The notes below the pieces were generated by a model. It saw only the letters and a list, made by a program, of their open reading frames with translations. It was not told the origin of the DNA and searched no databases. This document shows positions 1 to 64,000 of a stretch of 64,000 bases of DNA, piece by piece. The stretch is taken from assembly GCA_028692975.1 (NCBI GenBank), contig JAQUWF010000004.1:16677-80676 (forward strand), written 5' to 3'. The position numbers and the translations under genes were made by a program. Numbering within the stretch: position 1 is the stretch's first letter; the number at the start of each line of letters is the position of its first letter. The DNA comes from Lachnospiraceae bacterium. Its GTDB lineage: Bacteria > Bacillota > Clostridia > Lachnospirales > Lachnospiraceae.

Positions 1-747
1 CATGCATCCGGCGGAAGTGCAGCACCACTTATGCCATATCTTGATTTCATTCTTTTCAGAAAGCTGGATCATCCGGCGATGACACTGAATATTGGCGGAA
101 TTGCAAATCTGCATCTGGCCAGCAAGGACAGAAGGCAGATGTTCGGATTTGATACTGGTCCAGGTAATGTAATCTCCAATTACATGACTAAGAAATTATA
201 TGGAACAGATTATGACAAAGACGGCGCAATCGGTGCCAGCGGAAAAGTTGATGAGGGACTGCTTGATTTCTTCATGCATCATCCGTTTTTTGATCGTCCG
301 GTTCCAAGATCTGGCTGGATTGCTGATTACAGTCCGGAATATATTGACAGTGTACTTGCTAAATTCAGCTATCTTCCAAAGGAAGATATTATTGCGACAG
401 CGGATGCATTTACCGGAGCTGCAGTGGCAAAATCTATGACTGATAATATTCCGAAGGAGTTAATTGACCAGACGAAGTATCTGTATGCAAGCGGCGGTGG
501 AGTAAGAAATCCTACTATCATGAAAGAGATTCAGAAGAGAATTCCACAGAATATCAAGCTGACTACATCAGATGAGATTGGAATTCCGGCAGCATATAAG
601 GAAGCGATTAAATTTGCAACGATTGCTTTTTCCACAATGCATCAGATCCCGGGCAATATTCCGGCAGCAGGTCACGCGTCTCAGTATGCGATTCTTGGAA
701 AGATAGCGTTAGCACCGCATCATATCAAAGGTGGCGCTCAGTTTTAA
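1..747 (+). CDS. anmK: anhydro-N-acetylmuramic acid kinase, 3' part
   Basis: This is the C-terminal part of AnmK, which phosphorylates 1,6-anhydro-MurNAc during cell-wall recycling in the cytoplasm. The reading frame is open to base 1, so the gene begins outside the window. Recognisable AnmK stretches are SAAPLMPYLDFILF, NIGGIANLHLA and GFDTGPGN, followed by a DKDGAIGASGKVDEGLL helix and the HPFFDRPVPRS segment. The C-terminal ASGGGVRNP motif belongs to the hexokinase-like ATPase fold. About 249 residues are visible of a family length near 380. Family assignment is from recognised motifs. The link to the sugar transporter downstream is positional only, because a hairpin leader separates them. 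Confidence 0.9.
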   Translation, partial: HASGGSAAPLMPYLDFILFRKLDHPAMTLNIGGIANLHLASKDRRQMFGFDTGPGNVISNYMTKKLYGTDYDKDGAIGASGKVDEGLLDFFMHHPFFDRPVPRSGWIADYSPEYIDSVLAKFSYLPKEDIIATADAFTGAAVAKSMTDNIPKELIDQTKYLYASGGGVRNPTIMKEIQKRIPQNIKLTTSDEIGIPAAYKEAIKFATIAFSTMHQIPGNIPAAGHASQYAILGKIALAPHHIKGGAQF

Positions 748-812
748 ATAATATTTAAATAAGGCAAAAGCTTGTGTGAGCATTTTATGGCACCACATTA
801 CAAGAAGATTGT

Positions 813-890
813 GCCGGGTTTTCTCTGAAAACCGGACATGCAGAGTCAGCCCATTTGCCCAACGCAAATTCAGGATTGGCTGATGTTCAA
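813..890 (+). promoter_or_regulatory. repeated hairpin leader element, copy 1 with its spacer hairpin
   Basis: A first hairpin (813-835, TTTTC/GAAAA core flanked by GC-rich arms) is followed by the recurrent element at 847-890. The element's outer arms are CAGCC and GGCTG, its inner stem is ATTTGC/GCAAAT, and it ends in GATGTTCAA. It lies immediately before the AAGGAGGG ribosome site of the binding-protein gene at 910. It belongs to a family seen seven more times in this window. One outer-stem pair is mismatched in this copy. Confidence 0.7.
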
Positions 891-909
891 AAATAAGGAG
901 GGTTTTACA

Positions 910-1890
910 ATGAAAAAAGCATTAGTTTTAAGCTGTGTGGCAGCAATGGCATTTTCTATGACCGCATTTGCAGGAGAGATTGAAGTAGATACCAGCAAGG
1001 ATTATGCAGATATTAACATCGGCGTTTCTTTCGGACAGAATGAGCATCCATATTTTGTAGCAATGGAAAAGGGTATTCTGGCAGCTTTGGAGAATTACGG
1101 GCTGAGTGAGTCAAATTATAATCTTCTGGTGGCTGACAGCTCACTGGAGACACAGGTTTCTCAGATTGAAAATCTGATTACGATGGGATGCGATGCGATC
1201 CTTCTGAACCCATATGATTCTGCAGGTGTAGTCAATGCAGTGAACGAAGCAGTCTCAGCAGATATTCCGGTCATTACGATGGATATTGACTGTGAGGGAT
1301 CCGCAGCATTTATCGCATCTGATAATTATGAAATAGGCTCAATGCTGGCTTCCTATATTGGTGATGCACTGGAAGGAAAAGGAGCTATTGCGATCATCGA
1401 TGGTATATCGGTTACTTCCCTTCAGGATCGTACCAATGGTTTTAACGACACTATGGCAGAAAAATATCCGGATATCGAGATTGTGGCAGAAGAATATACT
1501 GCTCAGGAACGTGATGAGGCACTGGCATCCGCAGAGACTATCCTTCAGGCTCATCCTGACATCGCGGCATTTGTGGGTGTCAATGAAAACTCCGGTATGG
1601 CGATCAAAGCAGCAGTCGCAGCAGCAGGTCTGTCTGACAGTATTCTTGTAACTACAGTAGATGCTACCCAGGAAAATCTTCTGGCTATCAAGAACGGTGA
1701 AGTAGCAGTCGGCGTTGCTCAGAACCCATATCTGATGGGATGGCAAGCAGTAGAACTGGCTATGAATGCATATGCTGGCCAGGAAATCGCAACAGATGAA
1801 CTGTATACGACAGAGATTGATTATATGAATACTGATAATGTACAGGAATTTATTGACAGAGAAGAAGGCTATGGTATCGAAATCGAATAA
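910..1890 (+). CDS. CUT2 sugar ABC transporter substrate-binding protein
   Basis: A 326-residue RbsB-type (Peripla_BP_4) binding protein that captures a sugar or polyol outside the membrane. It has a signal peptide ending in AFA at about residue 21, followed by GEIEVD, so the cleavage site is signal-peptidase-I-like with no lipobox cysteine. After about 15 residues the fold begins with NIGVSFGQNEHPYF. The hinge-type motifs AILLNPYDSAG and VNENSGMAIKA are those of the family. The ATG at 910 was chosen because AAGGAGGG precedes it; further upstream the frame runs back through the leader hairpin. It is first in an operon with the ATPase and permease. The substrate cannot be read from sequence. 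Confidence 0.9.
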   Translation: MKKALVLSCVAAMAFSMTAFAGEIEVDTSKDYADINIGVSFGQNEHPYFVAMEKGILAALENYGLSESNYNLLVADSSLETQVSQIENLITMGCDAILLNPYDSAGVVNAVNEAVSADIPVITMDIDCEGSAAFIASDNYEIGSMLASYIGDALEGKGAIAIIDGISVTSLQDRTNGFNDTMAEKYPDIEIVAEEYTAQERDEALASAETILQAHPDIAAFVGVNENSGMAIKAAVAAAGLSDSILVTTVDATQENLLAIKNGEVAVGVAQNPYLMGWQAVELAMNAYAGQEIATDELYTTEIDYMNTDNVQEFIDREEGYGIEIE

Positions 1891-1922
1891 TATAAAGCTG
1901 ATAGTTGAGTGACTTCAATTAC

Positions 1923-1948
1923 GGGGCTGTCCATATCAGGACAGCCTC
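1923..1948 (+). promoter_or_regulatory. intercistronic hairpin after binding-protein gene
   Basis: GGGGCTGTCC and GGACAGCCTC form a 10-bp stem with one mismatch around the loop ATATCA. It has no T tract, so it is more likely a 3'-end stabiliser or attenuator than a full terminator. It sits between the binding-protein stop and the ATPase start. Confidence 0.6.
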
Positions 1949-1967
1949 TTATGAAAAGAGGAGTAAT

Positions 1968-3488
1968 ATGGCAGATGTAATTGTAAAAATGGAGGGCATT
2001 TCTAAAACATTTGGCGGTATCAAGGCATTAAATAATGTTCATCTGGAATTACAGGCCGGTGAAGTACATGCTTTGATGGGAGAAAATGGAGCAGGAAAGT
2101 CAACTCTGATGAAAATCCTGACCGGTGTGTATTCGAAAGAAGCCGGGCATGTTTATCTGAGAAATGAAGAAACAGGTTCTCTGGATGAAGTTGAGATGAA
2201 ATCTGTTCTTATGGGACTGCAGAACGGACTCTGCATGGTTTTCCAGGAATTGAATCTTCTGGATAATATGACGGTTGCAGAGAACATTTATCTGGGCAGA
2301 GAACCAATTGATGGCCCTTATATGCTCAACCGCAAAGAATTAAATGACAGAGCACGAGAGCAGCTGAAAAAAGTAAAATTGAATGTAGATCCTAATATGC
2401 CGCTTTCCGGGCTGAGTCCTGCGGAAAAACAATGCGTGGAAATTGCGAAGGCACTGTCTTTTGATTCGAGAGTAATTATTTTTGATGAGCCAACATCCAG
2501 CTTGTCAGCATCAGAGACAAAAACTTTATTCAGTATTATCAATGAACTAAAAAGCCAGGGAAGATGTATTGTCTATATTTCTCACAGAATGGAAGAGGTT
2601 TTTGAAATCTGTGACCGAATCACAGTCTTTCGTAATGGAGAGTATGTAGATACCAAAAAAGCAAAAGAAACAAATGAAGCCGGATTGATTAAATTGATGA
2701 TAGGACGTGACCTGGAAGGGGAACCAAACCAGGGAAGTGAATTTGTGAATCGAAATAATGTGGTTTTGGAAGTTAAGAATGTTAAAATATTCCCTGACTC
2801 AAAACCGGTTAGTTTAAAGCTGTATGAAAAAGAAATTTTAGGGATGTTTGGTCTGGTTGGTGCCGGCCGAACGGAACTTTCACGTATTATTTTTGGAATA
2901 GACGGCATTTCTGAAGGAGAAATCTATATTAAAGGAAAAAAAGTAGATATCAAGTCTCCTAAGGATGCAATTGATGCGGGAATTGGACTGGTACCAGAAG
3001 ATCGAAAGGGACTTGGGCTGGTACTTGGTATGAGTATAAAAGATAATATGCTTATTTCAAAGCTCCGGCAGTTAAAGAGTGCGTTCTTAAAAAAGGAAGA
3101 ACTCAAGAGTATTACAGGAACTTATACATCCGATCTGAGCATTAAGATGGGAAATGAAAACCAGGAAGTAAAAGAGCTTTCGGGTGGTAATCAGCAAAAG
3201 GTCGTGATTGCAAAGTGGCTTGCAATGGAACCGGATATCCTGATTATGGATGAACCCACCAGAGGGATTGATGTGGGTGCCAAAAGTGAGATTTATGATA
3301 TTATGAAAAAACTTGCGGGCCAGGGGAAAAGCATTATCATGATTTCTTCTGAAATGGAAGAAATTCAAAAAGTAAGTGATCGGGTAATGGTACTTCATGC
3401 AGGCAGTGTTACCGGCGAATTAGATATCAAAGAGGCAAATAAAAATAATATTATGCAGGCTGCTTTCGGAGGGGTAGGAAATGAATAG
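1968..3488 (+). CDS. CUT2 sugar ABC transporter ATP-binding protein (two NBDs)
   Basis: A 506-residue RbsA/MglA-type ATPase with two fused nucleotide-binding domains that powers sugar import at the inner face of the membrane. NBD1 has Walker A GENGAGKST (residues 38-46) and Walker B VIIFDEPTSSLS. NBD2 has the usual relaxed Walker A (GLVGAGRTEL), signature LSGGNQQKVVIAKWL and Walker B ILIMDEPTRGID. NBD1 carries a short extra segment before the Q-loop (GLCMVFQELN). The start at 1968 follows AAGAGGAG. The permease start overlaps the end of this gene by 8 bases, which suggests translational coupling. Confidence 0.92.
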   Translation: MADVIVKMEGISKTFGGIKALNNVHLELQAGEVHALMGENGAGKSTLMKILTGVYSKEAGHVYLRNEETGSLDEVEMKSVLMGLQNGLCMVFQELNLLDNMTVAENIYLGREPIDGPYMLNRKELNDRAREQLKKVKLNVDPNMPLSGLSPAEKQCVEIAKALSFDSRVIIFDEPTSSLSASETKTLFSIINELKSQGRCIVYISHRMEEVFEICDRITVFRNGEYVDTKKAKETNEAGLIKLMIGRDLEGEPNQGSEFVNRNNVVLEVKNVKIFPDSKPVSLKLYEKEILGMFGLVGAGRTELSRIIFGIDGISEGEIYIKGKKVDIKSPKDAIDAGIGLVPEDRKGLGLVLGMSIKDNMLISKLRQLKSAFLKKEELKSITGTYTSDLSIKMGNENQEVKELSGGNQQKVVIAKWLAMEPDILIMDEPTRGIDVGAKSEIYDIMKKLAGQGKSIIMISSEMEEIQKVSDRVMVLHAGSVTGELDIKEANKNNIMQAAFGGVGNE

Positions 3489-4425
3489 AGAAAAAGTAAA
3501 AATTGGCGCATTGCGGGAGTTATTACTGGTAATTATTTTAATTGTGATGTGCATTGTGTGGACAATTATGAATAAAAATTTTGCAACTGTGAATAACGTT
3601 ATGAATATTCTTCGAGTTGCTTCTTACACAGCAATCGCATCAGTAGGTATGACAATGATTATTATCATCGGGGAGATTGATCTTTCAGCAGGTTCACTGG
3701 TATGTGTCTCCGGACTTTCTGCGGCCTTGATTGTGAAAGGAACAAATAATATTGTTCTTGGAATTATTGCAGCATTGGTTATTGGCGCTCTGGTAGGACT
3801 GTTTAATGGCGTAGTTTGTGCGATTGGAAAACTGCCCGGCTTTATTGCTACTCTGGCCAGTATGACGATCCTTCGCGGCATTGCCTATATCATAACCGGC
3901 GGTAATTCCGTTGTCTGGACAAATCAGATGTTCTCAAAGATCGGAACAGGTTATGTAGGACCAATTCCGGTACCAGTTCTCATTATGATTGTTGTAGTGA
4001 TTTTCGGTGTTATACTGACGACTAAAATTCGCTTTGGACGTTATATCTATGCGGTAGGCGGCAACTCAAATGCCAGCCGCTGGTCAGGTATTTCTGTAGA
4101 AAAAGTAAAAATTATTGTATATGTGATCATGGGTGTGCTCACATCTATTGCGGGCTTAATTATTACTACACGTCTTGGCTCCGGACAGCCTTCTGCAGGT
4201 ACCGGATTTGAAATGGACTGTATTACTGCTGTAGTAGTTGGCGGAACCAGTATGGCAGGCGGAAAAGGAAAGGTCATGGGCACGATTGTTGGTGTGCTGC
4301 TGATCGCTACACTGACCAATGGCATGACTCTGGTAGGTATTGATACTTACTGGCAGCAGGTAATTAAGGGCGCAATCATTGTGGTTGCAGTGCTGATTGA
4401 TTCAAAAGGAAAAAGCGCAAACTAA
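3481..4425 (+). CDS. CUT2 sugar ABC transporter permease
   Basis: A 314-residue RbsC-type membrane protein with about eight to ten hydrophobic helices. It carries the family signatures IGEIDLSAGSL near the N-terminus and AVVVGGTSMAGGKG near the C-terminus (EAA-like region contacting the ATPase). It is the only permease in this operon, so it probably works as a homodimer with the double ATPase. The ATG lies within the last codons of the ATPase gene in another frame. Two leader-type hairpins follow before the transaldolase gene. Confidence 0.92.
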   Translation: MNREKVKIGALRELLLVIILIVMCIVWTIMNKNFATVNNVMNILRVASYTAIASVGMTMIIIIGEIDLSAGSLVCVSGLSAALIVKGTNNIVLGIIAALVIGALVGLFNGVVCAIGKLPGFIATLASMTILRGIAYIITGGNSVVWTNQMFSKIGTGYVGPIPVPVLIMIVVVIFGVILTTKIRFGRYIYAVGGNSNASRWSGISVEKVKIIVYVIMGVLTSIAGLIITTRLGSGQPSAGTGFEMDCITAVVVGGTSMAGGKGKVMGTIVGVLLIATLTNGMTLVGIDTYWQQVIKGAIIVVAVLIDSKGKSAN

Positions 4426-4473
4426 GATGGCCATCAAGGTTTGCTTATCTCACACGTATATTATTGATTGTGT

Positions 4474-4602
4474 CAGCCCATTTGCTGAAAGCAAATTTGG
4501 AATGGGCTGATGTTCAAAGATTGTGTTAAGTTTTCAGTGAAAACTTAACATGCAGCATCAGCCCATTTGCTGAAAGCAAATTTGGAATGGGCTGATGTTC
4601 AA
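4474..4602 (+). promoter_or_regulatory. tandem pair of repeated hairpin leader elements with spacer hairpin
   Basis: Element copies at 4474-4517 and 4559-4602 share their core exactly: outer arms CAGCCCATT and AATGGGCTG, inner TTTGC/GCAAA, tail GATGTTCAA. Between them lies a perfect 11-bp hairpin, GTTAAGTTTTC and GAAAACTTAAC, with loop AGT (4525-4549). In the second copy the stem extends to CATCAGCCCATT/AATGGGCTGATG. The pair ends just before the AGGAGG ribosome site of the gene at 4620. Confidence 0.8.
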
Positions 4603-4619
4603 AAACAGGAGGAAGCTAA

Positions 4620-5312
4620 ATGGAGTTATATGTAGATATTGCAGATTTGGATGCGGTGAAAGCAGCAGCAGAGTATTTTCCAATTGATGGATTTACGACA
4701 AATCCCAAAATCCTGACAAAAGCAAAAAAACCGGTAGAAGAAATGATGGCAGAATATCGTCAGTATGTGCGGGCGAATAATATGAAGATATTTTTTCAGG
4801 TTACCGGAGAGACTGCAGAGGAGATGCTGGAACAGGCAAAAGCGCTGAAAGAATATTTTGGAGAGCGGTTTATTGTGAAAATACCGGCGGTAAAAGAGGG
4901 ATATAAGGCAGTCCGGTTGTGTAAAGAGGCTGGAATCACAGTTACTGTTACAGTGGTTCATTCTATGATGCAGGCATTGGTGGCAGCAAAAGCTGGAGCA
5001 GATTATGTAGCACCTTATGTAACCCATATTGATAATATTGGAGCAGATGGAATAGAGTGCGTTAGTGAAATGGTGGAGGTATTTATCAATGGCGGATATC
5101 CCTGTAAGGTGCTGGGGGCCAGCTTCCGGACCGTGGATCAGTTAAAGAAACTGGCGTTGGCAGGCTGCCAGGCAGTCACAATCAGTCCGGATCTGTTTGA
5201 TGCGCTGATTAAACATCCATCCACGGATGAGTCAATGAAGGGGTTTGAAACCGCCTGGAAAGAAACATTTGGAGAAAAACAGATCAGTGATCTGATACCG
5301 AGAGAAAAATAA
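4620..5312 (+). CDS. fsa: fructose-6-phosphate aldolase / transaldolase family (FSA/TalC type)
   Basis: A 230-residue cytoplasmic class I aldolase of the small transaldolase group. It moves or releases dihydroxyacetone-type C3 units between sugar phosphates. The Schiff-base lysine is K87 in IVKIPAV, the N-terminal strand is MELYVDIADL, and the GFTTNPKI motif is present. Q60 (FFQV) matches the glutamine that distinguishes fructose-6-phosphate aldolase from true transaldolases, and YVAPYV also fits the FSA group. That distinction is family knowledge applied to visible residues, not proof of activity. It follows the CUT2 transporter on the same strand after a tandem hairpin leader, so it probably handles the phosphorylated product of the imported sugar. 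Confidence 0.85.
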   Translation: MELYVDIADLDAVKAAAEYFPIDGFTTNPKILTKAKKPVEEMMAEYRQYVRANNMKIFFQVTGETAEEMLEQAKALKEYFGERFIVKIPAVKEGYKAVRLCKEAGITVTVTVVHSMMQALVAAKAGADYVAPYVTHIDNIGADGIECVSEMVEVFINGGYPCKVLGASFRTVDQLKKLALAGCQAVTISPDLFDALIKHPSTDESMKGFETAWKETFGEKQISDLIPREK

Positions 5313-5328
5313 AAAGGTTATCACGCGA

Positions 5329-5369
5329 AAACAGCAGCAGCACCCGGTCTTTTTGACAGGTGCTGCTGT
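5329..5369. terminator. terminator hairpin, left copy of a 40-bp direct repeat
   Basis: CAGCAGCAGCACC and GGTGCTGCTG form the stem. On the minus strand it is followed by TTTT, so it can terminate the Rpn gene, whose stop lies 3 bases away. The same 40 bases recur at 6555-6594 on the other side of that gene. Confidence 0.75.
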
Positions 5370-5372
5370 ATG

Positions 5373-6299
5373 CTACTGAATGGTCTTGGCGAGTGCTTCG
5401 ACTTCCTCTTTGGAAAGATCAATAATGCAGCGGGCAACCTTTTCAACAGGGACACCATCTTTTAAAAATGCCAGGGCATTTGCGCGGGCCACTGATTTTG
5501 TCACTTCCAGTTTTGTTTTCTTTACTGCTTCCATTCGTTCTTTTGCAAACAGTTTTTCTACTTTCGTCATCATAATCCACTCCTTCATCTGGTCTGCTAT
5601 CGACTGGTCAATTACTTTGTCGGTGAATACCATTACGCCCGCCAGTAAAAATATCTGGGTCTTTTCTTCTTCTATATTTTTTGCCAGATCAAACAGATTC
5701 CGGATGATCTCTCTCTTCTTTTCTTTTCCGGCATAGGTCAGTGGTAGAAGAACAAATTCAACCAGTTCATGATCCGTAAGAGGGCTGCCGGATTGAATTT
5801 TGCGGGTCAGCCGGTTTTTAATCTCCTCAGAGTCCAGACAGGAGAGAAAAGACTGTTCGAGCAGCAGTTGGACGGATCCTATATTTAATGTGCTTCTGGT
5901 ATCTGCAGGTACGATATCTGCGGTATATAGAACAATCATCCGAATTATAATATGATCCGTTTTCTTTAGACGTTTCAAAATACGCACAATATAGTCCAGG
6001 TATTTGATCTTATCTAATTCCGTATAAGTGCTTTCGTAATCTACAATGGCAAAACTGCCGTCGGTCAGTTCAAATATAGTGTCAATCCGAAGTTCATTGG
6101 CACTGACTGCAGGCAGATTCAGGGAATGTACCTTTGTAATTTCGGGAAGAGTGATACCGCAGACCTCGGAAAAACTCTTTGGAAACAGTTCCGTAAATAC
6201 TTTTGAGGCAATGTCTTTATTTTGATAAGCGATGGTGGGTTTGTTTTTTATATTTTTCTTACGCGGTATTTCATTTCCGGGGGTAACAGTATTTTTCAT
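5373..6299 (-). CDS. Rpn-family recombination-promoting nuclease / putative transposase (PD-(D/E)XK)
   Basis: A 308-residue protein of the group often annotated as Rpn or PD-(D/E)XK family transposase. The nuclease core is around ELRIDTIFEL and FAIVDYEST, with acidic residues in the expected order. The C-terminal third is helical and charged (KLFAKERMEAVKKTK), as in relatives. The start is supported by GGAAAGGACG before the ATG. A sigma-A-like promoter shared with the AAA gene at 53137 lies about 60 bases upstream. The gene is flanked by identical 40-bp terminator repeats, which suggests it arrived by insertion. Whether it cuts DNA here is unknown. It is transcribed against its neighbour the aldolase gene. 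Confidence 0.75.
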   Translation of the reverse strand: MKNTVTPGNEIPRKKNIKNKPTIAYQNKDIASKVFTELFPKSFSEVCGITLPEITKVHSLNLPAVSANELRIDTIFELTDGSFAIVDYESTYTELDKIKYLDYIVRILKRLKKTDHIIIRMIVLYTADIVPADTRSTLNIGSVQLLLEQSFLSCLDSEEIKNRLTRKIQSGSPLTDHELVEFVLLPLTYAGKEKKREIIRNLFDLAKNIEEEKTQIFLLAGVMVFTDKVIDQSIADQMKEWIMMTKVEKLFAKERMEAVKKTKLEVTKSVARANALAFLKDGVPVEKVARCIIDLSKEEVEALAKTIQ

Positions 6300-6360
6300 G
6301 TAATACGTCCTTTCCGATACATATGCTGATATGCATAGAAAGAAAAGACGTTTTTCTTTA

Positions 6361-6390
6361 AGTATATCAGAATATGCGGTAAATTGAAAT
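6361..6390 (-). promoter_or_regulatory. promoter of the Rpn gene, shared motif
   Basis: Read on the minus strand, TTTCAA and TATACT are separated by 17 bases. The 24 bases at 6361-6384 differ at only two positions from 53176-53199, upstream of the AAA/PD-(D/E)XK gene. Confidence 0.55.
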
Positions 6391-6554
6391 AGTTATTAAA
6401 ATTGTGGGAACGGTCGAAATGTCAAGAAAGATAAACAAAATTATATATATTATAAGATACTGTATATATTATAAGATACTATATACACGCAAAAAATGCA
6501 AGAGAAATTTAATGAAAAAATATCTATTAAGAATAGAACATAAAGATATAATAT

Positions 6555-6600
6555 AAACAGCAGCAGCACCCGGTCTTTTTGACAGGTGCTGCTGCTGTTT
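6555..6600. terminator. bidirectional terminator, right copy of the 40-bp direct repeat
   Basis: A 16-bp perfect stem begins AAACAGCAGCAGCACC and is followed by TTTT on the plus strand. It also serves the VOC gene read from the minus strand. It is the fuller version of the copy at 5329-5369 and is likely the ancestral one. Confidence 0.75.
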
Positions 6601-6686
6601 TGACAGAAGAAAGTTGGTGCGCTGCTGAAAATACAAGTGCCGGTGCAGAAAGTTCGCCAGACTGTATACGCCAGGTAATACAAGGC

Positions 6687-7076
6687 TTACAGCTTCTGAT
6701 TAAACTCCAGCTTTTCCATATTCGGTCCCTGAATAGTGAAGAATTTTACACCGTTTGCGAAAAACGGTAAAAATGTGATCTTGCCTTCCAGTGACGGATA
6801 CCCTTTCGATGCTGCATATTCATATGCGGCATCAATGTCAGAAACGTCCATGGCCATATGGTCGATGGCTCCGTTTGCCAGAGCGGGAGCTTCGGAATAA
6901 TAGGTTTCGATAACGAAACTGCCGCATTTCAGGAAAGCGACTTTGTCTTCGGGGGCAGTTCCCTTGCTCCATTCCACTTCAAAACCGAAGGTTTCGTAAA
7001 AGGAAATGGTTTTGTCGACATCGCTGGTCGGTACTCCGATATGCTGGAGACCGGTAAATAATTTTGAGTTTTCCAT
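6687..7076 (-). CDS. VOC-family (glyoxalase/bleomycin-resistance fold) protein
   Basis: A 129-residue vicinal-oxygen-chelate protein. It begins LFTGLQHIGVPTSDVDKT, where the histidine is the first metal-ligand position, followed by FYETFGFEVEW. A second half begins AIDHMAMDVSDIDAA, and GPNMEKLEF gives the terminal acidic ligand. It could act as an isomerase, lyase or epimerase on a sugar-derived metabolite; the reaction cannot be told from sequence. The start at 7076 was chosen because AAAGGAA precedes that ATG; a longer frame reads back through an inverted repeat. It is probably an independent minus-strand unit, ending at the terminator at 6600. Confidence 0.75.
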   Translation of the reverse strand: MENSKLFTGLQHIGVPTSDVDKTISFYETFGFEVEWSKGTAPEDKVAFLKCGSFVIETYYSEAPALANGAIDHMAMDVSDIDAAYEYAASKGYPSLEGKITFLPFFANGVKFFTIQGPNMEKLEFNQKL

Positions 7077-7092
7077 AAGAGTTCCTTTCTTA

Positions 7093-7122
7093 GAACCTTT
7101 GAAGTATAAATTTCGAAGGTTC
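7093..7122. promoter_or_regulatory. inverted repeat, possible operator or leader hairpin
   Basis: GAACCTTTGAA and TTCGAAGGTTC are 11-bp arms with one mismatch, separated by 8 bases, 17 bases upstream of the VOC start. The symmetry suits a repressor dimer or a leader stem-loop. Confidence 0.45.
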
Positions 7123-7224
7123 ACTGTCTGTTTTTTGAAAACAGTTTGCTGTTATTGATGGATAGACGGTGCTGCAGAGCGGTGTAATGTTCCGGTCAGG
7201 GAGAACGGAGCAACGCTGCGGGCA

Positions 7225-8019
7225 TCAGGTTGTATAAATGTTTATGTTATGCTCATTATAATAGGAAAGATAGCGCTTTTCAATAGAAGAATTTGCAATT
7301 ATATTCGGTATGGCATCCAGACTGCCAAGATGGGTAAAGGTCCGTTTATCATATTTCCCTTCACTCGCCAGGAGGTAGCAGCTTTTGGAATTTCTCAGCA
7401 GATGATGATAGAGCGGGAGCTGCGCCCGGTTGATGATGGAATATCCATAGTCCAGATCAATGCCGTCCACTGTAAAAAAAACTTTATCAAAGTACAGCTT
7501 TTCCAGTGAAGCTACCGTATATTCATCCAACGTTTCGATGTGGTTTGTCCCGGCATGGACATTGCCTCCCAGCAGAAGCGTGGAAATGTCCGGATTGGAC
7601 GCCAGTTCTAAAACGGCTGTGATATTTGTGGTCACCACAGTTATGTTCTGTTTATGACTTTCGTTGATGTATTTGCAGAGCAGATTGCAGGTGAGTCCGG
7701 CTCCGATAAACACGATATCATTTGGGCAGATAAATTCAGCCGCTCTTTTTGCAATCATATCTTTATATAGAAGAAACGGGTCTGTCTTAACTGGGGCAAT
7801 GGAGCCGATGGAGGCAGCGGAAGCGTCCAACGCGGCGGCCGGGAGTGCCTGGGCACCACCATGGGTTTTCTTCAGAAGGCCCTGCTGATTCATGTAATTC
7901 AGATCTCTTCTCAGCGTGGCAAGAGAAGCCCCTGTTTGTTCACTGAGTTTTTTTGTGGTTGCGATTTGGTTCTCTTCCAGATAATTTAAAATCATATTCT
8001 GTCGCTCAACTGCCAGCAT
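7225..8019 (-). CDS. DeoR-family transcriptional regulator
   Basis: A 264-residue repressor. Its N-terminal winged helix-turn-helix begins LAVERQNMILNYL and contains the recognition region TGASLATLRRDL and the GLLKKTHGGA hinge typical of the DeoR family. The C-terminal domain, related to phosphosugar isomerases, binds a sugar phosphate (DIVFIGAGLT, TTNITAVLEL, FTVDGID). GGAGGA precedes the ATG. It lies downstream of deoC on the same strand, separated by tandem repeats, so deoxyribose-5-phosphate or a related pentose phosphate is a plausible effector. That effector is inference. Confidence 0.9.
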   Translation of the reverse strand: MLAVERQNMILNYLEENQIATTKKLSEQTGASLATLRRDLNYMNQQGLLKKTHGGAQALPAAALDASAASIGSIAPVKTDPFLLYKDMIAKRAAEFICPNDIVFIGAGLTCNLLCKYINESHKQNITVVTTNITAVLELASNPDISTLLLGGNVHAGTNHIETLDEYTVASLEKLYFDKVFFTVDGIDLDYGYSIINRAQLPLYHHLLRNSKSCYLLASEGKYDKRTFTHLGSLDAIPNIIANSSIEKRYLSYYNEHNINIYTT

Positions 8020-8030
8020 AAAAGTCCTCC

Positions 8031-8248
8031 ATTACTTGTCGACAACCGAAGGTTGCCGACCTACGCACGCATCAGCGTGCTTCCCATTACTTGTCGGCAA
8101 CCGAAAGGTTGCTGACCTACGCACGCATCAGCGTGCTTCCTATTACTTGTCGGCAACCGAAAGGTTGCTGACCTACGCACGCATCAGCGTGCTTCCTATT
8201 ACTTGTCGACAACCGAAAGGTTGCCGACTTACGCACGCATCAGCGTGC
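8031..8248. repeat. four 56-bp tandem repeats, each with two hairpins
   Basis: Units begin at 8031, 8086, 8142 and 8198 (lengths 55, 56, 56 and a shorter last one). Each holds a GTCGGCAACC/GGTTGCYGAC hairpin with a GAAA loop and a GCACGC-ATCA-GCGTGC hairpin. There are no spacers. The array fills the gap between the deoC stop and the deoR start, so the minus-strand transcript would fold into eight stem-loops. Confidence 0.9.
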
Positions 8249-8251
8249 AAT

Positions 8252-8905
8252 TTATGCATTTGTTTTTTCAATCTTCACCAGGCGGCTGGTTCCGAGGCGG
8301 GAAGCACCTAATTCCACGAAGGTCTTTCCGTCATCAAAGGAAGAAATGCCGCCGGCAGCTTTCATTTTGATATTCGGACCAATGTGTTTTGCAAAAAGTG
8401 CAATGTCATCAAAGGTAGCTCCGGAGGTGGAGAAACCGGTTGAGGTTTTGATGAAATCAGCTTTTGCTTCAGTGACCAGCCCGCACATTTTGACTTTTTC
8501 TTCGTCTGTCAGCAGACAGGCCTCGATGATCACTTTCAAAATTTTAGATCCGCAGGCTTCTTTCAATGTTTTAATCTCATTTAGTACAAAATCATAATTT
8601 TTTTCTTTTAATGCGCCGATGTTAATGACCATGTCGATTTCATCCGCGCCGTTCTTTAATGCATCTTTGGTTTCAAAGAGTTTGGTTTCGGTGGTGCTGT
8701 AGCCGTTTGGGAAGCCAATCACTGTACATACGGCCATTTTATCACCCAGATATTCTTTTGCCTTTTTTACAAAAGTAGGGGGGATGCAGACAGAAGCGGT
8801 CTGATATTTGACCGCATCATCGCAGATCACTTTGATCTGTTCCCAGGTTGCGCCCTGCGCTAATAAGGTATGATCTACTTTTGATAATATTTCTTTATGT
8901 GTCAT
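8252..8905 (-). CDS. deoC: deoxyribose-phosphate aldolase
   Basis: A 217-residue class I aldolase that cleaves 2-deoxyribose-5-phosphate to acetaldehyde and glyceraldehyde-3-phosphate in the cytoplasm. The Schiff-base lysine is K153 in FIKTSTGFS. The proton-relay lysine lies in [10 protein letters not shown], and the aspartate in EIDMVINIG matches the family. Length fits the short bacterial form. The start at 8905 was chosen for AAGGAGAG before that ATG; the frame stays open 13 codons further. A consensus promoter lies at 9020-9048. It is probably co-transcribed with the DeoR gene through the tandem repeats. Confidence 0.93.
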
Positions 8906-9019
8906 TTTTGCTCTCCTTTTTATGGCGTAAATTTTGTTTGACAATAACCTGCCTGATTCTTTCGCAAGACGAATCTGAGAAGACCAGAAAGAAGGAAGTG
9001 TATTGTTCTTGTTATTCGT

Positions 9020-9048
9020 ATTATAGGGGGTATGAAATATAATGTCAA
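9020..9048 (-). promoter_or_regulatory. promoter for deoC-deoR
   Basis: On the minus strand TTGACA (9043-9048) and TATAAT (9020-9025) are exactly 17 bases apart, a full consensus match. The leader to deoC is about 110 bases. Together with the divergent promoter at 9134 it accounts for most of the gap between deoC and the transketolase genes; no gene is seen in the gap. Confidence 0.8.
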
Positions 9049-9088
9049 TAGAAAAACGGTTTTAAATGAGCGAAAAAGAGACATTAAA

Positions 9089-9162
9089 AACAATAACGAT
9101 CAAAATAAATCACAAATATAAATTTTTATTAGATTGAAATCTAGAAAAAAATGTGATAACAT
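9089..9162 (+). promoter_or_regulatory. promoter and possible DeoR-type operator for transketolase genes
   Basis: TTGAAA (9134-9139) and TAACAT (9157-9162) are 17 bases apart. Upstream, AACAATAACGATC at 9089-9101 resembles the ATAACAAT/CGATAACAATC repeats at 12256-12276 before the phosphofructokinase operon, so one DeoR protein may act on both. Confidence 0.5.
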
Positions 9163-9342
9163 AATTTTATAAAAAAGAAGGACGGAAAAAGGACGAAACA
9201 ATCAAAAACAATCATTCCTTGCATGAGAAGAATAAACGAGACATCAGAGCTTAGCTAAAAGGTAATATGAGAACATGAAAATTCAGGTGGCGTCAGCACT
9301 CCGTTCGCTGTATGCTCACTTTACAAAACATGAGGTGAAAAA

Positions 9343-10179
9343 ATGAATTTTAACAAAAAAGAAATGGATTTGCTGGCAGTTCAGATTCGGAAAAACATAT
9401 TGAGGGCGATTGCATCTAAGGGCGCTGGTCATGTAGGCGGTTCTCTGTCCATCGCAGATACATTGGCAGTCTTATATGGATGTGTGATGAATATCGATCC
9501 AAAGCATCCGGATAAAAAGGACAGGGATTATATCGTGATATCAAAAGGACATTCCGGGCCGGCGATGTATGCAGCTCTGGCAGCCAAAGGTTATTTTGGG
9601 GAAGATGTTCTGGATACTTTAAATAAGAATAATACCATTCTTCCCAGCCATACGGACCGGATGAAGACACCAGGAGTTGATATGACAACGGGATCTCTGG
9701 GACAGGGAACTTCTCTGGCTTCCGGGGCGGCACTGGCTGATCGGCTGAATGGAAGTTCCAATTATACTTATCTGATTGTGGGTGACGGGGAACTGGACGA
9801 AGGGCAGGTCTGGGAAGCGGCATTATTTACCGCACATCATCATCTGACCAATCTGATTACCTTTGTAGATGCCAATGGCAAACAACTGGATGGCACCACG
9901 GATCAGGTCTGCTGTCTGGGAAGCATTGAGCAGAAATTCGAAGCATTTGGATTTCATGCGATTACGGTAGAAGATGGTCATAACACGCTTCAGATCTACA
10001 ATGCCATCATGGAAGCGCAGCAGGAAAAAGAAAAGCCGAGTGTCATTGTGCTGCATACCATTAAGGGAGCGGGGATAAAGAAATATATGGAAATGGATAA
10101 CTGCCATTCAACAACAGTAAAGATGGAGGAACTGTCGGGGTTTTACGCGGAGCTGGACCATCAGGGAGAAATGGCATAA
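9343..10179 (+). CDS. tktA: transketolase, N-terminal (thiamine-diphosphate) subunit
   Basis: A 278-residue split-transketolase subunit carrying the thiamine-diphosphate domain, which transfers two-carbon ketol units in the pentose phosphate pathway. Visible motifs are SKGHSGPAMYAAL, TGSLGQGTSLASG and the ThDP motif GDGELDEGQVWEAA running to FVDANGKQLDG. The DNCHSTTVK end is typical of split forms. A GAGGTG ribosome site precedes the ATG. The C-terminal subunit follows 33 bases later, and both are needed for one active enzyme. The gene pair continues the pentose-phosphate theme of deoC and the aldolase. Confidence 0.92.
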   Translation: MNFNKKEMDLLAVQIRKNILRAIASKGAGHVGGSLSIADTLAVLYGCVMNIDPKHPDKKDRDYIVISKGHSGPAMYAALAAKGYFGEDVLDTLNKNNTILPSHTDRMKTPGVDMTTGSLGQGTSLASGAALADRLNGSSNYTYLIVGDGELDEGQVWEAALFTAHHHLTNLITFVDANGKQLDGTTDQVCCLGSIEQKFEAFGFHAITVEDGHNTLQIYNAIMEAQQEKEKPSVIVLHTIKGAGIKKYMEMDNCHSTTVKMEELSGFYAELDHQGEMA

Positions 10180-10212
10180 AAAACAGACTGATGTTTGAAG
10201 GGAGAAATCAAA

Positions 10213-11166
10213 ATGAATGAAGTGAAAACTGGAGAAAAAGAATTAAGAAAAGTATTTGGAGATACATTAAAGACTTTAATGCAGGAAAACAAAGACGTGG
10301 TCTATCTGGAGGCAGATCTGGCCGGCGCTATCGGTACGTCCGGTCTGATTAAGGAATATCCGGAACAGGCTTTTGATGTGGGCATTATGGAAGCGAATAT
10401 GGTCGGCACCGCAGCAGGGATGTCCGTTAAGGGAAAAATTCCGTTTGTGCACAGCTTTGGTACTTTTGCGTCCAGAAGATGCGCAGATCAGACGTTTCTG
10501 TCCGGATGCTATAATAAGGCCAATATTAAGATTGTCGGTTCCGATCCTGGCATTACCGCTGAGACCAATGGCGGAACCCACATGCCATTTGAGGATATGG
10601 GGATTTACCGTTCTTTTCCGGAAATGACGATTTTGGATGTGGCAGAACCCCACCTTCTGGCAGAGATTCTGAAAGAGATGGCAGTCTCCTATGGTGTCAT
10701 GTATGTCCGCTTCCCGAGAAAGGGAAAGGAATGTTATTATGAGGAAACACAGAAATTTACGATTGGAAAAGGGGTAATAGTCAAAGAGGGAACTGATGCA
10801 TCGATTATTGCCTCCGGCATCGAAACAGCAGAGGCGCTGAGAGCGGCAGAGGAGCTGGAGAGAGATAATATTCATGTGCGGGTTGTGGATATGTTTACGG
10901 TAAAACCGCTGGATGAGGCACTGGTGATAAAATGTGCAGAAGAAACAGGAGCTATTATAACGGCAGAAAATCACAATAAAATTGGCGGTCTGGGCTCAGC
11001 CGTGTCTGAAGTGCTGGCAGAGAATATAGCAGTTCCGTTCAAGCGGGTAGGCATTCCGGATTGTTTTGGTGAAGTGGGAGATAAAAAATTCCTTGCAGAA
11101 AAGTTTGGAATTTCACAGAAGGACATTGCAGCGGCAGTGAAGGAAGTGCTGAAAAAGAAAAAGTAA
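10213..11166 (+). CDS. tktB: transketolase, C-terminal (pyrimidine-binding) subunit
   Basis: A 317-residue partner of the preceding gene with the pyrimidine-binding and C-terminal domains. It begins with ELRKVFGDTL and has the ADLAGAIGTSG and DVGIMEANMVG segments (the catalytic glutamate region). HSFGTFASRRCADQ and DPGITAETNGGTHMPFEDM follow, then TAENHNKIGGLGSAV. The start at 10213 was chosen because GGGAG lies just before; the frame extends six codons upstream. It is followed by a clear terminator. Confidence 0.92.
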   Translation: MNEVKTGEKELRKVFGDTLKTLMQENKDVVYLEADLAGAIGTSGLIKEYPEQAFDVGIMEANMVGTAAGMSVKGKIPFVHSFGTFASRRCADQTFLSGCYNKANIKIVGSDPGITAETNGGTHMPFEDMGIYRSFPEMTILDVAEPHLLAEILKEMAVSYGVMYVRFPRKGKECYYEETQKFTIGKGVIVKEGTDASIIASGIETAEALRAAEELERDNIHVRVVDMFTVKPLDEALVIKCAEETGAIITAENHNKIGGLGSAVSEVLAENIAVPFKRVGIPDCFGEVGDKKFLAEKFGISQKDIAAAVKEVLKKKK

Positions 11167-11200
11167 CAGGCGGAGAATAATTACAAATTATCAAAATACT

Positions 11201-11252
11201 AAAACAGGAAGACATAAGCTGCTTTATTTGAGCAAATGCCTTCCTGTTTTTT
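11201..11252. terminator. terminator after transketolase genes
   Basis: AACAGGAAG (11203-11211) and CTTCCTGTT (11240-11248) form the stem, followed by T residues. The A tract on the other side lets it also end the minus-strand DeoR gene. Confidence 0.75.
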
Positions 11253-11308
11253 GCTGCATTTTTGAAGACAAGCCGTGCAGGATGCCTGCAAAAACAAACT
11301 TCAATCCT

Positions 11309-12106
11309 TTATTTGGGTGCAGTAATCACCTCAGTATACTGCTGTAGCTGTGCCCGGTCTTCGTCAGTCAGGCAGTCATCCGTGATCAGGAGCGTTATTT
11401 CGTTTAAATCTGCAATTTTTGAGAAGGTGACAGCGTCAAATTTGCTGCTGTCGCTCATAAGACAGCGGGAGCAGGAGGCCTCCAGAACCTGGCGGATACT
11501 CAGCGCACTTTCCAGGTAAGGCGTGGTGACTCCTTTTGAAATACTGAAACCATTACAGGAAAAAAATACTTTATCAATATTGATCAGGTCCAGCAGTTCA
11601 TTTCGAACCGGAGAATATACACTGTGATACTTGTTTCGCAGCATACCGGCCAGGATGATAAGCGTAAAGTCGGTATTTTCCTCCAGCCACGCTGCAAAAT
11701 GAATGTCATTCAGGATAACGGTAAGATCCTTTTTGTTCGTAAGCAGCTTGATCAGTTCAAATGTGGTTGTTCCGCTCATAATGGCAATCGTATCCCCGTC
11801 TTCGATCAAATTCAATGCGGCAAAAGCAATCTCTTTTTTTTGCTTTATCATTTTTGTTCCCTTGATATCAGGAAGCAGCTCATGATTCATTTTGGTGCTG
11901 CTGATTGCGCCGCCATGGGTGCGTTTCAGTTTACCGGCATTTTCCAGATCCCTCAGATCATTGCGGATCGTCGATGCGGATACATCAAAGATATCACATA
12001 GTTCAGGGACAACAATTTTTCCATTTGTATCGAGCAGCTCCAAAATTTGGTTTTTTCTCTCTTCTGCAAACATGGCAGGGCTGTCTTGGTCATTTCGCAC
12101 AGGCAT
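11309..12106 (-). CDS. DeoR/GlpR-family transcriptional regulator
   Basis: A 265-residue repressor with the family helix-turn-helix (AEERKNQILELLD, then DVSASTIRNDLRDLE and KLKRTHGGA). Its C-terminal sugar-phosphate-sensing domain includes DGDTIAIMSGTTTFEL and SDSSKFD. An AAAGGAGG site precedes the first ATG. It is divergent from the phosphofructokinase operon, so it probably represses that operon and itself. Two ATAACAAT repeats 13 bases apart overlap the start region of the operon promoter and are the best operator candidates. The inducer is presumably a phosphorylated hexose or ketose. Confidence 0.88.
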   Translation of the reverse strand: MPVRNDQDSPAMFAEERKNQILELLDTNGKIVVPELCDIFDVSASTIRNDLRDLENAGKLKRTHGGAISSTKMNHELLPDIKGTKMIKQKKEIAFAALNLIEDGDTIAIMSGTTTFELIKLLTNKKDLTVILNDIHFAAWLEENTDFTLIILAGMLRNKYHSVYSPVRNELLDLINIDKVFFSCNGFSISKGVTTPYLESALSIRQVLEASCSRCLMSDSSKFDAVTFSKIADLNEITLLITDDCLTDEDRAQLQQYTEVITAPK

Positions 12107-12180
12107 AGTATCCTCCTTTTTCTGATGCTGGTTAGCTGTTCATCCGTTTATTCATTAGAAGGCCTCGACCGGAATAGTGA

Positions 12181-12276
12181 ACGAAAGCTTTCTTTCGTGT
12201 CAGGGTTTCTCATTTTTAATTAATTGACAAATAGTATTTGTTCTGTTACTATTATATAACAATAAACGATAACAAT
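12181..12276 (+). promoter_or_regulatory. divergent control region: promoter, palindrome and direct repeats
   Basis: TTGACA (12224-12229) and TACTAT (12247-12252) are 17 bases apart and drive the plus-strand operon. ACGAAAG/CTTTCGT (12181-12198) is a palindrome between the two genes. ATAACAAT occurs at 12256-12263 and 12269-12276, 13 bases apart, just past the -10 box, where a bound repressor would block initiation. Confidence 0.65.
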
Positions 12277-12328
12277 CAACAACAAATAGGAATGGAGACA
12301 ATAAAAAACAAAAGCACAGGTGAAACAG

Positions 12329-13543
12329 ATGAAAAAAAATGCACTATATATTCAGTCCGGCGGCCCTACGGCGGTCATCAATGCTTCCGCATACGGGGTA
12401 ATCGAAGCATGCAGAGAATACCAACCGGATATTCACAGACTGTATGCGTCAGCCCATGGCATTGTGGGAGTGATGGAAGGAAAGCTGTATGACTGCTTCG
12501 CAGAAGAAGAGGGACAGTTGGAACTGCTGAAGGAAACACCGTCTATGGCATTTGGTTCCTGCCGTTATGAGGTCCGGGAGGATACGGATATTGATTATGA
12601 AAAAATCCTGGATACACTGAAACGGTTTCAGATTTATTATATTTTTATTAATGGGGGAAATGGTTCTGCGGCAGCAGGGCTTCGCCTCTATCAATATCTG
12701 ACCGGGAAAAACTATGAGTTTCGGCTGATGGTGATTCCAAAGACAGTGGATAATGATATTGCGGGGATCGATCATGCGCCGGGATTTCCATCCGCTGCGC
12801 GGCATGTGGTCACCAGCATTGCGGAACTGGTTCATGATATGCATACATATGATACAGAACTGATCATGGTGGCAGAGGTGATGGGACGCAATACCGGATT
12901 TCTGGCGGCAGCCAGTCTTGCGGCGGGTGAGACGGGATATGGTCCGGATCTGATTTATGTGCCCGAGGTGGTATTTGATCCGGAACAATTTATACAGGAT
13001 GTCAGAAATGTACTGGAACGAAAGGGCAAGTGTTTTGTGGTAGTGCCGGAGGGGGTCAGGACGGCGGATGGGAAATATCTGTTTGAGAATACAACCGTGA
13101 ATAAGGGAACGGATCCATCCAGAAATATGGGAGGAATCACTCCTTATCTGAATGCTCTGCTGAGAGAGCACTTTATCTGTAAGATACGCTGCATTGACCT
13201 GGGATTAATGCAGCGATGTGCTGTGCATGATGCTTCAGCACTTGATTTAGAAGAAGCGGAGCTGTTGGGCCGCAGTGCAGTCGAAGCAGCGGTAAAAGGA
13301 GCCTCGGGGCAGATGGTGACACTTCTTCGCAGGCAGGATGTGCCTTATCAGACAGAGACAGACAGCATTCCGTTGGAACAGGTCGCAGAGAAGGACAGGG
13401 TACTGGATCTGGCCTATGTCACCTCAGAACATAATTATATTCAGAAAACGTATTTAAAGTATATTCTCCCGCTGATTGGACCGCTGCCAGAATATGCCTC
13501 ATTAAAATATGTAACTGCCGTACCAGAAAAAGAAGAGGATTAA
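12329..13543 (+). CDS. 6-phosphofructokinase family, hybrid PPi/ATP motif set
   Basis: A 404-residue phosphofructokinase-fold enzyme that adds a second phosphate to a ketose-6-phosphate. It starts NALYIQSGGPTAVINAS. The phosphate-donor loop reads GGNGS (residues 109-113) instead of GGDGS or GGDDS, so the magnesium-binding aspartate is asparagine. The next motif is PKTVDND (137-143), whose lysine is typical of pyrophosphate-dependent enzymes. The glycine at the other selector position favours ATP. EVMGRNTGFLAA is the sugar-binding motif. Donor and exact substrate are open. The ATG at 12329 follows AGGTG. An aldolase and a ROK kinase follow in the operon. Confidence 0.85.
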   Translation: MKKNALYIQSGGPTAVINASAYGVIEACREYQPDIHRLYASAHGIVGVMEGKLYDCFAEEEGQLELLKETPSMAFGSCRYEVREDTDIDYEKILDTLKRFQIYYIFINGGNGSAAAGLRLYQYLTGKNYEFRLMVIPKTVDNDIAGIDHAPGFPSAARHVVTSIAELVHDMHTYDTELIMVAEVMGRNTGFLAAASLAAGETGYGPDLIYVPEVVFDPEQFIQDVRNVLERKGKCFVVVPEGVRTADGKYLFENTTVNKGTDPSRNMGGITPYLNALLREHFICKIRCIDLGLMQRCAVHDASALDLEEAELLGRSAVEAAVKGASGQMVTLLRRQDVPYQTETDSIPLEQVAEKDRVLDLAYVTSEHNYIQKTYLKYILPLIGPLPEYASLKYVTAVPEKEED

Positions 13544-13564
13544 AATCCGGAAAAGGAGACTGCA

Positions 13565-14539
13565 ATGTATAATTACAAAGAACTTGGATTGGTAAACACA
13601 AAAGAAATGTTTGAAAAAGCGTATTATGGAGGATATACCGTGCCTGCATTCAACTTCATTTCCATTGAACAGATGAATGCGATCATTGATGCGGTCATCG
13701 AGACAAAATCTCCGGTGATTCTGCTGGCATCCCCCAATCTGCATCGTCAGTTGGGCCATGAGATGACGGCGCGTGTGGTTCAGGCGGGAGTGGACCGTAT
13801 TAAAAATGCCGGACTGGAACTTCCGGTGGTACTGCATCTGGATCACGGAATGTCTTTTGAACATTGCGTAACAGCAGTAGAAAATGGTTTTTCTTCCATT
13901 ATGATTGATGGAAGTGCGCTTCCATTTGAGGAAAATATTGCATTGACAAAGAAAACAGTAGAGTATGCTCATGCGCATGATGTTACAGTAGAGGCAGAAC
14001 TGGGTATTTTGTCCGGTGCGGAAGAGGATGGAGCAGAAGGCCACAGGGAAAGCATGTATACCGATCCGGGTATGGCGGAAGAATTTATTCAGAGATCCGG
14101 TGCTGACAGCCTGGCTATTTCCATTGGCACCTGCCATGGACTGGTAAAAATGAAACCAAATCCAGACGGGACCCTTCCGGAACTGCGTTTTGATATCCTG
14201 AAGCATATTCAGAAAAATGTGCCGGGTTTTCCAATCGTTCTTCATGGAGCATCCAATATCTCACCGGAATATGTGAAAATGATTAATCAGCATGGCGGTC
14301 ATATTGAACAGACGGTAGGAATTCCGGATGACCAGATTCGCAAAGCGGCCAAGACAGCGGTGTGTAAAGTGAATATCGCTACAGATGGATGGATCTGTGC
14401 GCTGGCAAATACCAGGAGGATTCTGGATGAAAACCCGGCGGCGATTGACAGCAGGGTATTTACGCTGAAAACTCGTCCGGAAATGAAAGAACTGTACCTG
14501 CATAAAATTGATATTATGGGAAGCGCGGGAAAAGCCTGA
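13565..14539 (+). CDS. class II ketose-bisphosphate aldolase
   Basis: A 324-residue zinc-dependent aldolase of the fructose/tagatose-bisphosphate family that splits a ketose-1,6-bisphosphate into two triose phosphates. VLHLDHG supplies the catalytic aspartate and a zinc histidine. EAELGILSGAED-like sequence supplies the glutamate, and HGLVKMKP and VLHGASNIS supply the other metal and phosphate ligands. The C-terminal VCKVNIATDGW is family-typical. AAAGGAGA precedes the ATG, 21 bases after the phosphofructokinase stop. The order kinase-PFK-aldolase suggests a dedicated hexose route rather than housekeeping glycolysis. Confidence 0.88.
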   Translation: MYNYKELGLVNTKEMFEKAYYGGYTVPAFNFISIEQMNAIIDAVIETKSPVILLASPNLHRQLGHEMTARVVQAGVDRIKNAGLELPVVLHLDHGMSFEHCVTAVENGFSSIMIDGSALPFEENIALTKKTVEYAHAHDVTVEAELGILSGAEEDGAEGHRESMYTDPGMAEEFIQRSGADSLAISIGTCHGLVKMKPNPDGTLPELRFDILKHIQKNVPGFPIVLHGASNISPEYVKMINQHGGHIEQTVGIPDDQIRKAAKTAVCKVNIATDGWICALANTRRILDENPAAIDSRVFTLKTRPEMKELYLHKIDIMGSAGKA

Positions 14540-14567
14540 CAGAACACGGCAAATGGAGGAAAATTCC

Positions 14568-15470
14568 ATGGGTAAATATTATCTGTGTATGGAAATTGGA
14601 GGAACGAATCTCCGCTATGGCATAGTCACGCAAGATTTCCAGGTGCTGGATTTTCATAAAATTGCCTCTGTCGGATTATCAGACGCTTCAGATAAGGGGG
14701 CTTATATAGAAGAACTTTTCAGTCCCCTGCTGCGTCAGTATGGAAAAGAAAGGATCTGCTGCATTGCACTTTCCCTGGCCTCCCTGATGGATAAGGAGAG
14801 AAGCATCTGCTATAATTCCCCGAATATCAGGGGGTTTGATAAATTGCCGCTGAAGCAGATCCTGGAGAAGCGGATGGGACTGCCGGTATACATGGAACGG
14901 GATGTGAATACCGCTCTGCTGTACGAAATCCGGAAAAACAAACTGGAAACCTCGGGAATCATGATTGGAGTATTTATTGGCACTGGACTTGGAAATGCCA
15001 TGTGCATTGATGGGAAAATCTATAAGGGAAGTACGGGCTCTTCCTGCGAGCTGGGACACATTCCGGTACCGGGGCTGGAAGAAATGTGCGGATGCGGGAA
15101 AAAAGGATGTATTGAGCTGAAAGCCTGCGGGAAAGTACTGGCTAAAATAGCGGAGGACATCTGTCATTGCCCGGTAGAAGAAGTTTTTTTGCGTCATGGA
15201 GAAGAGACAGCAGTAAAAGAAGTTATAAAAATGTGTGCTCTGGCTGTCGCAGCGGAAGTGACCATACTGGATCCATCCTGTGTAATACTGGGCGGAGGTG
15301 TCACCGAGATGCCGGGGTTTCCGCTGGATTACTTTACGGAGACTGTGAAAGAAAATCTGAGGCTTCCAAATCCAAGAGAAGCGTTCAATTTAATCCTGGC
15401 CTCGGGAGCGCCAGAGGCAGGAATTGCAGGAGCCGCACTGAATGCGGCAGTGTTATATCGTCAGCCATGA
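14568..15470 (+). CDS. ROK-family sugar kinase, allose-kinase-like
   Basis: A 300-residue ROK kinase. The ATP site reads MEIGGTNLRYGI (glutamate where DxGGT is usual), the catalytic aspartate is D112 in ERDVNTA, and the zinc motif is CGCGKKGCIE. The stretches ERDVN, GELGHIPVPG-like and ILGGGVTEMPGFP resemble E. coli D-allose kinase (AlsK) more than glucokinase, by memory of that family. This suggests a rare hexose or ketose as substrate, whose 6-phosphate could pass to the PFK and aldolase before it. The ATG at 14568 follows GGAGG. Its stop lies inside the stem-loop of the operon terminator. Confidence 0.8.
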   Translation: MGKYYLCMEIGGTNLRYGIVTQDFQVLDFHKIASVGLSDASDKGAYIEELFSPLLRQYGKERICCIALSLASLMDKERSICYNSPNIRGFDKLPLKQILEKRMGLPVYMERDVNTALLYEIRKNKLETSGIMIGVFIGTGLGNAMCIDGKIYKGSTGSSCELGHIPVPGLEEMCGCGKKGCIELKACGKVLAKIAEDICHCPVEEVFLRHGEETAVKEVIKMCALAVAAEVTILDPSCVILGGGVTEMPGFPLDYFTETVKENLRLPNPREAFNLILASGAPEAGIAGAALNAAVLYRQP

Positions 15471-15490
15471 GAGTGGCTGGCGATTTTTTT
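15459..15490 (+). terminator. terminator overlapping the end of the ROK kinase gene
   Basis: CGTCAGCC (15459-15466) and GGCTGGCG (15475-15482) form the stem, followed by seven T residues. The stop codon of the kinase lies in the loop. Confidence 0.85.
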
Positions 15491-15529
15491 CTTCCTTTAT
15501 TCCGATCGGCAGTACCTATAAAAGAGATC

Positions 15530-15808
15530 ATTACAGTTCAGCCTTGAAATGAGGACGCTTTCAGGACGGCTGCCCCAGGTATGCCGCAGGTGCTGTTTCG
15601 AAAGCCAAGAGCATCTAAGGCTTCCGCAAGATGTTCCAAAAGCAGGAATTGGGAGCCATAACTCACCTTCGGTTCAAACAAATGACTCCCAATTCCTATG
15701 GAACATCTTGTGGAACCCAAGATGCTTAGTCTTTCTGCAAATGCACCTGCAGCATACCTGGGGCAGCCGCCCGGAAGCTGTGCGTCAAGTAAAAGGCTAA
15801 ACTGTAAC
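15530..15808. mobile_element. 279-bp palindromic MITE-like element with 8-bp target duplication
   Basis: The element is nearly one long inverted repeat. Ends TTACAGTTCAGCCTT (15531-15545) and AAGGCTAAACTGTAA (15793-15807) are inverted copies with one mismatch. Internal arms such as GGCTGCCCCAGGTATGCC and GGCATACCTGGGGCAGCC-like sequence, AGATGTTCC/GGAACATCT, and AGGAATTGGGAG/CTCCCAATTCCT pair across it. Flanks carry the direct repeat AAGAGATC (15522-15529 and 15809-15816). It has no transposase, so it would be moved by an enzyme elsewhere. The rest of the gap to the ROK regulator is A/T-rich. Confidence 0.8.
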
Positions 15809-15910
15809 AAGAGATCGCATATTTGTCCAACAAGTGATTGACTTTGAAAAACAATTGGAACTATAATTAAATAAACCGATTAACGAATAAACCGAAATAA
15901 TAATTTGAAA

Positions 15911-16000
15911 CTGATAAATAGATAAATGAATATAAAAGATTTAATGTATATAAAAGATTTAATGCAGATAAAACATTTAATACAGATAAAAAATTAATTT
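15911..16000. repeat. five imperfect 18-bp tandem repeats
   Basis: Units start at 15911, 15929, 15947, 15965 and 15983 and share the pattern GATAAAA(G/C)ATTTAAT. They sit 70-160 bases before the ROK regulator start in very A/T-rich DNA, so they could bind the regulator or simply be a slippage-prone tract. Confidence 0.55.
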
Positions 16001-16067
16001 CGGATTATAAATGAATTCGGATAAATAAATTGATTTCTATAAAATAATATATGGAAGGAAGAAGAAA

Positions 16068-17312
16068 ATGAAAGAAACAATGCGCGGATATAATCAGGGT
16101 AATATTCAGAACATGAACAGAACACTGTTGTTAAATCTTCTGAGAAGGGAAAAAGTGTGTGCCAGAACCACACTCGCAGAACGTTCGGGGCTGAAGCAGG
16201 CGACGGTTACACATATTGTCAATGACTTTATAGCGTGGGGGCTGGTCAGGGAAATCGGTTTTATGACAGGCAGTAAGGGGCGGCGCTCGATTGCTATTTC
16301 TATCAATAACGATGACGTGGCGGTTGCAGGTATTCGAATTGCAAGAAAAAATTATTCTGTGGGGCTTTTTAACCTGTGCGGTGAGGCGCTGATGATTAAA
16401 AGAGGAAGAATCAGCACCGGGCAGAGTGCCAGAGAGATTCTGGATATCGTGATTGAACAGATGGATAAACTGATACAGAATTTTCCTGATAAAAAGCTTC
16501 TGGCTCTTGGGGTATCCATTCCGGGACCGTACAATTTCAGAAAGGGACGAATTTCCCTGGTGACAGGAGTGAAAGGATGGAGTGAAATTGCACTGAAGGA
16601 GGAATTAAATGTGCATTTTCATATTCCTGTTGCAGTGGAGGAGCATGCCAATGCTGCCGCTATGGCTCAGTACTGGTACAGTAAAGATAAGAATGAACCG
16701 GATGTTCTGGTGTATATTGCAGTGGGGCAGGGGGTCGGAGCGGGAATTGTCAGTGACGGTGTATTGCTGAAGGGGGACACCGGATCAGCAGGTGAGATCG
16801 GACATACCACAATAGATATTCACGGACCAAGATGCAGCTGCGGAAATTACGGCTGCCTGGAAATGTACTGCTCCACAATCGCACTTACCAAAAGAGTTAA
16901 TGAAGTATATCAGCCGGAGAAGGAATTTGATTTTCAGGAGGTTGTACTGTTGATTAAAAAGAAAGAACCAAGGGCAATGGATATCTTTTATGAAATCTGT
17001 GATTATTTGTCAGTGGGAGTCGTGAATGTGATAAACAGCTTTAACCCGCAGGTAGTGATCATTGGAGATGAGATATGTCATATAGAACCGGAACTCATGC
17101 TTGAGCGGATTAAGGCAAATGTAAAGGAGAGGGTAGTTCCGCAGATATGGGAAACGACAAAGATTAAGATGAGCGTCATTGAACAGGATTCCATGGTGCA
17201 TGGTGCAGCTATAGTTGCTATTGATGAGATATTTGACAACCCTTCAGACTATTTTGAGACAGGCGATGCAGAGGAAATGAAGAATCGATTTTATAATCAG
17301 CATTTTATCTAA
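16068..17312 (+). CDS. ROK-family transcriptional regulator (NagC/XylR type)
   Basis: A 414-residue repressor. Residues about 18-65 form a winged helix-turn-helix (LLNLLRREK, LAERSGLKQATVTHIVNDF), followed by a ROK sugar-binding domain. The latter contains VGAGIVSDGVLLKGD and GEIGHTTIDIHG, and the zinc motif CSCGNYGCLE. GGAAGGAAG precedes the ATG. It is upstream of and co-directional with the two-permease CUT2 operon and probably controls it. The box AAAATAAAACGAAATGA before that operon is a candidate operator, since a near copy precedes the operon next to the other ROK regulator. Confidence 0.9.
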   Translation: MKETMRGYNQGNIQNMNRTLLLNLLRREKVCARTTLAERSGLKQATVTHIVNDFIAWGLVREIGFMTGSKGRRSIAISINNDDVAVAGIRIARKNYSVGLFNLCGEALMIKRGRISTGQSAREILDIVIEQMDKLIQNFPDKKLLALGVSIPGPYNFRKGRISLVTGVKGWSEIALKEELNVHFHIPVAVEEHANAAAMAQYWYSKDKNEPDVLVYIAVGQGVGAGIVSDGVLLKGDTGSAGEIGHTTIDIHGPRCSCGNYGCLEMYCSTIALTKRVNEVYQPEKEFDFQEVVLLIKKKEPRAMDIFYEICDYLSVGVVNVINSFNPQVVIIGDEICHIEPELMLERIKANVKERVVPQIWETTKIKMSVIEQDSMVHGAAIVAIDEIFDNPSDYFETGDAEEMKNRFYNQHFI

Positions 17313-17344
17313 AATTAATTCTCAAAATTTGTGAAATTCATTTA

Positions 17345-17398
17345 AAAATAAAACGAAATGAAAAATTTATTGACTTTATTATTTAATTGAGTTAAGAT
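17345..17398 (+). promoter_or_regulatory. promoter and candidate ROK operator for CUT2 system 2
   Basis: TTGACT (17370-17375) and TAAGAT (17393-17398) are 17 bases apart. Nine bases upstream lies AAAATAAAACGAAATGA (17345-17361), one base different from 26454-26470. Confidence 0.6.
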
Positions 17399-17462
17399 AT
17401 AGACATCAACTGTTGAGAAGGACTGAGAGATAGCCCACATTCAGTTAAAAGGAGGAGAAATA

Positions 17463-18572
17463 ATGTATAAAAAAGTATTAGCAACTATTATGGCAGCGGC
17501 TATGATCGCTACCACCGCAACAACCGTATTTGCCGAGGAGACCACAGAGGTGGCGGCAGCAGAAGCAGTAGCAGGATTTGAAGCACCGGAGGGTGTGGAT
17601 CCTTCTGAATATCATCTGGCTATCTGCATCCATTCCATGGATAATGAGTATTGGGCACAGGAAGCTGCCGGAGCAAAGCTGGCTGCTGAATATTACGGAG
17701 TAAACTGCGATGTCCTTACCTGTGACAGTGATGACAATAAACAGATGCAGGGAATCAAAGACTATATCGCACAGTACGGTGACAAAGCATGCTTTGTAGT
17801 GGATCCGTCCTCTACCGCTAACACTGTAAATATCGCTGAGACCTGTGATGAAGCCGGCGTTTATGTTTCAATTCTGGCTCATAGAGCAGAAGGACTGTAT
17901 CCAGCAGACTATCCTCATTTCGTAGCATCTCTGATGCTGGATGACATGGCTATCGGTAAAGCTACCGCTACTGCACTGTTCGAGTCCATCGGCGGAGCAG
18001 GACAGGTTGCAGAACTTCAGGGACTTCTGGGTGATGACTCAGCAACAAACAGACATGCAGCATTCGAAGCAGCACTGGCAGATTATCCTGACATCGAAGT
18101 AGTTGACAGCCAGACAGCAAGCTGGAGCCAGTCAGACGCTATGACGCTTACTGAGAACTGGATCGTTAATTATCCGGAACTGAAAGGTATCTTCTCTGCA
18201 AATGATACAATGGCACTGGGCGCTATCGAAGCACTGAAAAATGCAGGGAAAAACGGCGAAATCAAAGTCAGCGGATGCGACGGTATCGAAGCAGCTCTGA
18301 ACGCAGTTAAAGATGGTGATCTTGTTATTACAAACGCAAACGATGGTTTCTGTATCGCTGGATACGGCGCATCTTATGCAATCCAGGCAGCTCTTGGCGT
18401 ACTGGATCCGGAAACAATTGACCCCGCAGAACGTTTGATTTTCTGTAAGACCACACTGGTTACCGCTGACAATGCAGATGAAATCATCGGCAACTTCATC
18501 GAAACTCAGAATCCTGGTTATGATTATTCAGATCTGGGCTACTGTGTAGACGCATATCAGGAAGCAGAATAA
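17463..18572 (+). CDS. CUT2 sugar ABC transporter substrate-binding protein
   Basis: A 369-residue Peripla_BP_4-type binding protein. Its signal peptide (MYKKVLATIMAAAMIATT) ends at VFA before EETTEV, with no lipobox cysteine. A linker of about 30 residues precedes the fold, which begins HLAICIHSMDNEYW. Ligand-region motifs include DPSSTANTVNIAET and SANDTMALGAIEALKNAG. An AAGGAGGAG site precedes the ATG. It heads an operon of permease, ATPase and second permease. Codon use is biased toward GCA/GAA, as in other highly expressed genes here. The substrate is unknown; a xylulokinase follows downstream. Confidence 0.9.
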   Translation: MYKKVLATIMAAAMIATTATTVFAEETTEVAAAEAVAGFEAPEGVDPSEYHLAICIHSMDNEYWAQEAAGAKLAAEYYGVNCDVLTCDSDDNKQMQGIKDYIAQYGDKACFVVDPSSTANTVNIAETCDEAGVYVSILAHRAEGLYPADYPHFVASLMLDDMAIGKATATALFESIGGAGQVAELQGLLGDDSATNRHAAFEAALADYPDIEVVDSQTASWSQSDAMTLTENWIVNYPELKGIFSANDTMALGAIEALKNAGKNGEIKVSGCDGIEAALNAVKDGDLVITNANDGFCIAGYGASYAIQAALGVLDPETIDPAERLIFCKTTLVTADNADEIIGNFIETQNPGYDYSDLGYCVDAYQEAE

Positions 18573-18620
18573 TTGAACTGGAAATGACAGAAATAAGAGA
18601 GATCTCAGATTTCTAAAAAG

Positions 18621-18731
18621 TGAAGGGAAGTGCATTCACATGCATTTCCCTTCTATTAAATACAGAGTAGTGTAAAGCAGAATAATATTGGCATGGAGAC
18701 ATTTCCCGCATTGCGGGCTTCTCCTGATGCC
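18621..18731 (+). promoter_or_regulatory. two intercistronic hairpins between binding protein and permease
   Basis: The first (18621-18653) pairs GAAGGGAA with TTCCCTTC around TGCAT/ATGCA. The second (18690-18731) pairs GGCAT/ATGCC, GGAG/CTCC and CCCGC/GCGGG in nested fashion, just before the permease ribosome site. They probably set the binding protein to transporter ratio. Confidence 0.55.
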
Positions 18732-18751
18732 GGTAAATGTGAGGGTAATCT

Positions 18752-19777
18752 ATGAATAATAAACGGCGCGGCTTATTAGAAACATTGACGGTAGGACAGC
18801 AGTTCGTTGCACGGGCGGAAGATAATGCCAGAATGGATAAGATCAGACGCTATGCACCGCTGATACTGCTGGTTATTATGACCGCAATTGGAGGCATTTC
18901 TCAGAAAAACTTTTTCTCATGGGCTAACATCGTAAACATCATGTTTCAGATGTCTATTCCTCTGGTAATATCGGTTGGATTGAGTTATGTTCTTCTTCTT
19001 GGAAGTATTGACCTTTCCATTGAAGGCAATATGGGATTTGCAGGTTCATTGGTTGCTTTCCTGGTGATCAATAACTCTAATTCAAATAATTTCGGTATTT
19101 TTGGCATTATTGTTGTAATCTTAATTGGTGTGGCGGTAGGAGCGCTTGTGGGTTTTCTTCACACCAAAGCAAAGATTGCCAGTTTCATTGTTACATATGC
19201 AATGGGATGCATTATGACCGGCGCGGCTATTCTGATCTACAGAGGTACACCGATCCAGGTTAAAGATCCCATGTTCGTTACGATTTCTCAGGGAAGACTT
19301 TTTGGTATTCCTTATATTACATTGATTTCTTTTGCAGTATTTATCATTGGTGCGATCATTATGAATTATACTGCATTCGGGCGGGCAGTATTCGCAATCG
19401 GTGATAATGAAGCTGCAGCAGCTTCTACCGGTATTAATATCACCCGTACAAAAATAAAAGTATTCGCTCTCTGTGGATGTACTGCTGCGATTGCAGGTGT
19501 ACTCCAGTGTATGCGTTTGAAGCTGGGACAGTCTGACCTGGGGTTGAACCAGATGTTCCCCGTAGTTACAGCGATTGTACTGGGCGGAGGTTCCGTAAGC
19601 GGCGGAAAAGGCGGGGCCCTGCAGTCCTTTGTAGGTGTGTTGATCTATACGGAACTGGCAAACTGGCTGACCTTGATGGGTGTGGACACCAATGTTAAGA
19701 AAGTGATCCAGGGCATCATTATTATTATTGCCGTAACTCTTACAGTAGAACATAACAGAAAGACGGTTGTTAAATAA
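18752..19777 (+). CDS. CUT2 sugar ABC transporter permease (first of two)
   Basis: A 341-residue RbsC-family membrane protein. An N-terminal cytoplasmic stretch of about 30 residues precedes the first helix (PLILLVIMTAIGGI). Family signatures are LLLGSIDLSIEGNMGF and AIVLGGGSVSGGKGG. GAGGG precedes the ATG. A second, distinct permease follows the ATPase, so the pore is probably a heterodimer, unlike the other CUT2 systems in this window. Confidence 0.9.
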   Translation: MNNKRRGLLETLTVGQQFVARAEDNARMDKIRRYAPLILLVIMTAIGGISQKNFFSWANIVNIMFQMSIPLVISVGLSYVLLLGSIDLSIEGNMGFAGSLVAFLVINNSNSNNFGIFGIIVVILIGVAVGALVGFLHTKAKIASFIVTYAMGCIMTGAAILIYRGTPIQVKDPMFVTISQGRLFGIPYITLISFAVFIIGAIIMNYTAFGRAVFAIGDNEAAAASTGINITRTKIKVFALCGCTAAIAGVLQCMRLKLGQSDLGLNQMFPVVTAIVLGGGSVSGGKGGALQSFVGVLIYTELANWLTLMGVDTNVKKVIQGIIIIIAVTLTVEHNRKTVVK

Positions 19778-19791
19778 TCGGGAGGAGACAT

Positions 19792-21312
19792 ATGAACGAA
19801 GTTTTATTTGAAACAAAAGGCGTCGGTAAAACATATGGATCCAACACTGTTCTGCATGATATTGATATGCAGATTCACAGTGGGGAAGTGATTGGTCTGA
19901 TTGGTGAGAACGGTGCCGGCAAATCAACCCTGATGAAAATGATCAGTGGTGTAGATACGCCGTCTATGGGCGAGATGTTTTATATGGGTAAGCCTTATGT
20001 GGCTACTTCTATTATTAACGCAAATCATCAGGGAATTGGTATGGTATTCCAGGAACAGTCACTGGTTGCCAATCTGACGATTTCACAAAACATTTATCTT
20101 GGACGTGAAAAGAAATATTCAAAGGCTGGTCTGGTTAACTGGGCTAAGATGAACAAGGACGCAAAAAAGGCTTTGGAGCGTGTTGACCTCAGCGTAGATC
20201 CAGGCAAAAAAGTGAGAGATATTGATATGGCCACCCGTGAAATGGTGGAAATTGCGAAGGTACTGGATGTTGTGACGGAAGTCGCTGACGGCCATGCTAT
20301 TATTCTTCTGGATGAGCCGACAACGGTGCTTTCTGATGATGAAATTCAACAGATGTATGTACAGATCCAAAAAATGAAGGAAGCTGGAAATGGTATTGTA
20401 TTTATTTCCCATCACCTGGATGAGATACTGGCGATCACGGATACAATCTATGTATTCAAAGACGGTGAAGAAACAGCAGTATTTCCTACGGCAGAAGCAA
20501 ATCTGGACGTTCTGTATGAAAAGATGGTTGGGCGTTCTACTACAGGAGAATTCTATGTGGAAAATAAGCAGACCGTCCATTCTGATAAGATTGCTCTGGA
20601 AGTAGAAGATCTGAGTCTGTTTGGTACCTTCAATCATGTATCCTTTAAGCTGCATGAAGGAGAAGTTCTCGGGCTGGCAGGACTGGATGGCTCTGGTACA
20701 GAAGAAGTATGTGCATGTCTTGTAGGACAGGCTGCTCCGACTGCTGGGAAAATTTTTGTGGACGGACAGGAAATGAAATTTACTAATTCCTACCAGGCAA
20801 GAAGAAATGGTATTCTTTCTGTACCGAAGGATCGGCGTGATGAGGGAATGATCGGTATCTTGTCTATTGAGGATAACATTACCATATCAAGCTGGGAACA
20901 TTTAAAGAGCAATGGTCTGTTATCAGGAAAGAAGATTCGCAGCACGGCTGAAAAATGGATCAAAGAAGCTGCAATTAAATGTACCGGACCAAAGGCGCGT
21001 ATTGCTCAGCTTTCCGGAGGCAATGCCCAGAAGGTAATTTTTGCAAGAGCGCTGGAGAGTAACTGTAAAGTGTTGATTCTTAACCATCCTACGCGAGGTG
21101 TCGATGTGGGTGCCAAGCAGGAGATTTACCGGCTGGTACGGGAGATGACAGAAGCAGGCCATGCGATCATCGTAATTGGTGATACACTGGATGAGTGTCT
21201 TGGACTGGCGAGCAATGTCATTATCTTCCGGGATGGTTTAATCAGCGGATCTTTCGACTGCCCTGTCAGCGGGAAACCTTCCCAGCAGGAAGTTGTACAT
21301 TTTATGATGTAG
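19792..21312 (+). CDS. CUT2 sugar ABC transporter ATP-binding protein with atypical NBD2
   Basis: A 506-residue double ATPase. NBD1 is intact: Walker A GENGAGKST (38-46), Walker B ILLDEPTTVLS, H-loop ISHHLDE. NBD2 keeps LSGGNAQKVIFARAL, but its Walker B reads LILNHPTRGVDVGA with N431 and H432 in place of aspartate and glutamate. Its Walker A region is GLDGSGTEEV. The switch region IVIGDTLDECLG is also unusual. CUT2 ATPases commonly have a weak NBD2, but loss of both acidic residues goes further, so only NBD1 is likely to hydrolyse ATP. GGGAGGAG precedes the ATG. Confidence 0.9.
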   Translation: MNEVLFETKGVGKTYGSNTVLHDIDMQIHSGEVIGLIGENGAGKSTLMKMISGVDTPSMGEMFYMGKPYVATSIINANHQGIGMVFQEQSLVANLTISQNIYLGREKKYSKAGLVNWAKMNKDAKKALERVDLSVDPGKKVRDIDMATREMVEIAKVLDVVTEVADGHAIILLDEPTTVLSDDEIQQMYVQIQKMKEAGNGIVFISHHLDEILAITDTIYVFKDGEETAVFPTAEANLDVLYEKMVGRSTTGEFYVENKQTVHSDKIALEVEDLSLFGTFNHVSFKLHEGEVLGLAGLDGSGTEEVCACLVGQAAPTAGKIFVDGQEMKFTNSYQARRNGILSVPKDRRDEGMIGILSIEDNITISSWEHLKSNGLLSGKKIRSTAEKWIKEAAIKCTGPKARIAQLSGGNAQKVIFARALESNCKVLILNHPTRGVDVGAKQEIYRLVREMTEAGHAIIVIGDTLDECLGLASNVIIFRDGLISGSFDCPVSGKPSQQEVVHFMM

Positions 21313-21328
21313 GAGGGCAGAAAATAGT

Positions 21329-22285
21329 ATGAAAAGTAAGAAATTCAGTTTATCTGATCTATCTCAGTACATGGTTATAATCAGTGTTGTACTGGTATTC
21401 CTGGTCTTTACGGTCTTGAATCCCAGCTTTGTCAGCGCATATAGTCTGCAGAACCTGATGGTTGAAATTTCACCGTTGATTTTGCTTGCATGCGGTCTGT
21501 CGTTTATAATTTTTACCGGAGGTATTGATCTTGGTGCAGGAGCAATGGTATCTGCAACCTGCGTTATTTCAGGTCTTTATGTAAGTCAGTTCGGCAATGG
21601 GATTATTCCAATCATGCTGGTGATTGGTGCAGTTCTTGGTCTTTTAAACGGATGCATCGTTGCCAAACTGAAAATACCGTCATTCATTGTTACACTCTGC
21701 ACGCAGAATTTATGGGCATTTATCGCTTTGACACTCTGCCCTAATGGATCGGTGGCGGTTGATCTGTCATTCAGAAAAGAGATTGGCTGGATGACCAGTA
21801 AATTAGCCGGTATTCCGATCATCTTCTTTTTTGCGCTGGTATCCATCGCTGTGCTGTTTATTTTTCAGCAGTATACCTCTTCCGGAAGGGCAATTTTTGC
21901 AGTAGGAGCGAATATTCGAGCTACAAGACTGGCAGGTATTGATACAGATAAAGTACAGATCATGGCATTCGTAGTCAGCGGCGCCTGCAGTGCACTGGCT
22001 GGTGCACTGTATGCCTACAAACAGAAATCAGCAGTACCGACCATCGGTGATGCGCTTACCCTTTCCGCCATTGCTTCCATAGCATTGGGTGGAACCTCTA
22101 TGGCCGGCGGCCGCGGCAGTGTTCTGCGTACTGCTATTGGGGTAGTCACCATTACTGCAATTACATCAGGGCTGAACATGATGGGAATTGATCCATTGTG
22201 GAAAAACATTATTATTGGTGTAATTCTGATTGTTGCCGTATACCTGAACTCTGATACAAAGGGCAGAGATATTATCGTTAAATAG
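21329..22285 (+). CDS. CUT2 sugar ABC transporter permease (second of two)
   Basis: A 318-residue RbsC-family membrane protein with IFTGGIDLGAGAMVSA and ASIALGGTSMAGGRGS signatures. It differs clearly from the permease at 18752, which supports a heterodimeric channel. TAGGAGGG precedes the ATG, just after the ATPase stop. A strong terminator 20 bases past the stop closes the operon. Confidence 0.9.
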   Translation: MKSKKFSLSDLSQYMVIISVVLVFLVFTVLNPSFVSAYSLQNLMVEISPLILLACGLSFIIFTGGIDLGAGAMVSATCVISGLYVSQFGNGIIPIMLVIGAVLGLLNGCIVAKLKIPSFIVTLCTQNLWAFIALTLCPNGSVAVDLSFRKEIGWMTSKLAGIPIIFFFALVSIAVLFIFQQYTSSGRAIFAVGANIRATRLAGIDTDKVQIMAFVVSGACSALAGALYAYKQKSAVPTIGDALTLSAIASIALGGTSMAGGRGSVLRTAIGVVTITAITSGLNMMGIDPLWKNIIIGVILIVAVYLNSDTKGRDIIVK

Positions 22286-22303
22286 TCTAAAAAGTACCAA
22301 AAG

Positions 22304-22344
22304 AGAGCAGGAGAAAAACAAATAAGTTGTTCTCCTGCTTTTTT
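22304..22344 (+). terminator. terminator of CUT2 operon 2
   Basis: AGCAGGAGAA (22306-22315) and TTCTCCTGCT (22330-22339) form a 10-bp stem followed by five more T residues. The next gene therefore needs its own promoter. Confidence 0.88.
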
Positions 22345-22444
22345 AAAAAAATAGTTACAAGTATAGGTAAAAAGTGTAAAATAGGATATGAAAATTTGGA
22401 CGGTCGTCCGGATAAGACTTACGACCGGAGTGGAGGAACTTGAA

Positions 22445-23128
22445 ATGAAGAAGGGATTATATCTTCTATCATGTATGACAGCGATGTTGCTGACCGCTGC
22501 ACCATTTGCAGCAGAAAACATTACGGAAAAAGCGACGGAGGCGGTTGCCGAAGCGGCCGAAAAACTAAATTCAGAGGCATCCTATCTTTCTCAGTTTGAT
22601 TCATCGGAATATATTGAGATTGGAGATTATGAAAATATTCCGGTTAAATCGGCAAAAGGGGATACCTCAGCGATTCAGGATGAGATAGGAGAATATCTGA
22701 TTCATAACAGCAGCTTTTTGCATGATCTTCCACAGCCATTTGTGAATCGCAACACAGCAACACTGAAAGATACGCTTCAGTCCTACGCAGATACCTACAA
22801 TACTTCGTTAGCAGATTTTATGAAATACTATAACCCGGATTCTACAGAGCAGACTTATGAGCAGGAAATTAAGGACATGGGACTGGCCTACAGTAAGAAG
22901 CTGCTGGCGATGCAGGCGGTTGCAGATGCAGAAGGGATGGATGTCACAGGGGAAGAACTGGAGAAGCAGATAGAGACACAGGCTGAGGCCGCCGGCTTTG
23001 ACAGTATTGCTGATTATAAAAAGGCAGTCAAACTGGATCCGGAAGAACTGCGTGAAGTTATGATGAGCACCAGGGTATTGAATTTTTTACAGGATAAAGC
23101 AGTGTTTGAAGAACAAACAACTGAATGA
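22445..23128 (+). CDS. exported trigger-factor-like protein
   Basis: A 227-residue protein with a signal peptide (LYLLSCMTAMLLTAAPFA, cleavage after PFA or FAA, no lipobox). The mature part begins with an acidic, alanine-rich helix. YIEIGDYENIPVKS resembles the strand that opens trigger-factor-type domains. The C-terminal 110 residues are helical (MGLAYSKKLLAMQAVADAEG, then TGEELEKQIETQAEAAGF and VLNFLQDKA), as in the trigger factor / SurA chaperone domain. No peptidyl-prolyl isomerase domain is seen. It may help fold exported proteins such as the binding proteins, but that is inference. GGAGG precedes the ATG at 22445. A VOC protein and a xylulokinase follow closely. Confidence 0.6.
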   Translation: MKKGLYLLSCMTAMLLTAAPFAAENITEKATEAVAEAAEKLNSEASYLSQFDSSEYIEIGDYENIPVKSAKGDTSAIQDEIGEYLIHNSSFLHDLPQPFVNRNTATLKDTLQSYADTYNTSLADFMKYYNPDSTEQTYEQEIKDMGLAYSKKLLAMQAVADAEGMDVTGEELEKQIETQAEAAGFDSIADYKKAVKLDPEELREVMMSTRVLNFLQDKAVFEEQTTE

Positions 23129-23143
23129 GATGGAGACAGAATT

Positions 23144-23533
23144 ATGAAGATGACAGGACTTAATCATATTACAATCAATGTAACTGACTTAGAAGCATCA
23201 AGGAAATTTTATCAAAAGATACTTGGTCTGAAAGAAAATGGCTTTATTGATATGGGTGACCATACATTGACTTACTTTGAACTGCCCCGGAGCACCAGAC
23301 TTGAACTGATCGATTACGAAACTAAGGCGAAGCAGAAAGAGTATAAAGAAACGGACATCGGAACATACCGCCATTTTTGCCTGGAGACAGACGATTTGAA
23401 AGAACTGTACAGAATTTGCAGAGAAAATGGAGTATTCGTCCGAAAAGAGCCTTCTTATGTGGAGAAATTATCGTGTGCTACCATGCTGATCGTTGATCCT
23501 AATGGTGTCGAGATAGAAATTATTGAAAAATAG
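23144..23533 (+). CDS. VOC-family (glyoxalase fold) protein
   Basis: A 129-residue vicinal-oxygen-chelate protein: LNHITINVTDLEASRKFY at the N-terminus with the metal histidine, TYFELPRS in the middle, YRHFCLETDD opening the second module, and DPNGVEIEIIE with the terminal glutamate. It lies 15 bases after the trigger-factor-like gene and its stop is just before the xylulokinase, so the three are probably one transcript. It may isomerise or detoxify a product of the sugar pathway. It is not a close copy of the VOC protein at 6687. Confidence 0.78.
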   Translation: MKMTGLNHITINVTDLEASRKFYQKILGLKENGFIDMGDHTLTYFELPRSTRLELIDYETKAKQKEYKETDIGTYRHFCLETDDLKELYRICRENGVFVRKEPSYVEKLSCATMLIVDPNGVEIEIIEK

Positions 23534-23543
23534 GAGGCCGGTT

Positions 23544-25034
23544 ATGACGTACGTAATGGGAATTGACCTGGGAACCTCAAGTACAAAAACAATGATTATG
23601 GATGAAACAGGGAAATCTGTGGGAATAGGGCACGGAAGCTATGGCATCAGTATTCCCAAGATGTCTTATGCAGAGCAGGATCCCCTGGAGTGGTGGAGCG
23701 CAGTGAAAGCATCCATCGCGTCCGCGATGCAGGAAGCCGGGCTTGCCGGTGATGACATAGCCGGCATCAGTTTTTCGGGGCAGATGCATGGGACAGTGGC
23801 ACTGGACGCACAGAAGCAGCTTGTATGTCCTGCAATTATTCACCTGGACCAGAGAAGCGGTGTGGAATTGACAAAGATGCGCTTCCTGGCAGGAAATCTG
23901 ATGCAGGAAGAGCTTTTGAATCAGCCCAGTGCCGGGATGATAATCAGTACGGTTTACTGGATGAAAACACATCAGAAAGAAACTTACGATAAGATCAGAT
24001 ATGTTATGTCACCAAAGGATTATATTCGCTTCCGGCTGTGTGGTGAAATTGGAACAGAATGTACTGACGCAGGAGCGGCATTGGCTTTCTCGGTAAAACA
24101 TCGGGAGTGGTGCAGAGAATTATTCCGCCGTCTGGAGATAAAGGATGATATCTGGGCTCCCGTACATGAGAGCTTTGAGATCGCAGGTACAGTGTCTGGC
24201 GAGGCGGCGAAAGAGACCGGCTTGTCCACGAAGACGGCGGTAATCTATGGCGCTGGCGACAGCATGGCCGCCCTCACCGGCAATGGCGTGGTTGAAAAAG
24301 GGGTCATGGCCTGCAATATAGGGACCTCTTCTCAGCTTGCGGTGGTGGTGGACCGCCCGATTTTTGATCCAAAGCTGCGGATCCAAACCTGGTGCCATAC
24401 CATGCCGGAACGATGGGTGGTACAGAGTGGGTGTCTCAATGGAGGCAGTACCTTAAGCTGGCTGCGCAACAATATTCTGAACAATAACTTACCATTTCGT
24501 GAACTGGATGCGGAGGCGGGAAGCACGCCGGCAGGCGGAGAAGGACTTTACTTTATTCCTTACCTGACCGGGGAACGCACACCGTTTAATGATCCCGATG
24601 CCAGAGGCATCTATTTCGGACTGGGTATGAAGCATCAGCAGGGACATATAGTCCGTGCTACCATGGAAGGCGTTATGTTCAATCTGAAAGAATGTCTGGG
24701 CATTCTGGATGAAATGAAAGTAGACCGGTCAAAACTGATCGCTTCCGGCGGAGCCGCCAGAGGCGTGACCTGGAAGCAGATCCAGGCGGATATGCTGGAT
24801 ATGCCTGTCTACTCCACAAAAGTACAGGAAGAGGCATGCCAGGGCGCTGCCATACTGGCAGCAGTGGGCGTTGGCCTCTATGCAGACGTAAAGGAAGCCT
24901 GCACAGCCACCGTCAGGATGAGTGATGCAGTGACGGAGCCAATCGCCGAAAATGTGAAGATCTATAATGAAAAACAGCAGATTTTTCATGAACTGTATTT
25001 TAGGGTGAAGGATTTGTATCCGAGGATTGTGTAG
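23544..25034 (+). CDS. xylB: FGGY-family carbohydrate kinase, xylulokinase type
   Basis: A 496-residue sugar kinase. The N-terminal phosphate loop is MGIDLGTSSTK, and SGQMHGTVALD is the sugar-contact loop characteristic of xylulokinases. GAGDSMAALTG supplies the catalytic aspartate, and ASGGAARGVTWKQIQAD is the C-terminal ATP-binding part. The start at 23544 follows AGGAGG. The reaction would be D-xylulose or a similar ketopentose to its 5-phosphate, feeding the transketolase and transaldolase genes upstream. Other FGGY substrates such as ribulose or erythrulose are possible. Confidence 0.88.
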   Translation: MTYVMGIDLGTSSTKTMIMDETGKSVGIGHGSYGISIPKMSYAEQDPLEWWSAVKASIASAMQEAGLAGDDIAGISFSGQMHGTVALDAQKQLVCPAIIHLDQRSGVELTKMRFLAGNLMQEELLNQPSAGMIISTVYWMKTHQKETYDKIRYVMSPKDYIRFRLCGEIGTECTDAGAALAFSVKHREWCRELFRRLEIKDDIWAPVHESFEIAGTVSGEAAKETGLSTKTAVIYGAGDSMAALTGNGVVEKGVMACNIGTSSQLAVVVDRPIFDPKLRIQTWCHTMPERWVVQSGCLNGGSTLSWLRNNILNNNLPFRELDAEAGSTPAGGEGLYFIPYLTGERTPFNDPDARGIYFGLGMKHQQGHIVRATMEGVMFNLKECLGILDEMKVDRSKLIASGGAARGVTWKQIQADMLDMPVYSTKVQEEACQGAAILAAVGVGLYADVKEACTATVRMSDAVTEPIAENVKIYNEKQQIFHELYFRVKDLYPRIV

Positions 25035-25083
25035 GAAAAAGTGAAAATAACAGAAAAAACTTAATAAAGTAATAATTTTAGAA

Positions 25084-25141
25084 TATAAGCCAAAATCCCC
25101 TTCTGAGAGTATATATTTTCTGGGAAGGTATTTTGGCTTAT
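25084..25141. terminator. bidirectional terminator between xylB and ROK regulator
   Basis: ATAAGCCAAAAT (25084-25095) and ATTTTGGCTTAT (25130-25141) form a perfect 12-bp stem with further inner pairing (CCTTC/GGAAGG). It separates convergent genes. Confidence 0.8.
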
Positions 25142-25163
25142 ATTATTAGAGAAAAATAATATT

Positions 25164-26291
25164 CTAAATGGAAGAAATAAACTTATCTATATATGTTAGG
25201 GCAGCACCAACGGCAACAGCTTCATTTTTATAGTGACATATGTGAAGATATGAACATTTTTCTTCAAAAGGGTTTAGCTCGGATACAAGGCTATTTAGTT
25301 TGTCCATATACTCATCCATATACTGCCCAAGATATCCGCCGATAATAACAGGGCAATCAATGAGCATATGGATATTATGAATTGCAATTGCAAGATAGGA
25401 CAGATATTCACTCCATAGATTTTCAGCTTTTATATTATTTGATTTTAACAGTTCAAAAAACGTTTCCAGGTTTCCGCCTGTTATGTCGGAAAGATTGCTT
25501 ACAGAACAATAAGGATCAACGCATCCGTATCCTCCGCAATAACATTTTCTGCCATTAGGTACAATCTTAACATGACCAATCTCAGCACTTCGATTATTTT
25601 CACCAGTAAAAACCATATCCTTATAAATAAAAGAGCCTCCCAGGCTGTTATTTACTAAAATATAAAATGCATTTTTAATATCATGGCTAATCCAGGTTTC
25701 AGCAAAGCCTGCAACGGAGGCATCATGGTGAAGAGAACATGGATAAGGAATATATTTTGTAAGTTCATCTAAAGTCAGGTTTGTTAATTCCATAACTTTT
25801 CCATAATAAACAAAGTTTCCCTTTTCATTAATAAGTCCAGGTAAACCTATGCCTATTCCCAGCAAATTATTTGTATCCAAATTTCCTGTTTGTATTAATT
25901 CGTTTACAGTTTCACTTAGTTTTCGATAATAGAAATCAGTTCTTTCAAATGTTATTTTTTTTCTGATTTTTGAAATTGTGTTTCCCAATAAATCAATAGA
26001 AACAGCGGTAATATGATGTTGTGTTATATCAAGACCAATTGCAATTCGTGCATTAATTTTTAAAGAATAAGTGCGCGCACTCCGCCCACCGGTATTATTT
26101 GCATAACCTGTTTCTTCTATAAAACCATCATCAATCAGGTTGGTTAAATTTTGGGTGATGGTTGGAAGGCTTAAGTTAAGATGCATTACAAGCTCTTGCT
26201 TTGGAACATTTCCCTTATTTATTATATAATTTAAAATTTTTTGGCGATTTTTCTTTTTAATAGCACTGTTAGCTGTTTGTTTATCATTCAT
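25164..26291 (-). CDS. ROK-family transcriptional regulator
   Basis: A 375-residue repressor with winged helix-turn-helix (KILNYIINKGN, then LNLSLPTITQNLTNLIDDG and NNTGGRSARTYSL). A ROK effector domain follows: GIGIGLPGLINEKG, SLGGSFIYKD, SAEIGHVKIVPNG and zinc motif CYCGGYGCVDPYC. Its base composition is more A/T-rich than the flanking xylB. It is divergent from the dehydrogenase-CUT2-esterase operon. AAAATAAAACGAATTGA overlapping that operon's -35 box is a likely operator, so the regulator probably represses the operon until the polyol or its product binds. Confidence 0.88.
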   Translation of the reverse strand: MNDKQTANSAIKKKNRQKILNYIINKGNVPKQELVMHLNLSLPTITQNLTNLIDDGFIEETGYANNTGGRSARTYSLKINARIAIGLDITQHHITAVSIDLLGNTISKIRKKITFERTDFYYRKLSETVNELIQTGNLDTNNLLGIGIGLPGLINEKGNFVYYGKVMELTNLTLDELTKYIPYPCSLHHDASVAGFAETWISHDIKNAFYILVNNSLGGSFIYKDMVFTGENNRSAEIGHVKIVPNGRKCYCGGYGCVDPYCSVSNLSDITGGNLETFFELLKSNNIKAENLWSEYLSYLAIAIHNIHMLIDCPVIIGGYLGQYMDEYMDKLNSLVSELNPFEEKCSYLHICHYKNEAVAVGAALTYIDKFISSI

Positions 26292-26453
26292 AATATATTC
26301 TCCTAAAGACTCATTAGTAGAAACTCAATTATTTGTTCTATTTATAATAATAACAGATAAGACATAAAATAGCAACAAGCTTAATGAAAATGCATTTAAA
26401 AAAGAATGATGAATACTACAACATATTGCACAAAAAAAGTGAAAATAATTTGT

Positions 26454-26495
26454 AAAATAAAACGAATTGACAAAAAAACATAAACGGAATATCAT
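26454..26495 (+). promoter_or_regulatory. promoter and candidate ROK operator for the dehydrogenase operon
   Basis: TTGACA (26467-26472) and TATCAT (26490-26495) are 17 bases apart. AAAATAAAACGAATTGA (26454-26470) overlaps the -35 box and is nearly identical to 17345-17361. Confidence 0.65.
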
Positions 26496-26577
26496 ATAAA
26501 CATAAAGGCGATTTACAAATGCATATTAAAAAAGCAAATATAAATATGACTTTAATAAACGGATTGGAGGTTTAATT

Positions 26578-27651
26578 ATGGAATTGCCAAAAACAATGAA
26601 AGCTCTTGTAGCATATGGAAAAGGAGATTATCGTTTAGAAACAGAATTTCCAGTACCAGAGTGCGGTGATGACGACATTATTATTAAAACGGAAGCGTGT
26701 GGTATATGCGCAGGAGATTTGAAATGCATGCATGGTGCAGAACGTTTCTGGGGAAATGAGAAGGATCCATCATGGGTACAGCCCCCGTTTATTCCCGGAC
26801 ACGAATTCCTTGGATATATTGTAAAACTTGGAAAAAATGTTAAGGGATATCAGATTGGGGAGCGCATCACTGCTGATCAGATTGTTCCTTGCGGAGAGTG
26901 TAAGTTTTGCAAGTCAGGGAGATATTGGATGTGTGAACCGCATGCTACATTTGGTTTTCAGAAAAACAACAATGGAGGCATGGCAGAATATGTAAAATAT
27001 TCCAAAACAGCGGTATTGCATCGGGTACCTGAGGATATGCCAGTGATAGATGCTTTGTTGATTGAGCCGTATTCCTGCTCAAAACATTGTATTGATCGTG
27101 CACAGATACATAATGATGATGTTGTTGTTATTTCTGGAGCGGGGACATTAGGACTTGGAATGATTACATATGCAAAAATGCAGAATCCAGAAAAATTAAT
27201 AGTATTAGATATGCAGGATGGACGACTGAAAAAAGCAAAAGAATTTGGAGCCGACATGATTTTCAATCCAGGAAAATGCGATGTGGTAAAAGAAATAAAA
27301 AATATTACGGAGGGCTATGGCTGCGATATTTATGTTGAAGCTACGGGACATCCATCCAGTGTAAAACAAGGGTTAGATATGATACGTAAATTGGGACGGT
27401 TTGTAGAATTTAGTGTTTTTGGAAGTGAAACGACAGTTGATTGGTCAGTAATTGGAGATGGAAAAGAACTGGATTTGCTCGGATCTCACCTGTCACCTTA
27501 TTGTTTTCCATTTGTGATTGAACATATTTATAAAGGTGACCTGAAGACAGATGGAGTTGTTTCATCAATATACGGCTTGGATGAATGGAAGGAAGCGTTT
27601 GAGAAGGCAACGGGTATGGATGGAGATTTAAAGGTTGCATTTAAATTTTAA
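26578..27651 (+). CDS. zinc-dependent polyol dehydrogenase, erythritol/L-threitol-dehydrogenase-like
   Basis: A 357-residue medium-chain dehydrogenase/reductase. The catalytic zinc site is CGICAGDLK with GHEFLG, the structural zinc cysteines are CGECKFCKSGRYWMC, and the NAD-binding loop is SGAGTLGLGM. ACGICAGDLKC and the FWG...PPFIPGHEF stretch resemble the erythritol/L-threitol dehydrogenase group rather than sorbitol dehydrogenase; this is from memory of the family. It would oxidise a polyol to a ketose with NAD. TTGGAGG precedes the ATG. It heads an operon with a CUT2 transporter and an esterase. Confidence 0.82.
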   Translation: MELPKTMKALVAYGKGDYRLETEFPVPECGDDDIIIKTEACGICAGDLKCMHGAERFWGNEKDPSWVQPPFIPGHEFLGYIVKLGKNVKGYQIGERITADQIVPCGECKFCKSGRYWMCEPHATFGFQKNNNGGMAEYVKYSKTAVLHRVPEDMPVIDALLIEPYSCSKHCIDRAQIHNDDVVVISGAGTLGLGMITYAKMQNPEKLIVLDMQDGRLKKAKEFGADMIFNPGKCDVVKEIKNITEGYGCDIYVEATGHPSSVKQGLDMIRKLGRFVEFSVFGSETTVDWSVIGDGKELDLLGSHLSPYCFPFVIEHIYKGDLKTDGVVSSIYGLDEWKEAFEKATGMDGDLKVAFKF

Positions 27652-27696
27652 AAGTAATTAAAAAACTATATAAATTAATTTAAGGAGGGTCTTTCT

Positions 27697-28638
27697 ATGA
27701 AAAAGACAATGGGAATGGTTGTGAGTTTAGGATTGGCAGCATCTATGGGGATAGGTTGTTACGCGGCAGAGAATGATAAGTCTCTTACTGTAGGACTGGC
27801 ATTATCTGGCATTACTTCAAATGCTATATTTATTGATATGACAAAAGAAATTCAGACAAAATGTGATGAGGCCGGCTATAAACTTATGACAGCAGATATT
27901 CAGGATGGTACTGGTACGATTGTCACAGCACTTGAAAACTTTATTAATGGTGGATGCGATGTTATCATTTTGCAGAATTCAGCAGAGGAGGCATACGGAG
28001 ATCTTTTGCAGGATGCATTAGATAAAGGGATTACGATTGGCTCCTATGATTATGTTTCTGAATATGCACAATATGCAATTTATGCATCAAATGAGGATCT
28101 GGGATATCAGATTGGTCAGCAATGCGGAAATTGGGTAAATGAACATGAGGGAAGTAAAAAAGTTGCTATTTGCGGTTATAGTAGTTTGGATTTCCTGGTA
28201 ACGAGAGAACAGGGAATTGAAAAAGGTTTCATGGAAACTTGTCCGGATGGTGAAATTGTGTCTGTACAGGATGCAGGTTATGCAGAAGATGGTGTTGTAG
28301 TTGGTGAAAATTTCTTACAGGTTTGTCCGGACATTCAGGCAGTTATGGGAATTAACGATGGTGGTACACTGGGCGTATATGAGGCATTTAAGGCAGCAGG
28401 AAAATCCCTTGAAAAGGATGGCATAGGAATCTTTGGATGTGACGCAAGTGCTGATGGTTTGAATGCAGTTAAAGAAGGAGATATGTTTATTTGTACGATG
28501 GACTTGGATTTAGTAAATGAAGTATCTACATTATATGATCGTTGTGTGGAAACAGCTCTTACAGGAGAGGTTGATGAGAGTGTCGCTGAAGAGGTATATC
28601 CAATTATACCAGTGTATCTTGCTGATTTAACTGATTAA
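27697..28638 (+). CDS. CUT2 sugar ABC transporter substrate-binding protein
   Basis: A 313-residue Peripla_BP_4 binding protein. The signal peptide is MKKTMGMVVSLGLAASMGIG then CYAAEND. The cysteine lacks the leucine normally at -3 of a lipobox, and CYA before AEN fits signal peptidase I. The fold starts LTVGLALSGITSNAIFID. Ligand-region motifs include QNSAEEAYGDLLQDA and GINDGGTLGVYEAF. AAGGAGGG precedes the ATG. It follows the polyol dehydrogenase and probably binds a small polyol or its ester. Confidence 0.88.
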   Translation: MKKTMGMVVSLGLAASMGIGCYAAENDKSLTVGLALSGITSNAIFIDMTKEIQTKCDEAGYKLMTADIQDGTGTIVTALENFINGGCDVIILQNSAEEAYGDLLQDALDKGITIGSYDYVSEYAQYAIYASNEDLGYQIGQQCGNWVNEHEGSKKVAICGYSSLDFLVTREQGIEKGFMETCPDGEIVSVQDAGYAEDGVVVGENFLQVCPDIQAVMGINDGGTLGVYEAFKAAGKSLEKDGIGIFGCDASADGLNAVKEGDMFICTMDLDLVNEVSTLYDRCVETALTGEVDESVAEEVYPIIPVYLADLTD

Positions 28639-28658
28639 TTAATAATAACGGATGAAAT

Positions 28659-28688
28659 GTTTCTGCCTGCAGTTTTGCAGGTAGAAAC
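28659..28688 (+). promoter_or_regulatory. intercistronic hairpin after binding-protein gene
   Basis: GTTTCT/AGAAAC and CCTGCA/TGCAGG pair around GTTT. No T tract is present. The position matches the hairpins after the binding-protein genes at 1890, 18572 and 39891. Confidence 0.6.
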
Positions 28689-28713
28689 AATATTCTTTTG
28701 GGGAGCTAATTCT

Positions 28714-30201
28714 ATGGCAGAAACAATACTTGATTTAAAAAATATAACAAAAATATATCCTGGGGTTAAGGCATTGGATTCTGTGTCTTTTGATTTACAC
28801 CAGGGAGAGATTCATGCATTAATAGGTGAGAATGGTGCTGGAAAATCAACTCTTATAAAAACTTTGTCAGGAGCAGTTATTCCAGATGCTGGAAAGATTT
28901 GTTTTGAAGGAGTTGATTATATGAGTATGACTCCTCAATTATCTAAAAGTCTTGGAATTGAAATTATTTATCAGGAATTTAATTTAATGCCATCGCTTTC
29001 GGTTGCAGAAAATATATTTATGGGTGAAAGGATTGGTTCTAAAACTATCTTTAATAGAGTTATCATTGAAAAGAAAACAAAGGAAATTTTTGCAACTATG
29101 GGCATTAATGATATTGATCCGCATAAACCAGTTAAAGAACTATCCGTTGCATATATGCAATTGGTAGAGATTGCAAGATCCCTATCCAAAAATGTAAAGG
29201 TGTTGGTGATGGATGAACCTACAGCTCCATTGACAGAAGATGAGGTTGAGATCCTTTTTGATATTATAGGTAAATTAAAAAAGAAGGGAGTTTCAATTAT
29301 TTTTATTTCCCACAGACTAAAAGAAATATTTAGAATAGCAGATCGAGTAACTGTTATGCGGGATGGAAAAAAGATTGAAACTAATAAAATTGAGCAAATA
29401 ACACGCGAAAAGCTAATAAAATCAATGGTGGGCCGTGAACTGAATAATACGTATCCACAAAAAGAGTGCAGTATTGGAGAGGAAATACTAAGACTGGAGA
29501 ATGTTAGTGGAAATGGTGATAAGAATATTTCGTTTGCCTTACATAAAGGAGAGATTCTGGGATTAGCGGGTTTGGTAGGAGCAGGAAGAACAGAATTGGC
29601 GCGCCTATTATTTGGAGCAGACCCAATGGAAGGCGGAAGAGTTTTTCTTGAAAATGAGATTTATAACATAAAATCACCCAAACAGGCAATTGAAAAAGGG
29701 GTAGGGCTAATTCCAGAAGATAGAAAAACACAAGGATTAATATTAAATTTTTCCATTATATGGAATACAACAATGCCAATTTTGAAGCAAATTTCCAAAA
29801 TAGGAATTATAGACAAGAAAAGAGAAGCGGTGTTGGTTAAAAAACTTGTTAAGGAGTTAATTATAAAAACTCCAAGTGAGAAACAAATTGTATCAAATTT
29901 ATCTGGTGGAAATCAGCAAAAAGTAGTATTGGCAAAATGGCTTGCGGCAAACTGTAAAGTACTGATATTCGATGAACCTACGAGGGGTATTGACGTTGGT
30001 GCAAAATATGAAATATATAAATTGATGAATAAGCTTTGTGAAGAAGGCGTTGGTATTATTATGATTTCTTCAGACATGGAAGAGTTGATTGCTATGTCTG
30101 ATAGAATGATCGTACTTTGCGAGGGAGAACAGTCGGGGCAACTTGCAAAAAATGATTTTTCACAAGAGATAATTCTTGCATATGCATCAGGTTCAAAATA
30201 A
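28714..30201 (+). CDS. CUT2 sugar ABC transporter ATP-binding protein (two NBDs)
   Basis: A 495-residue RbsA-type double ATPase. NBD1 has GENGAGKST, Q-loop IIYQEFNLMPSL, Walker B VLVMDEPTAPLT and H-loop ISHRLKE. NBD2 has GLVGAGRTELA, LSGGNQQKVVLAKWL and LIFDEPTRGIDVGA. The start at 28714 follows GGGGAG; the frame opens 19 codons earlier inside the hairpin and is not used. The permease follows within 26 bases. The gene is more A/T-rich than the other ATPases here, as is the whole operon. Confidence 0.92.
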   Translation: MAETILDLKNITKIYPGVKALDSVSFDLHQGEIHALIGENGAGKSTLIKTLSGAVIPDAGKICFEGVDYMSMTPQLSKSLGIEIIYQEFNLMPSLSVAENIFMGERIGSKTIFNRVIIEKKTKEIFATMGINDIDPHKPVKELSVAYMQLVEIARSLSKNVKVLVMDEPTAPLTEDEVEILFDIIGKLKKKGVSIIFISHRLKEIFRIADRVTVMRDGKKIETNKIEQITREKLIKSMVGRELNNTYPQKECSIGEEILRLENVSGNGDKNISFALHKGEILGLAGLVGAGRTELARLLFGADPMEGGRVFLENEIYNIKSPKQAIEKGVGLIPEDRKTQGLILNFSIIWNTTMPILKQISKIGIIDKKREAVLVKKLVKELIIKTPSEKQIVSNLSGGNQQKVVLAKWLAANCKVLIFDEPTRGIDVGAKYEIYKLMNKLCEEGVGIIMISSDMEELIAMSDRMIVLCEGEQSGQLAKNDFSQEIILAYASGSK

Positions 30202-30226
30202 ACGAGGCATAGAAAGGCTGATTAGG

Positions 30227-31186
30227 ATGAAAGCGAAACTTAAAAAGAATGTTGTTTGGTTAATGCTGATTGCATTAATAATAATCTTTAGCATGGAAAC
30301 ACCATATTTTTTTACTCAGGGAAATTTGATTACGATATTACGTCAGGTTAGTAATACAGGTATTATTACGGTAGGCATGTCACTTGTGGTTATTGGCGGT
30401 GGAATTGATCTATCGGTTGGCACACAAATGGGATTGAATGGTATGGTAACTGCCTTATTGTTAACCACTTCAGGCTTACCAGTTGTAATCTGTTGTTTAA
30501 TTGGAATTTTACTTAGTGCTTTTATAGGATTTATAAATGGAACGATCATCACATTTACGAAAATGCCTCCGTTAATTGCAACACTGGGAATGTCTTATAT
30601 ATGTAAGGGCTTCGCATATCTGATCACAGGCGGTTTTCCGGTATATGGTCTGCCAGAGCAGATAAAAGTATTAGGGCAGGGGTACATTGGGGGAGTATTT
30701 CCGGTATGTGTATTAATTTTAATCATTGTCATTGCGTGTGGTGCTTTTGTATTAAATAAGACACATTTTGGACGTCAGGCATATGCAATAGGGAGTAATG
30801 AAGAAGCTGCAAGATTAACTGGTGTAAATGTTAACCGGGTTCGCATCAGCCTATATACAATTTCAGGTATGCTGGCAGGGTTATCAGGAGTTGTACTTAT
30901 GTCCAGAACAAATTCAGGACAGGCAACATCAGGAACGGGAAGTGAGATGGATGCGCTGATAGCATGCGTTGTCGGAGGAATAAGTGTTGTTGGCGGTGAA
31001 GGCAATGCTACAGGAATTATTGGTGGTATGTTGGTTATGGGAGTTCTTGCAAATGGTATGGCTGTTATGGGCATGAGTGAATATAGTCAGACACTTGTAA
31101 AGGGGTTGGTTCTGGTTGCGGTTGTTGCTCTTGACAGCTTTACAAAAACATACACACAAAAAGTTAAAATTTCTAAGGTAGATTAA
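30227..31186 (+). CDS. CUT2 sugar ABC transporter permease
   Basis: A 319-residue RbsC-family membrane protein with VIGGGIDLSVGTQMGL and CVVGGISVVGGEGN signatures and about nine hydrophobic segments. The ATG at 30227 follows GAAAGG; a longer frame begins inside the ATPase gene. It is a single permease in its operon and so presumably a homodimer. Confidence 0.9.
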   Translation: MKAKLKKNVVWLMLIALIIIFSMETPYFFTQGNLITILRQVSNTGIITVGMSLVVIGGGIDLSVGTQMGLNGMVTALLLTTSGLPVVICCLIGILLSAFIGFINGTIITFTKMPPLIATLGMSYICKGFAYLITGGFPVYGLPEQIKVLGQGYIGGVFPVCVLILIIVIACGAFVLNKTHFGRQAYAIGSNEEAARLTGVNVNRVRISLYTISGMLAGLSGVVLMSRTNSGQATSGTGSEMDALIACVVGGISVVGGEGNATGIIGGMLVMGVLANGMAVMGMSEYSQTLVKGLVLVAVVALDSFTKTYTQKVKISKVD

Positions 31187-31205
31187 AAGAGAGAGGGTGA
31201 AAGGG

Positions 31206-32048
31206 ATGGGATATTATTCAGGTACGTTTTTTTCAAGAGTATTGGATATGGATACTCAGCTCGGTGTAATACTTCCGCAGGATTCCAGAAAACATAATGG
31301 AGTTGAGTTAATCAAGGAAGGAGTGGAGCCTAGTGCAAAACCTAAAACTTTAATATTATTACATGGATTAGGAGATAATTATCTGGCGTGGCAGGCGAGA
31401 ACATCAATCCTTCGCTATGCAGAAGAATATGATGTTGCGGTACTAATGCCGGAAGTAGCAAGAAGCTTTTACACAGATATGGCTTCGGGCAGAAAATATT
31501 TCACCTATATTACCGAAGAACTTCCAAAATATGCAGCCAGTGTATTCAATTTAAGTGTTAGCCCGGAAGATTTAATGATAGCAGGACTGTCAATGGGAGG
31601 ATATGGAGCTTTAAAATGTGGTCTGACGTATCCAGAACGCTATTTGGGAGTAGGTGTGTTTTCTTCAGCATGGGATATAAAAAAGATTCTTATGGATGAA
31701 AATGCCTTGACAAATGCTTTTGACCATGATGAAGTCAGAAAAGACAGAGACGCAATTATGGGGCGGGAGCAAGAAGTTCCAGAAGAATCTGATATAAACA
31801 AGTTATTTGAAAAGATAACAGAAAAGAAGGGACATCCCAAATTTTATCAGGTTTGTGGTACGGAAGATTTCTTATATAGTCAAAATCAAGAGTTAAAAGA
31901 AAAATTTGTACAAAGTGGACTGGATTTCGTATATAGTGAAATGCCGGGATGCCATGAATGGGCAGTTTGGGATAGAGCAATCCAGTACTTGTTAGATTAT
32001 TTTATCAGGGGAAATAAGCCAGCAGATAAATATACTTTGTGTTGTTGA
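31206..32048 (+). CDS. alpha/beta-hydrolase esterase (esterase D / tributyrin esterase type)
   Basis: A 280-residue cytoplasmic esterase with no signal peptide. The nucleophile is S129 in GLSMGGYGA, the oxyanion-region motif is LLHGLGDNYLAW, and the late histidine lies in PGCHEWAVWD. It resembles the S-formylglutathione hydrolase / tributyrin esterase group, which removes short acyl groups. Its place after a polyol dehydrogenase and transporter suggests that the imported compound is acylated and is de-esterified inside the cell; this is inference. The ATG at 31206 follows GAGAGGG; a GTG three codons earlier is less likely. A terminator follows. Confidence 0.8.
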   Translation: MGYYSGTFFSRVLDMDTQLGVILPQDSRKHNGVELIKEGVEPSAKPKTLILLHGLGDNYLAWQARTSILRYAEEYDVAVLMPEVARSFYTDMASGRKYFTYITEELPKYAASVFNLSVSPEDLMIAGLSMGGYGALKCGLTYPERYLGVGVFSSAWDIKKILMDENALTNAFDHDEVRKDRDAIMGREQEVPEESDINKLFEKITEKKGHPKFYQVCGTEDFLYSQNQELKEKFVQSGLDFVYSEMPGCHEWAVWDRAIQYLLDYFIRGNKPADKYTLCC

Positions 32049-32071
32049 TTGTGTGAAAGCTGTCTGCAGAA

Positions 32072-32117
32072 TAAAAATGACCATGCAAGAGAGTAAATCT
32101 TGAGCATGGTCATTTTT
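32072..32117. terminator. terminator, left copy of a duplicated hairpin
   Basis: AAAAATGACCATGC and GCATGGTCATTTTT form a 14-bp stem ending in T residues. A near-identical copy lies at 33493-33541, so the Rpn gene between is bracketed by the pair. Confidence 0.85.
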
Positions 32118-32244
32118 AAAATTTATCATAGGACGTTCATGAATGAAACTGTAACGAGCAATAACCACTGCATTACTCTATTTTAGTAAAATATAACAAA
32201 ACCATATGCTCATATTCGCTGGGCTGTATTAATCATAAAACCAC

Positions 32245-32273
32245 TTGACACCCAATTCAACACTTGCTAAACT
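32245..32273 (+). promoter_or_regulatory. promoter of the second Rpn gene
   Basis: TTGACA (32245-32250) and TAAACT (32268-32273) are 17 bases apart. The rest of the gap from 32049 to 32411 holds the terminator and about 100 bases of A/T-rich DNA in which I see nothing else. Confidence 0.6.
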
Positions 32274-32411
32274 AAACTTACATATCAGGGAACTTTCTAA
32301 ACCGTTCGGTTGTCAAATCCCCATATGAAGCTAATTGAATATGGCGGAGAGAAAAGACACAGGGCGGCTGCGTCAGTTTTTCTTTCGCCAGCTTATGAAA
32401 GGAGAATTGTT

Positions 32412-33338
32412 ATGCAGAGAAGAAAGCTGGAAGACCTGAATTTGCTGGATGATTTTTTGTTTGGATCAGTAGTAACTTACCCGGGCATAGGTGAAGCATT
32501 TAGCCGAGAACTCCTTGAGATAATTTTCGAAAGGCATTTCGGAAAGCTTAAGGTAGTTCCGCAAAAGGTTTACTATGGAAGTGATACAGATAGGCATGGA
32601 GCGAGGCTGGATGTATATCTGGAGGAGGGGAAGGAGCAGGATTGGCCAGATGCAACAGAGCAGGGGCGCGCGGATCTGTCGGAGCAGAGATTGGAAAAAA
32701 GTTTCGAAAATCAGAATATCACGATTTATGACGTAGAACCGGATAGGGATGACAGAAAAGTTTCAGTAAAAGCATTGCCAAAGAGGGTGCGTTTTTATCA
32801 CGCAAAGATTGATGCGCAGAGTCTGGAAGCAGGAGAAAGCTACCATTCTTTAAAAAGTGTGATTATTATTATGATTATGCCGTATGATCCATTTGGATTG
32901 GATCGTATGGTATATACCATCAGGAGCAGTTGTATAGAGGTCCCGGAAATGCCATATGATGATGGTGCCAAAACATTGTTTTTGTACAGCAGGGGAAAAG
33001 AAGGCGATCCACCGGAGAAATTAAAGCAACTGCTTCATTATATGGAAGAAACCACAGATTCCAATGCCAGCAATGATGCACTCCGGGAAATGCATCAGAT
33101 GGTGAAAAAAGTGAAGCAGGACAGGGAGGTGTCACTTGGATATATGAAAATTTTTGAGAGGGAAGAAATGCTGAGGGAAGAAGGACTTCAACAGGGATTT
33201 CGGGAAGGAAGTATAAAAAGTTTTGTAGAAGCCTGCAAAGAATTTAACGCTACACAGGAAGATATCAGACGCAGATTGCAGGAAAAATTCAGCCTGTCGG
33301 AAAAAGAGGCGGAGGATTACCTTATTAAGTACTGGTAA
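32412..33338 (+). CDS. Rpn-family recombination-promoting nuclease / putative transposase (PD-(D/E)XK)
   Basis: A 308-residue protein of the Rpn / PD-(D/E)XK transposase-like group (TIGR01784-like). It begins LEDLNLLDDFLFG, has the nuclease core GARLDVYLEEG and NITIYDVEPDR, and continues with RVRFYHAKIDAQSLEAG and IIIMIMPYDPFG as in relatives. The C-terminal part is helical and ends SLSEKEAEDYLIKYW. AAAGGAGA precedes the ATG at 32412. It is only distantly related to the Rpn gene at 5373, yet both are bracketed by duplicated terminators. Its role in the adjacent GRE locus is doubtful; it looks like an insertion. Confidence 0.78.
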   Translation: MQRRKLEDLNLLDDFLFGSVVTYPGIGEAFSRELLEIIFERHFGKLKVVPQKVYYGSDTDRHGARLDVYLEEGKEQDWPDATEQGRADLSEQRLEKSFENQNITIYDVEPDRDDRKVSVKALPKRVRFYHAKIDAQSLEAGESYHSLKSVIIIMIMPYDPFGLDRMVYTIRSSCIEVPEMPYDDGAKTLFLYSRGKEGDPPEKLKQLLHYMEETTDSNASNDALREMHQMVKKVKQDREVSLGYMKIFEREEMLREEGLQQGFREGSIKSFVEACKEFNATQEDIRRRLQEKFSLSEKEAEDYLIKYW

Positions 33339-33492
33339 AATTTCCTGGAGGTGACAGTTTTGTCGCAGTGCGCACGGCAGCGGGAAAGACACGCCGAAGG
33401 CGGTGAGGTTCATCATGGGGTGGATTCTGAGAGAGGATCGGGATCATACTGACCAGGAAGCAAATTATGGGTTTGAAAAAAAATCACAGATA

Positions 33493-33541
33493 TTAAAAAT
33501 GACCATGCAAGAGAAAAATCTTGAGCATGGTCATTTTTTTA
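33493..33541. terminator. terminator, right copy of a duplicated hairpin
   Basis: The same ATGACCATGC/GCATGGTCAT stem as 32072-32117, differing by a few loop bases and with seven T residues. The decamer TTTATCATAG also recurs beyond both copies (32122 and 33583). The remainder of 33339-33601 holds no convincing gene. Confidence 0.85.
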
Positions 33542-33601
33542 TCAGCATACAAGTAAAGGCCCAGTGGACATTTATCTTGTTGTATTTATCATAGCTGAGC
33601 T

Positions 33602-33663
33602 GAAAATATTACACTTATAACGAAATTAAATATGTTTTGTAAAAAGACAATCATATATATAAT
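33602..33663 (+). promoter_or_regulatory. promoter of GRE gene A with upstream box
   Basis: The box AAAATATTACACTTATAAC lies 47 bases (from ACACTT at 33611) before TATAAT (33658-33663). The same box stands at the same distance before GRE gene B. This fits an activator site near -60, for which the AraC-type response regulator at 43525 is the candidate. Confidence 0.65.
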
Positions 33664-33723
33664 AGTTACAAACGTGAAGAAACAAAGTGTATTAAACTGT
33701 GCAAGTTGACGAAAGGAGTAAGT

Positions 33724-35964
33724 ATGATAGTAAAGGATTCGTATCAAATCTCTACAGAACCCATAAGGACAAAACGCATAACAGAGCTATATAAAGAAAT
33801 TACAAATTCTGAATGCGGCGTATGCGCAGAAAGAGGAAAGCTGCTTACGGAGTATTATAGGAACCATACCGATGAAGTACCAATTGTAAAAAGAGCCAAA
33901 GCAATAGATTATGTCCTGCAGAATATGAGCATATATCTGCTGCCCGGGAGCTTATTTGCGGGAAACCAAGCATCGCATCCAAGATGGGCCCCCCTGTTTC
34001 CGGAATACGACATGGAATGGATCGAAGAGGAAATGATCAGAGAAATGCCGTATGCGCTAAACAAACGACCGGCGGATCGTTATATTTTAAGAGAAGAGGA
34101 TAAGCCGGTTATACAGGAAATCTGTGACTGGTGGAAGGGAAAGACCATTACAAGCATGCTGCGAACCAGACTGCCCAGGGAGGCATTAGCCACTCACTAT
34201 GACATAAAAGCGGCTGATATAGGGGCATACTTTCAGGGGGGTGACGGGCATTTTGCGCCGGATTACCCATGGCTGCTTCAGAACGGTATTCAGACGATCA
34301 TAGATCAATGTAATCAGAGGCGTGAAATGCTTGACTACAAGAATGATCCGGAATGTATAAAAAAGAAAGACTTTTATGATGCAGCTATTATCAGCGCCAA
34401 CGCAATCATAAAATTTGCGTCCAGGTATGCTGAGCTTGCGGAAGGGATGTCTGAAAATGAAAGTGATGAAATAAGAAAAAAAGAACTGCAGGATATTGCG
34501 TCCATGTGCCGCTATATACCGGGAAAAGCTCCGCGGAATTTTAAAGAGGCACTGCAGCTTTTGATTTTGGTACATATTTGTATACAAATAGAAGACAATG
34601 GTGCAGGGGTGTCTTTTGGCAGATACGATCAGTTCATGCAGCCTTTTTACAGGCAGGGAATAAAAGAAGGCACAATAACAAGAGAACAGGCAGTGGAAAT
34701 GACAGAAAATTTCTTCATTCAGATATATTGCTGCAATAAAGTGCGAAGCTGGACAGACACGGATTTCTTTAGAGGGGTACCAATGTTTCAGAATCTGACC
34801 ATTGGAGGAGTAGATCCGGAAACAATGGATGATGCAACAAATGATATGAGTTATATTACGCTGGATGCAACGTATAATACTAGGGTGCCGCAGCCCTCCT
34901 TAACGGTGCGTTTTCATAAAAAAACACCTCTGGAATTTAAGATGCGAACAGCCGAAGTTATACGTCTGGGTATGGGAATTCCCTCGATATTTAATGATGA
35001 AGTATACACCCGTGCTATGATGAACATCGGGTACGAAATGAAAGATGCATATAATTACTGCATCATTGGCTGTATTGAACCGGGTGTTCCTGGATTGCTG
35101 GGAGGACGTACCGGAGGCGCGTGGCTGAATTGCACAAAAGTATTGGAAATGACACTGTACAACGGCCGGGATCCAAGAACCGGAATCTGTCTCCGGAAAA
35201 ATAGTAATAATAAGGACTTAAGCACCTTTGAGAATTACCAGGAATTGGAAGAAGCTTTTTCTGATCAGATGAAATATTATATAAAGATAGAATCAATTTT
35301 AGAAAATACGATTGACCAGGTATGGGAGGAAATGACGGAGGAACCGATGGCTGCCATATTTGGCTGCCCCACTACGACAATTCCACGGGGAAAACCGATT
35401 AAACAGGGTGGAGCGAAATATGACCTGACCGGACAGCAGACCATAGGGACTGCCAACATTGCAAACAGTCTGTATGCGATAAAAAAACTGGTATTTGAAG
35501 ATAAGAAAATTACGGGAGCACAGCTATTACATGCACTAAAAGAAAACTGGAACGATGAAACTACCGTGCCAACAGCAAGACAGATTCAATCCATGTGTCT
35601 GTCTGTGGAAAAATACGGAAATGATTTTGATGAAGTAGACTTTATAGCGCGGGATATGATGGCGATGATTGCTGCTGAATTGTCTTCCTGTAAGAACACA
35701 AGATATGGAAAAGGGCCGATTGGAGGAACTTTGCATTGCTCCACAAGTACTGTATCCAGCAATACGCCTTTTGGAAAGGTGTGTGGTGCAACGCCGGATG
35801 GAAGGGAAGCGTTTATGCCGGTTGCGGATGGGCAGTCCCCGATGAGAGGAACTGATATGAATGGACCAACAGCCGCGATTGCCTCTGTTGCAAAACTCCA
35901 TAATGAGTTGTTTTCGTGTGGCTCCCTGTATAACATGAAGTTTTCTCCGGAAGAACTGGCATAA
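33724..35964 (+). CDS. split glycyl radical enzyme, catalytic subunit A (dehydratase class, no radical domain)
   Basis: A 746-residue pyruvate-formate-lyase-like barrel. The thiyl-radical cysteine is C450 followed by E452 in GCIEPG, the Cys-x-Glu pair of GRE dehydratases and other eliminases such as glycerol dehydratase and choline lyase. GDGHFAPDYP (H176) matches a conserved active-site loop, and PRGKPIKQGGAKYD is also family-typical. The protein ends at LYNMKFSPEELA, exactly where full-length family members go on into the glycyl radical domain; no RVxGY motif is present in any frame before the next gene. The radical domain is supplied by the gene at 38418. The ATG at 33724 follows GAAAGGAG and aligns with paralogue B. 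The reaction is probably radical dehydration of a polyol or sugar derivative in the cytoplasm. Confidence 0.9.
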   Translation: MIVKDSYQISTEPIRTKRITELYKEITNSECGVCAERGKLLTEYYRNHTDEVPIVKRAKAIDYVLQNMSIYLLPGSLFAGNQASHPRWAPLFPEYDMEWIEEEMIREMPYALNKRPADRYILREEDKPVIQEICDWWKGKTITSMLRTRLPREALATHYDIKAADIGAYFQGGDGHFAPDYPWLLQNGIQTIIDQCNQRREMLDYKNDPECIKKKDFYDAAIISANAIIKFASRYAELAEGMSENESDEIRKKELQDIASMCRYIPGKAPRNFKEALQLLILVHICIQIEDNGAGVSFGRYDQFMQPFYRQGIKEGTITREQAVEMTENFFIQIYCCNKVRSWTDTDFFRGVPMFQNLTIGGVDPETMDDATNDMSYITLDATYNTRVPQPSLTVRFHKKTPLEFKMRTAEVIRLGMGIPSIFNDEVYTRAMMNIGYEMKDAYNYCIIGCIEPGVPGLLGGRTGGAWLNCTKVLEMTLYNGRDPRTGICLRKNSNNKDLSTFENYQELEEAFSDQMKYYIKIESILENTIDQVWEEMTEEPMAAIFGCPTTTIPRGKPIKQGGAKYDLTGQQTIGTANIANSLYAIKKLVFEDKKITGAQLLHALKENWNDETTVPTARQIQSMCLSVEKYGNDFDEVDFIARDMMAMIAAELSSCKNTRYGKGPIGGTLHCSTSTVSSNTPFGKVCGATPDGREAFMPVADGQSPMRGTDMNGPTAAIASVAKLHNELFSCGSLYNMKFSPEELA

Positions 35965-35979
35965 TAAAAACAGTACCTT

Positions 35980-36040
35980 AAAATATTACACTTTTAACAA
36001 AATATTATAGGTTTTTAAAAAAATACACAATAGTTATAAT
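35980..36040 (+). promoter_or_regulatory. promoter of GRE gene B with upstream box
   Basis: AAAATATTACACTTTTAAC (from 35980) lies before TATAAT (36035-36040). The distance from ACACTT (35988) to the -10 box is 47 bases, identical to the promoter of GRE gene A. Confidence 0.65.
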
Positions 36041-36091
36041 GTAAATAACTTAAAAATTGACGGAATGAATAAATAAAAAAGGAGAAATGCT

Positions 36092-38332
36092 ATGATTGTA
36101 AAGGATTCTTATCAAATTTCAACAGAACCGGTCAGAACAGAAAGAGTTGATAAGCTTCATAAGTATATTACTTCATCAAAGTATGGCGTTTGCGTTGAAA
36201 GAGGAAAACTGATCACGGAATACTATAGTAATCATACGGATGAAGCCCCGATTGTGCGCAGAGCCAATGCAATCGACTATGTACTTCAAAATATGAGTAT
36301 CTATATTTTGCCGGGAAGTCTTTTTGCGGGTAACCAGACCTCACATCCAAGATGGGCGCCAATTTTTCCAGAGTACGAGGTGGAATGGGTTGAAAAGGAA
36401 ATGATACACGAAGATCCATATCCGTTAGGAGAACGCCCGGCGGATCGGTACATATTAAGAGAGGAAGATAAGCCGGTTATTCAGAAAATGTGTGATTGGT
36501 GGAAGGGAAAAACAATTACAGATATGCTGAGGACCCGTCTTCCCAAGGAAGCTCTGGCTACACATTATGATTTAAAGGCTGCAGACATTGGCACCTATTT
36601 TCAGGGAGGGGATGGACATTTTGCACCAGATCATCCCTGGCTGATAAAAAATGGAGTTCAGACCATCATTGATCAGTGCAGGGAAGGACTTGAAAAAATC
36701 GATTATAAAAATGATCCTGACTGTATCAAAAAGAAAGACTTCTATGAAGCGGCAATCATAAGTGCCAATGCAATCATTAAATTTGCTGCCAGATATGCAG
36801 ATTTGGCAGAAGAGATGGCGGCGGAAGAAAAAGATGAGACAAGAAAATCCGAATTAACAGATATGGCAGATATCTGCCGCCATGTTCCAAGATATCCGGC
36901 ACGGAACTTTAAAGAAGCGCTGCAGTTTATTATACTGACTCACATCTGTATTCAGATTGAAGACAGCGGCGCAGGGGTTTCTTTTGGAAGATATGATCAG
37001 TTTATGCAGCCGTATTATGAAGAGGGAATCAAAAATGGAACATTGACAAAAGAACTTGCGACTGAATTGACAGAAAATTTCTTTCTTCAGATATATACCT
37101 GCAATAAAGTACGAAGCTGGATTGATACAGATTTCTATCGCGGAGTACCTATGTTCCAGAACTTAACGATTGGCGGTGTTGATCCGGAGACAATGGACGA
37201 TGCAACAAATGATATGAGCTATATTGCATTGGATGCTACCTATAATACCAGAGTTCCGCAGCCGTCACTGACCGTGCGTTTTCATAAGAAAACCCCAATG
37301 GAATTTAAAATGCGTGTTGCAGAGGTAGTTCGGTTAGGTACAGGGCTTCCGTCTATTTTCAATGATGAAACCTATACCCGCGCGATGATGAATCGGGGTT
37401 ATCAGATGAAGGATGCGTACAATTACTGCATCATTGGCTGCATCGAACCGGGAGCACCCGGACTTTTGGGAGGACGTACCGGCGGAGCATGGTTGAATTG
37501 TACAAAAGCACTGGAGATGTCTTTGTATAATGGAAAAGATCCGCGAACCGGCATTTGTTTACATGAAAACGAAAATGGAAAAACGCTGGCAGAATTTGAA
37601 AATTACGAAGAAGCAGAAGAAGCATTTGCGGATCAAATGAAATACTATATCAGGATGGAAGCTATCCTTGAAAATACGATTGATCAGGTTTGGGAAGAAA
37701 TGCTGGAAGAGCCAATGGCAGCAATATTCGGATGTCCCACAACCACAATTCCGAGAGGAAAGCCGATCAAACAGGGTGGTGCAAAATACGATCTTACTGG
37801 TCAGCAGACAATTGGTACGGCTAATATCGCAAACAGCCTGTATGTACTTAAAAAACTTGTGTACGAGGATAAAACCATTACCGGAGCACAGCTGCAGCAT
37901 GCATTGGAAACAAACTGGCAGGATGAAACTACAACGCCTACGGGACCACAGATTAAGGCTATGTGTATGGCAGTACCAAAGTATGGAAATGATATAGACG
38001 AGGTGGATTTTATTGCCCGGGATATGATGGCTATGATTGCAGGAGAGTTATCCTCTTATAAGAACACCAGATATGGAAGAGGACCAATTGGAGGAACACT
38101 GCATTGTTCAACAAGTACAGTTTCCAGCAATACTCCATTTGGACATGTATGCGGAGCAACACCGGATGGACGGGATGCATATATGTCAGTAGCGGATGGA
38201 CAGTCCCCAATGAGAGGAACTGATGTAAATGGTCCCACTGCAGCAATCGCATCTGTGGCAAAACTACATAATGAGCTGTTTTCATGCGGATCACTGTATA
38301 ACATGAAATTCAGCCCGGAAGAATTATCGTAA
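36092..38332 (+). CDS. split glycyl radical enzyme, catalytic subunit B (dehydratase class, no radical domain)
   Basis: A 746-residue paralogue of subunit A, alignable without large gaps and with most residues identical. C450 and E452 lie in GCIEPG, and the H176 loop GDGHFAPDHP is kept. It too ends at LYNMKFSPEELS with a stop at the same place. The small radical-domain gene begins 85 bases downstream in a different frame, so this is not simple read-through. AAAAGGAG precedes the ATG. Differences cluster in surface helices and a few pocket-proximal segments (CIEPGVPG versus CIEPGAPG), so the two may take related substrates or form a heterodimer. Both need an activated radical partner. Confidence 0.9.
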   Translation: MIVKDSYQISTEPVRTERVDKLHKYITSSKYGVCVERGKLITEYYSNHTDEAPIVRRANAIDYVLQNMSIYILPGSLFAGNQTSHPRWAPIFPEYEVEWVEKEMIHEDPYPLGERPADRYILREEDKPVIQKMCDWWKGKTITDMLRTRLPKEALATHYDLKAADIGTYFQGGDGHFAPDHPWLIKNGVQTIIDQCREGLEKIDYKNDPDCIKKKDFYEAAIISANAIIKFAARYADLAEEMAAEEKDETRKSELTDMADICRHVPRYPARNFKEALQFIILTHICIQIEDSGAGVSFGRYDQFMQPYYEEGIKNGTLTKELATELTENFFLQIYTCNKVRSWIDTDFYRGVPMFQNLTIGGVDPETMDDATNDMSYIALDATYNTRVPQPSLTVRFHKKTPMEFKMRVAEVVRLGTGLPSIFNDETYTRAMMNRGYQMKDAYNYCIIGCIEPGAPGLLGGRTGGAWLNCTKALEMSLYNGKDPRTGICLHENENGKTLAEFENYEEAEEAFADQMKYYIRMEAILENTIDQVWEEMLEEPMAAIFGCPTTTIPRGKPIKQGGAKYDLTGQQTIGTANIANSLYVLKKLVYEDKTITGAQLQHALETNWQDETTTPTGPQIKAMCMAVPKYGNDIDEVDFIARDMMAMIAGELSSYKNTRYGRGPIGGTLHCSTSTVSSNTPFGHVCGATPDGRDAYMSVADGQSPMRGTDVNGPTAAIASVAKLHNELFSCGSLYNMKFSPEELS

Positions 38333-38345
38333 GGAAACAGGAAGC

Positions 38346-38395
38346 AGGCAGCGCCGGCTCATTTGTGATCAGCAAATTTGGAATGGGACGAGGCT
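38346..38395 (+). promoter_or_regulatory. diverged copy of the repeated hairpin leader element
   Basis: GGCTCATTTG, CAGCAAATTTGGAATGGG and GAGGCTGC echo the element; ATTTG/CAAAT and GCAGC/GCTGC can pair. It lies between GRE subunit B and the AAGGAGGA ribosome site of the radical-domain gene. Confidence 0.5.
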
Positions 38396-38417
38396 GCGGA
38401 AGAAGGAGGAAAATCAT

Positions 38418-38672
38418 ATGGAAAATGTTGTGCGTGTGAATAAGAATGATGGACTTAGAAGGTTTGTGAGTATTATTGATCAGTATTTTGCTATGGGAGG
38501 CAATCAGATACAGTTTAATGTAGTGAGTAAAAAAACACTTTTGGAGGCACAGAAGAATCCGGATAAATACGCAAATCTGCTGGTTCGGGTTGCTGGCTAC
38601 AGTGCTTATTTTACACAACTGTCAAAGGACGTACAGGAAGACATTATTGCAAGAACTGAGGAAAAACTATAA
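38418..38672 (+). CDS. stand-alone glycyl radical domain subunit of the split GRE
   Basis: An 84-residue protein that is the missing C-terminus of the two GRE subunits. It contains GLRRFVSIIDQYFAMGGNQ, then QFNVVSKKTLLEAQ, and the glycyl radical motif LLVRVAGYSAYF with G60 as the radical site, ending in LSKDVQEDIIARTEEK. All of these are normally fused behind NMKFSP in family members. 746 plus 84 residues gives 830, within the usual size of full-length dehydratases. It has its own AAGGAGGA site and ATG. One copy appears to serve two catalytic subunits. E. coli YfiD/GrcA is a precedent for a free radical domain, but it repairs a complete PFL rather than completing a split enzyme. Confidence 0.92.
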   Translation: MENVVRVNKNDGLRRFVSIIDQYFAMGGNQIQFNVVSKKTLLEAQKNPDKYANLLVRVAGYSAYFTQLSKDVQEDIIARTEEKL

Positions 38673-38695
38673 CGATAGTGATGTTCAGGCTGCGT

Positions 38696-38740
38696 CAGCC
38701 TATTTGCCAAAGGTAAATTTTAAATAGGCTGATGTTCAAA
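38696..38740 (+). promoter_or_regulatory. repeated hairpin leader element
   Basis: The outer arms are CAGCCTATT and AATAGGCTG. Relative to the common CAGCCCATT/AATGGGCTG this is a compensatory C-G to T-A change. It ends in GATGTTCAAA just before the ribosome site of the binding-protein gene at 38758. Confidence 0.75.
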
Positions 38741-38757
38741 ACGAAAGGGGAAAAGGT

Positions 38758-39891
38758 ATGAAGACAAATTGGAAAATGATGAGCGGTGCAGTGGCGGCAG
38801 CGGCAATGGTTATGTCAATGTGTACAGTGGTAGGAGCAGAGGAAAATTATGAGTCGGCGGAATTGTCCATTGACTACGCTCAGGCAGTCGATCCGGCGGG
38901 AGCGGATATTGTGGACAACGCATTTTCCGTTACACCAGAAGAAGCCAGTGCACTGGCCACACAGATGATCGGCACCCAGAATCAGTTTGAAGGCATGAGT
39001 ATTGGTTTTTCACAGCATCGTATTGCCGGATCTGAGTGGTATGAACAGCTTGTAGATTTTGCCCAGGCGGAAGCGGATTACCTGGGGATTGAACTGACTG
39101 TGTATGATGCAAACGATGATTTGAATAAACAGATTTCGGATGTTGAGACGCTGATCAATCTGGGAATGGATTCTATCATAGTCAATCCATATAATTCTGC
39201 GAACGTTGGCCTTGATGAGATTGCAGCAGCGGGAATTCCTTTGACTGTTGTTAACCAGGCGGTTGATTTTAATGGCCAGTTTACATTTGTATCAGCGGAT
39301 GTGCAAAATTCAGGATATAAGTCAGGGTATGAATTGGCACGTTATTATGACGAAAAAAATGGCTGGCAGGATGAAGTAAAAGCTTTTGTATTGTCTTCAG
39401 CACCTCAGGAAAAAGAGTCTGATCTGCGCAGATGGGGGCAGGTTATGGGATGGACCGATTATATGCTGGATAAATACGGTAAAAACAATCTGAATATTGT
39501 AGCTTATCAGTATTATCAGTGGCTGCCGGAACCGGCGATGAATGCTACACTTGATGTTCTCCAGGCTGAGCCGGACATTGATATTATCTTTGCAGCCTGC
39601 GATGGCGGAGCACAGGGGGTTGAAGCAGCACTGGAACAGGTCGATAAATTAGGAGATATCCTTATCTGCTCTATTGATGGACGTAAATCCGTGCTTGAAT
39701 GGATCAAGGATGGGGACAAAGGTATGGTTTGTGATGCATTTAATGATCCGAGACAGATGGGGAAATGGGCTGTATATATGGCAGCACTGCAGGCAAATGG
39801 TGTGTCTACACCGACAACATACTATGTAATGAATGATCTGGTAACAATTGACAATGTTGATACGTATTACGATGAAAATTCTACATACTAA
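38758..39891 (+). CDS. CUT2 sugar ABC transporter substrate-binding protein of the GRE locus
   Basis: A 377-residue Peripla_BP_4 protein. Its signal peptide ends VVGA before EENYES, with no usable lipobox. About 60 extra residues (AQAVDPAGADIVDNAFSVTP and a following helix) precede the fold, which starts MSIGFSQHRIAGSEWYEQL. Ligand-region motifs are VNPYNSANVGLDE and ACDGGAQGVEAALEQ. GGGGAAAAGG precedes the ATG. It sits between the radical-domain gene and the ATPase, so its ligand is probably the GRE substrate or a precursor. The N-terminal extension is longer than in the other binding proteins here. Confidence 0.9.
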   Translation: MKTNWKMMSGAVAAAAMVMSMCTVVGAEENYESAELSIDYAQAVDPAGADIVDNAFSVTPEEASALATQMIGTQNQFEGMSIGFSQHRIAGSEWYEQLVDFAQAEADYLGIELTVYDANDDLNKQISDVETLINLGMDSIIVNPYNSANVGLDEIAAAGIPLTVVNQAVDFNGQFTFVSADVQNSGYKSGYELARYYDEKNGWQDEVKAFVLSSAPQEKESDLRRWGQVMGWTDYMLDKYGKNNLNIVAYQYYQWLPEPAMNATLDVLQAEPDIDIIFAACDGGAQGVEAALEQVDKLGDILICSIDGRKSVLEWIKDGDKGMVCDAFNDPRQMGKWAVYMAALQANGVSTPTTYYVMNDLVTIDNVDTYYDENSTY

Positions 39892-39916
39892 TATTTTGAA
39901 AATAAAATGAATGATG

Positions 39917-39938
39917 AATGCCGGAGTTTTCCGGCATT
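39917..39938 (+). promoter_or_regulatory. intercistronic hairpin after binding-protein gene
   Basis: AATGCCGG and CCGGCATT pair around AGTTTT. It has only a short T run and is probably a 3'-end stabiliser or partial terminator. Confidence 0.6.
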
Positions 39939-39972
39939 TGTCATATAAACGTTCGATTAGGTGGTGTGAACA

Positions 39973-41484
39973 ATGGCGAATGAATACGCGGTGGAAATGA
40001 AAGAAATTACAAAACGGTTTGGCGGACTCACTGCAGTGAAAGATGTAAATTTTCAGGTGAAGCCAGGTGAGATCCATGCTTTATGCGGAGAAAATGGTGC
40101 CGGAAAAAGTACGTTAATGAATGTGCTTACAGGAAAATTTCCTCCCAATTCCGGAGAAATTCTTCTGCGGGGAGAAAAAACCAGAATTAATAATCCAAAG
40201 GATGCCAGAAAAGAGAAAATAACAATAGTTCATCAGGAGCTGGAACTGATTCCGGATCTTAGCATTGCAGAAAATATTTTTTTAGGAAATCAGCCAGTGA
40301 CGGCAGCGGGAGTGGATTGGAAACAAATGTATGCAGAGGCTGAAAAAATACTTCTGAAATTCTCGCTCAGCATGAACGTCAGGACAAAAATTAAATATTT
40401 GACAGTGGGACAGCAGCAGCTTGTAGAAATCGCAAAAGCAATTTATCTGGGGGGAAACGTATTAATACTGGATGAACCGACGGCACCTCTTACTGGACGG
40501 GAAATCGATTTTTTGCTGGATATGCTTGCTAAATTAAAAGAAACAAATATTTCCATTATATATATCACCCATCGCCTGGAAGAAGTTTTCCGGATTGCGG
40601 ACAGAGCATCTGTCATGAGAGATGGTAAAATGATTGATACTTTCGATGTGAAGAGTATAACAGTGGGAGAACTGGTGGCTGCGATGGTTGGACGGAAAAT
40701 GGAGAATATGTATCCGCAGATCGAAACAAAAGCGGGAGAAGTTACGCTGGAGATAGAGGATTATTCCGTACCTCATTCCCTGTATTCCACCAATATCGTG
40801 GATAATGCATCTATGAAATTCCATGCGGGTGAGATTGTGGGCATTTCAGGACTGCTGGGCGCAGGCAGAACAGAATTGATGTCAGCAGTCATCGGGGCTT
40901 ATAAAACAAAGGGCAGCGGAACGATTAAGCTGAATGGAAAAGAGGTAAAGTTTGGCTCTCCTTCGGAGGCTATCAGATCAGGAATTGGATATGTAACGGA
41001 AGACAGAAAAACAACGGGACTGATTTTGAATCAGGCAATCCGTTTTAATATATCAATGGCTTCGCTGTCGAGAATTATCAAAGCAGGAATACTTTCTCCC
41101 AAAAAGGAAAAGGAAATAGTCAGTGAATTAAAAAATAGTTTGACAATTAAGACAGATAATATTGAAAATCCGGTAAGCAGTCTGAGCGGTGGAAACCAGC
41201 AGAAAGTTGTATTGGCAAAATGGCTTGCAACGCAGCCTGAAATATTGATATTGGATGAGCCGACCAGAGGTGTGGATGTAGGCGCCAGATATGAAATTTA
41301 TACTATAATAAAAGAACTGGCAAAGCAGGGAAGTACAATAATTATGATATCCTCAGATCTGTCAGAAATTATCGGTATGAGTGATCGGGTTTATACAATG
41401 TATGAAGGCAGGGTACGAGGGGAATTATCAAAAAAAGAAATGAACGAAGATTCCATTATGCGTTATATTACGGGAATCGCTTAG
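39973..41484 (+). CDS. CUT2 sugar ABC transporter ATP-binding protein (two NBDs)
   Basis: A 503-residue RbsA-type double ATPase. NBD1: GENGAGKST, IVHQELELIPDL, LILDEPTAPLT, ITHRLEE. NBD2: GLLGAGRTELM, LSGGNQQKVVLAKWL, LILDEPTRGVDVGA. AGGTGGTG precedes the ATG. It energises the transporter encoded within the GRE locus. The degenerate paralogue at 46203 has the same domain plan, so this intact protein is the natural comparison. Confidence 0.92.
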   Translation: MANEYAVEMKEITKRFGGLTAVKDVNFQVKPGEIHALCGENGAGKSTLMNVLTGKFPPNSGEILLRGEKTRINNPKDARKEKITIVHQELELIPDLSIAENIFLGNQPVTAAGVDWKQMYAEAEKILLKFSLSMNVRTKIKYLTVGQQQLVEIAKAIYLGGNVLILDEPTAPLTGREIDFLLDMLAKLKETNISIIYITHRLEEVFRIADRASVMRDGKMIDTFDVKSITVGELVAAMVGRKMENMYPQIETKAGEVTLEIEDYSVPHSLYSTNIVDNASMKFHAGEIVGISGLLGAGRTELMSAVIGAYKTKGSGTIKLNGKEVKFGSPSEAIRSGIGYVTEDRKTTGLILNQAIRFNISMASLSRIIKAGILSPKKEKEIVSELKNSLTIKTDNIENPVSSLSGGNQQKVVLAKWLATQPEILILDEPTRGVDVGARYEIYTIIKELAKQGSTIIMISSDLSEIIGMSDRVYTMYEGRVRGELSKKEMNEDSIMRYITGIA

Positions 41485-41496
41485 GAGGGTATAATC

Positions 41497-42447
41497 ATGG
41501 GAAATATAAAAGTACAAAATGAAAAACTGAAAAAAATCACAGACTTTGCCTTATCAAATTTTGTAATTATCGCATTCATAGTGTTGTTTATTGCAAGCTG
41601 TTTTTTATCTCCCGCATTCTTAACCATCAATAATATAAAATCAGTTCTGATACAGAATTCGATCTATGCGATTTGTGCCATTGGAATGCTGATGATTATT
41701 ATCACGGGCGGTATTGATTTATCCACGGGTTCTTACGTGTGTATCATAGTATGCCTTACAGCAGGACTGATTCAGAAGGGGAACGGCATATTATCCATTG
41801 TAATTGTGCTCTTACTGGCATTTGGTATCGGTGCGGTATCCGGAAGCATGGTTGCCTGTTTAAATATTGCTCCATTTATTGCCACACTGGCAATGACCAC
41901 TATTCTAAAAGGTGCAGCATACATGTACCAGACAGGACAGAGCCGGAGAATTGACGGAACATTTTTGCCGAACTGGGTGAAAAGCTCAACGTTTGGAATT
42001 CCGAATCCCGTTTCAGTGATGATTGTTGTATTTCTTGTCTTTTTGTTTATTTTAAACCGTACCAGGTATGGACGAAGCATCTACGCAATCGGAGGCAATA
42101 AGGAAACAGCATATCTGGCAGGTATTCCGGTAAAGAGATATCTTATACTTACATATGCGCTTGGAGGTTTATGCTTTGCAATCGGCGGAGTACTGCTCTG
42201 CGGACGTCTTGGAATGGGAACGGCAACGGTTGGCGACGGGTACGAAATGGATGCGATTGCTTCTGTAGTTATCGGAGGAGCATCCATGAGCGGAGGCTCC
42301 GGAAGTGTAGTAAAGACAATAGTTGGAGCAATGCTGATGGGGGTTCTGTATAATATCATGAACTTGATGGGAATCGCATCCTATCCACAGATGATATTAA
42401 AAGGTGTGGTAATTGTACTTGCGGTATTATTATATAAGGCAAAATAG
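41497..42447 (+). CDS. CUT2 sugar ABC transporter permease of the GRE locus
   Basis: A 316-residue RbsC-family membrane protein with IITGGIDLSTGSYVCI and SVVIGGASMSGGSGS signatures. AGGAGGG precedes the ATG, 12 bases after the ATPase stop. The activase gene follows within 22 bases, showing that uptake and radical chemistry are on one transcript. Confidence 0.92.
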   Translation: MGNIKVQNEKLKKITDFALSNFVIIAFIVLFIASCFLSPAFLTINNIKSVLIQNSIYAICAIGMLMIIITGGIDLSTGSYVCIIVCLTAGLIQKGNGILSIVIVLLLAFGIGAVSGSMVACLNIAPFIATLAMTTILKGAAYMYQTGQSRRIDGTFLPNWVKSSTFGIPNPVSVMIVVFLVFLFILNRTRYGRSIYAIGGNKETAYLAGIPVKRYLILTYALGGLCFAIGGVLLCGRLGMGTATVGDGYEMDAIASVVIGGASMSGGSGSVVKTIVGAMLMGVLYNIMNLMGIASYPQMILKGVVIVLAVLLYKAK

Positions 42448-42469
42448 CCGACTTTCAAGGAGATACAGG

Positions 42470-43441
42470 ATGATCCGAGAAGAATTATTAAAGAGTAATA
42501 TAGATACACTGCTGCTGCAGGAGGGCTGCAGCGCAAACATTGAAAGATATGCAATCAATGATGGCAGCGGAGTCCGCACTACGGTTTTTTTGAAAGGATG
42601 TCATCTTCGCTGCAGGTGGTGCAGCAACCCCGAAACACAGAAATTTTATCCTGAAATGAATTTCTTTCCGGATAAATGTATTGCCTGTATGAACTGCGTT
42701 CATAATTGTCCTTATGGAGCAATAGGAAAGGATTTAATCGCTGATCGGGAAAAGTGTAAGGAGTGTTACAAAAAGGAAGATGCCTTTGCCTGTACAAAAA
42801 AATGTTATGTAAATTGCAGGAAGGTGACTGGGGACAAGCTGACAGTTAAACAAATCTATGATATAGTGAAAAGAGATGTACCTTTTTATGAAGCATCAGG
42901 AGGCGGCGTTACAATATCAGGAGGAGAGCCTCTGGCACAGCCTGAATTCACATATGCCCTGCTGAGGACGCTTACGGAACGCTGGATCAACACCGCTATT
43001 GAGACCTGCGGGTTTGCCGAAAAAGAGGGTTATGAAAATATTGTCCCCTATCTGGATACTATTTTCATGGATATCAAGCAAATGGACAGTGCGAAGCACC
43101 GGGCCTGGACTGGACAGGGAAACGAAAAAATCCTCGAAAATATCAAACGGGTGAATGATCTGGTACCTGTATATGGAAATAATTTATTTATACGGATACC
43201 AATCATTCCCGGCTTCAACGATCAGCCGGACGAAGTAGAGGCGACTGCCCGTTTTGTTGCGAAAGAGTGCAAAAATGTGAAGGGAATGGAACTTTTACCA
43301 TACCATAAATTAGGAAGAGGAAAATACTATAGCCTGGGAAGAAAATACGAATTAGAGGAACTGGTATCGCCTGCATCTGAAAAAATGTATGAATTGAATG
43401 AAATATTAGCAGGATATGACATTCCAATATTCAAGTTCTGA
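42470..43441 (+). CDS. glycyl radical enzyme activating enzyme (radical SAM)
   Basis: A 323-residue radical-SAM activase that abstracts hydrogen from the GRE glycine. The SAM-cluster motif is CHLRCRWC (C44, C48, C51). An inserted ferredoxin-like domain has CIACMNCVHNC (C70, C73, C76, C80) and a second set around C96, C99, C108 and C112, as in activases of the dehydratase class, unlike short PFL activase. GGGVTISGGEPLAQ is the SAM-binding motif. AAGGAGA precedes the ATG at 42470. Its natural target here is G60 of the 84-residue subunit. Confidence 0.93.
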   Translation: MIREELLKSNIDTLLLQEGCSANIERYAINDGSGVRTTVFLKGCHLRCRWCSNPETQKFYPEMNFFPDKCIACMNCVHNCPYGAIGKDLIADREKCKECYKKEDAFACTKKCYVNCRKVTGDKLTVKQIYDIVKRDVPFYEASGGGVTISGGEPLAQPEFTYALLRTLTERWINTAIETCGFAEKEGYENIVPYLDTIFMDIKQMDSAKHRAWTGQGNEKILENIKRVNDLVPVYGNNLFIRIPIIPGFNDQPDEVEATARFVAKECKNVKGMELLPYHKLGRGKYYSLGRKYELEELVSPASEKMYELNEILAGYDIPIFKF

Positions 43442-43450
43442 AAATAAAAT

Positions 43451-43497
43451 GTGCCCGGAAATAGCTCGCTGCAGGAGAAAGCGCCTGCAGCGGGCAC
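43451..43497 (+). promoter_or_regulatory. strong hairpin between activase and response regulator genes
   Basis: CGCTGCAGG (43467-43475) and CCTGCAGCG (43484-43492) form a perfect inner stem, with GTGCC/GGCAC outside it. Only three T residues follow, so partial termination or message processing is likelier than a full stop between the metabolic and regulatory genes. Confidence 0.6.
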
Positions 43498-43524
43498 TTT
43501 CCGCTTGTGGGATTGGTGAAGAAT

Positions 43525-45138
43525 ATGATGAAGAAAGTGCTGATTGCTGATGATGAACAACATATCTGCCGTTTAATAGAAAATCTGATTGATTGGGAAA
43601 AATATAATATGGAAGTGGCAGGTTTTGCAAATGATGGAAACCGGGCTTTTAAAATGTGTGAGGAGCTATGTCCGGATTTTCTGATTACGGACATCAGAAT
43701 GCCGGGATTAAATGGAATCGATCTGATAAAGGCAATGCATGACGCTTTTCCCCATATACAGGTAATCATAATCACAGGATACAGTGAATTTCCATACGCT
43801 ATTCAGGCGTTGAAATACAGAGTAGTGGATTATCTGCTGAAGCCGATTGAGGAAGAAGAATTAATAGCTGCACTGCAAAAAGGATTAAATCTCATTGAAA
43901 AAGAAGAGAATTATCAGGCAGAAGGTAATATCACTCTGTTAAAGTCGATGCAGGATATTAAAGATAATCTGCTGACCAGCATTCTGCATGAAGGACAGGA
44001 GGCAGAGAAAAATCCTAAGCGAAAGCAGCAGCTTGAAGAATCCCTGCTTCAGTTTGAGGGGGAAGCATGGCAGCTTCTGCAGATTGAGCTGATACTGAGC
44101 AGTGAAGACTATACATCATTTGTTCAGAAATTTCTAATAGATAAAATAAGAGAAATAGTGATCAATGAAATGAGAGGAGAAGGGATAGAGACCATAGTTG
44201 GCCTGGAGAATAATAATATTTTCTGTCTCCTTAACGGTGACATCCCTGTTTTGGAACAAACTTATACTGTTATAAAGCAAATTAAAAACAAGTTATTAAT
44301 GATAAACGATATTCTGCAAAAGATCAGCTTTACAATTGGAATCAGTAATGTATATTCTGACTTTAATCAGGTGTATGATTGTGTGAGACAGTGTCAGATC
44401 TGTGTCAATCACAAAATTCTGATGGGCAAGAATAAAATCATTTTATTTTCAGATGTACCGGAGGTTGAATTTGATGCAGCATATTTTGTCAATGAGAATT
44501 ACAGATCCGTATTTTTAAAAGCAATAGCAGATGGGAATTGGGATGAACTTTTCCATAAAATCGATGAACTGTCCGCACTTCTGTATCATTACACAGGAAA
44601 AATAGATGGGACGGTAGTGATGGAGACATACCATATCATGGTGGAGCTTTTTTTAAAAGGGATTCAGGCATATAATTTAAAAGATTCTCTGGAGTTTTCA
44701 AAAGAAAATCTGATAGAACAAAAACAGTGCTTTTACAGTATTTCAAGCATGTTCAATTATCTGAATGACAATTTTCATATGATATTGAGAAAATGCCAAA
44801 TGAAAAAAGAGGAGCAAAATACCCGTCCAATTAGAAATGCTCAAATATATATTGAGGAAAATGCGATCAATCCAATTACACTGGAGGATATAGCAAAGCA
44901 TGTTGGGCTGAGTGAGACGTATTTGTCCGGTGAATTTAAAAAACAGGTTGGAAAATCAGTGGTTGATTATCTGACCTACACCAGGATACAGCATGCAAAG
45001 GAACTTTTGCTAAATCATGAGGTAAGTATTAACGAAGTGGCGGAACAGGTAGGATTTAATGATGCGAAATATTTTACAAAAAGATTCAAAAAATTTACAG
45101 GCGTATCACCTAATGAATACCGAAAACTATTCTCATAG
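43525..45138 (+). CDS. AraC-type response regulator (YesN-like)
   Basis: A 537-residue regulator. The receiver domain spans residues 1-120 with the phospho-acceptor aspartate D56 in LITDIRMPG, and DYLLKPIEEEE is the output face. A variable middle region follows. Two AraC helix-turn-helix motifs end the protein (ISLEDIAKHVGLSE-like and NEVAEQVGFNDAKYFTKRF). GGTGAAG precedes ATG 43525; the next codon is also ATG. It is followed by its kinase. The paired AAAATATTACACTT boxes at the two GRE promoters are its most likely targets. Confidence 0.88.
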   Translation: MMKKVLIADDEQHICRLIENLIDWEKYNMEVAGFANDGNRAFKMCEELCPDFLITDIRMPGLNGIDLIKAMHDAFPHIQVIIITGYSEFPYAIQALKYRVVDYLLKPIEEEELIAALQKGLNLIEKEENYQAEGNITLLKSMQDIKDNLLTSILHEGQEAEKNPKRKQQLEESLLQFEGEAWQLLQIELILSSEDYTSFVQKFLIDKIREIVINEMRGEGIETIVGLENNNIFCLLNGDIPVLEQTYTVIKQIKNKLLMINDILQKISFTIGISNVYSDFNQVYDCVRQCQICVNHKILMGKNKIILFSDVPEVEFDAAYFVNENYRSVFLKAIADGNWDELFHKIDELSALLYHYTGKIDGTVVMETYHIMVELFLKGIQAYNLKDSLEFSKENLIEQKQCFYSISSMFNYLNDNFHMILRKCQMKKEEQNTRPIRNAQIYIEENAINPITLEDIAKHVGLSETYLSGEFKKQVGKSVVDYLTYTRIQHAKELLLNHEVSINEVAEQVGFNDAKYFTKRFKKFTGVSPNEYRKLFS

Positions 45139-45152
45139 GGGAGACATGAGAA

Positions 45153-46193
45153 GTGAAAAAACAAACAATATCATCTTTTTTATCTGCAGCGATGACAGTG
45201 ATCTGCATCTTTTTAGGCCTGGATTTATTCCTGATCTGTTATTTTATAGTAAATGATACAAACCTTGTGATCGTAATTCTTACAATTATGAAATGTATCG
45301 TTGAAATAATATTGCTTTTGATAAACTGGCGGCGGATCAGGCCATCGATTTCCAGTCTGCGAAAACAGTATTCGAAATTTTCAAGTGGAAAAACGATTGT
45401 TTTGGAAACAAACCCGAAAACTTATATGTTTTTGGCAGAAGAAGTAAAACTGATTAACAGAGTAAATGAGCTGGTTAACAGAAAGCAGCTTCTCCATGAG
45501 ACAAATAAGCAGGCGGAATATCTGGCACTGCAAAATCAGATCAATCCTCATTTTTTATACAACACATTAGAGGCTATGCGCGGGGATGCAATTATAAATA
45601 AAATGTATCCTCTTGCAAATGTAGCGAAGGCACTGTCCACTTATTTCAGATACACGATTTCTAATATGCAGTTTTTGGTGCCGGTTGAAGATGAACTGGA
45701 GAATATTACAAATTATTTTCTGGTTCAGAAATACCGCTTTGGTGAAAGACTGAAAATGGAAGTGCATTTTCTGGATAATGAAGAGGAAATTCGGAAATTA
45801 CTGATTCCAAAACTCACATTACAGCCAATTGTAGAAAATAGTGTTTATCATGGTTTGGAGAAAATGGTGGATAGAGGTACGATTTCTTTGACGTTTGATC
45901 AGACAGAATCAAATCTGCTGATCAGTATCAAAGATTCGGGCACAGGAATGGATGAAAATACACTCTCAAAGCTGAATAACTCTTTGAATGATACACCATT
46001 TAAATCAAACGAAAACGACGGCAGATTTTCAGACAAAACAAATCATTCCGGAATTGCATTGAAAAATGTGTCCAGAAGAATTAAGTTATTTTTTGGTGAT
46101 AAATATGGAATTTATGTTTACAGTACACAAAATGTCGGGACAAACGTAAAAATCACTTTACCACGGCAGGAATTAAATAAGACAGAAGTCTAG
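45153..46193 (+). CDS. YesM-like sensor histidine kinase lacking an extracellular sensor domain
   Basis: A 346-residue membrane kinase, about 240 residues shorter than the kinase at 55725. Two transmembrane helices (about residues 10-32 and 37-58) are joined by only a few residues (NDTNLV). A short cytoplasmic linker leads to the His_kinase domain with H133 in NQINPHFLYNTLE. The ATPase domain has PIVENSVYHGLEK and SGTGMDENTL. There is no room for a ligand-binding domain outside, so the signal probably comes through the membrane or from a partner protein. The start is GTG at 45153 after AGGGGAG. The next gene, 9 bases on, is the degenerate ABC ATPase. Confidence 0.88.
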   Translation: MKKQTISSFLSAAMTVICIFLGLDLFLICYFIVNDTNLVIVILTIMKCIVEIILLLINWRRIRPSISSLRKQYSKFSSGKTIVLETNPKTYMFLAEEVKLINRVNELVNRKQLLHETNKQAEYLALQNQINPHFLYNTLEAMRGDAIINKMYPLANVAKALSTYFRYTISNMQFLVPVEDELENITNYFLVQKYRFGERLKMEVHFLDNEEEIRKLLIPKLTLQPIVENSVYHGLEKMVDRGTISLTFDQTESNLLISIKDSGTGMDENTLSKLNNSLNDTPFKSNENDGRFSDKTNHSGIALKNVSRRIKLFFGDKYGIYVYSTQNVGTNVKITLPRQELNKTEV

Positions 46194-46202
46194 GGCAAAT
46201 TC

Positions 46203-47651
46203 ATGAAAAAGGAAATAATGAGAATTAAAAATGGTATAGTACAGCAGGGAAGATTAATAAGAGGCCCGTATTTTCTACGCTTTTTTGAGGGAGAGATGAG
46301 CGGAATTATAGTAGATGCATCTTCGGAGATAGAGATATTAGAAAATCTATTTCGATGTAAAAATTCATTAATAGAAGGTGAGTTTTTCTATAAAGAGAAA
46401 AAAATTGAGTTGGAACCGAAGAACAGAGCAGTCAAAAAGTTGATTTCCCGAAAAGTATCTGTCATTTCCATATCATCACACTTGATTGACGCTCTATCAA
46501 TCATTGATAATTTATTTATTCCGGAGTATTTACTGAAGAGCAAAAAGTATAAAAAAATAGCTGCGGGTTTGATGGAGTTTTTTGATTTGGATATTTCGCT
46601 AAATAAAAAAGTACAGGATCTGACTTTTATACAGCGGCTGCAGATTGAGCTGCTGCATGCAGTCGCAGCTCATCACAGACTGATCATCGTATCCAATGTA
46701 AATGGAAAGCTGCAGATGGAAGAACGTCAGGAACTGGAGCAGTTGTATAGCCGCATGACCCGCATCGGGTATTCTATCTGCCAGATAGAATCACTGAAAA
46801 ATATTTCTTTGGATAAGCTGGATTATGTACAGATCATTGATAAAGGAAAATGCATTGAAGAATTAAGCCGCCCCGAAATCGACTATTCCGAAATCAGCCG
46901 TCTGGTAAACAGAAATGATGATGCGGAAAAATACTCAGAACTGGAAAAATATAAAAATACGAAACTGTATTCGGATTTAAAAAGCTCTGCTTTGGAACTA
47001 AACAGTCTGTGTTATGGGCAATTAAAAAGTATTACCCTGAACGTCCTGCGAGGGGATATAATAAAAATCAACTGTAAGGACAGCAGCAGCTTCCGGGATT
47101 TAAAAGAGATATTAACAGGAAAAGCGCCGGGAGCGGCCGGACAGATCTTATATTACGGTATTCCAATAAAAAACCAGAAATATAAAAGAAAAATAACAAA
47201 ACATGAAATTGCATGTGTGGACTATTCAAAAAACGAACAGCTGATGTTTGAAAATCTGACGATCATAGAGAACGTCAGTTATCCGCTGTGTCTGAGAAAA
47301 TCGGATTTTTTCCTTCATAAAAGATATATAAAAGCAGTGGAAAGCTATATTAAAATGATAACTCCGGATTTAAACCTGAATAAAAAGGTCAAATATTTGT
47401 CAAAAGAGCAGATTATGCGGCTGGTATTATGTAAATGGGTATTATGTAAGCCAAAGCTGCTGCTGATTTTTATTCCGTCTGTTTTGACAAAGGATGGTCC
47501 TGATTTTATTATGGATCGTATCATTCTTGAATTAAACAAATATGGAATACCAATCATAATAGTATCGGAGCATTCTGACTATAAGACAGAGGTAACAGAG
47601 AAAAGCTATGTCCTGAAAGAAGGAATATTGTGCCGGAACTTTCAGGAGTAA
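46203..47651 (+). CDS. degenerate two-domain ABC ATPase (RbsA-like pseudo-ATPase)
   Basis: A 482-residue protein with the length and domain order of the CUT2 ATPases but without catalytic motifs. Where NBD1 should have GENGAGKST it reads VDASSEIEILE. The signature position is QDLTFIQRLQIELLHA, and Walker B is LIIVSNVNGKLQ, lacking aspartate-glutamate. NBD2 shows DIIKINCKDSSSFRD, then KYLSKEQIMRLVLCKWVL, an echo of the LSGGNQQKVVLAKWL helix. LLLIFIPSVLTKDGPD replaces LILDEPTRGVDVGA. The frame is intact over its whole length, so it is probably a working protein. As it is coupled to a sensorless kinase, it may dock on the permease and report transport status. That is a hypothesis. Confidence 0.75.
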   Translation: MKKEIMRIKNGIVQQGRLIRGPYFLRFFEGEMSGIIVDASSEIEILENLFRCKNSLIEGEFFYKEKKIELEPKNRAVKKLISRKVSVISISSHLIDALSIIDNLFIPEYLLKSKKYKKIAAGLMEFFDLDISLNKKVQDLTFIQRLQIELLHAVAAHHRLIIVSNVNGKLQMEERQELEQLYSRMTRIGYSICQIESLKNISLDKLDYVQIIDKGKCIEELSRPEIDYSEISRLVNRNDDAEKYSELEKYKNTKLYSDLKSSALELNSLCYGQLKSITLNVLRGDIIKINCKDSSSFRDLKEILTGKAPGAAGQILYYGIPIKNQKYKRKITKHEIACVDYSKNEQLMFENLTIIENVSYPLCLRKSDFFLHKRYIKAVESYIKMITPDLNLNKKVKYLSKEQIMRLVLCKWVLCKPKLLLIFIPSVLTKDGPDFIMDRIILELNKYGIPIIIVSEHSDYKTEVTEKSYVLKEGILCRNFQE

Positions 47652-47686
47652 TAAAAATAGATCAGCTTTATAACCTTATTTGGCTC

Positions 47687-48370
47687 TTAAGTGGTTTCCC
47701 GTATAATTAAATCAGGCTTCAATAAAATGTGGTGTGTCACACCATCTTCCTCACCCTTGACAGCGCGCAGCATGATTTCTGATCCCAGCTTGGCTATCTT
47801 TGCAACGGGAGGTGACAGGGTGGTTAAGGACTTGTGCAGATAGGAACTTTCACGTATGTTGTCATTTCCAATGAGGGCGATATCATCAGGAACAGAAAGT
47901 CCGGCTTCGTCCAGAGCGCGCATTGCACCGATTGCGATATCATCATAACCTGCCAGGAAGGCGTCGGGATGATTTGGATCCTGCAGGATTCTATTCATTG
48001 TCTCATAACCGGATTGTTCAAAACGCCGGGAAGGGTGGGAGTAGATTGGATTTTCAGCCGGATTTAATCCGCATTTTTTCAGGGCGGAGAGAAACATGCT
48101 GTTTCGCAGGGTATCCAGAATATAGTCACCGATAAATCCCACCCGTTTGTAGCCTTTTTTTAACAGATAGCTGATGGCATCTACCATGCCGACTTCATCA
48201 TCTACCATAATATAGCTGTAATTTGCATTATGAAGTCTGGCTTCCAGTAATACCAGGGGGATATTTTGATTCTCAAGAACAGAAGTATAATTATCTAAAA
48301 TATCATTATTTATAGTACAGGTCAGGAATATACCGTCTACATTGTAGGTGCAGAAGGTATTCAGGGCCTG
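47687..48370 (-). pseudogene. LacI-family regulator, 5'-truncated
   Basis: The effector-binding half of a LacI/GalR repressor read on the minus strand. ALNTFCTYNVDGIFL, IPLVLLEARLHN, then KGYKRVGFIGD, AFLAGYDDIAIGAMRAL and IALIGNDNI are typical. The frame is open up to about 48370, where a stop appears; no DNA-binding domain follows. An internal ATG at 48208 could start a 173-residue fragment. The break coincides with the truncated end of the divergent ATPase fragment, so one deletion probably removed both 5' ends and the promoter between them. Without its helix-turn-helix it cannot act as a repressor. Confidence 0.8.
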
Positions 48371-48371
48371 T

Positions 48372-49310
48372 ATTTATATTTCGCACCGTCTGGAGGAAAT
48401 TATGGAGTTGGCGGACAGAATAGCGGTGTTGAGGGATGGCAACCTTATTTCTGTAAGCCAGAGAAAAGAAGTGACAGTAAATCAGATAATAGAAGATATG
48501 GTAGGGCGCAAGCTGCATGAGATGTACCCAAAACAGCAGATCCCAGTTGGAGAAATAGAGTTCGAGGTAGAAAATCTTACGGTAGAGCATCCCTATATCC
48601 CGAATCACAATATAGTGGAAGATGTTCATTTTTCGGTGAAAAAAGGTGAGATACTTGGCATTTCCGGTTTGGTTGGCTCTGAGAGAAGTGAGACAGTCAA
48701 TGCAATTTTTGGGAGTATGAAAAAAACGTCTGGTATTTTAAAACTGGAAGGGAAAGAAATTGCAATAGGAAAACCTCAGGATGCAATTGACTATGGCATC
48801 GGTCTGGTTACTGAGGACAGAAAGCGTTCCGGTATCATATCACCAATGAACCTCAGAGAGAATATGACGATTGCCAGCTTAAAGGCTATTTCATCGCGAG
48901 GCGTTATTAACCGGAAAAAAGAAAAAGAACTTTCCGGTGAATACTATGGAAAATTAAAGGTAAAAGCAAGCGGTATTGAAGATAATATCATGAATCTCAG
49001 CGGCGGCAATCAGCAGAAGATTGTGTTGTCAAAATGGCTGATGAAAGATATTAAAGTGTTGATTTTAGACGAGCCGACCAGGGGCGTAGATGTGGGTGCA
49101 AAGGTAGAAATATACCACATTATAACGAAACTGACGAAAAATGGTGTGGCTGTCATCATGATATCTTCTGAATTACCGGAACTTCTCGGTATGTGTGACC
49201 GTATTCTGGTTCTTGGGAGAGGAAAAGTATGGGGAAATATGTTTCGCAGAGATTTTTCGCAAGAACGTATTATGCGTGCTGCCACCTGCATTGAAAAATG
49301 GGGTGTGTAA
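48372..49310 (+). pseudogene. CUT2 sugar ABC ATPase, 5'-truncated
   Basis: The C-terminal 60 percent of an RbsA-type ATPase. Homology begins abruptly at IYISHRLEEIMELAD, equivalent to about residue 196 of the complete ATPase at 39973. All of the NBD1 Walker A, signature and Walker B motifs are missing. NBD2 is intact (GLVGSERSETV, LSGGNQQKIVLSKWL, LILDEPTRGVDVGA). No permease follows, only a binding-protein gene. It looks like a remnant. A short in-frame start at 48348 exists but lies across the break and has no ribosome site that I can see. Confidence 0.82.
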
Positions 49311-49370
49311 CATATAAGAACAGGATAACTGTTCAGTAGCAAGTAAAAAACTTATATGGGAGGGATTTCA

Positions 49371-50309
49371 ATGAAATTCAAAAAAATTGCAGCAGCAACA
49401 TTAGTTCTCGGAACCACAGTATCCGCAATGAGCATGGGTGCGGCAGCAGAGGATCAGCCTTATGTGATCTGGGTTAATCCGCTGGTGGGAAGTGCAGTAT
49501 TTACCAGTGCGGATGAAGGCATCACGGCAGCATCAGAGGAATTTGATTTTAAACTTAAGATTATCGGACCATCTGTATTAGATGATACGCAGATGTATCA
49601 GGCGGTGCAGAGTGCGCTGGTTGAAAAGCCGGATTTAATTGTCACTACGCCATATAATTATACAGCATTGGCACCGCTGTATGCAGAAGCAAAAGAAGCA
49701 GGCATTCCCATTATTGATATCAGTTCAGACTCAGGAGAGGATTCCGGACGTATTAGCTTTATTGGTACGGATAACACTACCTATGGCCAGATGGCGGCAG
49801 ACTATATCAATGAGGAAAAGGGTGGGGAAGCACATGTACTTACTATGATGGCGAATCTGGATACCTCAAATCAGCTGGAACAAAAAACCGCTTTTGAGGC
49901 GAAATGCGAAGCGGAATATCCTGGTATTGAAACTGTATTGGTAGATGAAGACAATGGGGACAGTGCTACGGCTCTTCAGAAATTTGAGGACGACTTAAAG
50001 GCACATCCGGAAATTGATACTATTTTCTGTCTGGAATCCATTGGCGGTGTAGCGGCTGCAAATGCAGTAGAAGAACTGGGATTAGAGGGAAAGATCACAA
50101 TTCTGGCAATTGATGATAATGAAGATACCGTCCAATTTGTGCGTGACGGAAAGATTTGGGCAACTATGGCTCAGAACTTCTATAAAATGGGATATGCGGC
50201 CGGAGAATATGCAATGAAACATTTAGATGGAGAAACGGTGGAATCTGTTGTTGACTCTGGAACCATATTGATTACCAGTGAGAATGCGGATACCTATAGC
50301 TTTGAGTAA
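49371..50309 (+). CDS. orphan CUT2 substrate-binding protein
   Basis: A 312-residue Peripla_BP_4 protein. The signal peptide ends GAAA before EDQPYV, with no lipobox. The fold starts YVIWVNPLVGSAVFTSA. TTPYNYTALAPLYAEA and DDNEDTVQFVRDG are ligand-region motifs. GGGAGGG precedes the ATG at 49371. It follows the truncated ATPase and no permease gene is next to it, so it is either a remnant of the decayed operon or borrows another transporter's membrane parts. The frame is intact. Confidence 0.88.
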   Translation: MKFKKIAAATLVLGTTVSAMSMGAAAEDQPYVIWVNPLVGSAVFTSADEGITAASEEFDFKLKIIGPSVLDDTQMYQAVQSALVEKPDLIVTTPYNYTALAPLYAEAKEAGIPIIDISSDSGEDSGRISFIGTDNTTYGQMAADYINEEKGGEAHVLTMMANLDTSNQLEQKTAFEAKCEAEYPGIETVLVDEDNGDSATALQKFEDDLKAHPEIDTIFCLESIGGVAAANAVEELGLEGKITILAIDDNEDTVQFVRDGKIWATMAQNFYKMGYAAGEYAMKHLDGETVESVVDSGTILITSENADTYSFE

Positions 50310-50347
50310 GCAGATATGAGAATATAAAACCTCCGGCGGATGGCAGG

Positions 50348-50416
50348 GGCGCGCAGATGTTTTTCTCGTGCGAAGCATGACGCGCGCCTCGCAGCAAGAA
50401 CGCAGGGGAATTCTTG
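50348..50416 (+). repeat. GC-rich hairpin and small repeated hairpin
   Basis: GGCGCGC (50348-50354) pairs with GCGCGCC (50382-50388). Next, CAAGAA (50395-50400) and TTCTTG (50411-50416) pair across a 10-base loop. The second hairpin recurs at 59189-59210 with a compensatory change, and both are preceded by GCAG and followed by AAC. Confidence 0.5.
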
Positions 50417-50497
50417 AACTTGAATTAAAATCTTCGAAAGAGGTGTCGGATATAGGGATTTGTCTGGCACTTTTTTCAAGTAAGAAGGGCAAAACAT

Positions 50498-51354
50498 ATG
50501 AAAAAATTGCGCACAGATATATTTCGAAAAACAGAGTTTGGAAATGGAATTATTCGAATAGAGGTGACAGGAAGCGTATTCTGTTATCTGGTGCTGGGGG
50601 AAAAAAAGCTGTCCTTATTGACACATTAACAGGACTTGGAGATTTGAAGGGATATGTCAGGACTATTACGGATCTGCCGCTGATGGTTGTGAACACCCAT
50701 GCCCACCTGGATCATATAGGCGGTGACTTTCAGTTTGATGAAGTATATATAACAAAGACCGATGAAAAATATCTGGAGGAAAACAGTTCGAAAGAACTTC
50801 GCTATCAGTTTGAGATAATATCGCTGGACGGTTCCGACACGGAATTTCCGTATAAACTTGAGGATTTTACAGAAACCAGAGAAATAAAATGGAAGTATCT
50901 TGAAAGTCAGCAGATAATAGATCTTGGGGGAAGAAGTCTGACGTGTATATCAATACCAGGACATACAAAAGGATCCGCTGCATTTCTGGATTCACGGACG
51001 GGTATACTTTTCTCTGGAGACTGTGGAAACAGCCGTACATTCGTGTTTATGGATGAATCCACCAGTGTCTCAGAGTACCGGGCTTCCCTGGTAAAATTTA
51101 AAAGAGACTATGGAGATAAAGTGAAAAAGTGGTATCAGTTTCATGGCAAAACGGAAGTGCCGGTTTCCATCATAGACGAGCTGATCGAGTGCAGCGACCG
51201 AATCATCGGGCACAGAGAGCAGGGCGCGGATTTTTGCTTTAATCTGGGAAAGTTTGCGAAGATAAAAGCAAAATCTGCAATGAAGATCGAAGCGAATGGA
51301 AGCCGGGTGGATGGAAAGACTGGGAATATTATGTTTGATCCAAGCCGCAGATAA
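50498..51354 (+). pseudogene. metallo-beta-lactamase-fold hydrolase, frameshifted
   Basis: A roughly 286-residue MBL-fold hydrolase with the metal motif NTHAHLDHIGG, then PGHTKGSAAF and FSGDCGNSRTF. An ATG at 50498 with AAGAAGGG upstream opens a frame reading MKKLRTDIFRKTEFGNG and continuing to CYLVLGEKK. The conserved remainder (AVLIDTLTGLGD onward) is in another frame. The two join at the tract of five G and seven A (50596-50607); one more A would restore a single frame. It is therefore a recent pseudogene, a slippage-controlled gene or a sequencing error. The last 240 residues are open and undamaged. Confidence 0.75.
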
Positions 51355-51378
51355 GATGTTTGAATTTAGCGGAGAAGT

Positions 51379-51427
51379 GGAATGCCGGACGTTTGGCCAC
51401 AAACGGTCATACTCTGGCATTCCTTTT
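51379..51427. terminator. terminator between MBL gene and AAA gene
   Basis: GGAATGCC (51379-51386) and GGCATTCC (51416-51423) form the stem, followed by TTTT. It separates convergent genes. Confidence 0.75.
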
Positions 51428-51442
51428 GCTTTAGATCAGATT

Positions 51443-53137
51443 TTACAATTTTTTAACCTTCACAAGGCATTCTTTCCGGTAAAAACATACTCCATAGCTT
51501 ATAATATTCCGATACCCTTCCAGCCTCAATTCTTTTGCGTAGTCTTGCTCTTTTATCTGCTGCAGGGCATCCGCACAGCCAGCGGCCATCTGCTCAAATC
51601 TTTTGGCAATTTTATATTCCATGATAATGGCGCAGCCCTGAACGGAAGGTGTCTTCATGATCAGATCAGGCCTGCCATTTCCGCTTTCCCGATTGGATTT
51701 TACGATATATCCGGGGCAGCCTTTCAACAGGCCGGCAAGAAAGCCGTGATAATAATTTTCGGCGAAGTCAAAAAAACTGATGGTCTCACCCAATTCTTCT
51801 GTAACCTTCCGGCTAAAGGTATCGGTATCCATTGTGGTGACGGCATGATACAGGGAAGAAAGATTACGGGTTTTCAGGGTTTCGTTAAACCAGTTTAGAA
51901 TGGTATTGCGGTAAATATATTTAATTTCTGCATTTGGTATTTTCAAGGTCAGATAAATCATATCTCCATCAAAACGTTTTGAAGTCATTTTAAGATATCC
52001 GGTGAAGAACAGAAAATTCCAGAGGTTATCCTGGGATTTATGAATATCTTCATAAGTAATATCTTCGTGTACCGGTTTCTCAATTGCATTGTCTTCGATG
52101 AGAAGTTCAATTTCCTGTTTTGCAGCGGGATCCGCTCTGTCAATCAGCTCCCGGACGATGCTGTTGGAGGAGGTGTTGGACCAATATGGTTTTGGAAAAG
52201 AAATCGTATTTGTGACGGCCTCTTTTACGTAATTTAAGACACTCCAGGGATTGTATACTTCTATATTTCCGAAAAGATATCCATCATACCAGTGCCGCAC
52301 TTCCTCCTTTTTTTCTAAAATCTGGTAAAACTGCAGCAGCTGTTCGACTTCTGCCTGTACAAACCCAAAATATTCAGCATAATTCTGATTCAGGACAGAA
52401 AATATTTCCAGGTTATTTAATCCGGTAAAAATGGATTCTTTGCTGATACGCAGACATCCGGTAATTACGGAAAACTCCAAACTGTCATTTGTTTTTAAGG
52501 CAGACTCAAACAGAGAACGGATAAAATCAATCATTTGTCCGTAGAATCCTCTGAAATAGGAGCTTTCTAAAGGCACGTCGTATTCATCAATCAAAATGAT
52601 CACTTTCTTATGATGATACATTTCCAGGCAGTGGGAAAGAAATTCCAGAGACTTTGCATAATCAATTCCATCGGCACGCCGTTCCCAGATTTTAGTGAAT
52701 TTTACGCGGTCTGCGGACGGAAGAACTTCCTTTTGCAAGATATACGAATGGCGGCCGAATTCCTTGGAAATTTCATCAATCAGGCTGGCGTAGGCCATTT
52801 CAAAATCAGGCTGTCTGGCAGATTTTAAGGAGAGAGAAATAACGGGGTACTGGCAAAATTCATTTCGGTAATATTCACCCGCAGTAAAAATATGCTTTCC
52901 TTCAAAATAGTGCTGATTGTTTATTTCGCTGCCATCCGGATTGAACTCCTGCTCAAAGTAGGTTTTGATCATGCTGAGAGCGAGTGTTTTTCCAAAACGC
53001 CGGGGCCTGGTAATCAGGTTTACCTTTCCCTGATTATCCAGAAGATTTTTTATAAGCAGGGTTTTATCCACATAATAGTATTTTTTATCAATAAGCTCTT
53101 TGTAGTTATCAATACCAATGGCTAACGGCATCTTCAT
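51443..53137 (-). CDS. AAA-ATPase-like / PD-(D/E)XK nuclease-like fusion protein
   Basis: A 564-residue protein of the family common in gut Bacteroidetes and Clostridia (AAA-ATPase-like N-terminus, PF09820-type, and PD-(D/E)XK C-terminus, DUF1703-type). It starts LAIGIDNYKELIDKKYYYVD. The P-loop is RPRRFGKTLALSM, Walker B is VIILIDEYDVPL, and ITGCLRISKESIFTGLNN follows. The nuclease core near the C-terminus is GRPDLIMK and IIMEYKIAKR (D, E, K). Its function is not established; roles in defence or mobility have been guessed. The promoter shares 22 of 24 bases with that of the Rpn gene at 5373. The start is at the ATG at 53137. Confidence 0.88.
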   Translation of the reverse strand: MKMPLAIGIDNYKELIDKKYYYVDKTLLIKNLLDNQGKVNLITRPRRFGKTLALSMIKTYFEQEFNPDGSEINNQHYFEGKHIFTAGEYYRNEFCQYPVISLSLKSARQPDFEMAYASLIDEISKEFGRHSYILQKEVLPSADRVKFTKIWERRADGIDYAKSLEFLSHCLEMYHHKKVIILIDEYDVPLESSYFRGFYGQMIDFIRSLFESALKTNDSLEFSVITGCLRISKESIFTGLNNLEIFSVLNQNYAEYFGFVQAEVEQLLQFYQILEKKEEVRHWYDGYLFGNIEVYNPWSVLNYVKEAVTNTISFPKPYWSNTSSNSIVRELIDRADPAAKQEIELLIEDNAIEKPVHEDITYEDIHKSQDNLWNFLFFTGYLKMTSKRFDGDMIYLTLKIPNAEIKYIYRNTILNWFNETLKTRNLSSLYHAVTTMDTDTFSRKVTEELGETISFFDFAENYYHGFLAGLLKGCPGYIVKSNRESGNGRPDLIMKTPSVQGCAIIMEYKIAKRFEQMAAGCADALQQIKEQDYAKELRLEGYRNIISYGVCFYRKECLVKVKKL

Positions 53138-53175
53138 ATGGAATGTACTCCCTTCTGTTTTTGCAGGCTGCTTTC

Positions 53176-53205
53176 AGTATAGCAGAATATGTGGTAAATG
53201 TCATG
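53176..53205 (-). promoter_or_regulatory. promoter of the AAA/PD-(D/E)XK gene, shared motif
   Basis: On the minus strand ATGACA and TATACT are 17 bases apart. The spacer and -10 box match those of the Rpn gene promoter at 6361-6384 except for two bases. Confidence 0.6.
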
Positions 53206-53948
53206 CCTGTGCAAAGAAATATTGCAGTATCAGGTGCGGAACTTTTCCTTGTGGTTCCGAAGAGGGAATCAGGTGTAAATCCTGAGCGAACTGGTCACTG
53301 TATTCAGGGAGTGAGCTTCAATAACCATTGCATAGCCCATGTATGCGAGAAGGAGAAGTGAGCGATGATCTGTAAGTCAGGAAACCTGCCTGGTATATGA
53401 GATGTGCTCCAGATACAGCGCAAGCATCCATTCATGAGAAATCCACCGGATTTCGCATGATCATTTCCGGTGTTCTGCTATGGGTAGCAGTCACTATTAT
53501 TTGGAAGTTTCTCCTTATATTTTCTGACTCTCCGGTGGCCCTTGCCAGCCACCAGGGATTTTTTAATGGAAATTCTGATACTGGGCATTAAATTCGTAAT
53601 ACTTGGGGCAGTGAACACCGGCTATCAGGATGTCTTTCGTGCCATTCATGAGTGTATCAATGGCTCTCTGGATGGATATGCCAATTATAAAGTATTGATC
53701 TATATGCGATTCCCCTGTATTATAATGGCTGTTGCTTACCGGTATATTCATCTGTGCCGGAGATGAGGAACCTTGCATCATGTTATTTATATCATAAGAA
53801 AGTTTGCCCTATGATATAAATGCACTTTGTGCGCCTGCGCAGGCAATGTCCTAATTGAGTGCGCACATTACAATTAGAGGAACAGCAGGGAGAAGAAATT
53901 CATACCTGCTGTTTCTTCATTAACAGGAAAATTTCAAACAGCCTCTGG
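53206..53948. other. intergenic stretch with hairpins and no convincing gene
   Basis: I see no supported gene. A minus-strand frame of 72 codons (53563-53781) reads plausible protein (SHIDQYFIIGISIQRAID) but lacks a ribosome site and family match. Structures present: a stem CCGGTGGC/GCCACC with six T residues (53530-53564) that would end a plus-strand transcript; a perfect 12-bp stem ATTTATATCATA/TATGATATAAAT (53785-53821); and AACAGCAGG/CCTGCTGTT (53881-53913). The stretch may be the remains of a decayed gene. Confidence 0.5.
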
Positions 53949-53977
53949 TTGAACAATATCTTATTATAGGATAAAAT
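53949..53977 (+). promoter_or_regulatory. promoter of the binding protein-kinase-regulator operon
   Basis: TTGAAC (53949-53954) and TAAAAT (53972-53977) are 17 bases apart. Transcription would begin near 53984, placing the hairpin element at 53995 at the very 5' end of the message. Confidence 0.6.
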
Positions 53978-53994
53978 TATACTAATGATTGTGT

Positions 53995-54038
53995 CAGCCC
54001 CTTTGCCACAGGCAAATTCAGGAGGGGCTGATGTTCAA
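53995..54038 (+). promoter_or_regulatory. repeated hairpin leader element
   Basis: The outer arms are CAGCCCCT and AGGGGCTG, a compensatory A-T to C-G change against the common CAGCCCAT/ATGGGCTG. The inner stem is TTTGCC/GGCAAA, and the tail is GATGTTCAA. It ends just before the AGGGGGG ribosome site of the gene at 54053. Confidence 0.75.
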
Positions 54039-54052
54039 TAAGGGGGGCGGCC

Positions 54053-55597
54053 ATGATGAAAAAAGTGATGAATCAGAAAGGCAGAAAGTACCTGGCGGTG
54101 TTCCTTCTTTTGCTCTGCCTCACAGCAGTTGTTTGCGCAGTGGCTTCTTGGTATCATACAAAGACAGGAGAAGATATTGCGGCACCGGAGCCTATGGTGG
54201 AGGAATTGTTTGGAAACAAGAAGAGCGCCTTTGGAAATGTGACGGCACCGGCCTCTTTTGACTGGAAGCAGTGTGACGGAACCACCCTGGATTTTATTGT
54301 GGAGAATAATATTAATGCCAATATTCTGTCGAAGGAATGTGCGAAATTCACGGAAGTAACCGGTATCAATGTTCGGTTTCGAAATGTGGATTTTGAGACT
54401 ATGACGGATCAGATTAATATGGAATTTATTTCTCAGGCGGGGCAGTATGATCTGATTTATATTGATCCTTATCAGACGCTGCCAAGGTTCAGTGACAGCC
54501 TGGAGGATTTGAATTATTTTGAAAAAAATGAGGAATATCCTCATATTGTAGGAGGACTGGAAAGCTTTTCCGAAGAGCAGGTAAAGATATGCTCTTATTA
54601 TTTAGATGAAGATAAATTGTGTGCGGTTCCTTTTGATTCCACTACCATGATTTTATATTACCGGAAGGATATTTTTGAAAAATATGCGGAGAAGATGACG
54701 GCGGATCTGGGCTATGTGCCATCTCCGGGCAGCCGGGAATTTACCTGGGAGCGCTATTTGGAGGTGGCGGACTGGCTGGAGAAGAATGTGAGCCGGGAAG
54801 AGCTGCAGTATCCATGTGTGACTATGGCGGCTCATCATAATTCTTCTTACGTAGAATTTTCCAGCATTATGAGTGCATATGGCGGGGATTATTTTGAAGA
54901 TGAGGATGTTTCCTTGCTGGGGACCGGAAGCGAAATGGAAATTCAATCGAACAGTGAAGGGTTTGTGAAAGCATTGGCGGTTTATCAAAAGCTGACCAGA
55001 CAGACCACAAAACAGAGCGGCAGGCTGAACTGGGATCAGAGCGCGGAGCTTTTTAAAAAAGGAAAAGTCGGAATGATGGTGAACTGGGACGAGAACGCAG
55101 CTATGATTGAGAATGAAAATGATTCAGCGGTGGCCGGAAAGACCGGCTATTCGGTGCTTCCTTATGGAGACAGCAAGAGTGCCAATATCTATGGAGGTTC
55201 GGGGGTAGGGATTAACAAATATATTTCGGAAGATCATAAGCTTGCTTCCTGGATGTTTATTGTATGGTGCACCTCTCCGGAGATTCAGATACTTACGTTT
55301 CTGGAAAAAGAAGGGGGAAATATGCCAACCCGCTCCAGCCTGCTTCATCTGATCGCGGCTCAGTACATAATGATCCTGCCTCAGGCGCCGGCGGTGATCA
55401 ATGCGCAGAAGCAGTCTTATGTGTATTACAGGCCAAAGCTGGAGACGGAGTATGAATTTGAAAAAATGATGCAGGAGAATCTGGAAACGCTGCTGCTGGA
55501 GGAGGTTACACCGGAAGAGGTGGGAGAAAATATCAGGACAGAGTGGATGGCGATACGGCAGGAACATCTCAGTGAGAATGTGCTTCCGTCTCTATAG
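54053..55597 (+). CDS. family 1 extracellular solute-binding protein, probably membrane-anchored
   Basis: A 514-residue protein of the SBP_bac_1 class (maltose-binding-like), unlike the CUT2 binding proteins around it. One N-terminal hydrophobic segment (YLAVFLLLLCLTAVVCAVAS) has no clear cleavage site or lipobox, so it may stay as an anchor. The fold includes DFIVENNINANILSK, then YDLIYIDPYQTLPRF, VPFDSTTMILYYRKDIFEKY and KVGMMVNWDENAAM. No CUT1 permease is nearby. It is followed by a YesM-type kinase and a YesN regulator, so it may present a ligand to the kinase rather than feed a transporter. It is preceded by a hairpin leader element and a promoter. Confidence 0.85.
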   Translation: MMKKVMNQKGRKYLAVFLLLLCLTAVVCAVASWYHTKTGEDIAAPEPMVEELFGNKKSAFGNVTAPASFDWKQCDGTTLDFIVENNINANILSKECAKFTEVTGINVRFRNVDFETMTDQINMEFISQAGQYDLIYIDPYQTLPRFSDSLEDLNYFEKNEEYPHIVGGLESFSEEQVKICSYYLDEDKLCAVPFDSTTMILYYRKDIFEKYAEKMTADLGYVPSPGSREFTWERYLEVADWLEKNVSREELQYPCVTMAAHHNSSYVEFSSIMSAYGGDYFEDEDVSLLGTGSEMEIQSNSEGFVKALAVYQKLTRQTTKQSGRLNWDQSAELFKKGKVGMMVNWDENAAMIENENDSAVAGKTGYSVLPYGDSKSANIYGGSGVGINKYISEDHKLASWMFIVWCTSPEIQILTFLEKEGGNMPTRSSLLHLIAAQYIMILPQAPAVINAQKQSYVYYRPKLETEYEFEKMMQENLETLLLEEVTPEEVGENIRTEWMAIRQEHLSENVLPSL

Positions 55598-55724
55598 GCG
55601 GTGGGCGGCAATTTAGCCCCGGCGGCGGGTTATCAGTCCTCCGCTGAGATTGTGGTTGTGAGTCCTGCAGCAGGAATGCAGAGGCATTATGGAATGGCGG
55701 ACAGGGCTTTTGGGAGGAGACAGG

Positions 55725-57479
55725 ATGAGGTCAGAAAAACGGGACAGGCGAAAAAAAATTCAATGGCAGATGATGGGTGCTGTTATGATGATAGCCCTGG
55801 TAATCAGTGTCCTCTTTATTATTGTGTTTCAGAGCATGAGAAAAGTGATCACCCGTCAATACAGCGATGCTGCCCAGCAGTCAGTATCCGTGGTGGCAGA
55901 AAATATTGATTACATATTGCAGGAGCTGGAAAATCAGACAAACTCTATTTTGCTGAATCAGGAGCTGATCGCCAGCTTTCGCAGCGGAAAAAAAGAGGAG
56001 TTCTGTTCCCAGTTAAACAGTTATTTCCTTTCAGGCATTTATATGGAAGGAATTTATATTGTGGGTGCTCAGAGATACTGGTATGTGGGTTCCGATATTT
56101 CTGAGGATCAAAATAAAATCAGAATTCAGCCGCTGGAGGAGACTTCCGGAGAGATTGTCTGGCTGCCCACCAGAACAATGGAGATACGAATTTTGTCCGG
56201 TCTCATTCCAAAGGCATGTTTTTCTCTGGGACGAAAGATCGTGGATGTTCATTCGCTGCAGGAACTGGGTTATATGGTGGTGGAACTGAATGAAGATATT
56301 CTGAATGAAACCTGCCTGACACTGACGGAGGATGGCAGCGATGTGCTGATCGTGGACAGAGAACAGAATGTGATCAGCTCCAGTGAAAGCAGTGTCTCTT
56401 CGGCACTGGCAGAGGATTCGCTGCATCTGGATGCGATTCTGAGACAAAAGGGCGCTGGAAGCTATACCTATCAGGAAAATGGAAAATCCTTTGTGTCACT
56501 GTATGCACCATTAAATAAAGGGAACTGGACGGTCATTAAGACCATTCCTCAGTCAGTGCTCTATGGTGAAGTGGAGCGGCTGCAGAGAGGGATTGTGACC
56601 GGATCCTTGATTTTGCTGGTTCTTTTACTGGCGGGGACATGGCTTTACTTCAAAAGAATTACAGATCCCATCAAGAAAATCATAGGTCAGATGAAAAAGG
56701 TAGAAGAAGGAAATCTGCAGGTGCAGGTGGATACGGATGTGCAGAATGAATTTGGAAATCTGGGCGAGAGCTTCAACCATATGATCGTGCGGGTGAGGGA
56801 GCTGATGGAAACGGTAGTGGCTGCAGAGCGCAGCAAAAAAGAACTGGAGCTGGAGGTGCTCCATGCGCAGATCAACCCCCATTTCCTGTACAATACCCTC
56901 AGCACCATTCGTTTTATGGCGAAGATAAAGGGGGAGGAGAGCATCAGCAGCGCAATTGTGGCTTTGACGAAATTACTGCGGATCAGTATCAGCTTTGGAA
57001 AAGAAATGATCCAGTTGAAGGAAGAAATCAGCTATGTCGATAACTATATGCTGATCCAGCGGCTGCGGTTTAACCAGAGGTTTCACTATGAATATAATCT
57101 GCTGCCGGAGCATGAGAAGATTCTGGTTCCAAAATTGATTTTGCAGCCAATTGTGGAGAATGCACTGATTTACGGAATGGAAGAGAGCAGTGAAGACCAG
57201 GAAAAGGTCCTGAATATTAAAATATATACGAAAAATGTGGAGAATGGGGTAGAAGTTGTGGCTCAGGACAACGGCCCGGGAATGACAAAAGAGAGGATAC
57301 AGGAAATTTTTCGGGAGGAAAAGGATATTAATAAGTTCAGCAAGGTGGGATTGAATAATGTGAACCAGCGTATCAAGCTTTATTGCGGGGAGAGCTATGG
57401 AATTTTGATTGATTCAGAGCCGGGCAGGGGCACCAGAATTATTATCCGGCTGCCCGCAGCGCAGGACAGTGAAAAATAA
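55725..57479 (+). CDS. YesM-like sensor histidine kinase
   Basis: A 584-residue kinase. Transmembrane helix 1 is at about residues 18-36, an extracellular sensor region at 37-290, and helix 2 at 291-309. A HAMP domain (FKRITDPIKKIIGQMKKV) follows. The His_kinase domain has H386 in AQINPHFLYNTLS and an ATPase domain with PIVENALIYGMEE and DNGPGMTKERI. The ATG at 55725 follows GGGAGGAG. Its full-sized sensor contrasts with the kinase of the GRE locus. It probably reads sugar occupancy, perhaps via the binding protein before it. Confidence 0.9.
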   Translation: MRSEKRDRRKKIQWQMMGAVMMIALVISVLFIIVFQSMRKVITRQYSDAAQQSVSVVAENIDYILQELENQTNSILLNQELIASFRSGKKEEFCSQLNSYFLSGIYMEGIYIVGAQRYWYVGSDISEDQNKIRIQPLEETSGEIVWLPTRTMEIRILSGLIPKACFSLGRKIVDVHSLQELGYMVVELNEDILNETCLTLTEDGSDVLIVDREQNVISSSESSVSSALAEDSLHLDAILRQKGAGSYTYQENGKSFVSLYAPLNKGNWTVIKTIPQSVLYGEVERLQRGIVTGSLILLVLLLAGTWLYFKRITDPIKKIIGQMKKVEEGNLQVQVDTDVQNEFGNLGESFNHMIVRVRELMETVVAAERSKKELELEVLHAQINPHFLYNTLSTIRFMAKIKGEESISSAIVALTKLLRISISFGKEMIQLKEEISYVDNYMLIQRLRFNQRFHYEYNLLPEHEKILVPKLILQPIVENALIYGMEESSEDQEKVLNIKIYTKNVENGVEVVAQDNGPGMTKERIQEIFREEKDINKFSKVGLNNVNQRIKLYCGESYGILIDSEPGRGTRIIIRLPAAQDSEK

Positions 57480-57568
57480 CAGGATTAAGACGGCGGCTGA
57501 ATTACGCCCGTCTCACCACGAAGGAAAAGGATAAAAATAAGAAAATGGCTGGGAGGAAGTGGCACGCT

Positions 57569-59179
57569 ATGTATAAGGTAATGATAGTGGATGATGAGAT
57601 ACTGGTAAGGATTGGGCTGCGTTCTATGATTGACTGGGAAGGCCTGGGATTTCAGATCGTGGGAGAGGCCGGCAATGGAGAAGCGGCCTATGAAAAATGT
57701 CTGGTTCTGCGGCCGGATGTGCTGATTACCGATATTAAAATGCCGCAAAAGGATGGATTTTGGCTGATTGAAAAAGTGCGGGAACTGAATCCCCAGATCG
57801 AAGTGATTGTGCTGACGGCTTACGATGAGTTTGAATATGTCCGTAAGGTGATGAAGCTGCAGGTATCGGATTATATTCTGAAGGCGGAAATGGAAGAAAA
57901 GGAAATAGAAGATATTTTGCTGGCAAAAAAACAAAACCTGGACCGCAGGCAGCAGGGAAACGCTGAAAATACGGAGGATAACGCGGAAGAAAAAAGGCAG
58001 GAGCAGGAAGAGGAGCTGCTGCTGGGGCTTTTGCTGAATGATTATAAGCCGCTGGAGCTGGTGAAAGAAAAATTCGAAAAAATGGGGATACCCTGGAATC
58101 AGGATTCTTATTGCTTTCTGCAGTTGGATTTTTCTTCTTCCATGCCGAAAGAATATTTTGCAATGGAAAAAACAAGCGGACTTTTATTTGCCTGTAAACA
58201 GTTGATTTCCCATCGCTTACAGGAGAAATACAGAATTTGCCTGAGTAAGCAGTTTGGCATGTCTATTACCTGTTTTCTGCTTTCGAAAAATATTTCGGAA
58301 AAGCAACTGCTGTCGGAGCTGCAGGATATTCATGAGGCTATCCGGCAGTATTTCAATATTTCTTTTCAAAGTGCCAGCTCCAGAATCGAGACAACACTGG
58401 AGGAAATCCGAGGTCAGGGCGCCTGGATCTACCGGGCGGCAGATGTGCTGTTTTCGGTGGAAGAGGGAGGACATATTACCCAGGAAAAGGAGGAAAATAC
58501 CGTCAGGGAATGTGAACGGATGACGGTATATTCTGAAGCGGAAGTGCTGGAGATTACGGAATGTCTGCTGAATGGAGATACAAAAGGCTGGCAGGAGGCG
58601 GTGAAGGAAATAAAAGAAAGGTGCCGGAGATATCTGTTTTCATCTATGAATCTGAAGCTTCTGATGGTGCAGTTGGCCAATACTCTCCTCAAAAACTGCC
58701 AGACAGGGGAGACGGATCATGATGAAAGGCTCCTTGCCTATCAGAAGGATATGATAGAGGCCGTGAATCTGCATGCGCTGTTTCAGGATTTGTCCGGATA
58801 TATAGAGTGCGTGCAGGAAATACTGCAGGAATCTTCTCTGGGCAATGTGGAACTGCTGCTGAGAAAGGCAGAAACATATGTGGATAAAAATTATAAAAAC
58901 AGAATTGTAGTGGATGATGTGGCAAGTTATCTTGGAATTTCACCCTACTATTTTTCCAATCTGTTCCGGAAATTCCGGAATATTAAATTTACTTCCTATT
59001 TAAATCAGGTCCGGATCGAACATGCACAGAAACTTCTGCGGGATCCCAGGATAACGGTCTCTCAGGTTTACGAGGAGACCGGCTTCAATGATCAGTCCTA
59101 TTTCAGCAAGACATTTAAAAAATATACAGGAATGACAGTTACGGAATATAAGGAAAAAAACATCGCAGCGAGAGAGTGA
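57569..59179 (+). CDS. AraC-type response regulator (YesN-like)
   Basis: A 536-residue regulator with a receiver domain (D55 in LITDIKMPQ; VSDYILKAEMEEKE, where alanine replaces the usual proline after the conserved lysine). An acidic linker (EEKRQEQEEELLLG) and a variable middle follow. The C-terminal AraC domain contains VVDDVASYLGISPYYFSNLF and VSQVYEETGFNDQSYFSKTF. The ATG at 57569 follows GGGAGGA. The CUT2 operon starting at 59623 is the likely target, being next on the same strand with a poor -35 box. Confidence 0.88.
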   Translation: MYKVMIVDDEILVRIGLRSMIDWEGLGFQIVGEAGNGEAAYEKCLVLRPDVLITDIKMPQKDGFWLIEKVRELNPQIEVIVLTAYDEFEYVRKVMKLQVSDYILKAEMEEKEIEDILLAKKQNLDRRQQGNAENTEDNAEEKRQEQEEELLLGLLLNDYKPLELVKEKFEKMGIPWNQDSYCFLQLDFSSSMPKEYFAMEKTSGLLFACKQLISHRLQEKYRICLSKQFGMSITCFLLSKNISEKQLLSELQDIHEAIRQYFNISFQSASSRIETTLEEIRGQGAWIYRAADVLFSVEEGGHITQEKEENTVRECERMTVYSEAEVLEITECLLNGDTKGWQEAVKEIKERCRRYLFSSMNLKLLMVQLANTLLKNCQTGETDHDERLLAYQKDMIEAVNLHALFQDLSGYIECVQEILQESSLGNVELLLRKAETYVDKNYKNRIVVDDVASYLGISPYYFSNLFRKFRNIKFTSYLNQVRIEHAQKLLRDPRITVSQVYEETGFNDQSYFSKTFKKYTGMTVTEYKEKNIAARE

Positions 59180-59188
59180 CTCCCGCAG

Positions 59189-59210
59189 CAAAAACGCAGA
59201 GGTGTTTTTG
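59189..59210 (+). repeat. small repeated hairpin, second copy
   Basis: CAAAAA and TTTTTG pair across a 10-base loop CGCAGAGGTG. The copy at 50395-50416 has CAAGAA/TTCTTG and loop CGCAGGGGAA, a compensated G-C to A-T change. Confidence 0.45.
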
Positions 59211-59249
59211 AACGGAGCACGATAGGAGATGCAGTCCCGAAGAAAAATC

Positions 59250-59351
59250 AGGGCTGTCGCATAAAGTGAAGGGATGGGGCGCAGCTTGCAGCCGAAATAA
59301 TAGATGGCTGCAGACGGTGCTCCATCCTCCCTTTGTGTGACAGCCCTTTTT
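59250..59351 (+). terminator. long terminator hairpin after the two-component operon
   Basis: AGGGCTGTC (59250-59258) pairs with GACAGCCCT (59339-59347), followed by a T run. GGGATGG/CCATCC-type and GCAGCC/GGCTGC stems nest inside. The remaining gap to 59622 is A/T-rich and holds a possible -10 box TATACT (59582-59587) with no good -35, as expected of an activator-dependent promoter. Confidence 0.7.
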
Positions 59352-59622
59352 CTGATTTGCAGTCAGATGAATGGAAAGATGACAGGAAGCCGGTGCAAAA
59401 TGAGGGGGCGGGACCTCCCTGCCTGACAAGGGCGTCATTTGAGACCACATGTAAAACAGAAACATAAAAAAGTACCTGAAAAATCAAAAAATTACCAAAG
59501 CACAGGCCGTTTTTTTGAAAAAACAATAAAAATTACATAAACTCTTTGGTTTCATTTCTTAAAACGAACCGTAAAAATTGCTATACTGAGACCAACATTT
59601 AGAAAAGAAAAAGGAGAGAGAC

Positions 59623-61116
59623 ATGGAACAGGAAATTAAGTTAAGGGTTTCTGGGATTGAAAAGTCTTTCCCTGGTGTCAAGGCATTGAGCAATATTGAA
59701 TTCAGCGTCCGAAAGGGAACGGTTCATGCGCTGTGTGGAGAAAATGGTGCTGGAAAATCTACTTTAATGAAGATTATCAATGGAATTTATAAGCCGGATA
59801 AGGGCCAGATTTTTGTGGACGAAAAGCCGGTAAAAATTCAGAGCCCCATTCAGGCCAGAAGCTACGGCATCGCAATGATTGCTCAGGAATTAAATTATGT
59901 GCCTGAAATGTCAGTGGAGGAAAACCTGTTTTTGGGCAGACTTCCGGTGAAAAAGATGGGAAATGTGGATTGGAAGCTGCTGCGGAAAAAGACCGAAGAG
60001 TTTTTGAAGAAAGAGGGGCTGCCCTACGGAGCATCCCAGAAGATGAAAACTCTGACAGTATCTGACATACAGATGCTGGAGATTATTAAGGCAATTTCCA
60101 ATGATGCTCAGATTATTGTGATGGACGAGCCCACATCTGCCATTACCCAGAGGGAAGTAGATACACTCTTTGAGAAAATAGCAATGCTGAAGGAACAGGG
60201 AGTCAGCATTATCTACATATCTCATAAGATGGATGAGGTGTTTCAGATTGCGGATGATATTACCGTGCTGAGAGATGGCGCAGTAGTAGAAACTCATCCC
60301 GCCAGTGAACTGGATGTGGACAAAGTAATTTCTCTGATGGTCGGCAGAAAAATGGATAACATTTATCCGAAAGAACCGGCACAGATCGGGGAAACGCTGC
60401 TGGAAGTAAAAGACTTATACAGTGACGGAGTTTTTAAAGATATCAGTTTTAATGTAAAAAAAGGAGAAATTATCGGCTTTGCCGGACTGGTGGGAGCGGG
60501 AAGAACGGAAGTGATGCGTGCCATTTTTGGTCTGGACAGCTATACTTCAGGATCTATTCGAAAATCAGGACAGGAGATTACCATACATAAAGTGGCGGAC
60601 AGCATTCGGAACAGTATCATTATGCTTTCGGAGGATCGGCGCAGATATGGTATTATTCCGGTTCGCAGTGTTACAGAAAATGCCAGCATCGCCAGTCTGG
60701 AGAAATTTATTTATGGCGGTTATGCCCATGAAAAAGAAGAACGGGAGACGGTCAGTCAATATTTTCAGAAGATGAATGTAAAGACTCCGACCATGGAAAC
60801 TGCGATACAGTCTCTGAGCGGCGGTAATCAGCAGAAAGTTCTTCTGGCCAAATGGATGCTTCGGGATCCGGAAATATTGATCCTGGATGAACCCACCAGA
60901 GGAATTGATGTGGGCGCGAAATATGAAATTTATAAACTAATGACAGAAATAGCAAAGGACGGCAAGGCGGTTATTATGGTATCTTCTGAACTGCCGGAGC
61001 TGATCGGCATGTGTGACCGCATCTATGTTATGAATCAGGGAAAAATCAGCGGAGAACTGAAACGCAGCGAATTTTCGCAGGAGGCAATCATGCGGTTTGC
61101 TACGGGAACAAGGTAG
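59623..61116 (+). CDS. CUT2 sugar ABC transporter ATP-binding protein (two NBDs)
   Basis: A 497-residue RbsA-type double ATPase. NBD1: GENGAGKST, IAQELNYVPEMS, IVMDEPTSAITQ, ISHKMDE. NBD2: GLVGAGRTEVM, LSGGNQQKVLLAKWM, LILDEPTRGIDVGA. The signature position of NBD1 reads LTVSDIQMLEI, a relaxed form. AAGGAGAG precedes the ATG. In this operon the order is ATPase, permease, binding protein, the reverse of the other systems. Confidence 0.92.
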   Translation: MEQEIKLRVSGIEKSFPGVKALSNIEFSVRKGTVHALCGENGAGKSTLMKIINGIYKPDKGQIFVDEKPVKIQSPIQARSYGIAMIAQELNYVPEMSVEENLFLGRLPVKKMGNVDWKLLRKKTEEFLKKEGLPYGASQKMKTLTVSDIQMLEIIKAISNDAQIIVMDEPTSAITQREVDTLFEKIAMLKEQGVSIIYISHKMDEVFQIADDITVLRDGAVVETHPASELDVDKVISLMVGRKMDNIYPKEPAQIGETLLEVKDLYSDGVFKDISFNVKKGEIIGFAGLVGAGRTEVMRAIFGLDSYTSGSIRKSGQEITIHKVADSIRNSIIMLSEDRRRYGIIPVRSVTENASIASLEKFIYGGYAHEKEERETVSQYFQKMNVKTPTMETAIQSLSGGNQQKVLLAKWMLRDPEILILDEPTRGIDVGAKYEIYKLMTEIAKDGKAVIMVSSELPELIGMCDRIYVMNQGKISGELKRSEFSQEAIMRFATGTR

Positions 61117-61131
61117 TGTAAGGGGGAAAAG

Positions 61132-62115
61132 ATGAACAAACAAAATAACAAAAACAAAATCATGGAGAAATATTCAATTTTTATTGTGCTCCTGATCATG
61201 ATTATCATTTGCAGCATGCTGAATAAAAATTTCCTGTCCACAGGAAATATATCCAATATTATGAAGCAACTGGCAGTGGCAACTATTCTGGCCTATGGCG
61301 AAATGCTGCTGATCATCAGCGGAATGCTGGATCTGTCTTCCGGCGCTGTACTGGCGATGGCGGGTGTGTTTTCCGTAAGTGTGTATAAATCAACAGGCTC
61401 TCTGCTGGTAGCATTTCTGGTAGCCATTCTGTTCGGCGTGATCTGCAACCTGGTAAATGCGCTGATGGTAACGAATTTTAAGACACCTCCATTTATTGCT
61501 ACGTTGGCAATGCAGATGGTGGCAAGAGGAATCGCGCTGCTGTTTACAAAAGGGCAGAACATTTCCCAACTGGGCGATTATGTGGTATTTGGTCAGGGAA
61601 CCATCGGGCCGATACCAATTTCCATTATTTTCATGGCAGTGATCACTATTATTATCTGGTACATTCTGAGGCACACACGGTTTGGAAGATCGCTGTATGC
61701 GATTGGCGGCAATGAGGAGGCTGCAATTGCATCCGGTATCAATGTGGCGAAAAATAAGTATGTGGTATTTGCAATTAACGGTATCCTGGTAGGCGTTGCC
61801 GGAGTATTATTCATGTCCCGTGTAAATGCAGGTCTGCCAAATGGTGCAGTAGGATATGAGATGGAGGGTCTGACTGCGGCGATCGTAGGCGGAACCAGTT
61901 TTTCCGGAGGCGTTGGAACTACACTTGGAACCCTGGCAGGAGCGTTTATCATCGGCTGCCTGAATAATATCATGAACCTGATCGGCGTGGACTCTTATAT
62001 CCAGCAGATCGTAAAGGGTGTCATTATCGCATTGGCTGTTATCTGGGATATCCACTCGAAAAATAAAAAGACAGCAAAGGTGATACTGGTAGAAGAAAAG
62101 AGCGAAGGAAAATAG
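61132..62115 (+). CDS. CUT2 sugar ABC transporter permease
   Basis: A 327-residue RbsC-family membrane protein. SGMLDLSSGAVLAMAG replaces the usual GGIDLSxG, with methionine-leucine before the aspartate, and AAIVGGTSFSGGVG is the C-terminal loop. A lysine-rich cytoplasmic tail ends the protein. AAGGGGG precedes the ATG, 15 bases after the ATPase stop. It is presumed to act as a homodimer with the preceding ATPase. Confidence 0.9.
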   Translation: MNKQNNKNKIMEKYSIFIVLLIMIIICSMLNKNFLSTGNISNIMKQLAVATILAYGEMLLIISGMLDLSSGAVLAMAGVFSVSVYKSTGSLLVAFLVAILFGVICNLVNALMVTNFKTPPFIATLAMQMVARGIALLFTKGQNISQLGDYVVFGQGTIGPIPISIIFMAVITIIIWYILRHTRFGRSLYAIGGNEEAAIASGINVAKNKYVVFAINGILVGVAGVLFMSRVNAGLPNGAVGYEMEGLTAAIVGGTSFSGGVGTTLGTLAGAFIIGCLNNIMNLIGVDSYIQQIVKGVIIALAVIWDIHSKNKKTAKVILVEEKSEGK

Positions 62116-62184
62116 TAAAATAATAACTGTGTAAGCAAAAAAACAACAAATAAATCAACAAAAAAAGAAAGCGAGGAAATGAAA

Positions 62185-63144
62185 ATGAAGAAAAGAGTAT
62201 TATGTGGTTTACTGGGTACGGTGATGGCAGCATCTTTGCTCAGCATGAGTGCTTTTGCAGAAGGTGACAGCTACCGGGTAGCTTACATTGCAAGAGCGCA
62301 GTCTGACTCATTCGCAGCATGGCTGGCAAATGAGATGATGACAGCAACGGAAGCATATGATGACATGACACTGGATGTATTTGACGGCCAGGCAGATGAT
62401 GAAAAAGAAAATGCAGCAATTGAAAATGCAATTACGAATCAGTACGACGCAATCATTGTTCAGCCGAATAATGGAGAGGCACAGAGACCATATGTAGAAA
62501 ACATTGTATCCGCAGGTATTATTGCAATTACCACAAATGCACGTATTGACGGTATCGAAGGCGCATCCTCTGTGGATGCGGATCCATATGCACAGGCAGC
62601 AGTCAATGCTCAGCTTGCACTGGAGCAGGTTCCGGAAAATGCTAAGGTTGTTGTGCTGAATGGTCCTTCCGGTAACTTCCATGCAGATAAAAGAAGAGAA
62701 GCATGGCAGGCAGAATTCTTTGATAAGAGACCGGATGTGGAAATCGTAGGGGAGCAGATTGCAAACTGGAATAAAGATGAAGCGGTACAGTATATGGAAG
62801 ACTGGGTAACTTCAAATGATACGATTGATGCCATTATTTCCATGAATGACAACATGGCAGCAGGCGCTCTGGAAGTAGTTTCCGGAAAAGAAGAGTTTGC
62901 AGATATCCTTTCCTATGGAGTGGATGGTACCGCAGAAGCATGTCTGCTGATCGAAGAAGGCAAAATGACCGCAACCTGTCTTCAGTCCGCGATTGACCTG
63001 GCAGAACTGAACATGGAAAGTGTTCACAAGCTGCTGACCGGAGAAGAGACACAGATCGATACAGATATCGATGCGGTGCTGATAACAAAAGACAATGCAT
63101 CTGAATATGTGGAAATGTATAAAGAAAGAGGTCTGCTGGATTAA
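62185..63144 (+). CDS. CUT2 sugar ABC transporter substrate-binding protein
   Basis: A 319-residue Peripla_BP_4 protein. The signal peptide ends SAFA before EGDSYR, with no lipobox (a cysteine at position 7 is too early). The fold begins YRVAYIARAQSDSFAAWLAN. VQPNNGEAQRPYVEN, then MNDNMAAGALEV and DLAELNMESVHKLL follow. GCGAGGAA gives proper spacing to the ATG at 62185; the ATG two codons earlier is also possible. It is the last gene of the operon and is followed by a stable hairpin. Confidence 0.9.
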   Translation: MKKRVLCGLLGTVMAASLLSMSAFAEGDSYRVAYIARAQSDSFAAWLANEMMTATEAYDDMTLDVFDGQADDEKENAAIENAITNQYDAIIVQPNNGEAQRPYVENIVSAGIIAITTNARIDGIEGASSVDADPYAQAAVNAQLALEQVPENAKVVVLNGPSGNFHADKRREAWQAEFFDKRPDVEIVGEQIANWNKDEAVQYMEDWVTSNDTIDAIISMNDNMAAGALEVVSGKEEFADILSYGVDGTAEACLLIEEGKMTATCLQSAIDLAELNMESVHKLLTGEETQIDTDIDAVLITKDNASEYVEMYKERGLLD

Positions 63145-63221
63145 TTTCAGCTTGCTGCAGAACAGACTTCAGGCATGAAACAGGAACATATCTTTAATAT
63201 AATAATTTAGAAAGCAAAGTG

Positions 63222-63247
63222 ACAGGGGGAGGGGAACCTCCCCCTGT
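63222..63247 (+). terminator. hairpin after CUT2 operon 5
   Basis: ACAGGGGGAGG and CCTCCCCCTGT form a perfect 11-bp stem with a GGAA tetraloop. The T tract is weak (TTAT), so it may be a partial terminator or 3'-end stabiliser. Confidence 0.65.
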
Positions 63248-63263
63248 TATGGCATAGGATTCG

Positions 63264-63391
63264 GGCGCCCAAAAGAAGGCAAATTTGAAATGGGCTGATG
63301 TTCAAAGAAATGTGTTAAGTTTTCTGCGAAAACTTAACATGTAGCGTCAGCCCATTTGCCGGAGGCAAATTTAGAATGGGCTGATGTTCCA
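63264..63391 (+). promoter_or_regulatory. tandem pair of repeated hairpin leader elements with spacer hairpin
   Basis: A first copy with a diverged left arm (63264-63306) and a full copy (63348-63391) flank GTTAAGTTTTC/GAAAACTTAAC with loop TGC (63314-63338). The arrangement and spacer arms match 4474-4602; only the loop differs. It lies directly before the GGAAAGGA site of the dehydrogenase gene. Confidence 0.8.
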
Positions 63392-63408
63392 AGGAAAGGA
63401 TAATCATA

Positions 63409-64000
63409 ATGGATAAAATGATGAAAACTGCCGTAATGACGGACATAGAGAAAGTGGAAATTCAGGAAAGACCGGTTCCCGTTCCGGGAGAAAAAGAAGT
63501 GCTGGTAAAGGTGGAGAATGTAGGAATCTGCGGTTCGGATCTGCATTATTATGAATCAGGAAGAATCGGGGATTTTATTGTAAAGACGCCGTTTGTACTG
63601 GGTCATGAAGCGGCCGGAACCGTGGTGGAAACAGGAAAAGGGGTTACAAACCTGAAGGTGGGCGACCGTGTGGCTCTGGAGCCTGGAAAGACCTGCGGGG
63701 AATGCGAATTCTGCAAAGCCGGAAAATATAACCTCTGCAAAGATGTGATATTTTTTGCTACGCCCCCGGTAGACGGTGTATTCCAGGAATATGTGGCGCA
63801 TGAAGCTGCCCTGTGCTTCAAGCTGCCGGATTCCATGGATACCGTAGAAGGTGCGCTGATCGAGCCGCTGGCAGTAGGAATGCATGCAGCCAGACAGGGA
63901 AATGCGGGCATGGGACAGACTGCTGTGGTTACCGGAGCAGGATGCATCGGCCTGGTTACACTGCTTTCATTAAAAGCCATGGGCGTGTCCAAGGTATATG
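63409..64000 (+). CDS. zinc-dependent polyol (xylitol/L-iditol-type) dehydrogenase, 5' part
   Basis: The first 197 residues of a medium-chain dehydrogenase, cut by the window end. The catalytic zinc site is VGICGSDLHYYESG and GHEAAGTV. The structural zinc cysteines are CGECEFCKAGKYNLC, and GAGCIGLVTLLSLKA begins the NAD site. SDLHYY is typical of the sorbitol/xylitol/L-iditol group, distinct from the threitol-type enzyme at 26578. GGAAAGGA precedes the ATG. Placed after a CUT2 operon, it probably oxidises the imported polyol to a ketose. Confidence 0.9.
   Translation, partial: MDKMMKTAVMTDIEKVEIQERPVPVPGEKEVLVKVENVGICGSDLHYYESGRIGDFIVKTPFVLGHEAAGTVVETGKGVTNLKVGDRVALEPGKTCGECEFCKAGKYNLCKDVIFFATPPVDGVFQEYVAHEAALCFKLPDSMDTVEGALIEPLAVGMHAARQGNAGMGQTAVVTGAGCIGLVTLLSLKAMGVSKVY

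Follow-up and report, generated by a model that had tools for sequence, protein, structure and literature searches.

In all characterised glycyl radical enzymes (GREs) known to us the radical resides on the enzyme's own chain. It has long been asked how the radical domain, which is buried, can swing out and reach the activase. In 4-hydroxyphenylacetate decarboxylase and benzylsuccinate synthase, which resemble the system described here in having more than one polypeptide, the accessory subunits are, to our knowledge, unrelated. The large chains of these enzymes (2y8n, 4pkc) differ from ours in that they retain the radical domain, and they match our small protein. The closest fold is that of the B12-independent glycerol and 1,2-propanediol dehydratases (1r8w, 5i2a, 9rco), with which our system shares Cys-x-Glu and His176; these dehydratases, however, are one chain. 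YbiW, a 1,5-anhydroglucitol-6-phosphate lyase (8id7), also differs in being one chain, and no phosphosugar importer was seen at our locus. YfiD/GrcA (PDB 6owr) is, like our small protein, a stand-alone Gly_radical protein (the match to 6owr has an E value of 1.4e-10) and, according to the accessible text of PMC8683613, YfiD replaces the damaged end of intact pyruvate formate-lyase (PFL). The differences are that the partner gene here never encodes the domain and that the ~60-residue disordered N-terminus of YfiD is absent. The accessible text of PMC12288474 reports no autonomous cofactor homologue in F. nucleatum, and that of PMC6325248 has the N-terminal extension of CutC as its subject. A literature search, with most subscription journals outside its scope, returned no account of a split GRE.

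The window, i.e. the whole stretch of 64,000 nucleotides of Lachnospiraceae DNA analysed here, contains two truncated GRE genes followed by a small one (Table 1). The cores A and B are 81.9% identical, both contain the PFL-like catalytic barrel domain, and their C-terminal ends are LYNMKFSPEELA in A and LYNMKFSPEELS in B. The RVxGY motif of the radical domain is on a gene of its own and not on the core chain. Model coverage follows this division: along the 106 positions of Pfam Gly_radical each core matches 1-46 and the small protein 43-106, and the full-length NCBIfam GRE models stop in the cores and restart in the small protein 1-3 positions on (e.g. 743 then 744 of 821, or 745/746 then 748 of 824). 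The small gene begins after a gap of 85 nt from the stop of B, in another frame (offset 1), and GGAGG is found eight bases 5' of its ATG. The first-pass annotation of this DNA had described two cores that keep Cys450 and Glu452 and end at one domain boundary, the missing radical domain with G60 in a gene at 38418, and for this gene a frame different from that of B and a ribosome site of its own. The model coverage, the offset and the GGAGG agree with this description, and its coordinates were right. Fused relatives have a short linker at this junction (KFSPNDIKGSEGLQRL in L026, for example). Core B was modelled with a mean pLDDT of 86.5 and a pTM of 0.89, and the small protein with low pLDDT, of which the shallowness of its alignment (31 close rows) may be the cause. 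The dN/dS of the small gene is 0.01-0.04 in the four pairs compared.

Table 1. Features of the split GRE locus and its surroundings (window coordinates), and split PFL loci of other genomes (coordinates within each locus)
Feature	Position	Strand	Remarks
Upstream element of A	33600..33663	+	64-nt direct repeat; 3' end TATAAT, a possible promoter
GRE catalytic core A	33724..35964	+	746 aa, stops before radical domain; Cys450, Glu452, His176
Upstream element of B	35977..36040	+	64-nt repeat, 73% identical to the element of A
GRE catalytic core B	36092..38332	+	746 aa, stop at residue equivalent to that of A; Cys450, Glu452, His176
Stand-alone glycyl radical domain	38418..38672	+	84 aa, RVAGY with Gly60
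Sugar-type ABC substrate-binding protein (Peripla_BP_4)	38758..39891	+	conserved neighbour
ABC transporter ATPase	39973..41484	+	conserved neighbour
ABC transporter permease (BPD_transp_2)	41497..42447	+	conserved neighbour
Radical SAM GRE activase	42470..43441	+	TIGR02494, 341 bits (cut-off 174)
Response regulator with AraC-type helix-turn-helix	43507..45138	+	group-1 neighbour
Sensor histidine kinase	45153..46193	+	neighbour at relatives' loci
Degenerate ABC-ATPase-like protein, 482 aa	46203..47651	+	32 bits to ABC_tran (weak); conserved neighbour of group-1 cores only
Split PFL locus L074	4108-6729		
Split PFL locus L075	2440-5166		
Split PFL locus L076	4422-6886		
Split PFL locus L077	4579-6994		

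The anatomy, the conserved split, the linkage to an activase and an ABC importer, and the presence of Cys450, Glu452 and His176 in both cores are established directly. Judging from the sequences, A, B and the small protein probably assemble as a two-part GRE that would be charged by the activase and would cleave a C-O bond of a sugar or polyol. We predict docking of the small protein into either A or B; the activase encoded downstream would install the radical on Gly60, and from there the radical would pass to Cys450, allowing a dehydratase-type radical cleavage of a C-O bond in a substrate that is likely an imported sugar or polyol. A single radical subunit would serve both cores.

Genome contigs were scanned with two short peptide patterns and gave 48 loci, 15 fused and 33 not; four of the latter (L010, L011, L021 and L048) were excluded as the contig end is reached before the radical gene can be tested. 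In all 29 testable public loci the radical gene comes directly after a truncated core, as it does in the window. These loci are not fully independent, as L014 and L024 belong to the same species and L015 and L053 to the same genome. At L049 and L055 only the core end is visible; in L023 and L025 the contig end falls within the small gene. As for L010, its genome has a matching small gene on another contig, less than 300 nt from the contig end. With B as the query, a protein search scored 7997 candidates, 1509 of which passed; among the best 120 of these, RVxGY is present in 10 (51-58% identity) and absent in 110 (102 of them 730-776 aa long and 8 shorter, with at least a few fragments, e.g. 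P0182, P0191 and P0232). The best 120 of the 1370 matches of the small protein are 74-101 aa long and 119 have RVxGY, in a search where a length filter bars fused proteins and contig-end fragments are possible among the matches. The small gene has relatives that can be common, e.g. a cluster named for Blautia wexlerae represents 1000 contigs. The first-pass annotation had argued for a true split as opposed to a frameshift, and had suggested looking at whether close homologues are full-length or end before the radical domain with a small gene nearby. The 29 loci and the window support the split. The refuting case named there, that close homologues are full-length, does not apply: RVxGY occurs in 0 of the best 91 homologues of B.

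The active-site Cys that in GREs faces the radical glycine is Cys450 in both cores, and it is invariant across a 50-row alignment. Cys450, Glu452 and His176 are the equivalents of the Cys-x-Glu motif and His164 of B12-independent glycerol dehydratase, in which His281 and Asp447 are substrate residues. These two and Tyr640 (all in 1r8w) differ in our system, being Ala294, Gly464 and Ser675, respectively. We infer the term dehydratase from the Cys-x-Glu motif and the fold. Since Cys450, Glu452 and His176 are kept and the substrate residues of glycerol dehydratase are not, the likely role of the enzyme is that of a C-O lyase acting on another sugar or polyol, which the adjacent ABC transporter would import. 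The named NCBIfam GRE equivalogs (CutC, HypD, HpfG, HpsG, PflD and others) stay below their cut-offs (the best with 496 of 1000 bits), as does the subfamily model TIGR01774 (605 and 583 of 678 bits), in whole-protein scores that are reduced because the radical domain is absent from the core. Pfam, NCBIfam, PDB alignments and the neighbour genes do not name the substrate. Upstream of two Moorella loci there are genes for a glucokinase, a phosphoglucose/mannose isomerase, a 1-phosphofructokinase-like protein and a ketose-bisphosphate aldolase. In L030 (stretch 7153-17373) the surroundings of a fused relative include genes for an aldolase, an FGGY kinase and a sulfonate-binding-protein-like product, and a weak sulfoquinovose isomerase match below the cut-off (272 of 700 bits); this is a possible sulfosugar setting. 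These settings are not conserved, therefore we draw no conclusion on the substrate from them.

The first-pass annotation had also held that one radical subunit would have to serve two catalytic partners. This agrees with the gene content of the window, L008 (Diplocloster agilis) and L012, the only loci seen that have tandem cores with one radical gene (core identities of 82%, 92% and 92%, respectively; the upstream members of the pairs are three further truncated cores), but it does not extend to most loci seen, where there is one core per radical gene. That both cores use the one subunit is what we infer from gene content. Alternatively, B alone could be catalytic and A a regulatory or structural partner in an A/B heterodimer, the small protein serving one core. 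The prevalence of single cores would suit this explanation and so would the divergence of A, with a branch length of 0.23 on the core tree as compared to 0.055 for B, and 12 departures in 304 conserved columns as compared to 3 (two of the other 36 rows depart at more columns when counted by leave-one-out). However, A keeps not only Cys450, Glu452 and His176 but also the other checked site residues save T168A, which is a variable position, and A is constrained (pS 0.79 and pN 0.11, with dS saturated). We therefore consider a purely non-catalytic A unlikely, even if A, being more diverged, may be specialised or weak. In a mirror-tree comparison the distances of core and radical domain correlate (0.84-0.90) no better than those of core and activase (0.88-0.89), so this gives no signal specific to an interaction.

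A different explanation is that the truncated cores do something else and the small protein works like YfiD/GrcA, as a spare part with which intact GREs cleaved by oxygen are repaired. The window genome does encode four full-length GREs, some relatives are publicly named "autonomous glycyl radical cofactor GrcA", and spare parts are proposed for GREs besides PFL in the accessible text of PMC8683613. Nevertheless, we find this explanation very improbable. In four out of seven genomes searched (Moorella stamsii, M. thermoacetica, a Verrucomicrobiota MAG and a Halanaerobiales MAG, the completeness of the four not being stated) the truncated core is the sole PFL-like core found, which argues that the small protein is not only a YfiD-type spare part. 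Moreover, the small gene comes after a truncated core in 30 out of 30 testable cases, the small protein scores far under the cut-offs of the GrcA, GrcA2 and GrcA3 models (48.5/170, 50.7/145 and 72.1/158 bits, respectively), and on the radical-domain tree it clusters with its own core lineage and not with PFL. An additional repair duty in the host of the window is possible because of its four full-length GREs.

YfiD/GrcA had been named by the first-pass annotation as the nearest precedent; a second split GRE, of the PFL type, turned out to be closer. At four loci (Table 1) the gene order is a PFL-type core (open frame 682-718 aa), a radical gene of ~80 aa and an activase-like gene, i.e. as in the window system a core without the radical domain precedes a separate radical gene and an activase gene. 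The two systems differ in that the split PFL belongs to the PFL subfamily, has a two-Cys PFL core and forms a separate lineage. Its small proteins (two scanned) pass the GrcA3 model (NF038360) with 169.9 and 158.9 against 158 bits, as opposed to 72 bits for the window protein, and its core (one scanned) passes the PFL cut-off (TIGR01255, 1109 bits). The split PFL is found in four genomes that also have the window-type system (those of L010, L018, L008 and L013), and no paper on it was found in the literature search. L079 has a further GrcA3-like small gene and, over the 9 kb read, no core. The solved PFL chains closest to the split PFL core are 38la_A and 38lb_A in the PDB (687 and 739 aa); compared with the split-PFL radical domain they give no match at E 0.001, and both a natural split and a truncated construct are possible.

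It is hardly conceivable that a programmed frameshift or stop read-through makes a single chain of B and the radical domain. At the 30 junctions (29 loci and the window) 15 small genes share the frame of the core, which would allow for it, but the other 15 are out of frame, the starts at the relatives' junctions being nearest-ATG choices. The spacers range from 6 to 153 nt and the core stop codons are of three types (TAA 11, TAG 8, TGA 11), and this variety, together with the frames, argues against both frameshift and read-through, as does the ribosome site of the small gene in the window. A sequencing or assembly error or a local lesion, conceivable in a draft genome of 180 contigs, was rejected as having practically no chance, since the stop falls at the same residue in either paralogue, and homologues in other genomes, isolates as well as MAGs of several phyla, show the same break.

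The core tree (70 rows, i.e. 166 thinned by similarity to 78, minus 9 rows that were fragments, near-duplicates or, in one case, unsure, with core B added back) requires at least four changes of the split/fused label, which for database proteins was assigned by length alone. The simplest history would be three splits and one re-fusion, a direction suggested by the fused outgroup rows of a quick LG+G4 tree that came with a warning of long outgroup branches. Group 1, which includes the window, has 37 rows, all split (support 100); group 2 has 15 split rows (support 83) plus one fused protein, L037 of Clostridium symbiosum. A separate split is seen in L028 (Halanaerobiales), placed on the tree beside the fused L030. 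The fused GRE of L037 (9914-12445), nested among split ones and having a short linker (PQDLSEDAGLNRL), is a candidate natural re-fusion. The small proteins cluster largely by core lineage on the radical-domain tree, which is weakly resolved (63 rows of 76 columns), and genome G1073 (L015, L053) has both groups, each with the matching small protein. The gene neighbourhood is shared by groups 1 and 2 in two species of Moorella and in two of Bacillus (L020 and L033; L032 and L054), which suggests that the two groups have one function. In these pairs the GREs of the two groups look as if swapped for each other. The distribution is patchy (Bacillota, Spirochaetota, Verrucomicrobiota): relatives with at least 53% identity are found in 7 out of 397 genomes of the family (two are cut at contig ends) and truncated relatives in 3 out of 398 genomes of the phylum, the window's own included in both counts, while an order-wide search at E 1e-200 found 1 in 295 genomes, the window's own.

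A natural GRE with the radical domain as a separate chain makes the encounter between this domain and the activase testable by mixing purified parts. The data also suggest that some small proteins that now go by the name GrcA or "glycine radical domain-containing protein" are obligate subunits and not repair parts. A small protein that plugs into large cores, as predicted here, would make a fixed enzyme part exchangeable. We speculate, quite tentatively, that the radical domain could be a detachable, replaceable protein cofactor, with one subunit, charged by one activase, exchanged between two different cores, that oxygen damage could be undone by swapping a 9-kDa piece and not the whole enzyme, and that the split may have arisen several times, including in PFL.

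The similar 64-nt elements upstream of A and B (Table 1) indicate that each core may have its own promoter. The shared element is present in 5 out of 25 stretches examined. It occurs twice in the window, in L008 (before 10001), in L009 (9957-10081) and in L010 (after 12241). A promoter scan gave no excess (15 sites, 14.3 expected). In L009 the element precedes the small gene, which would fit the loss of a second core at this locus. Elsewhere in the window (51443-53137, minus strand) there is a gene for an AAA-ATPase-like protein with a PDDEXK_9 nuclease domain.
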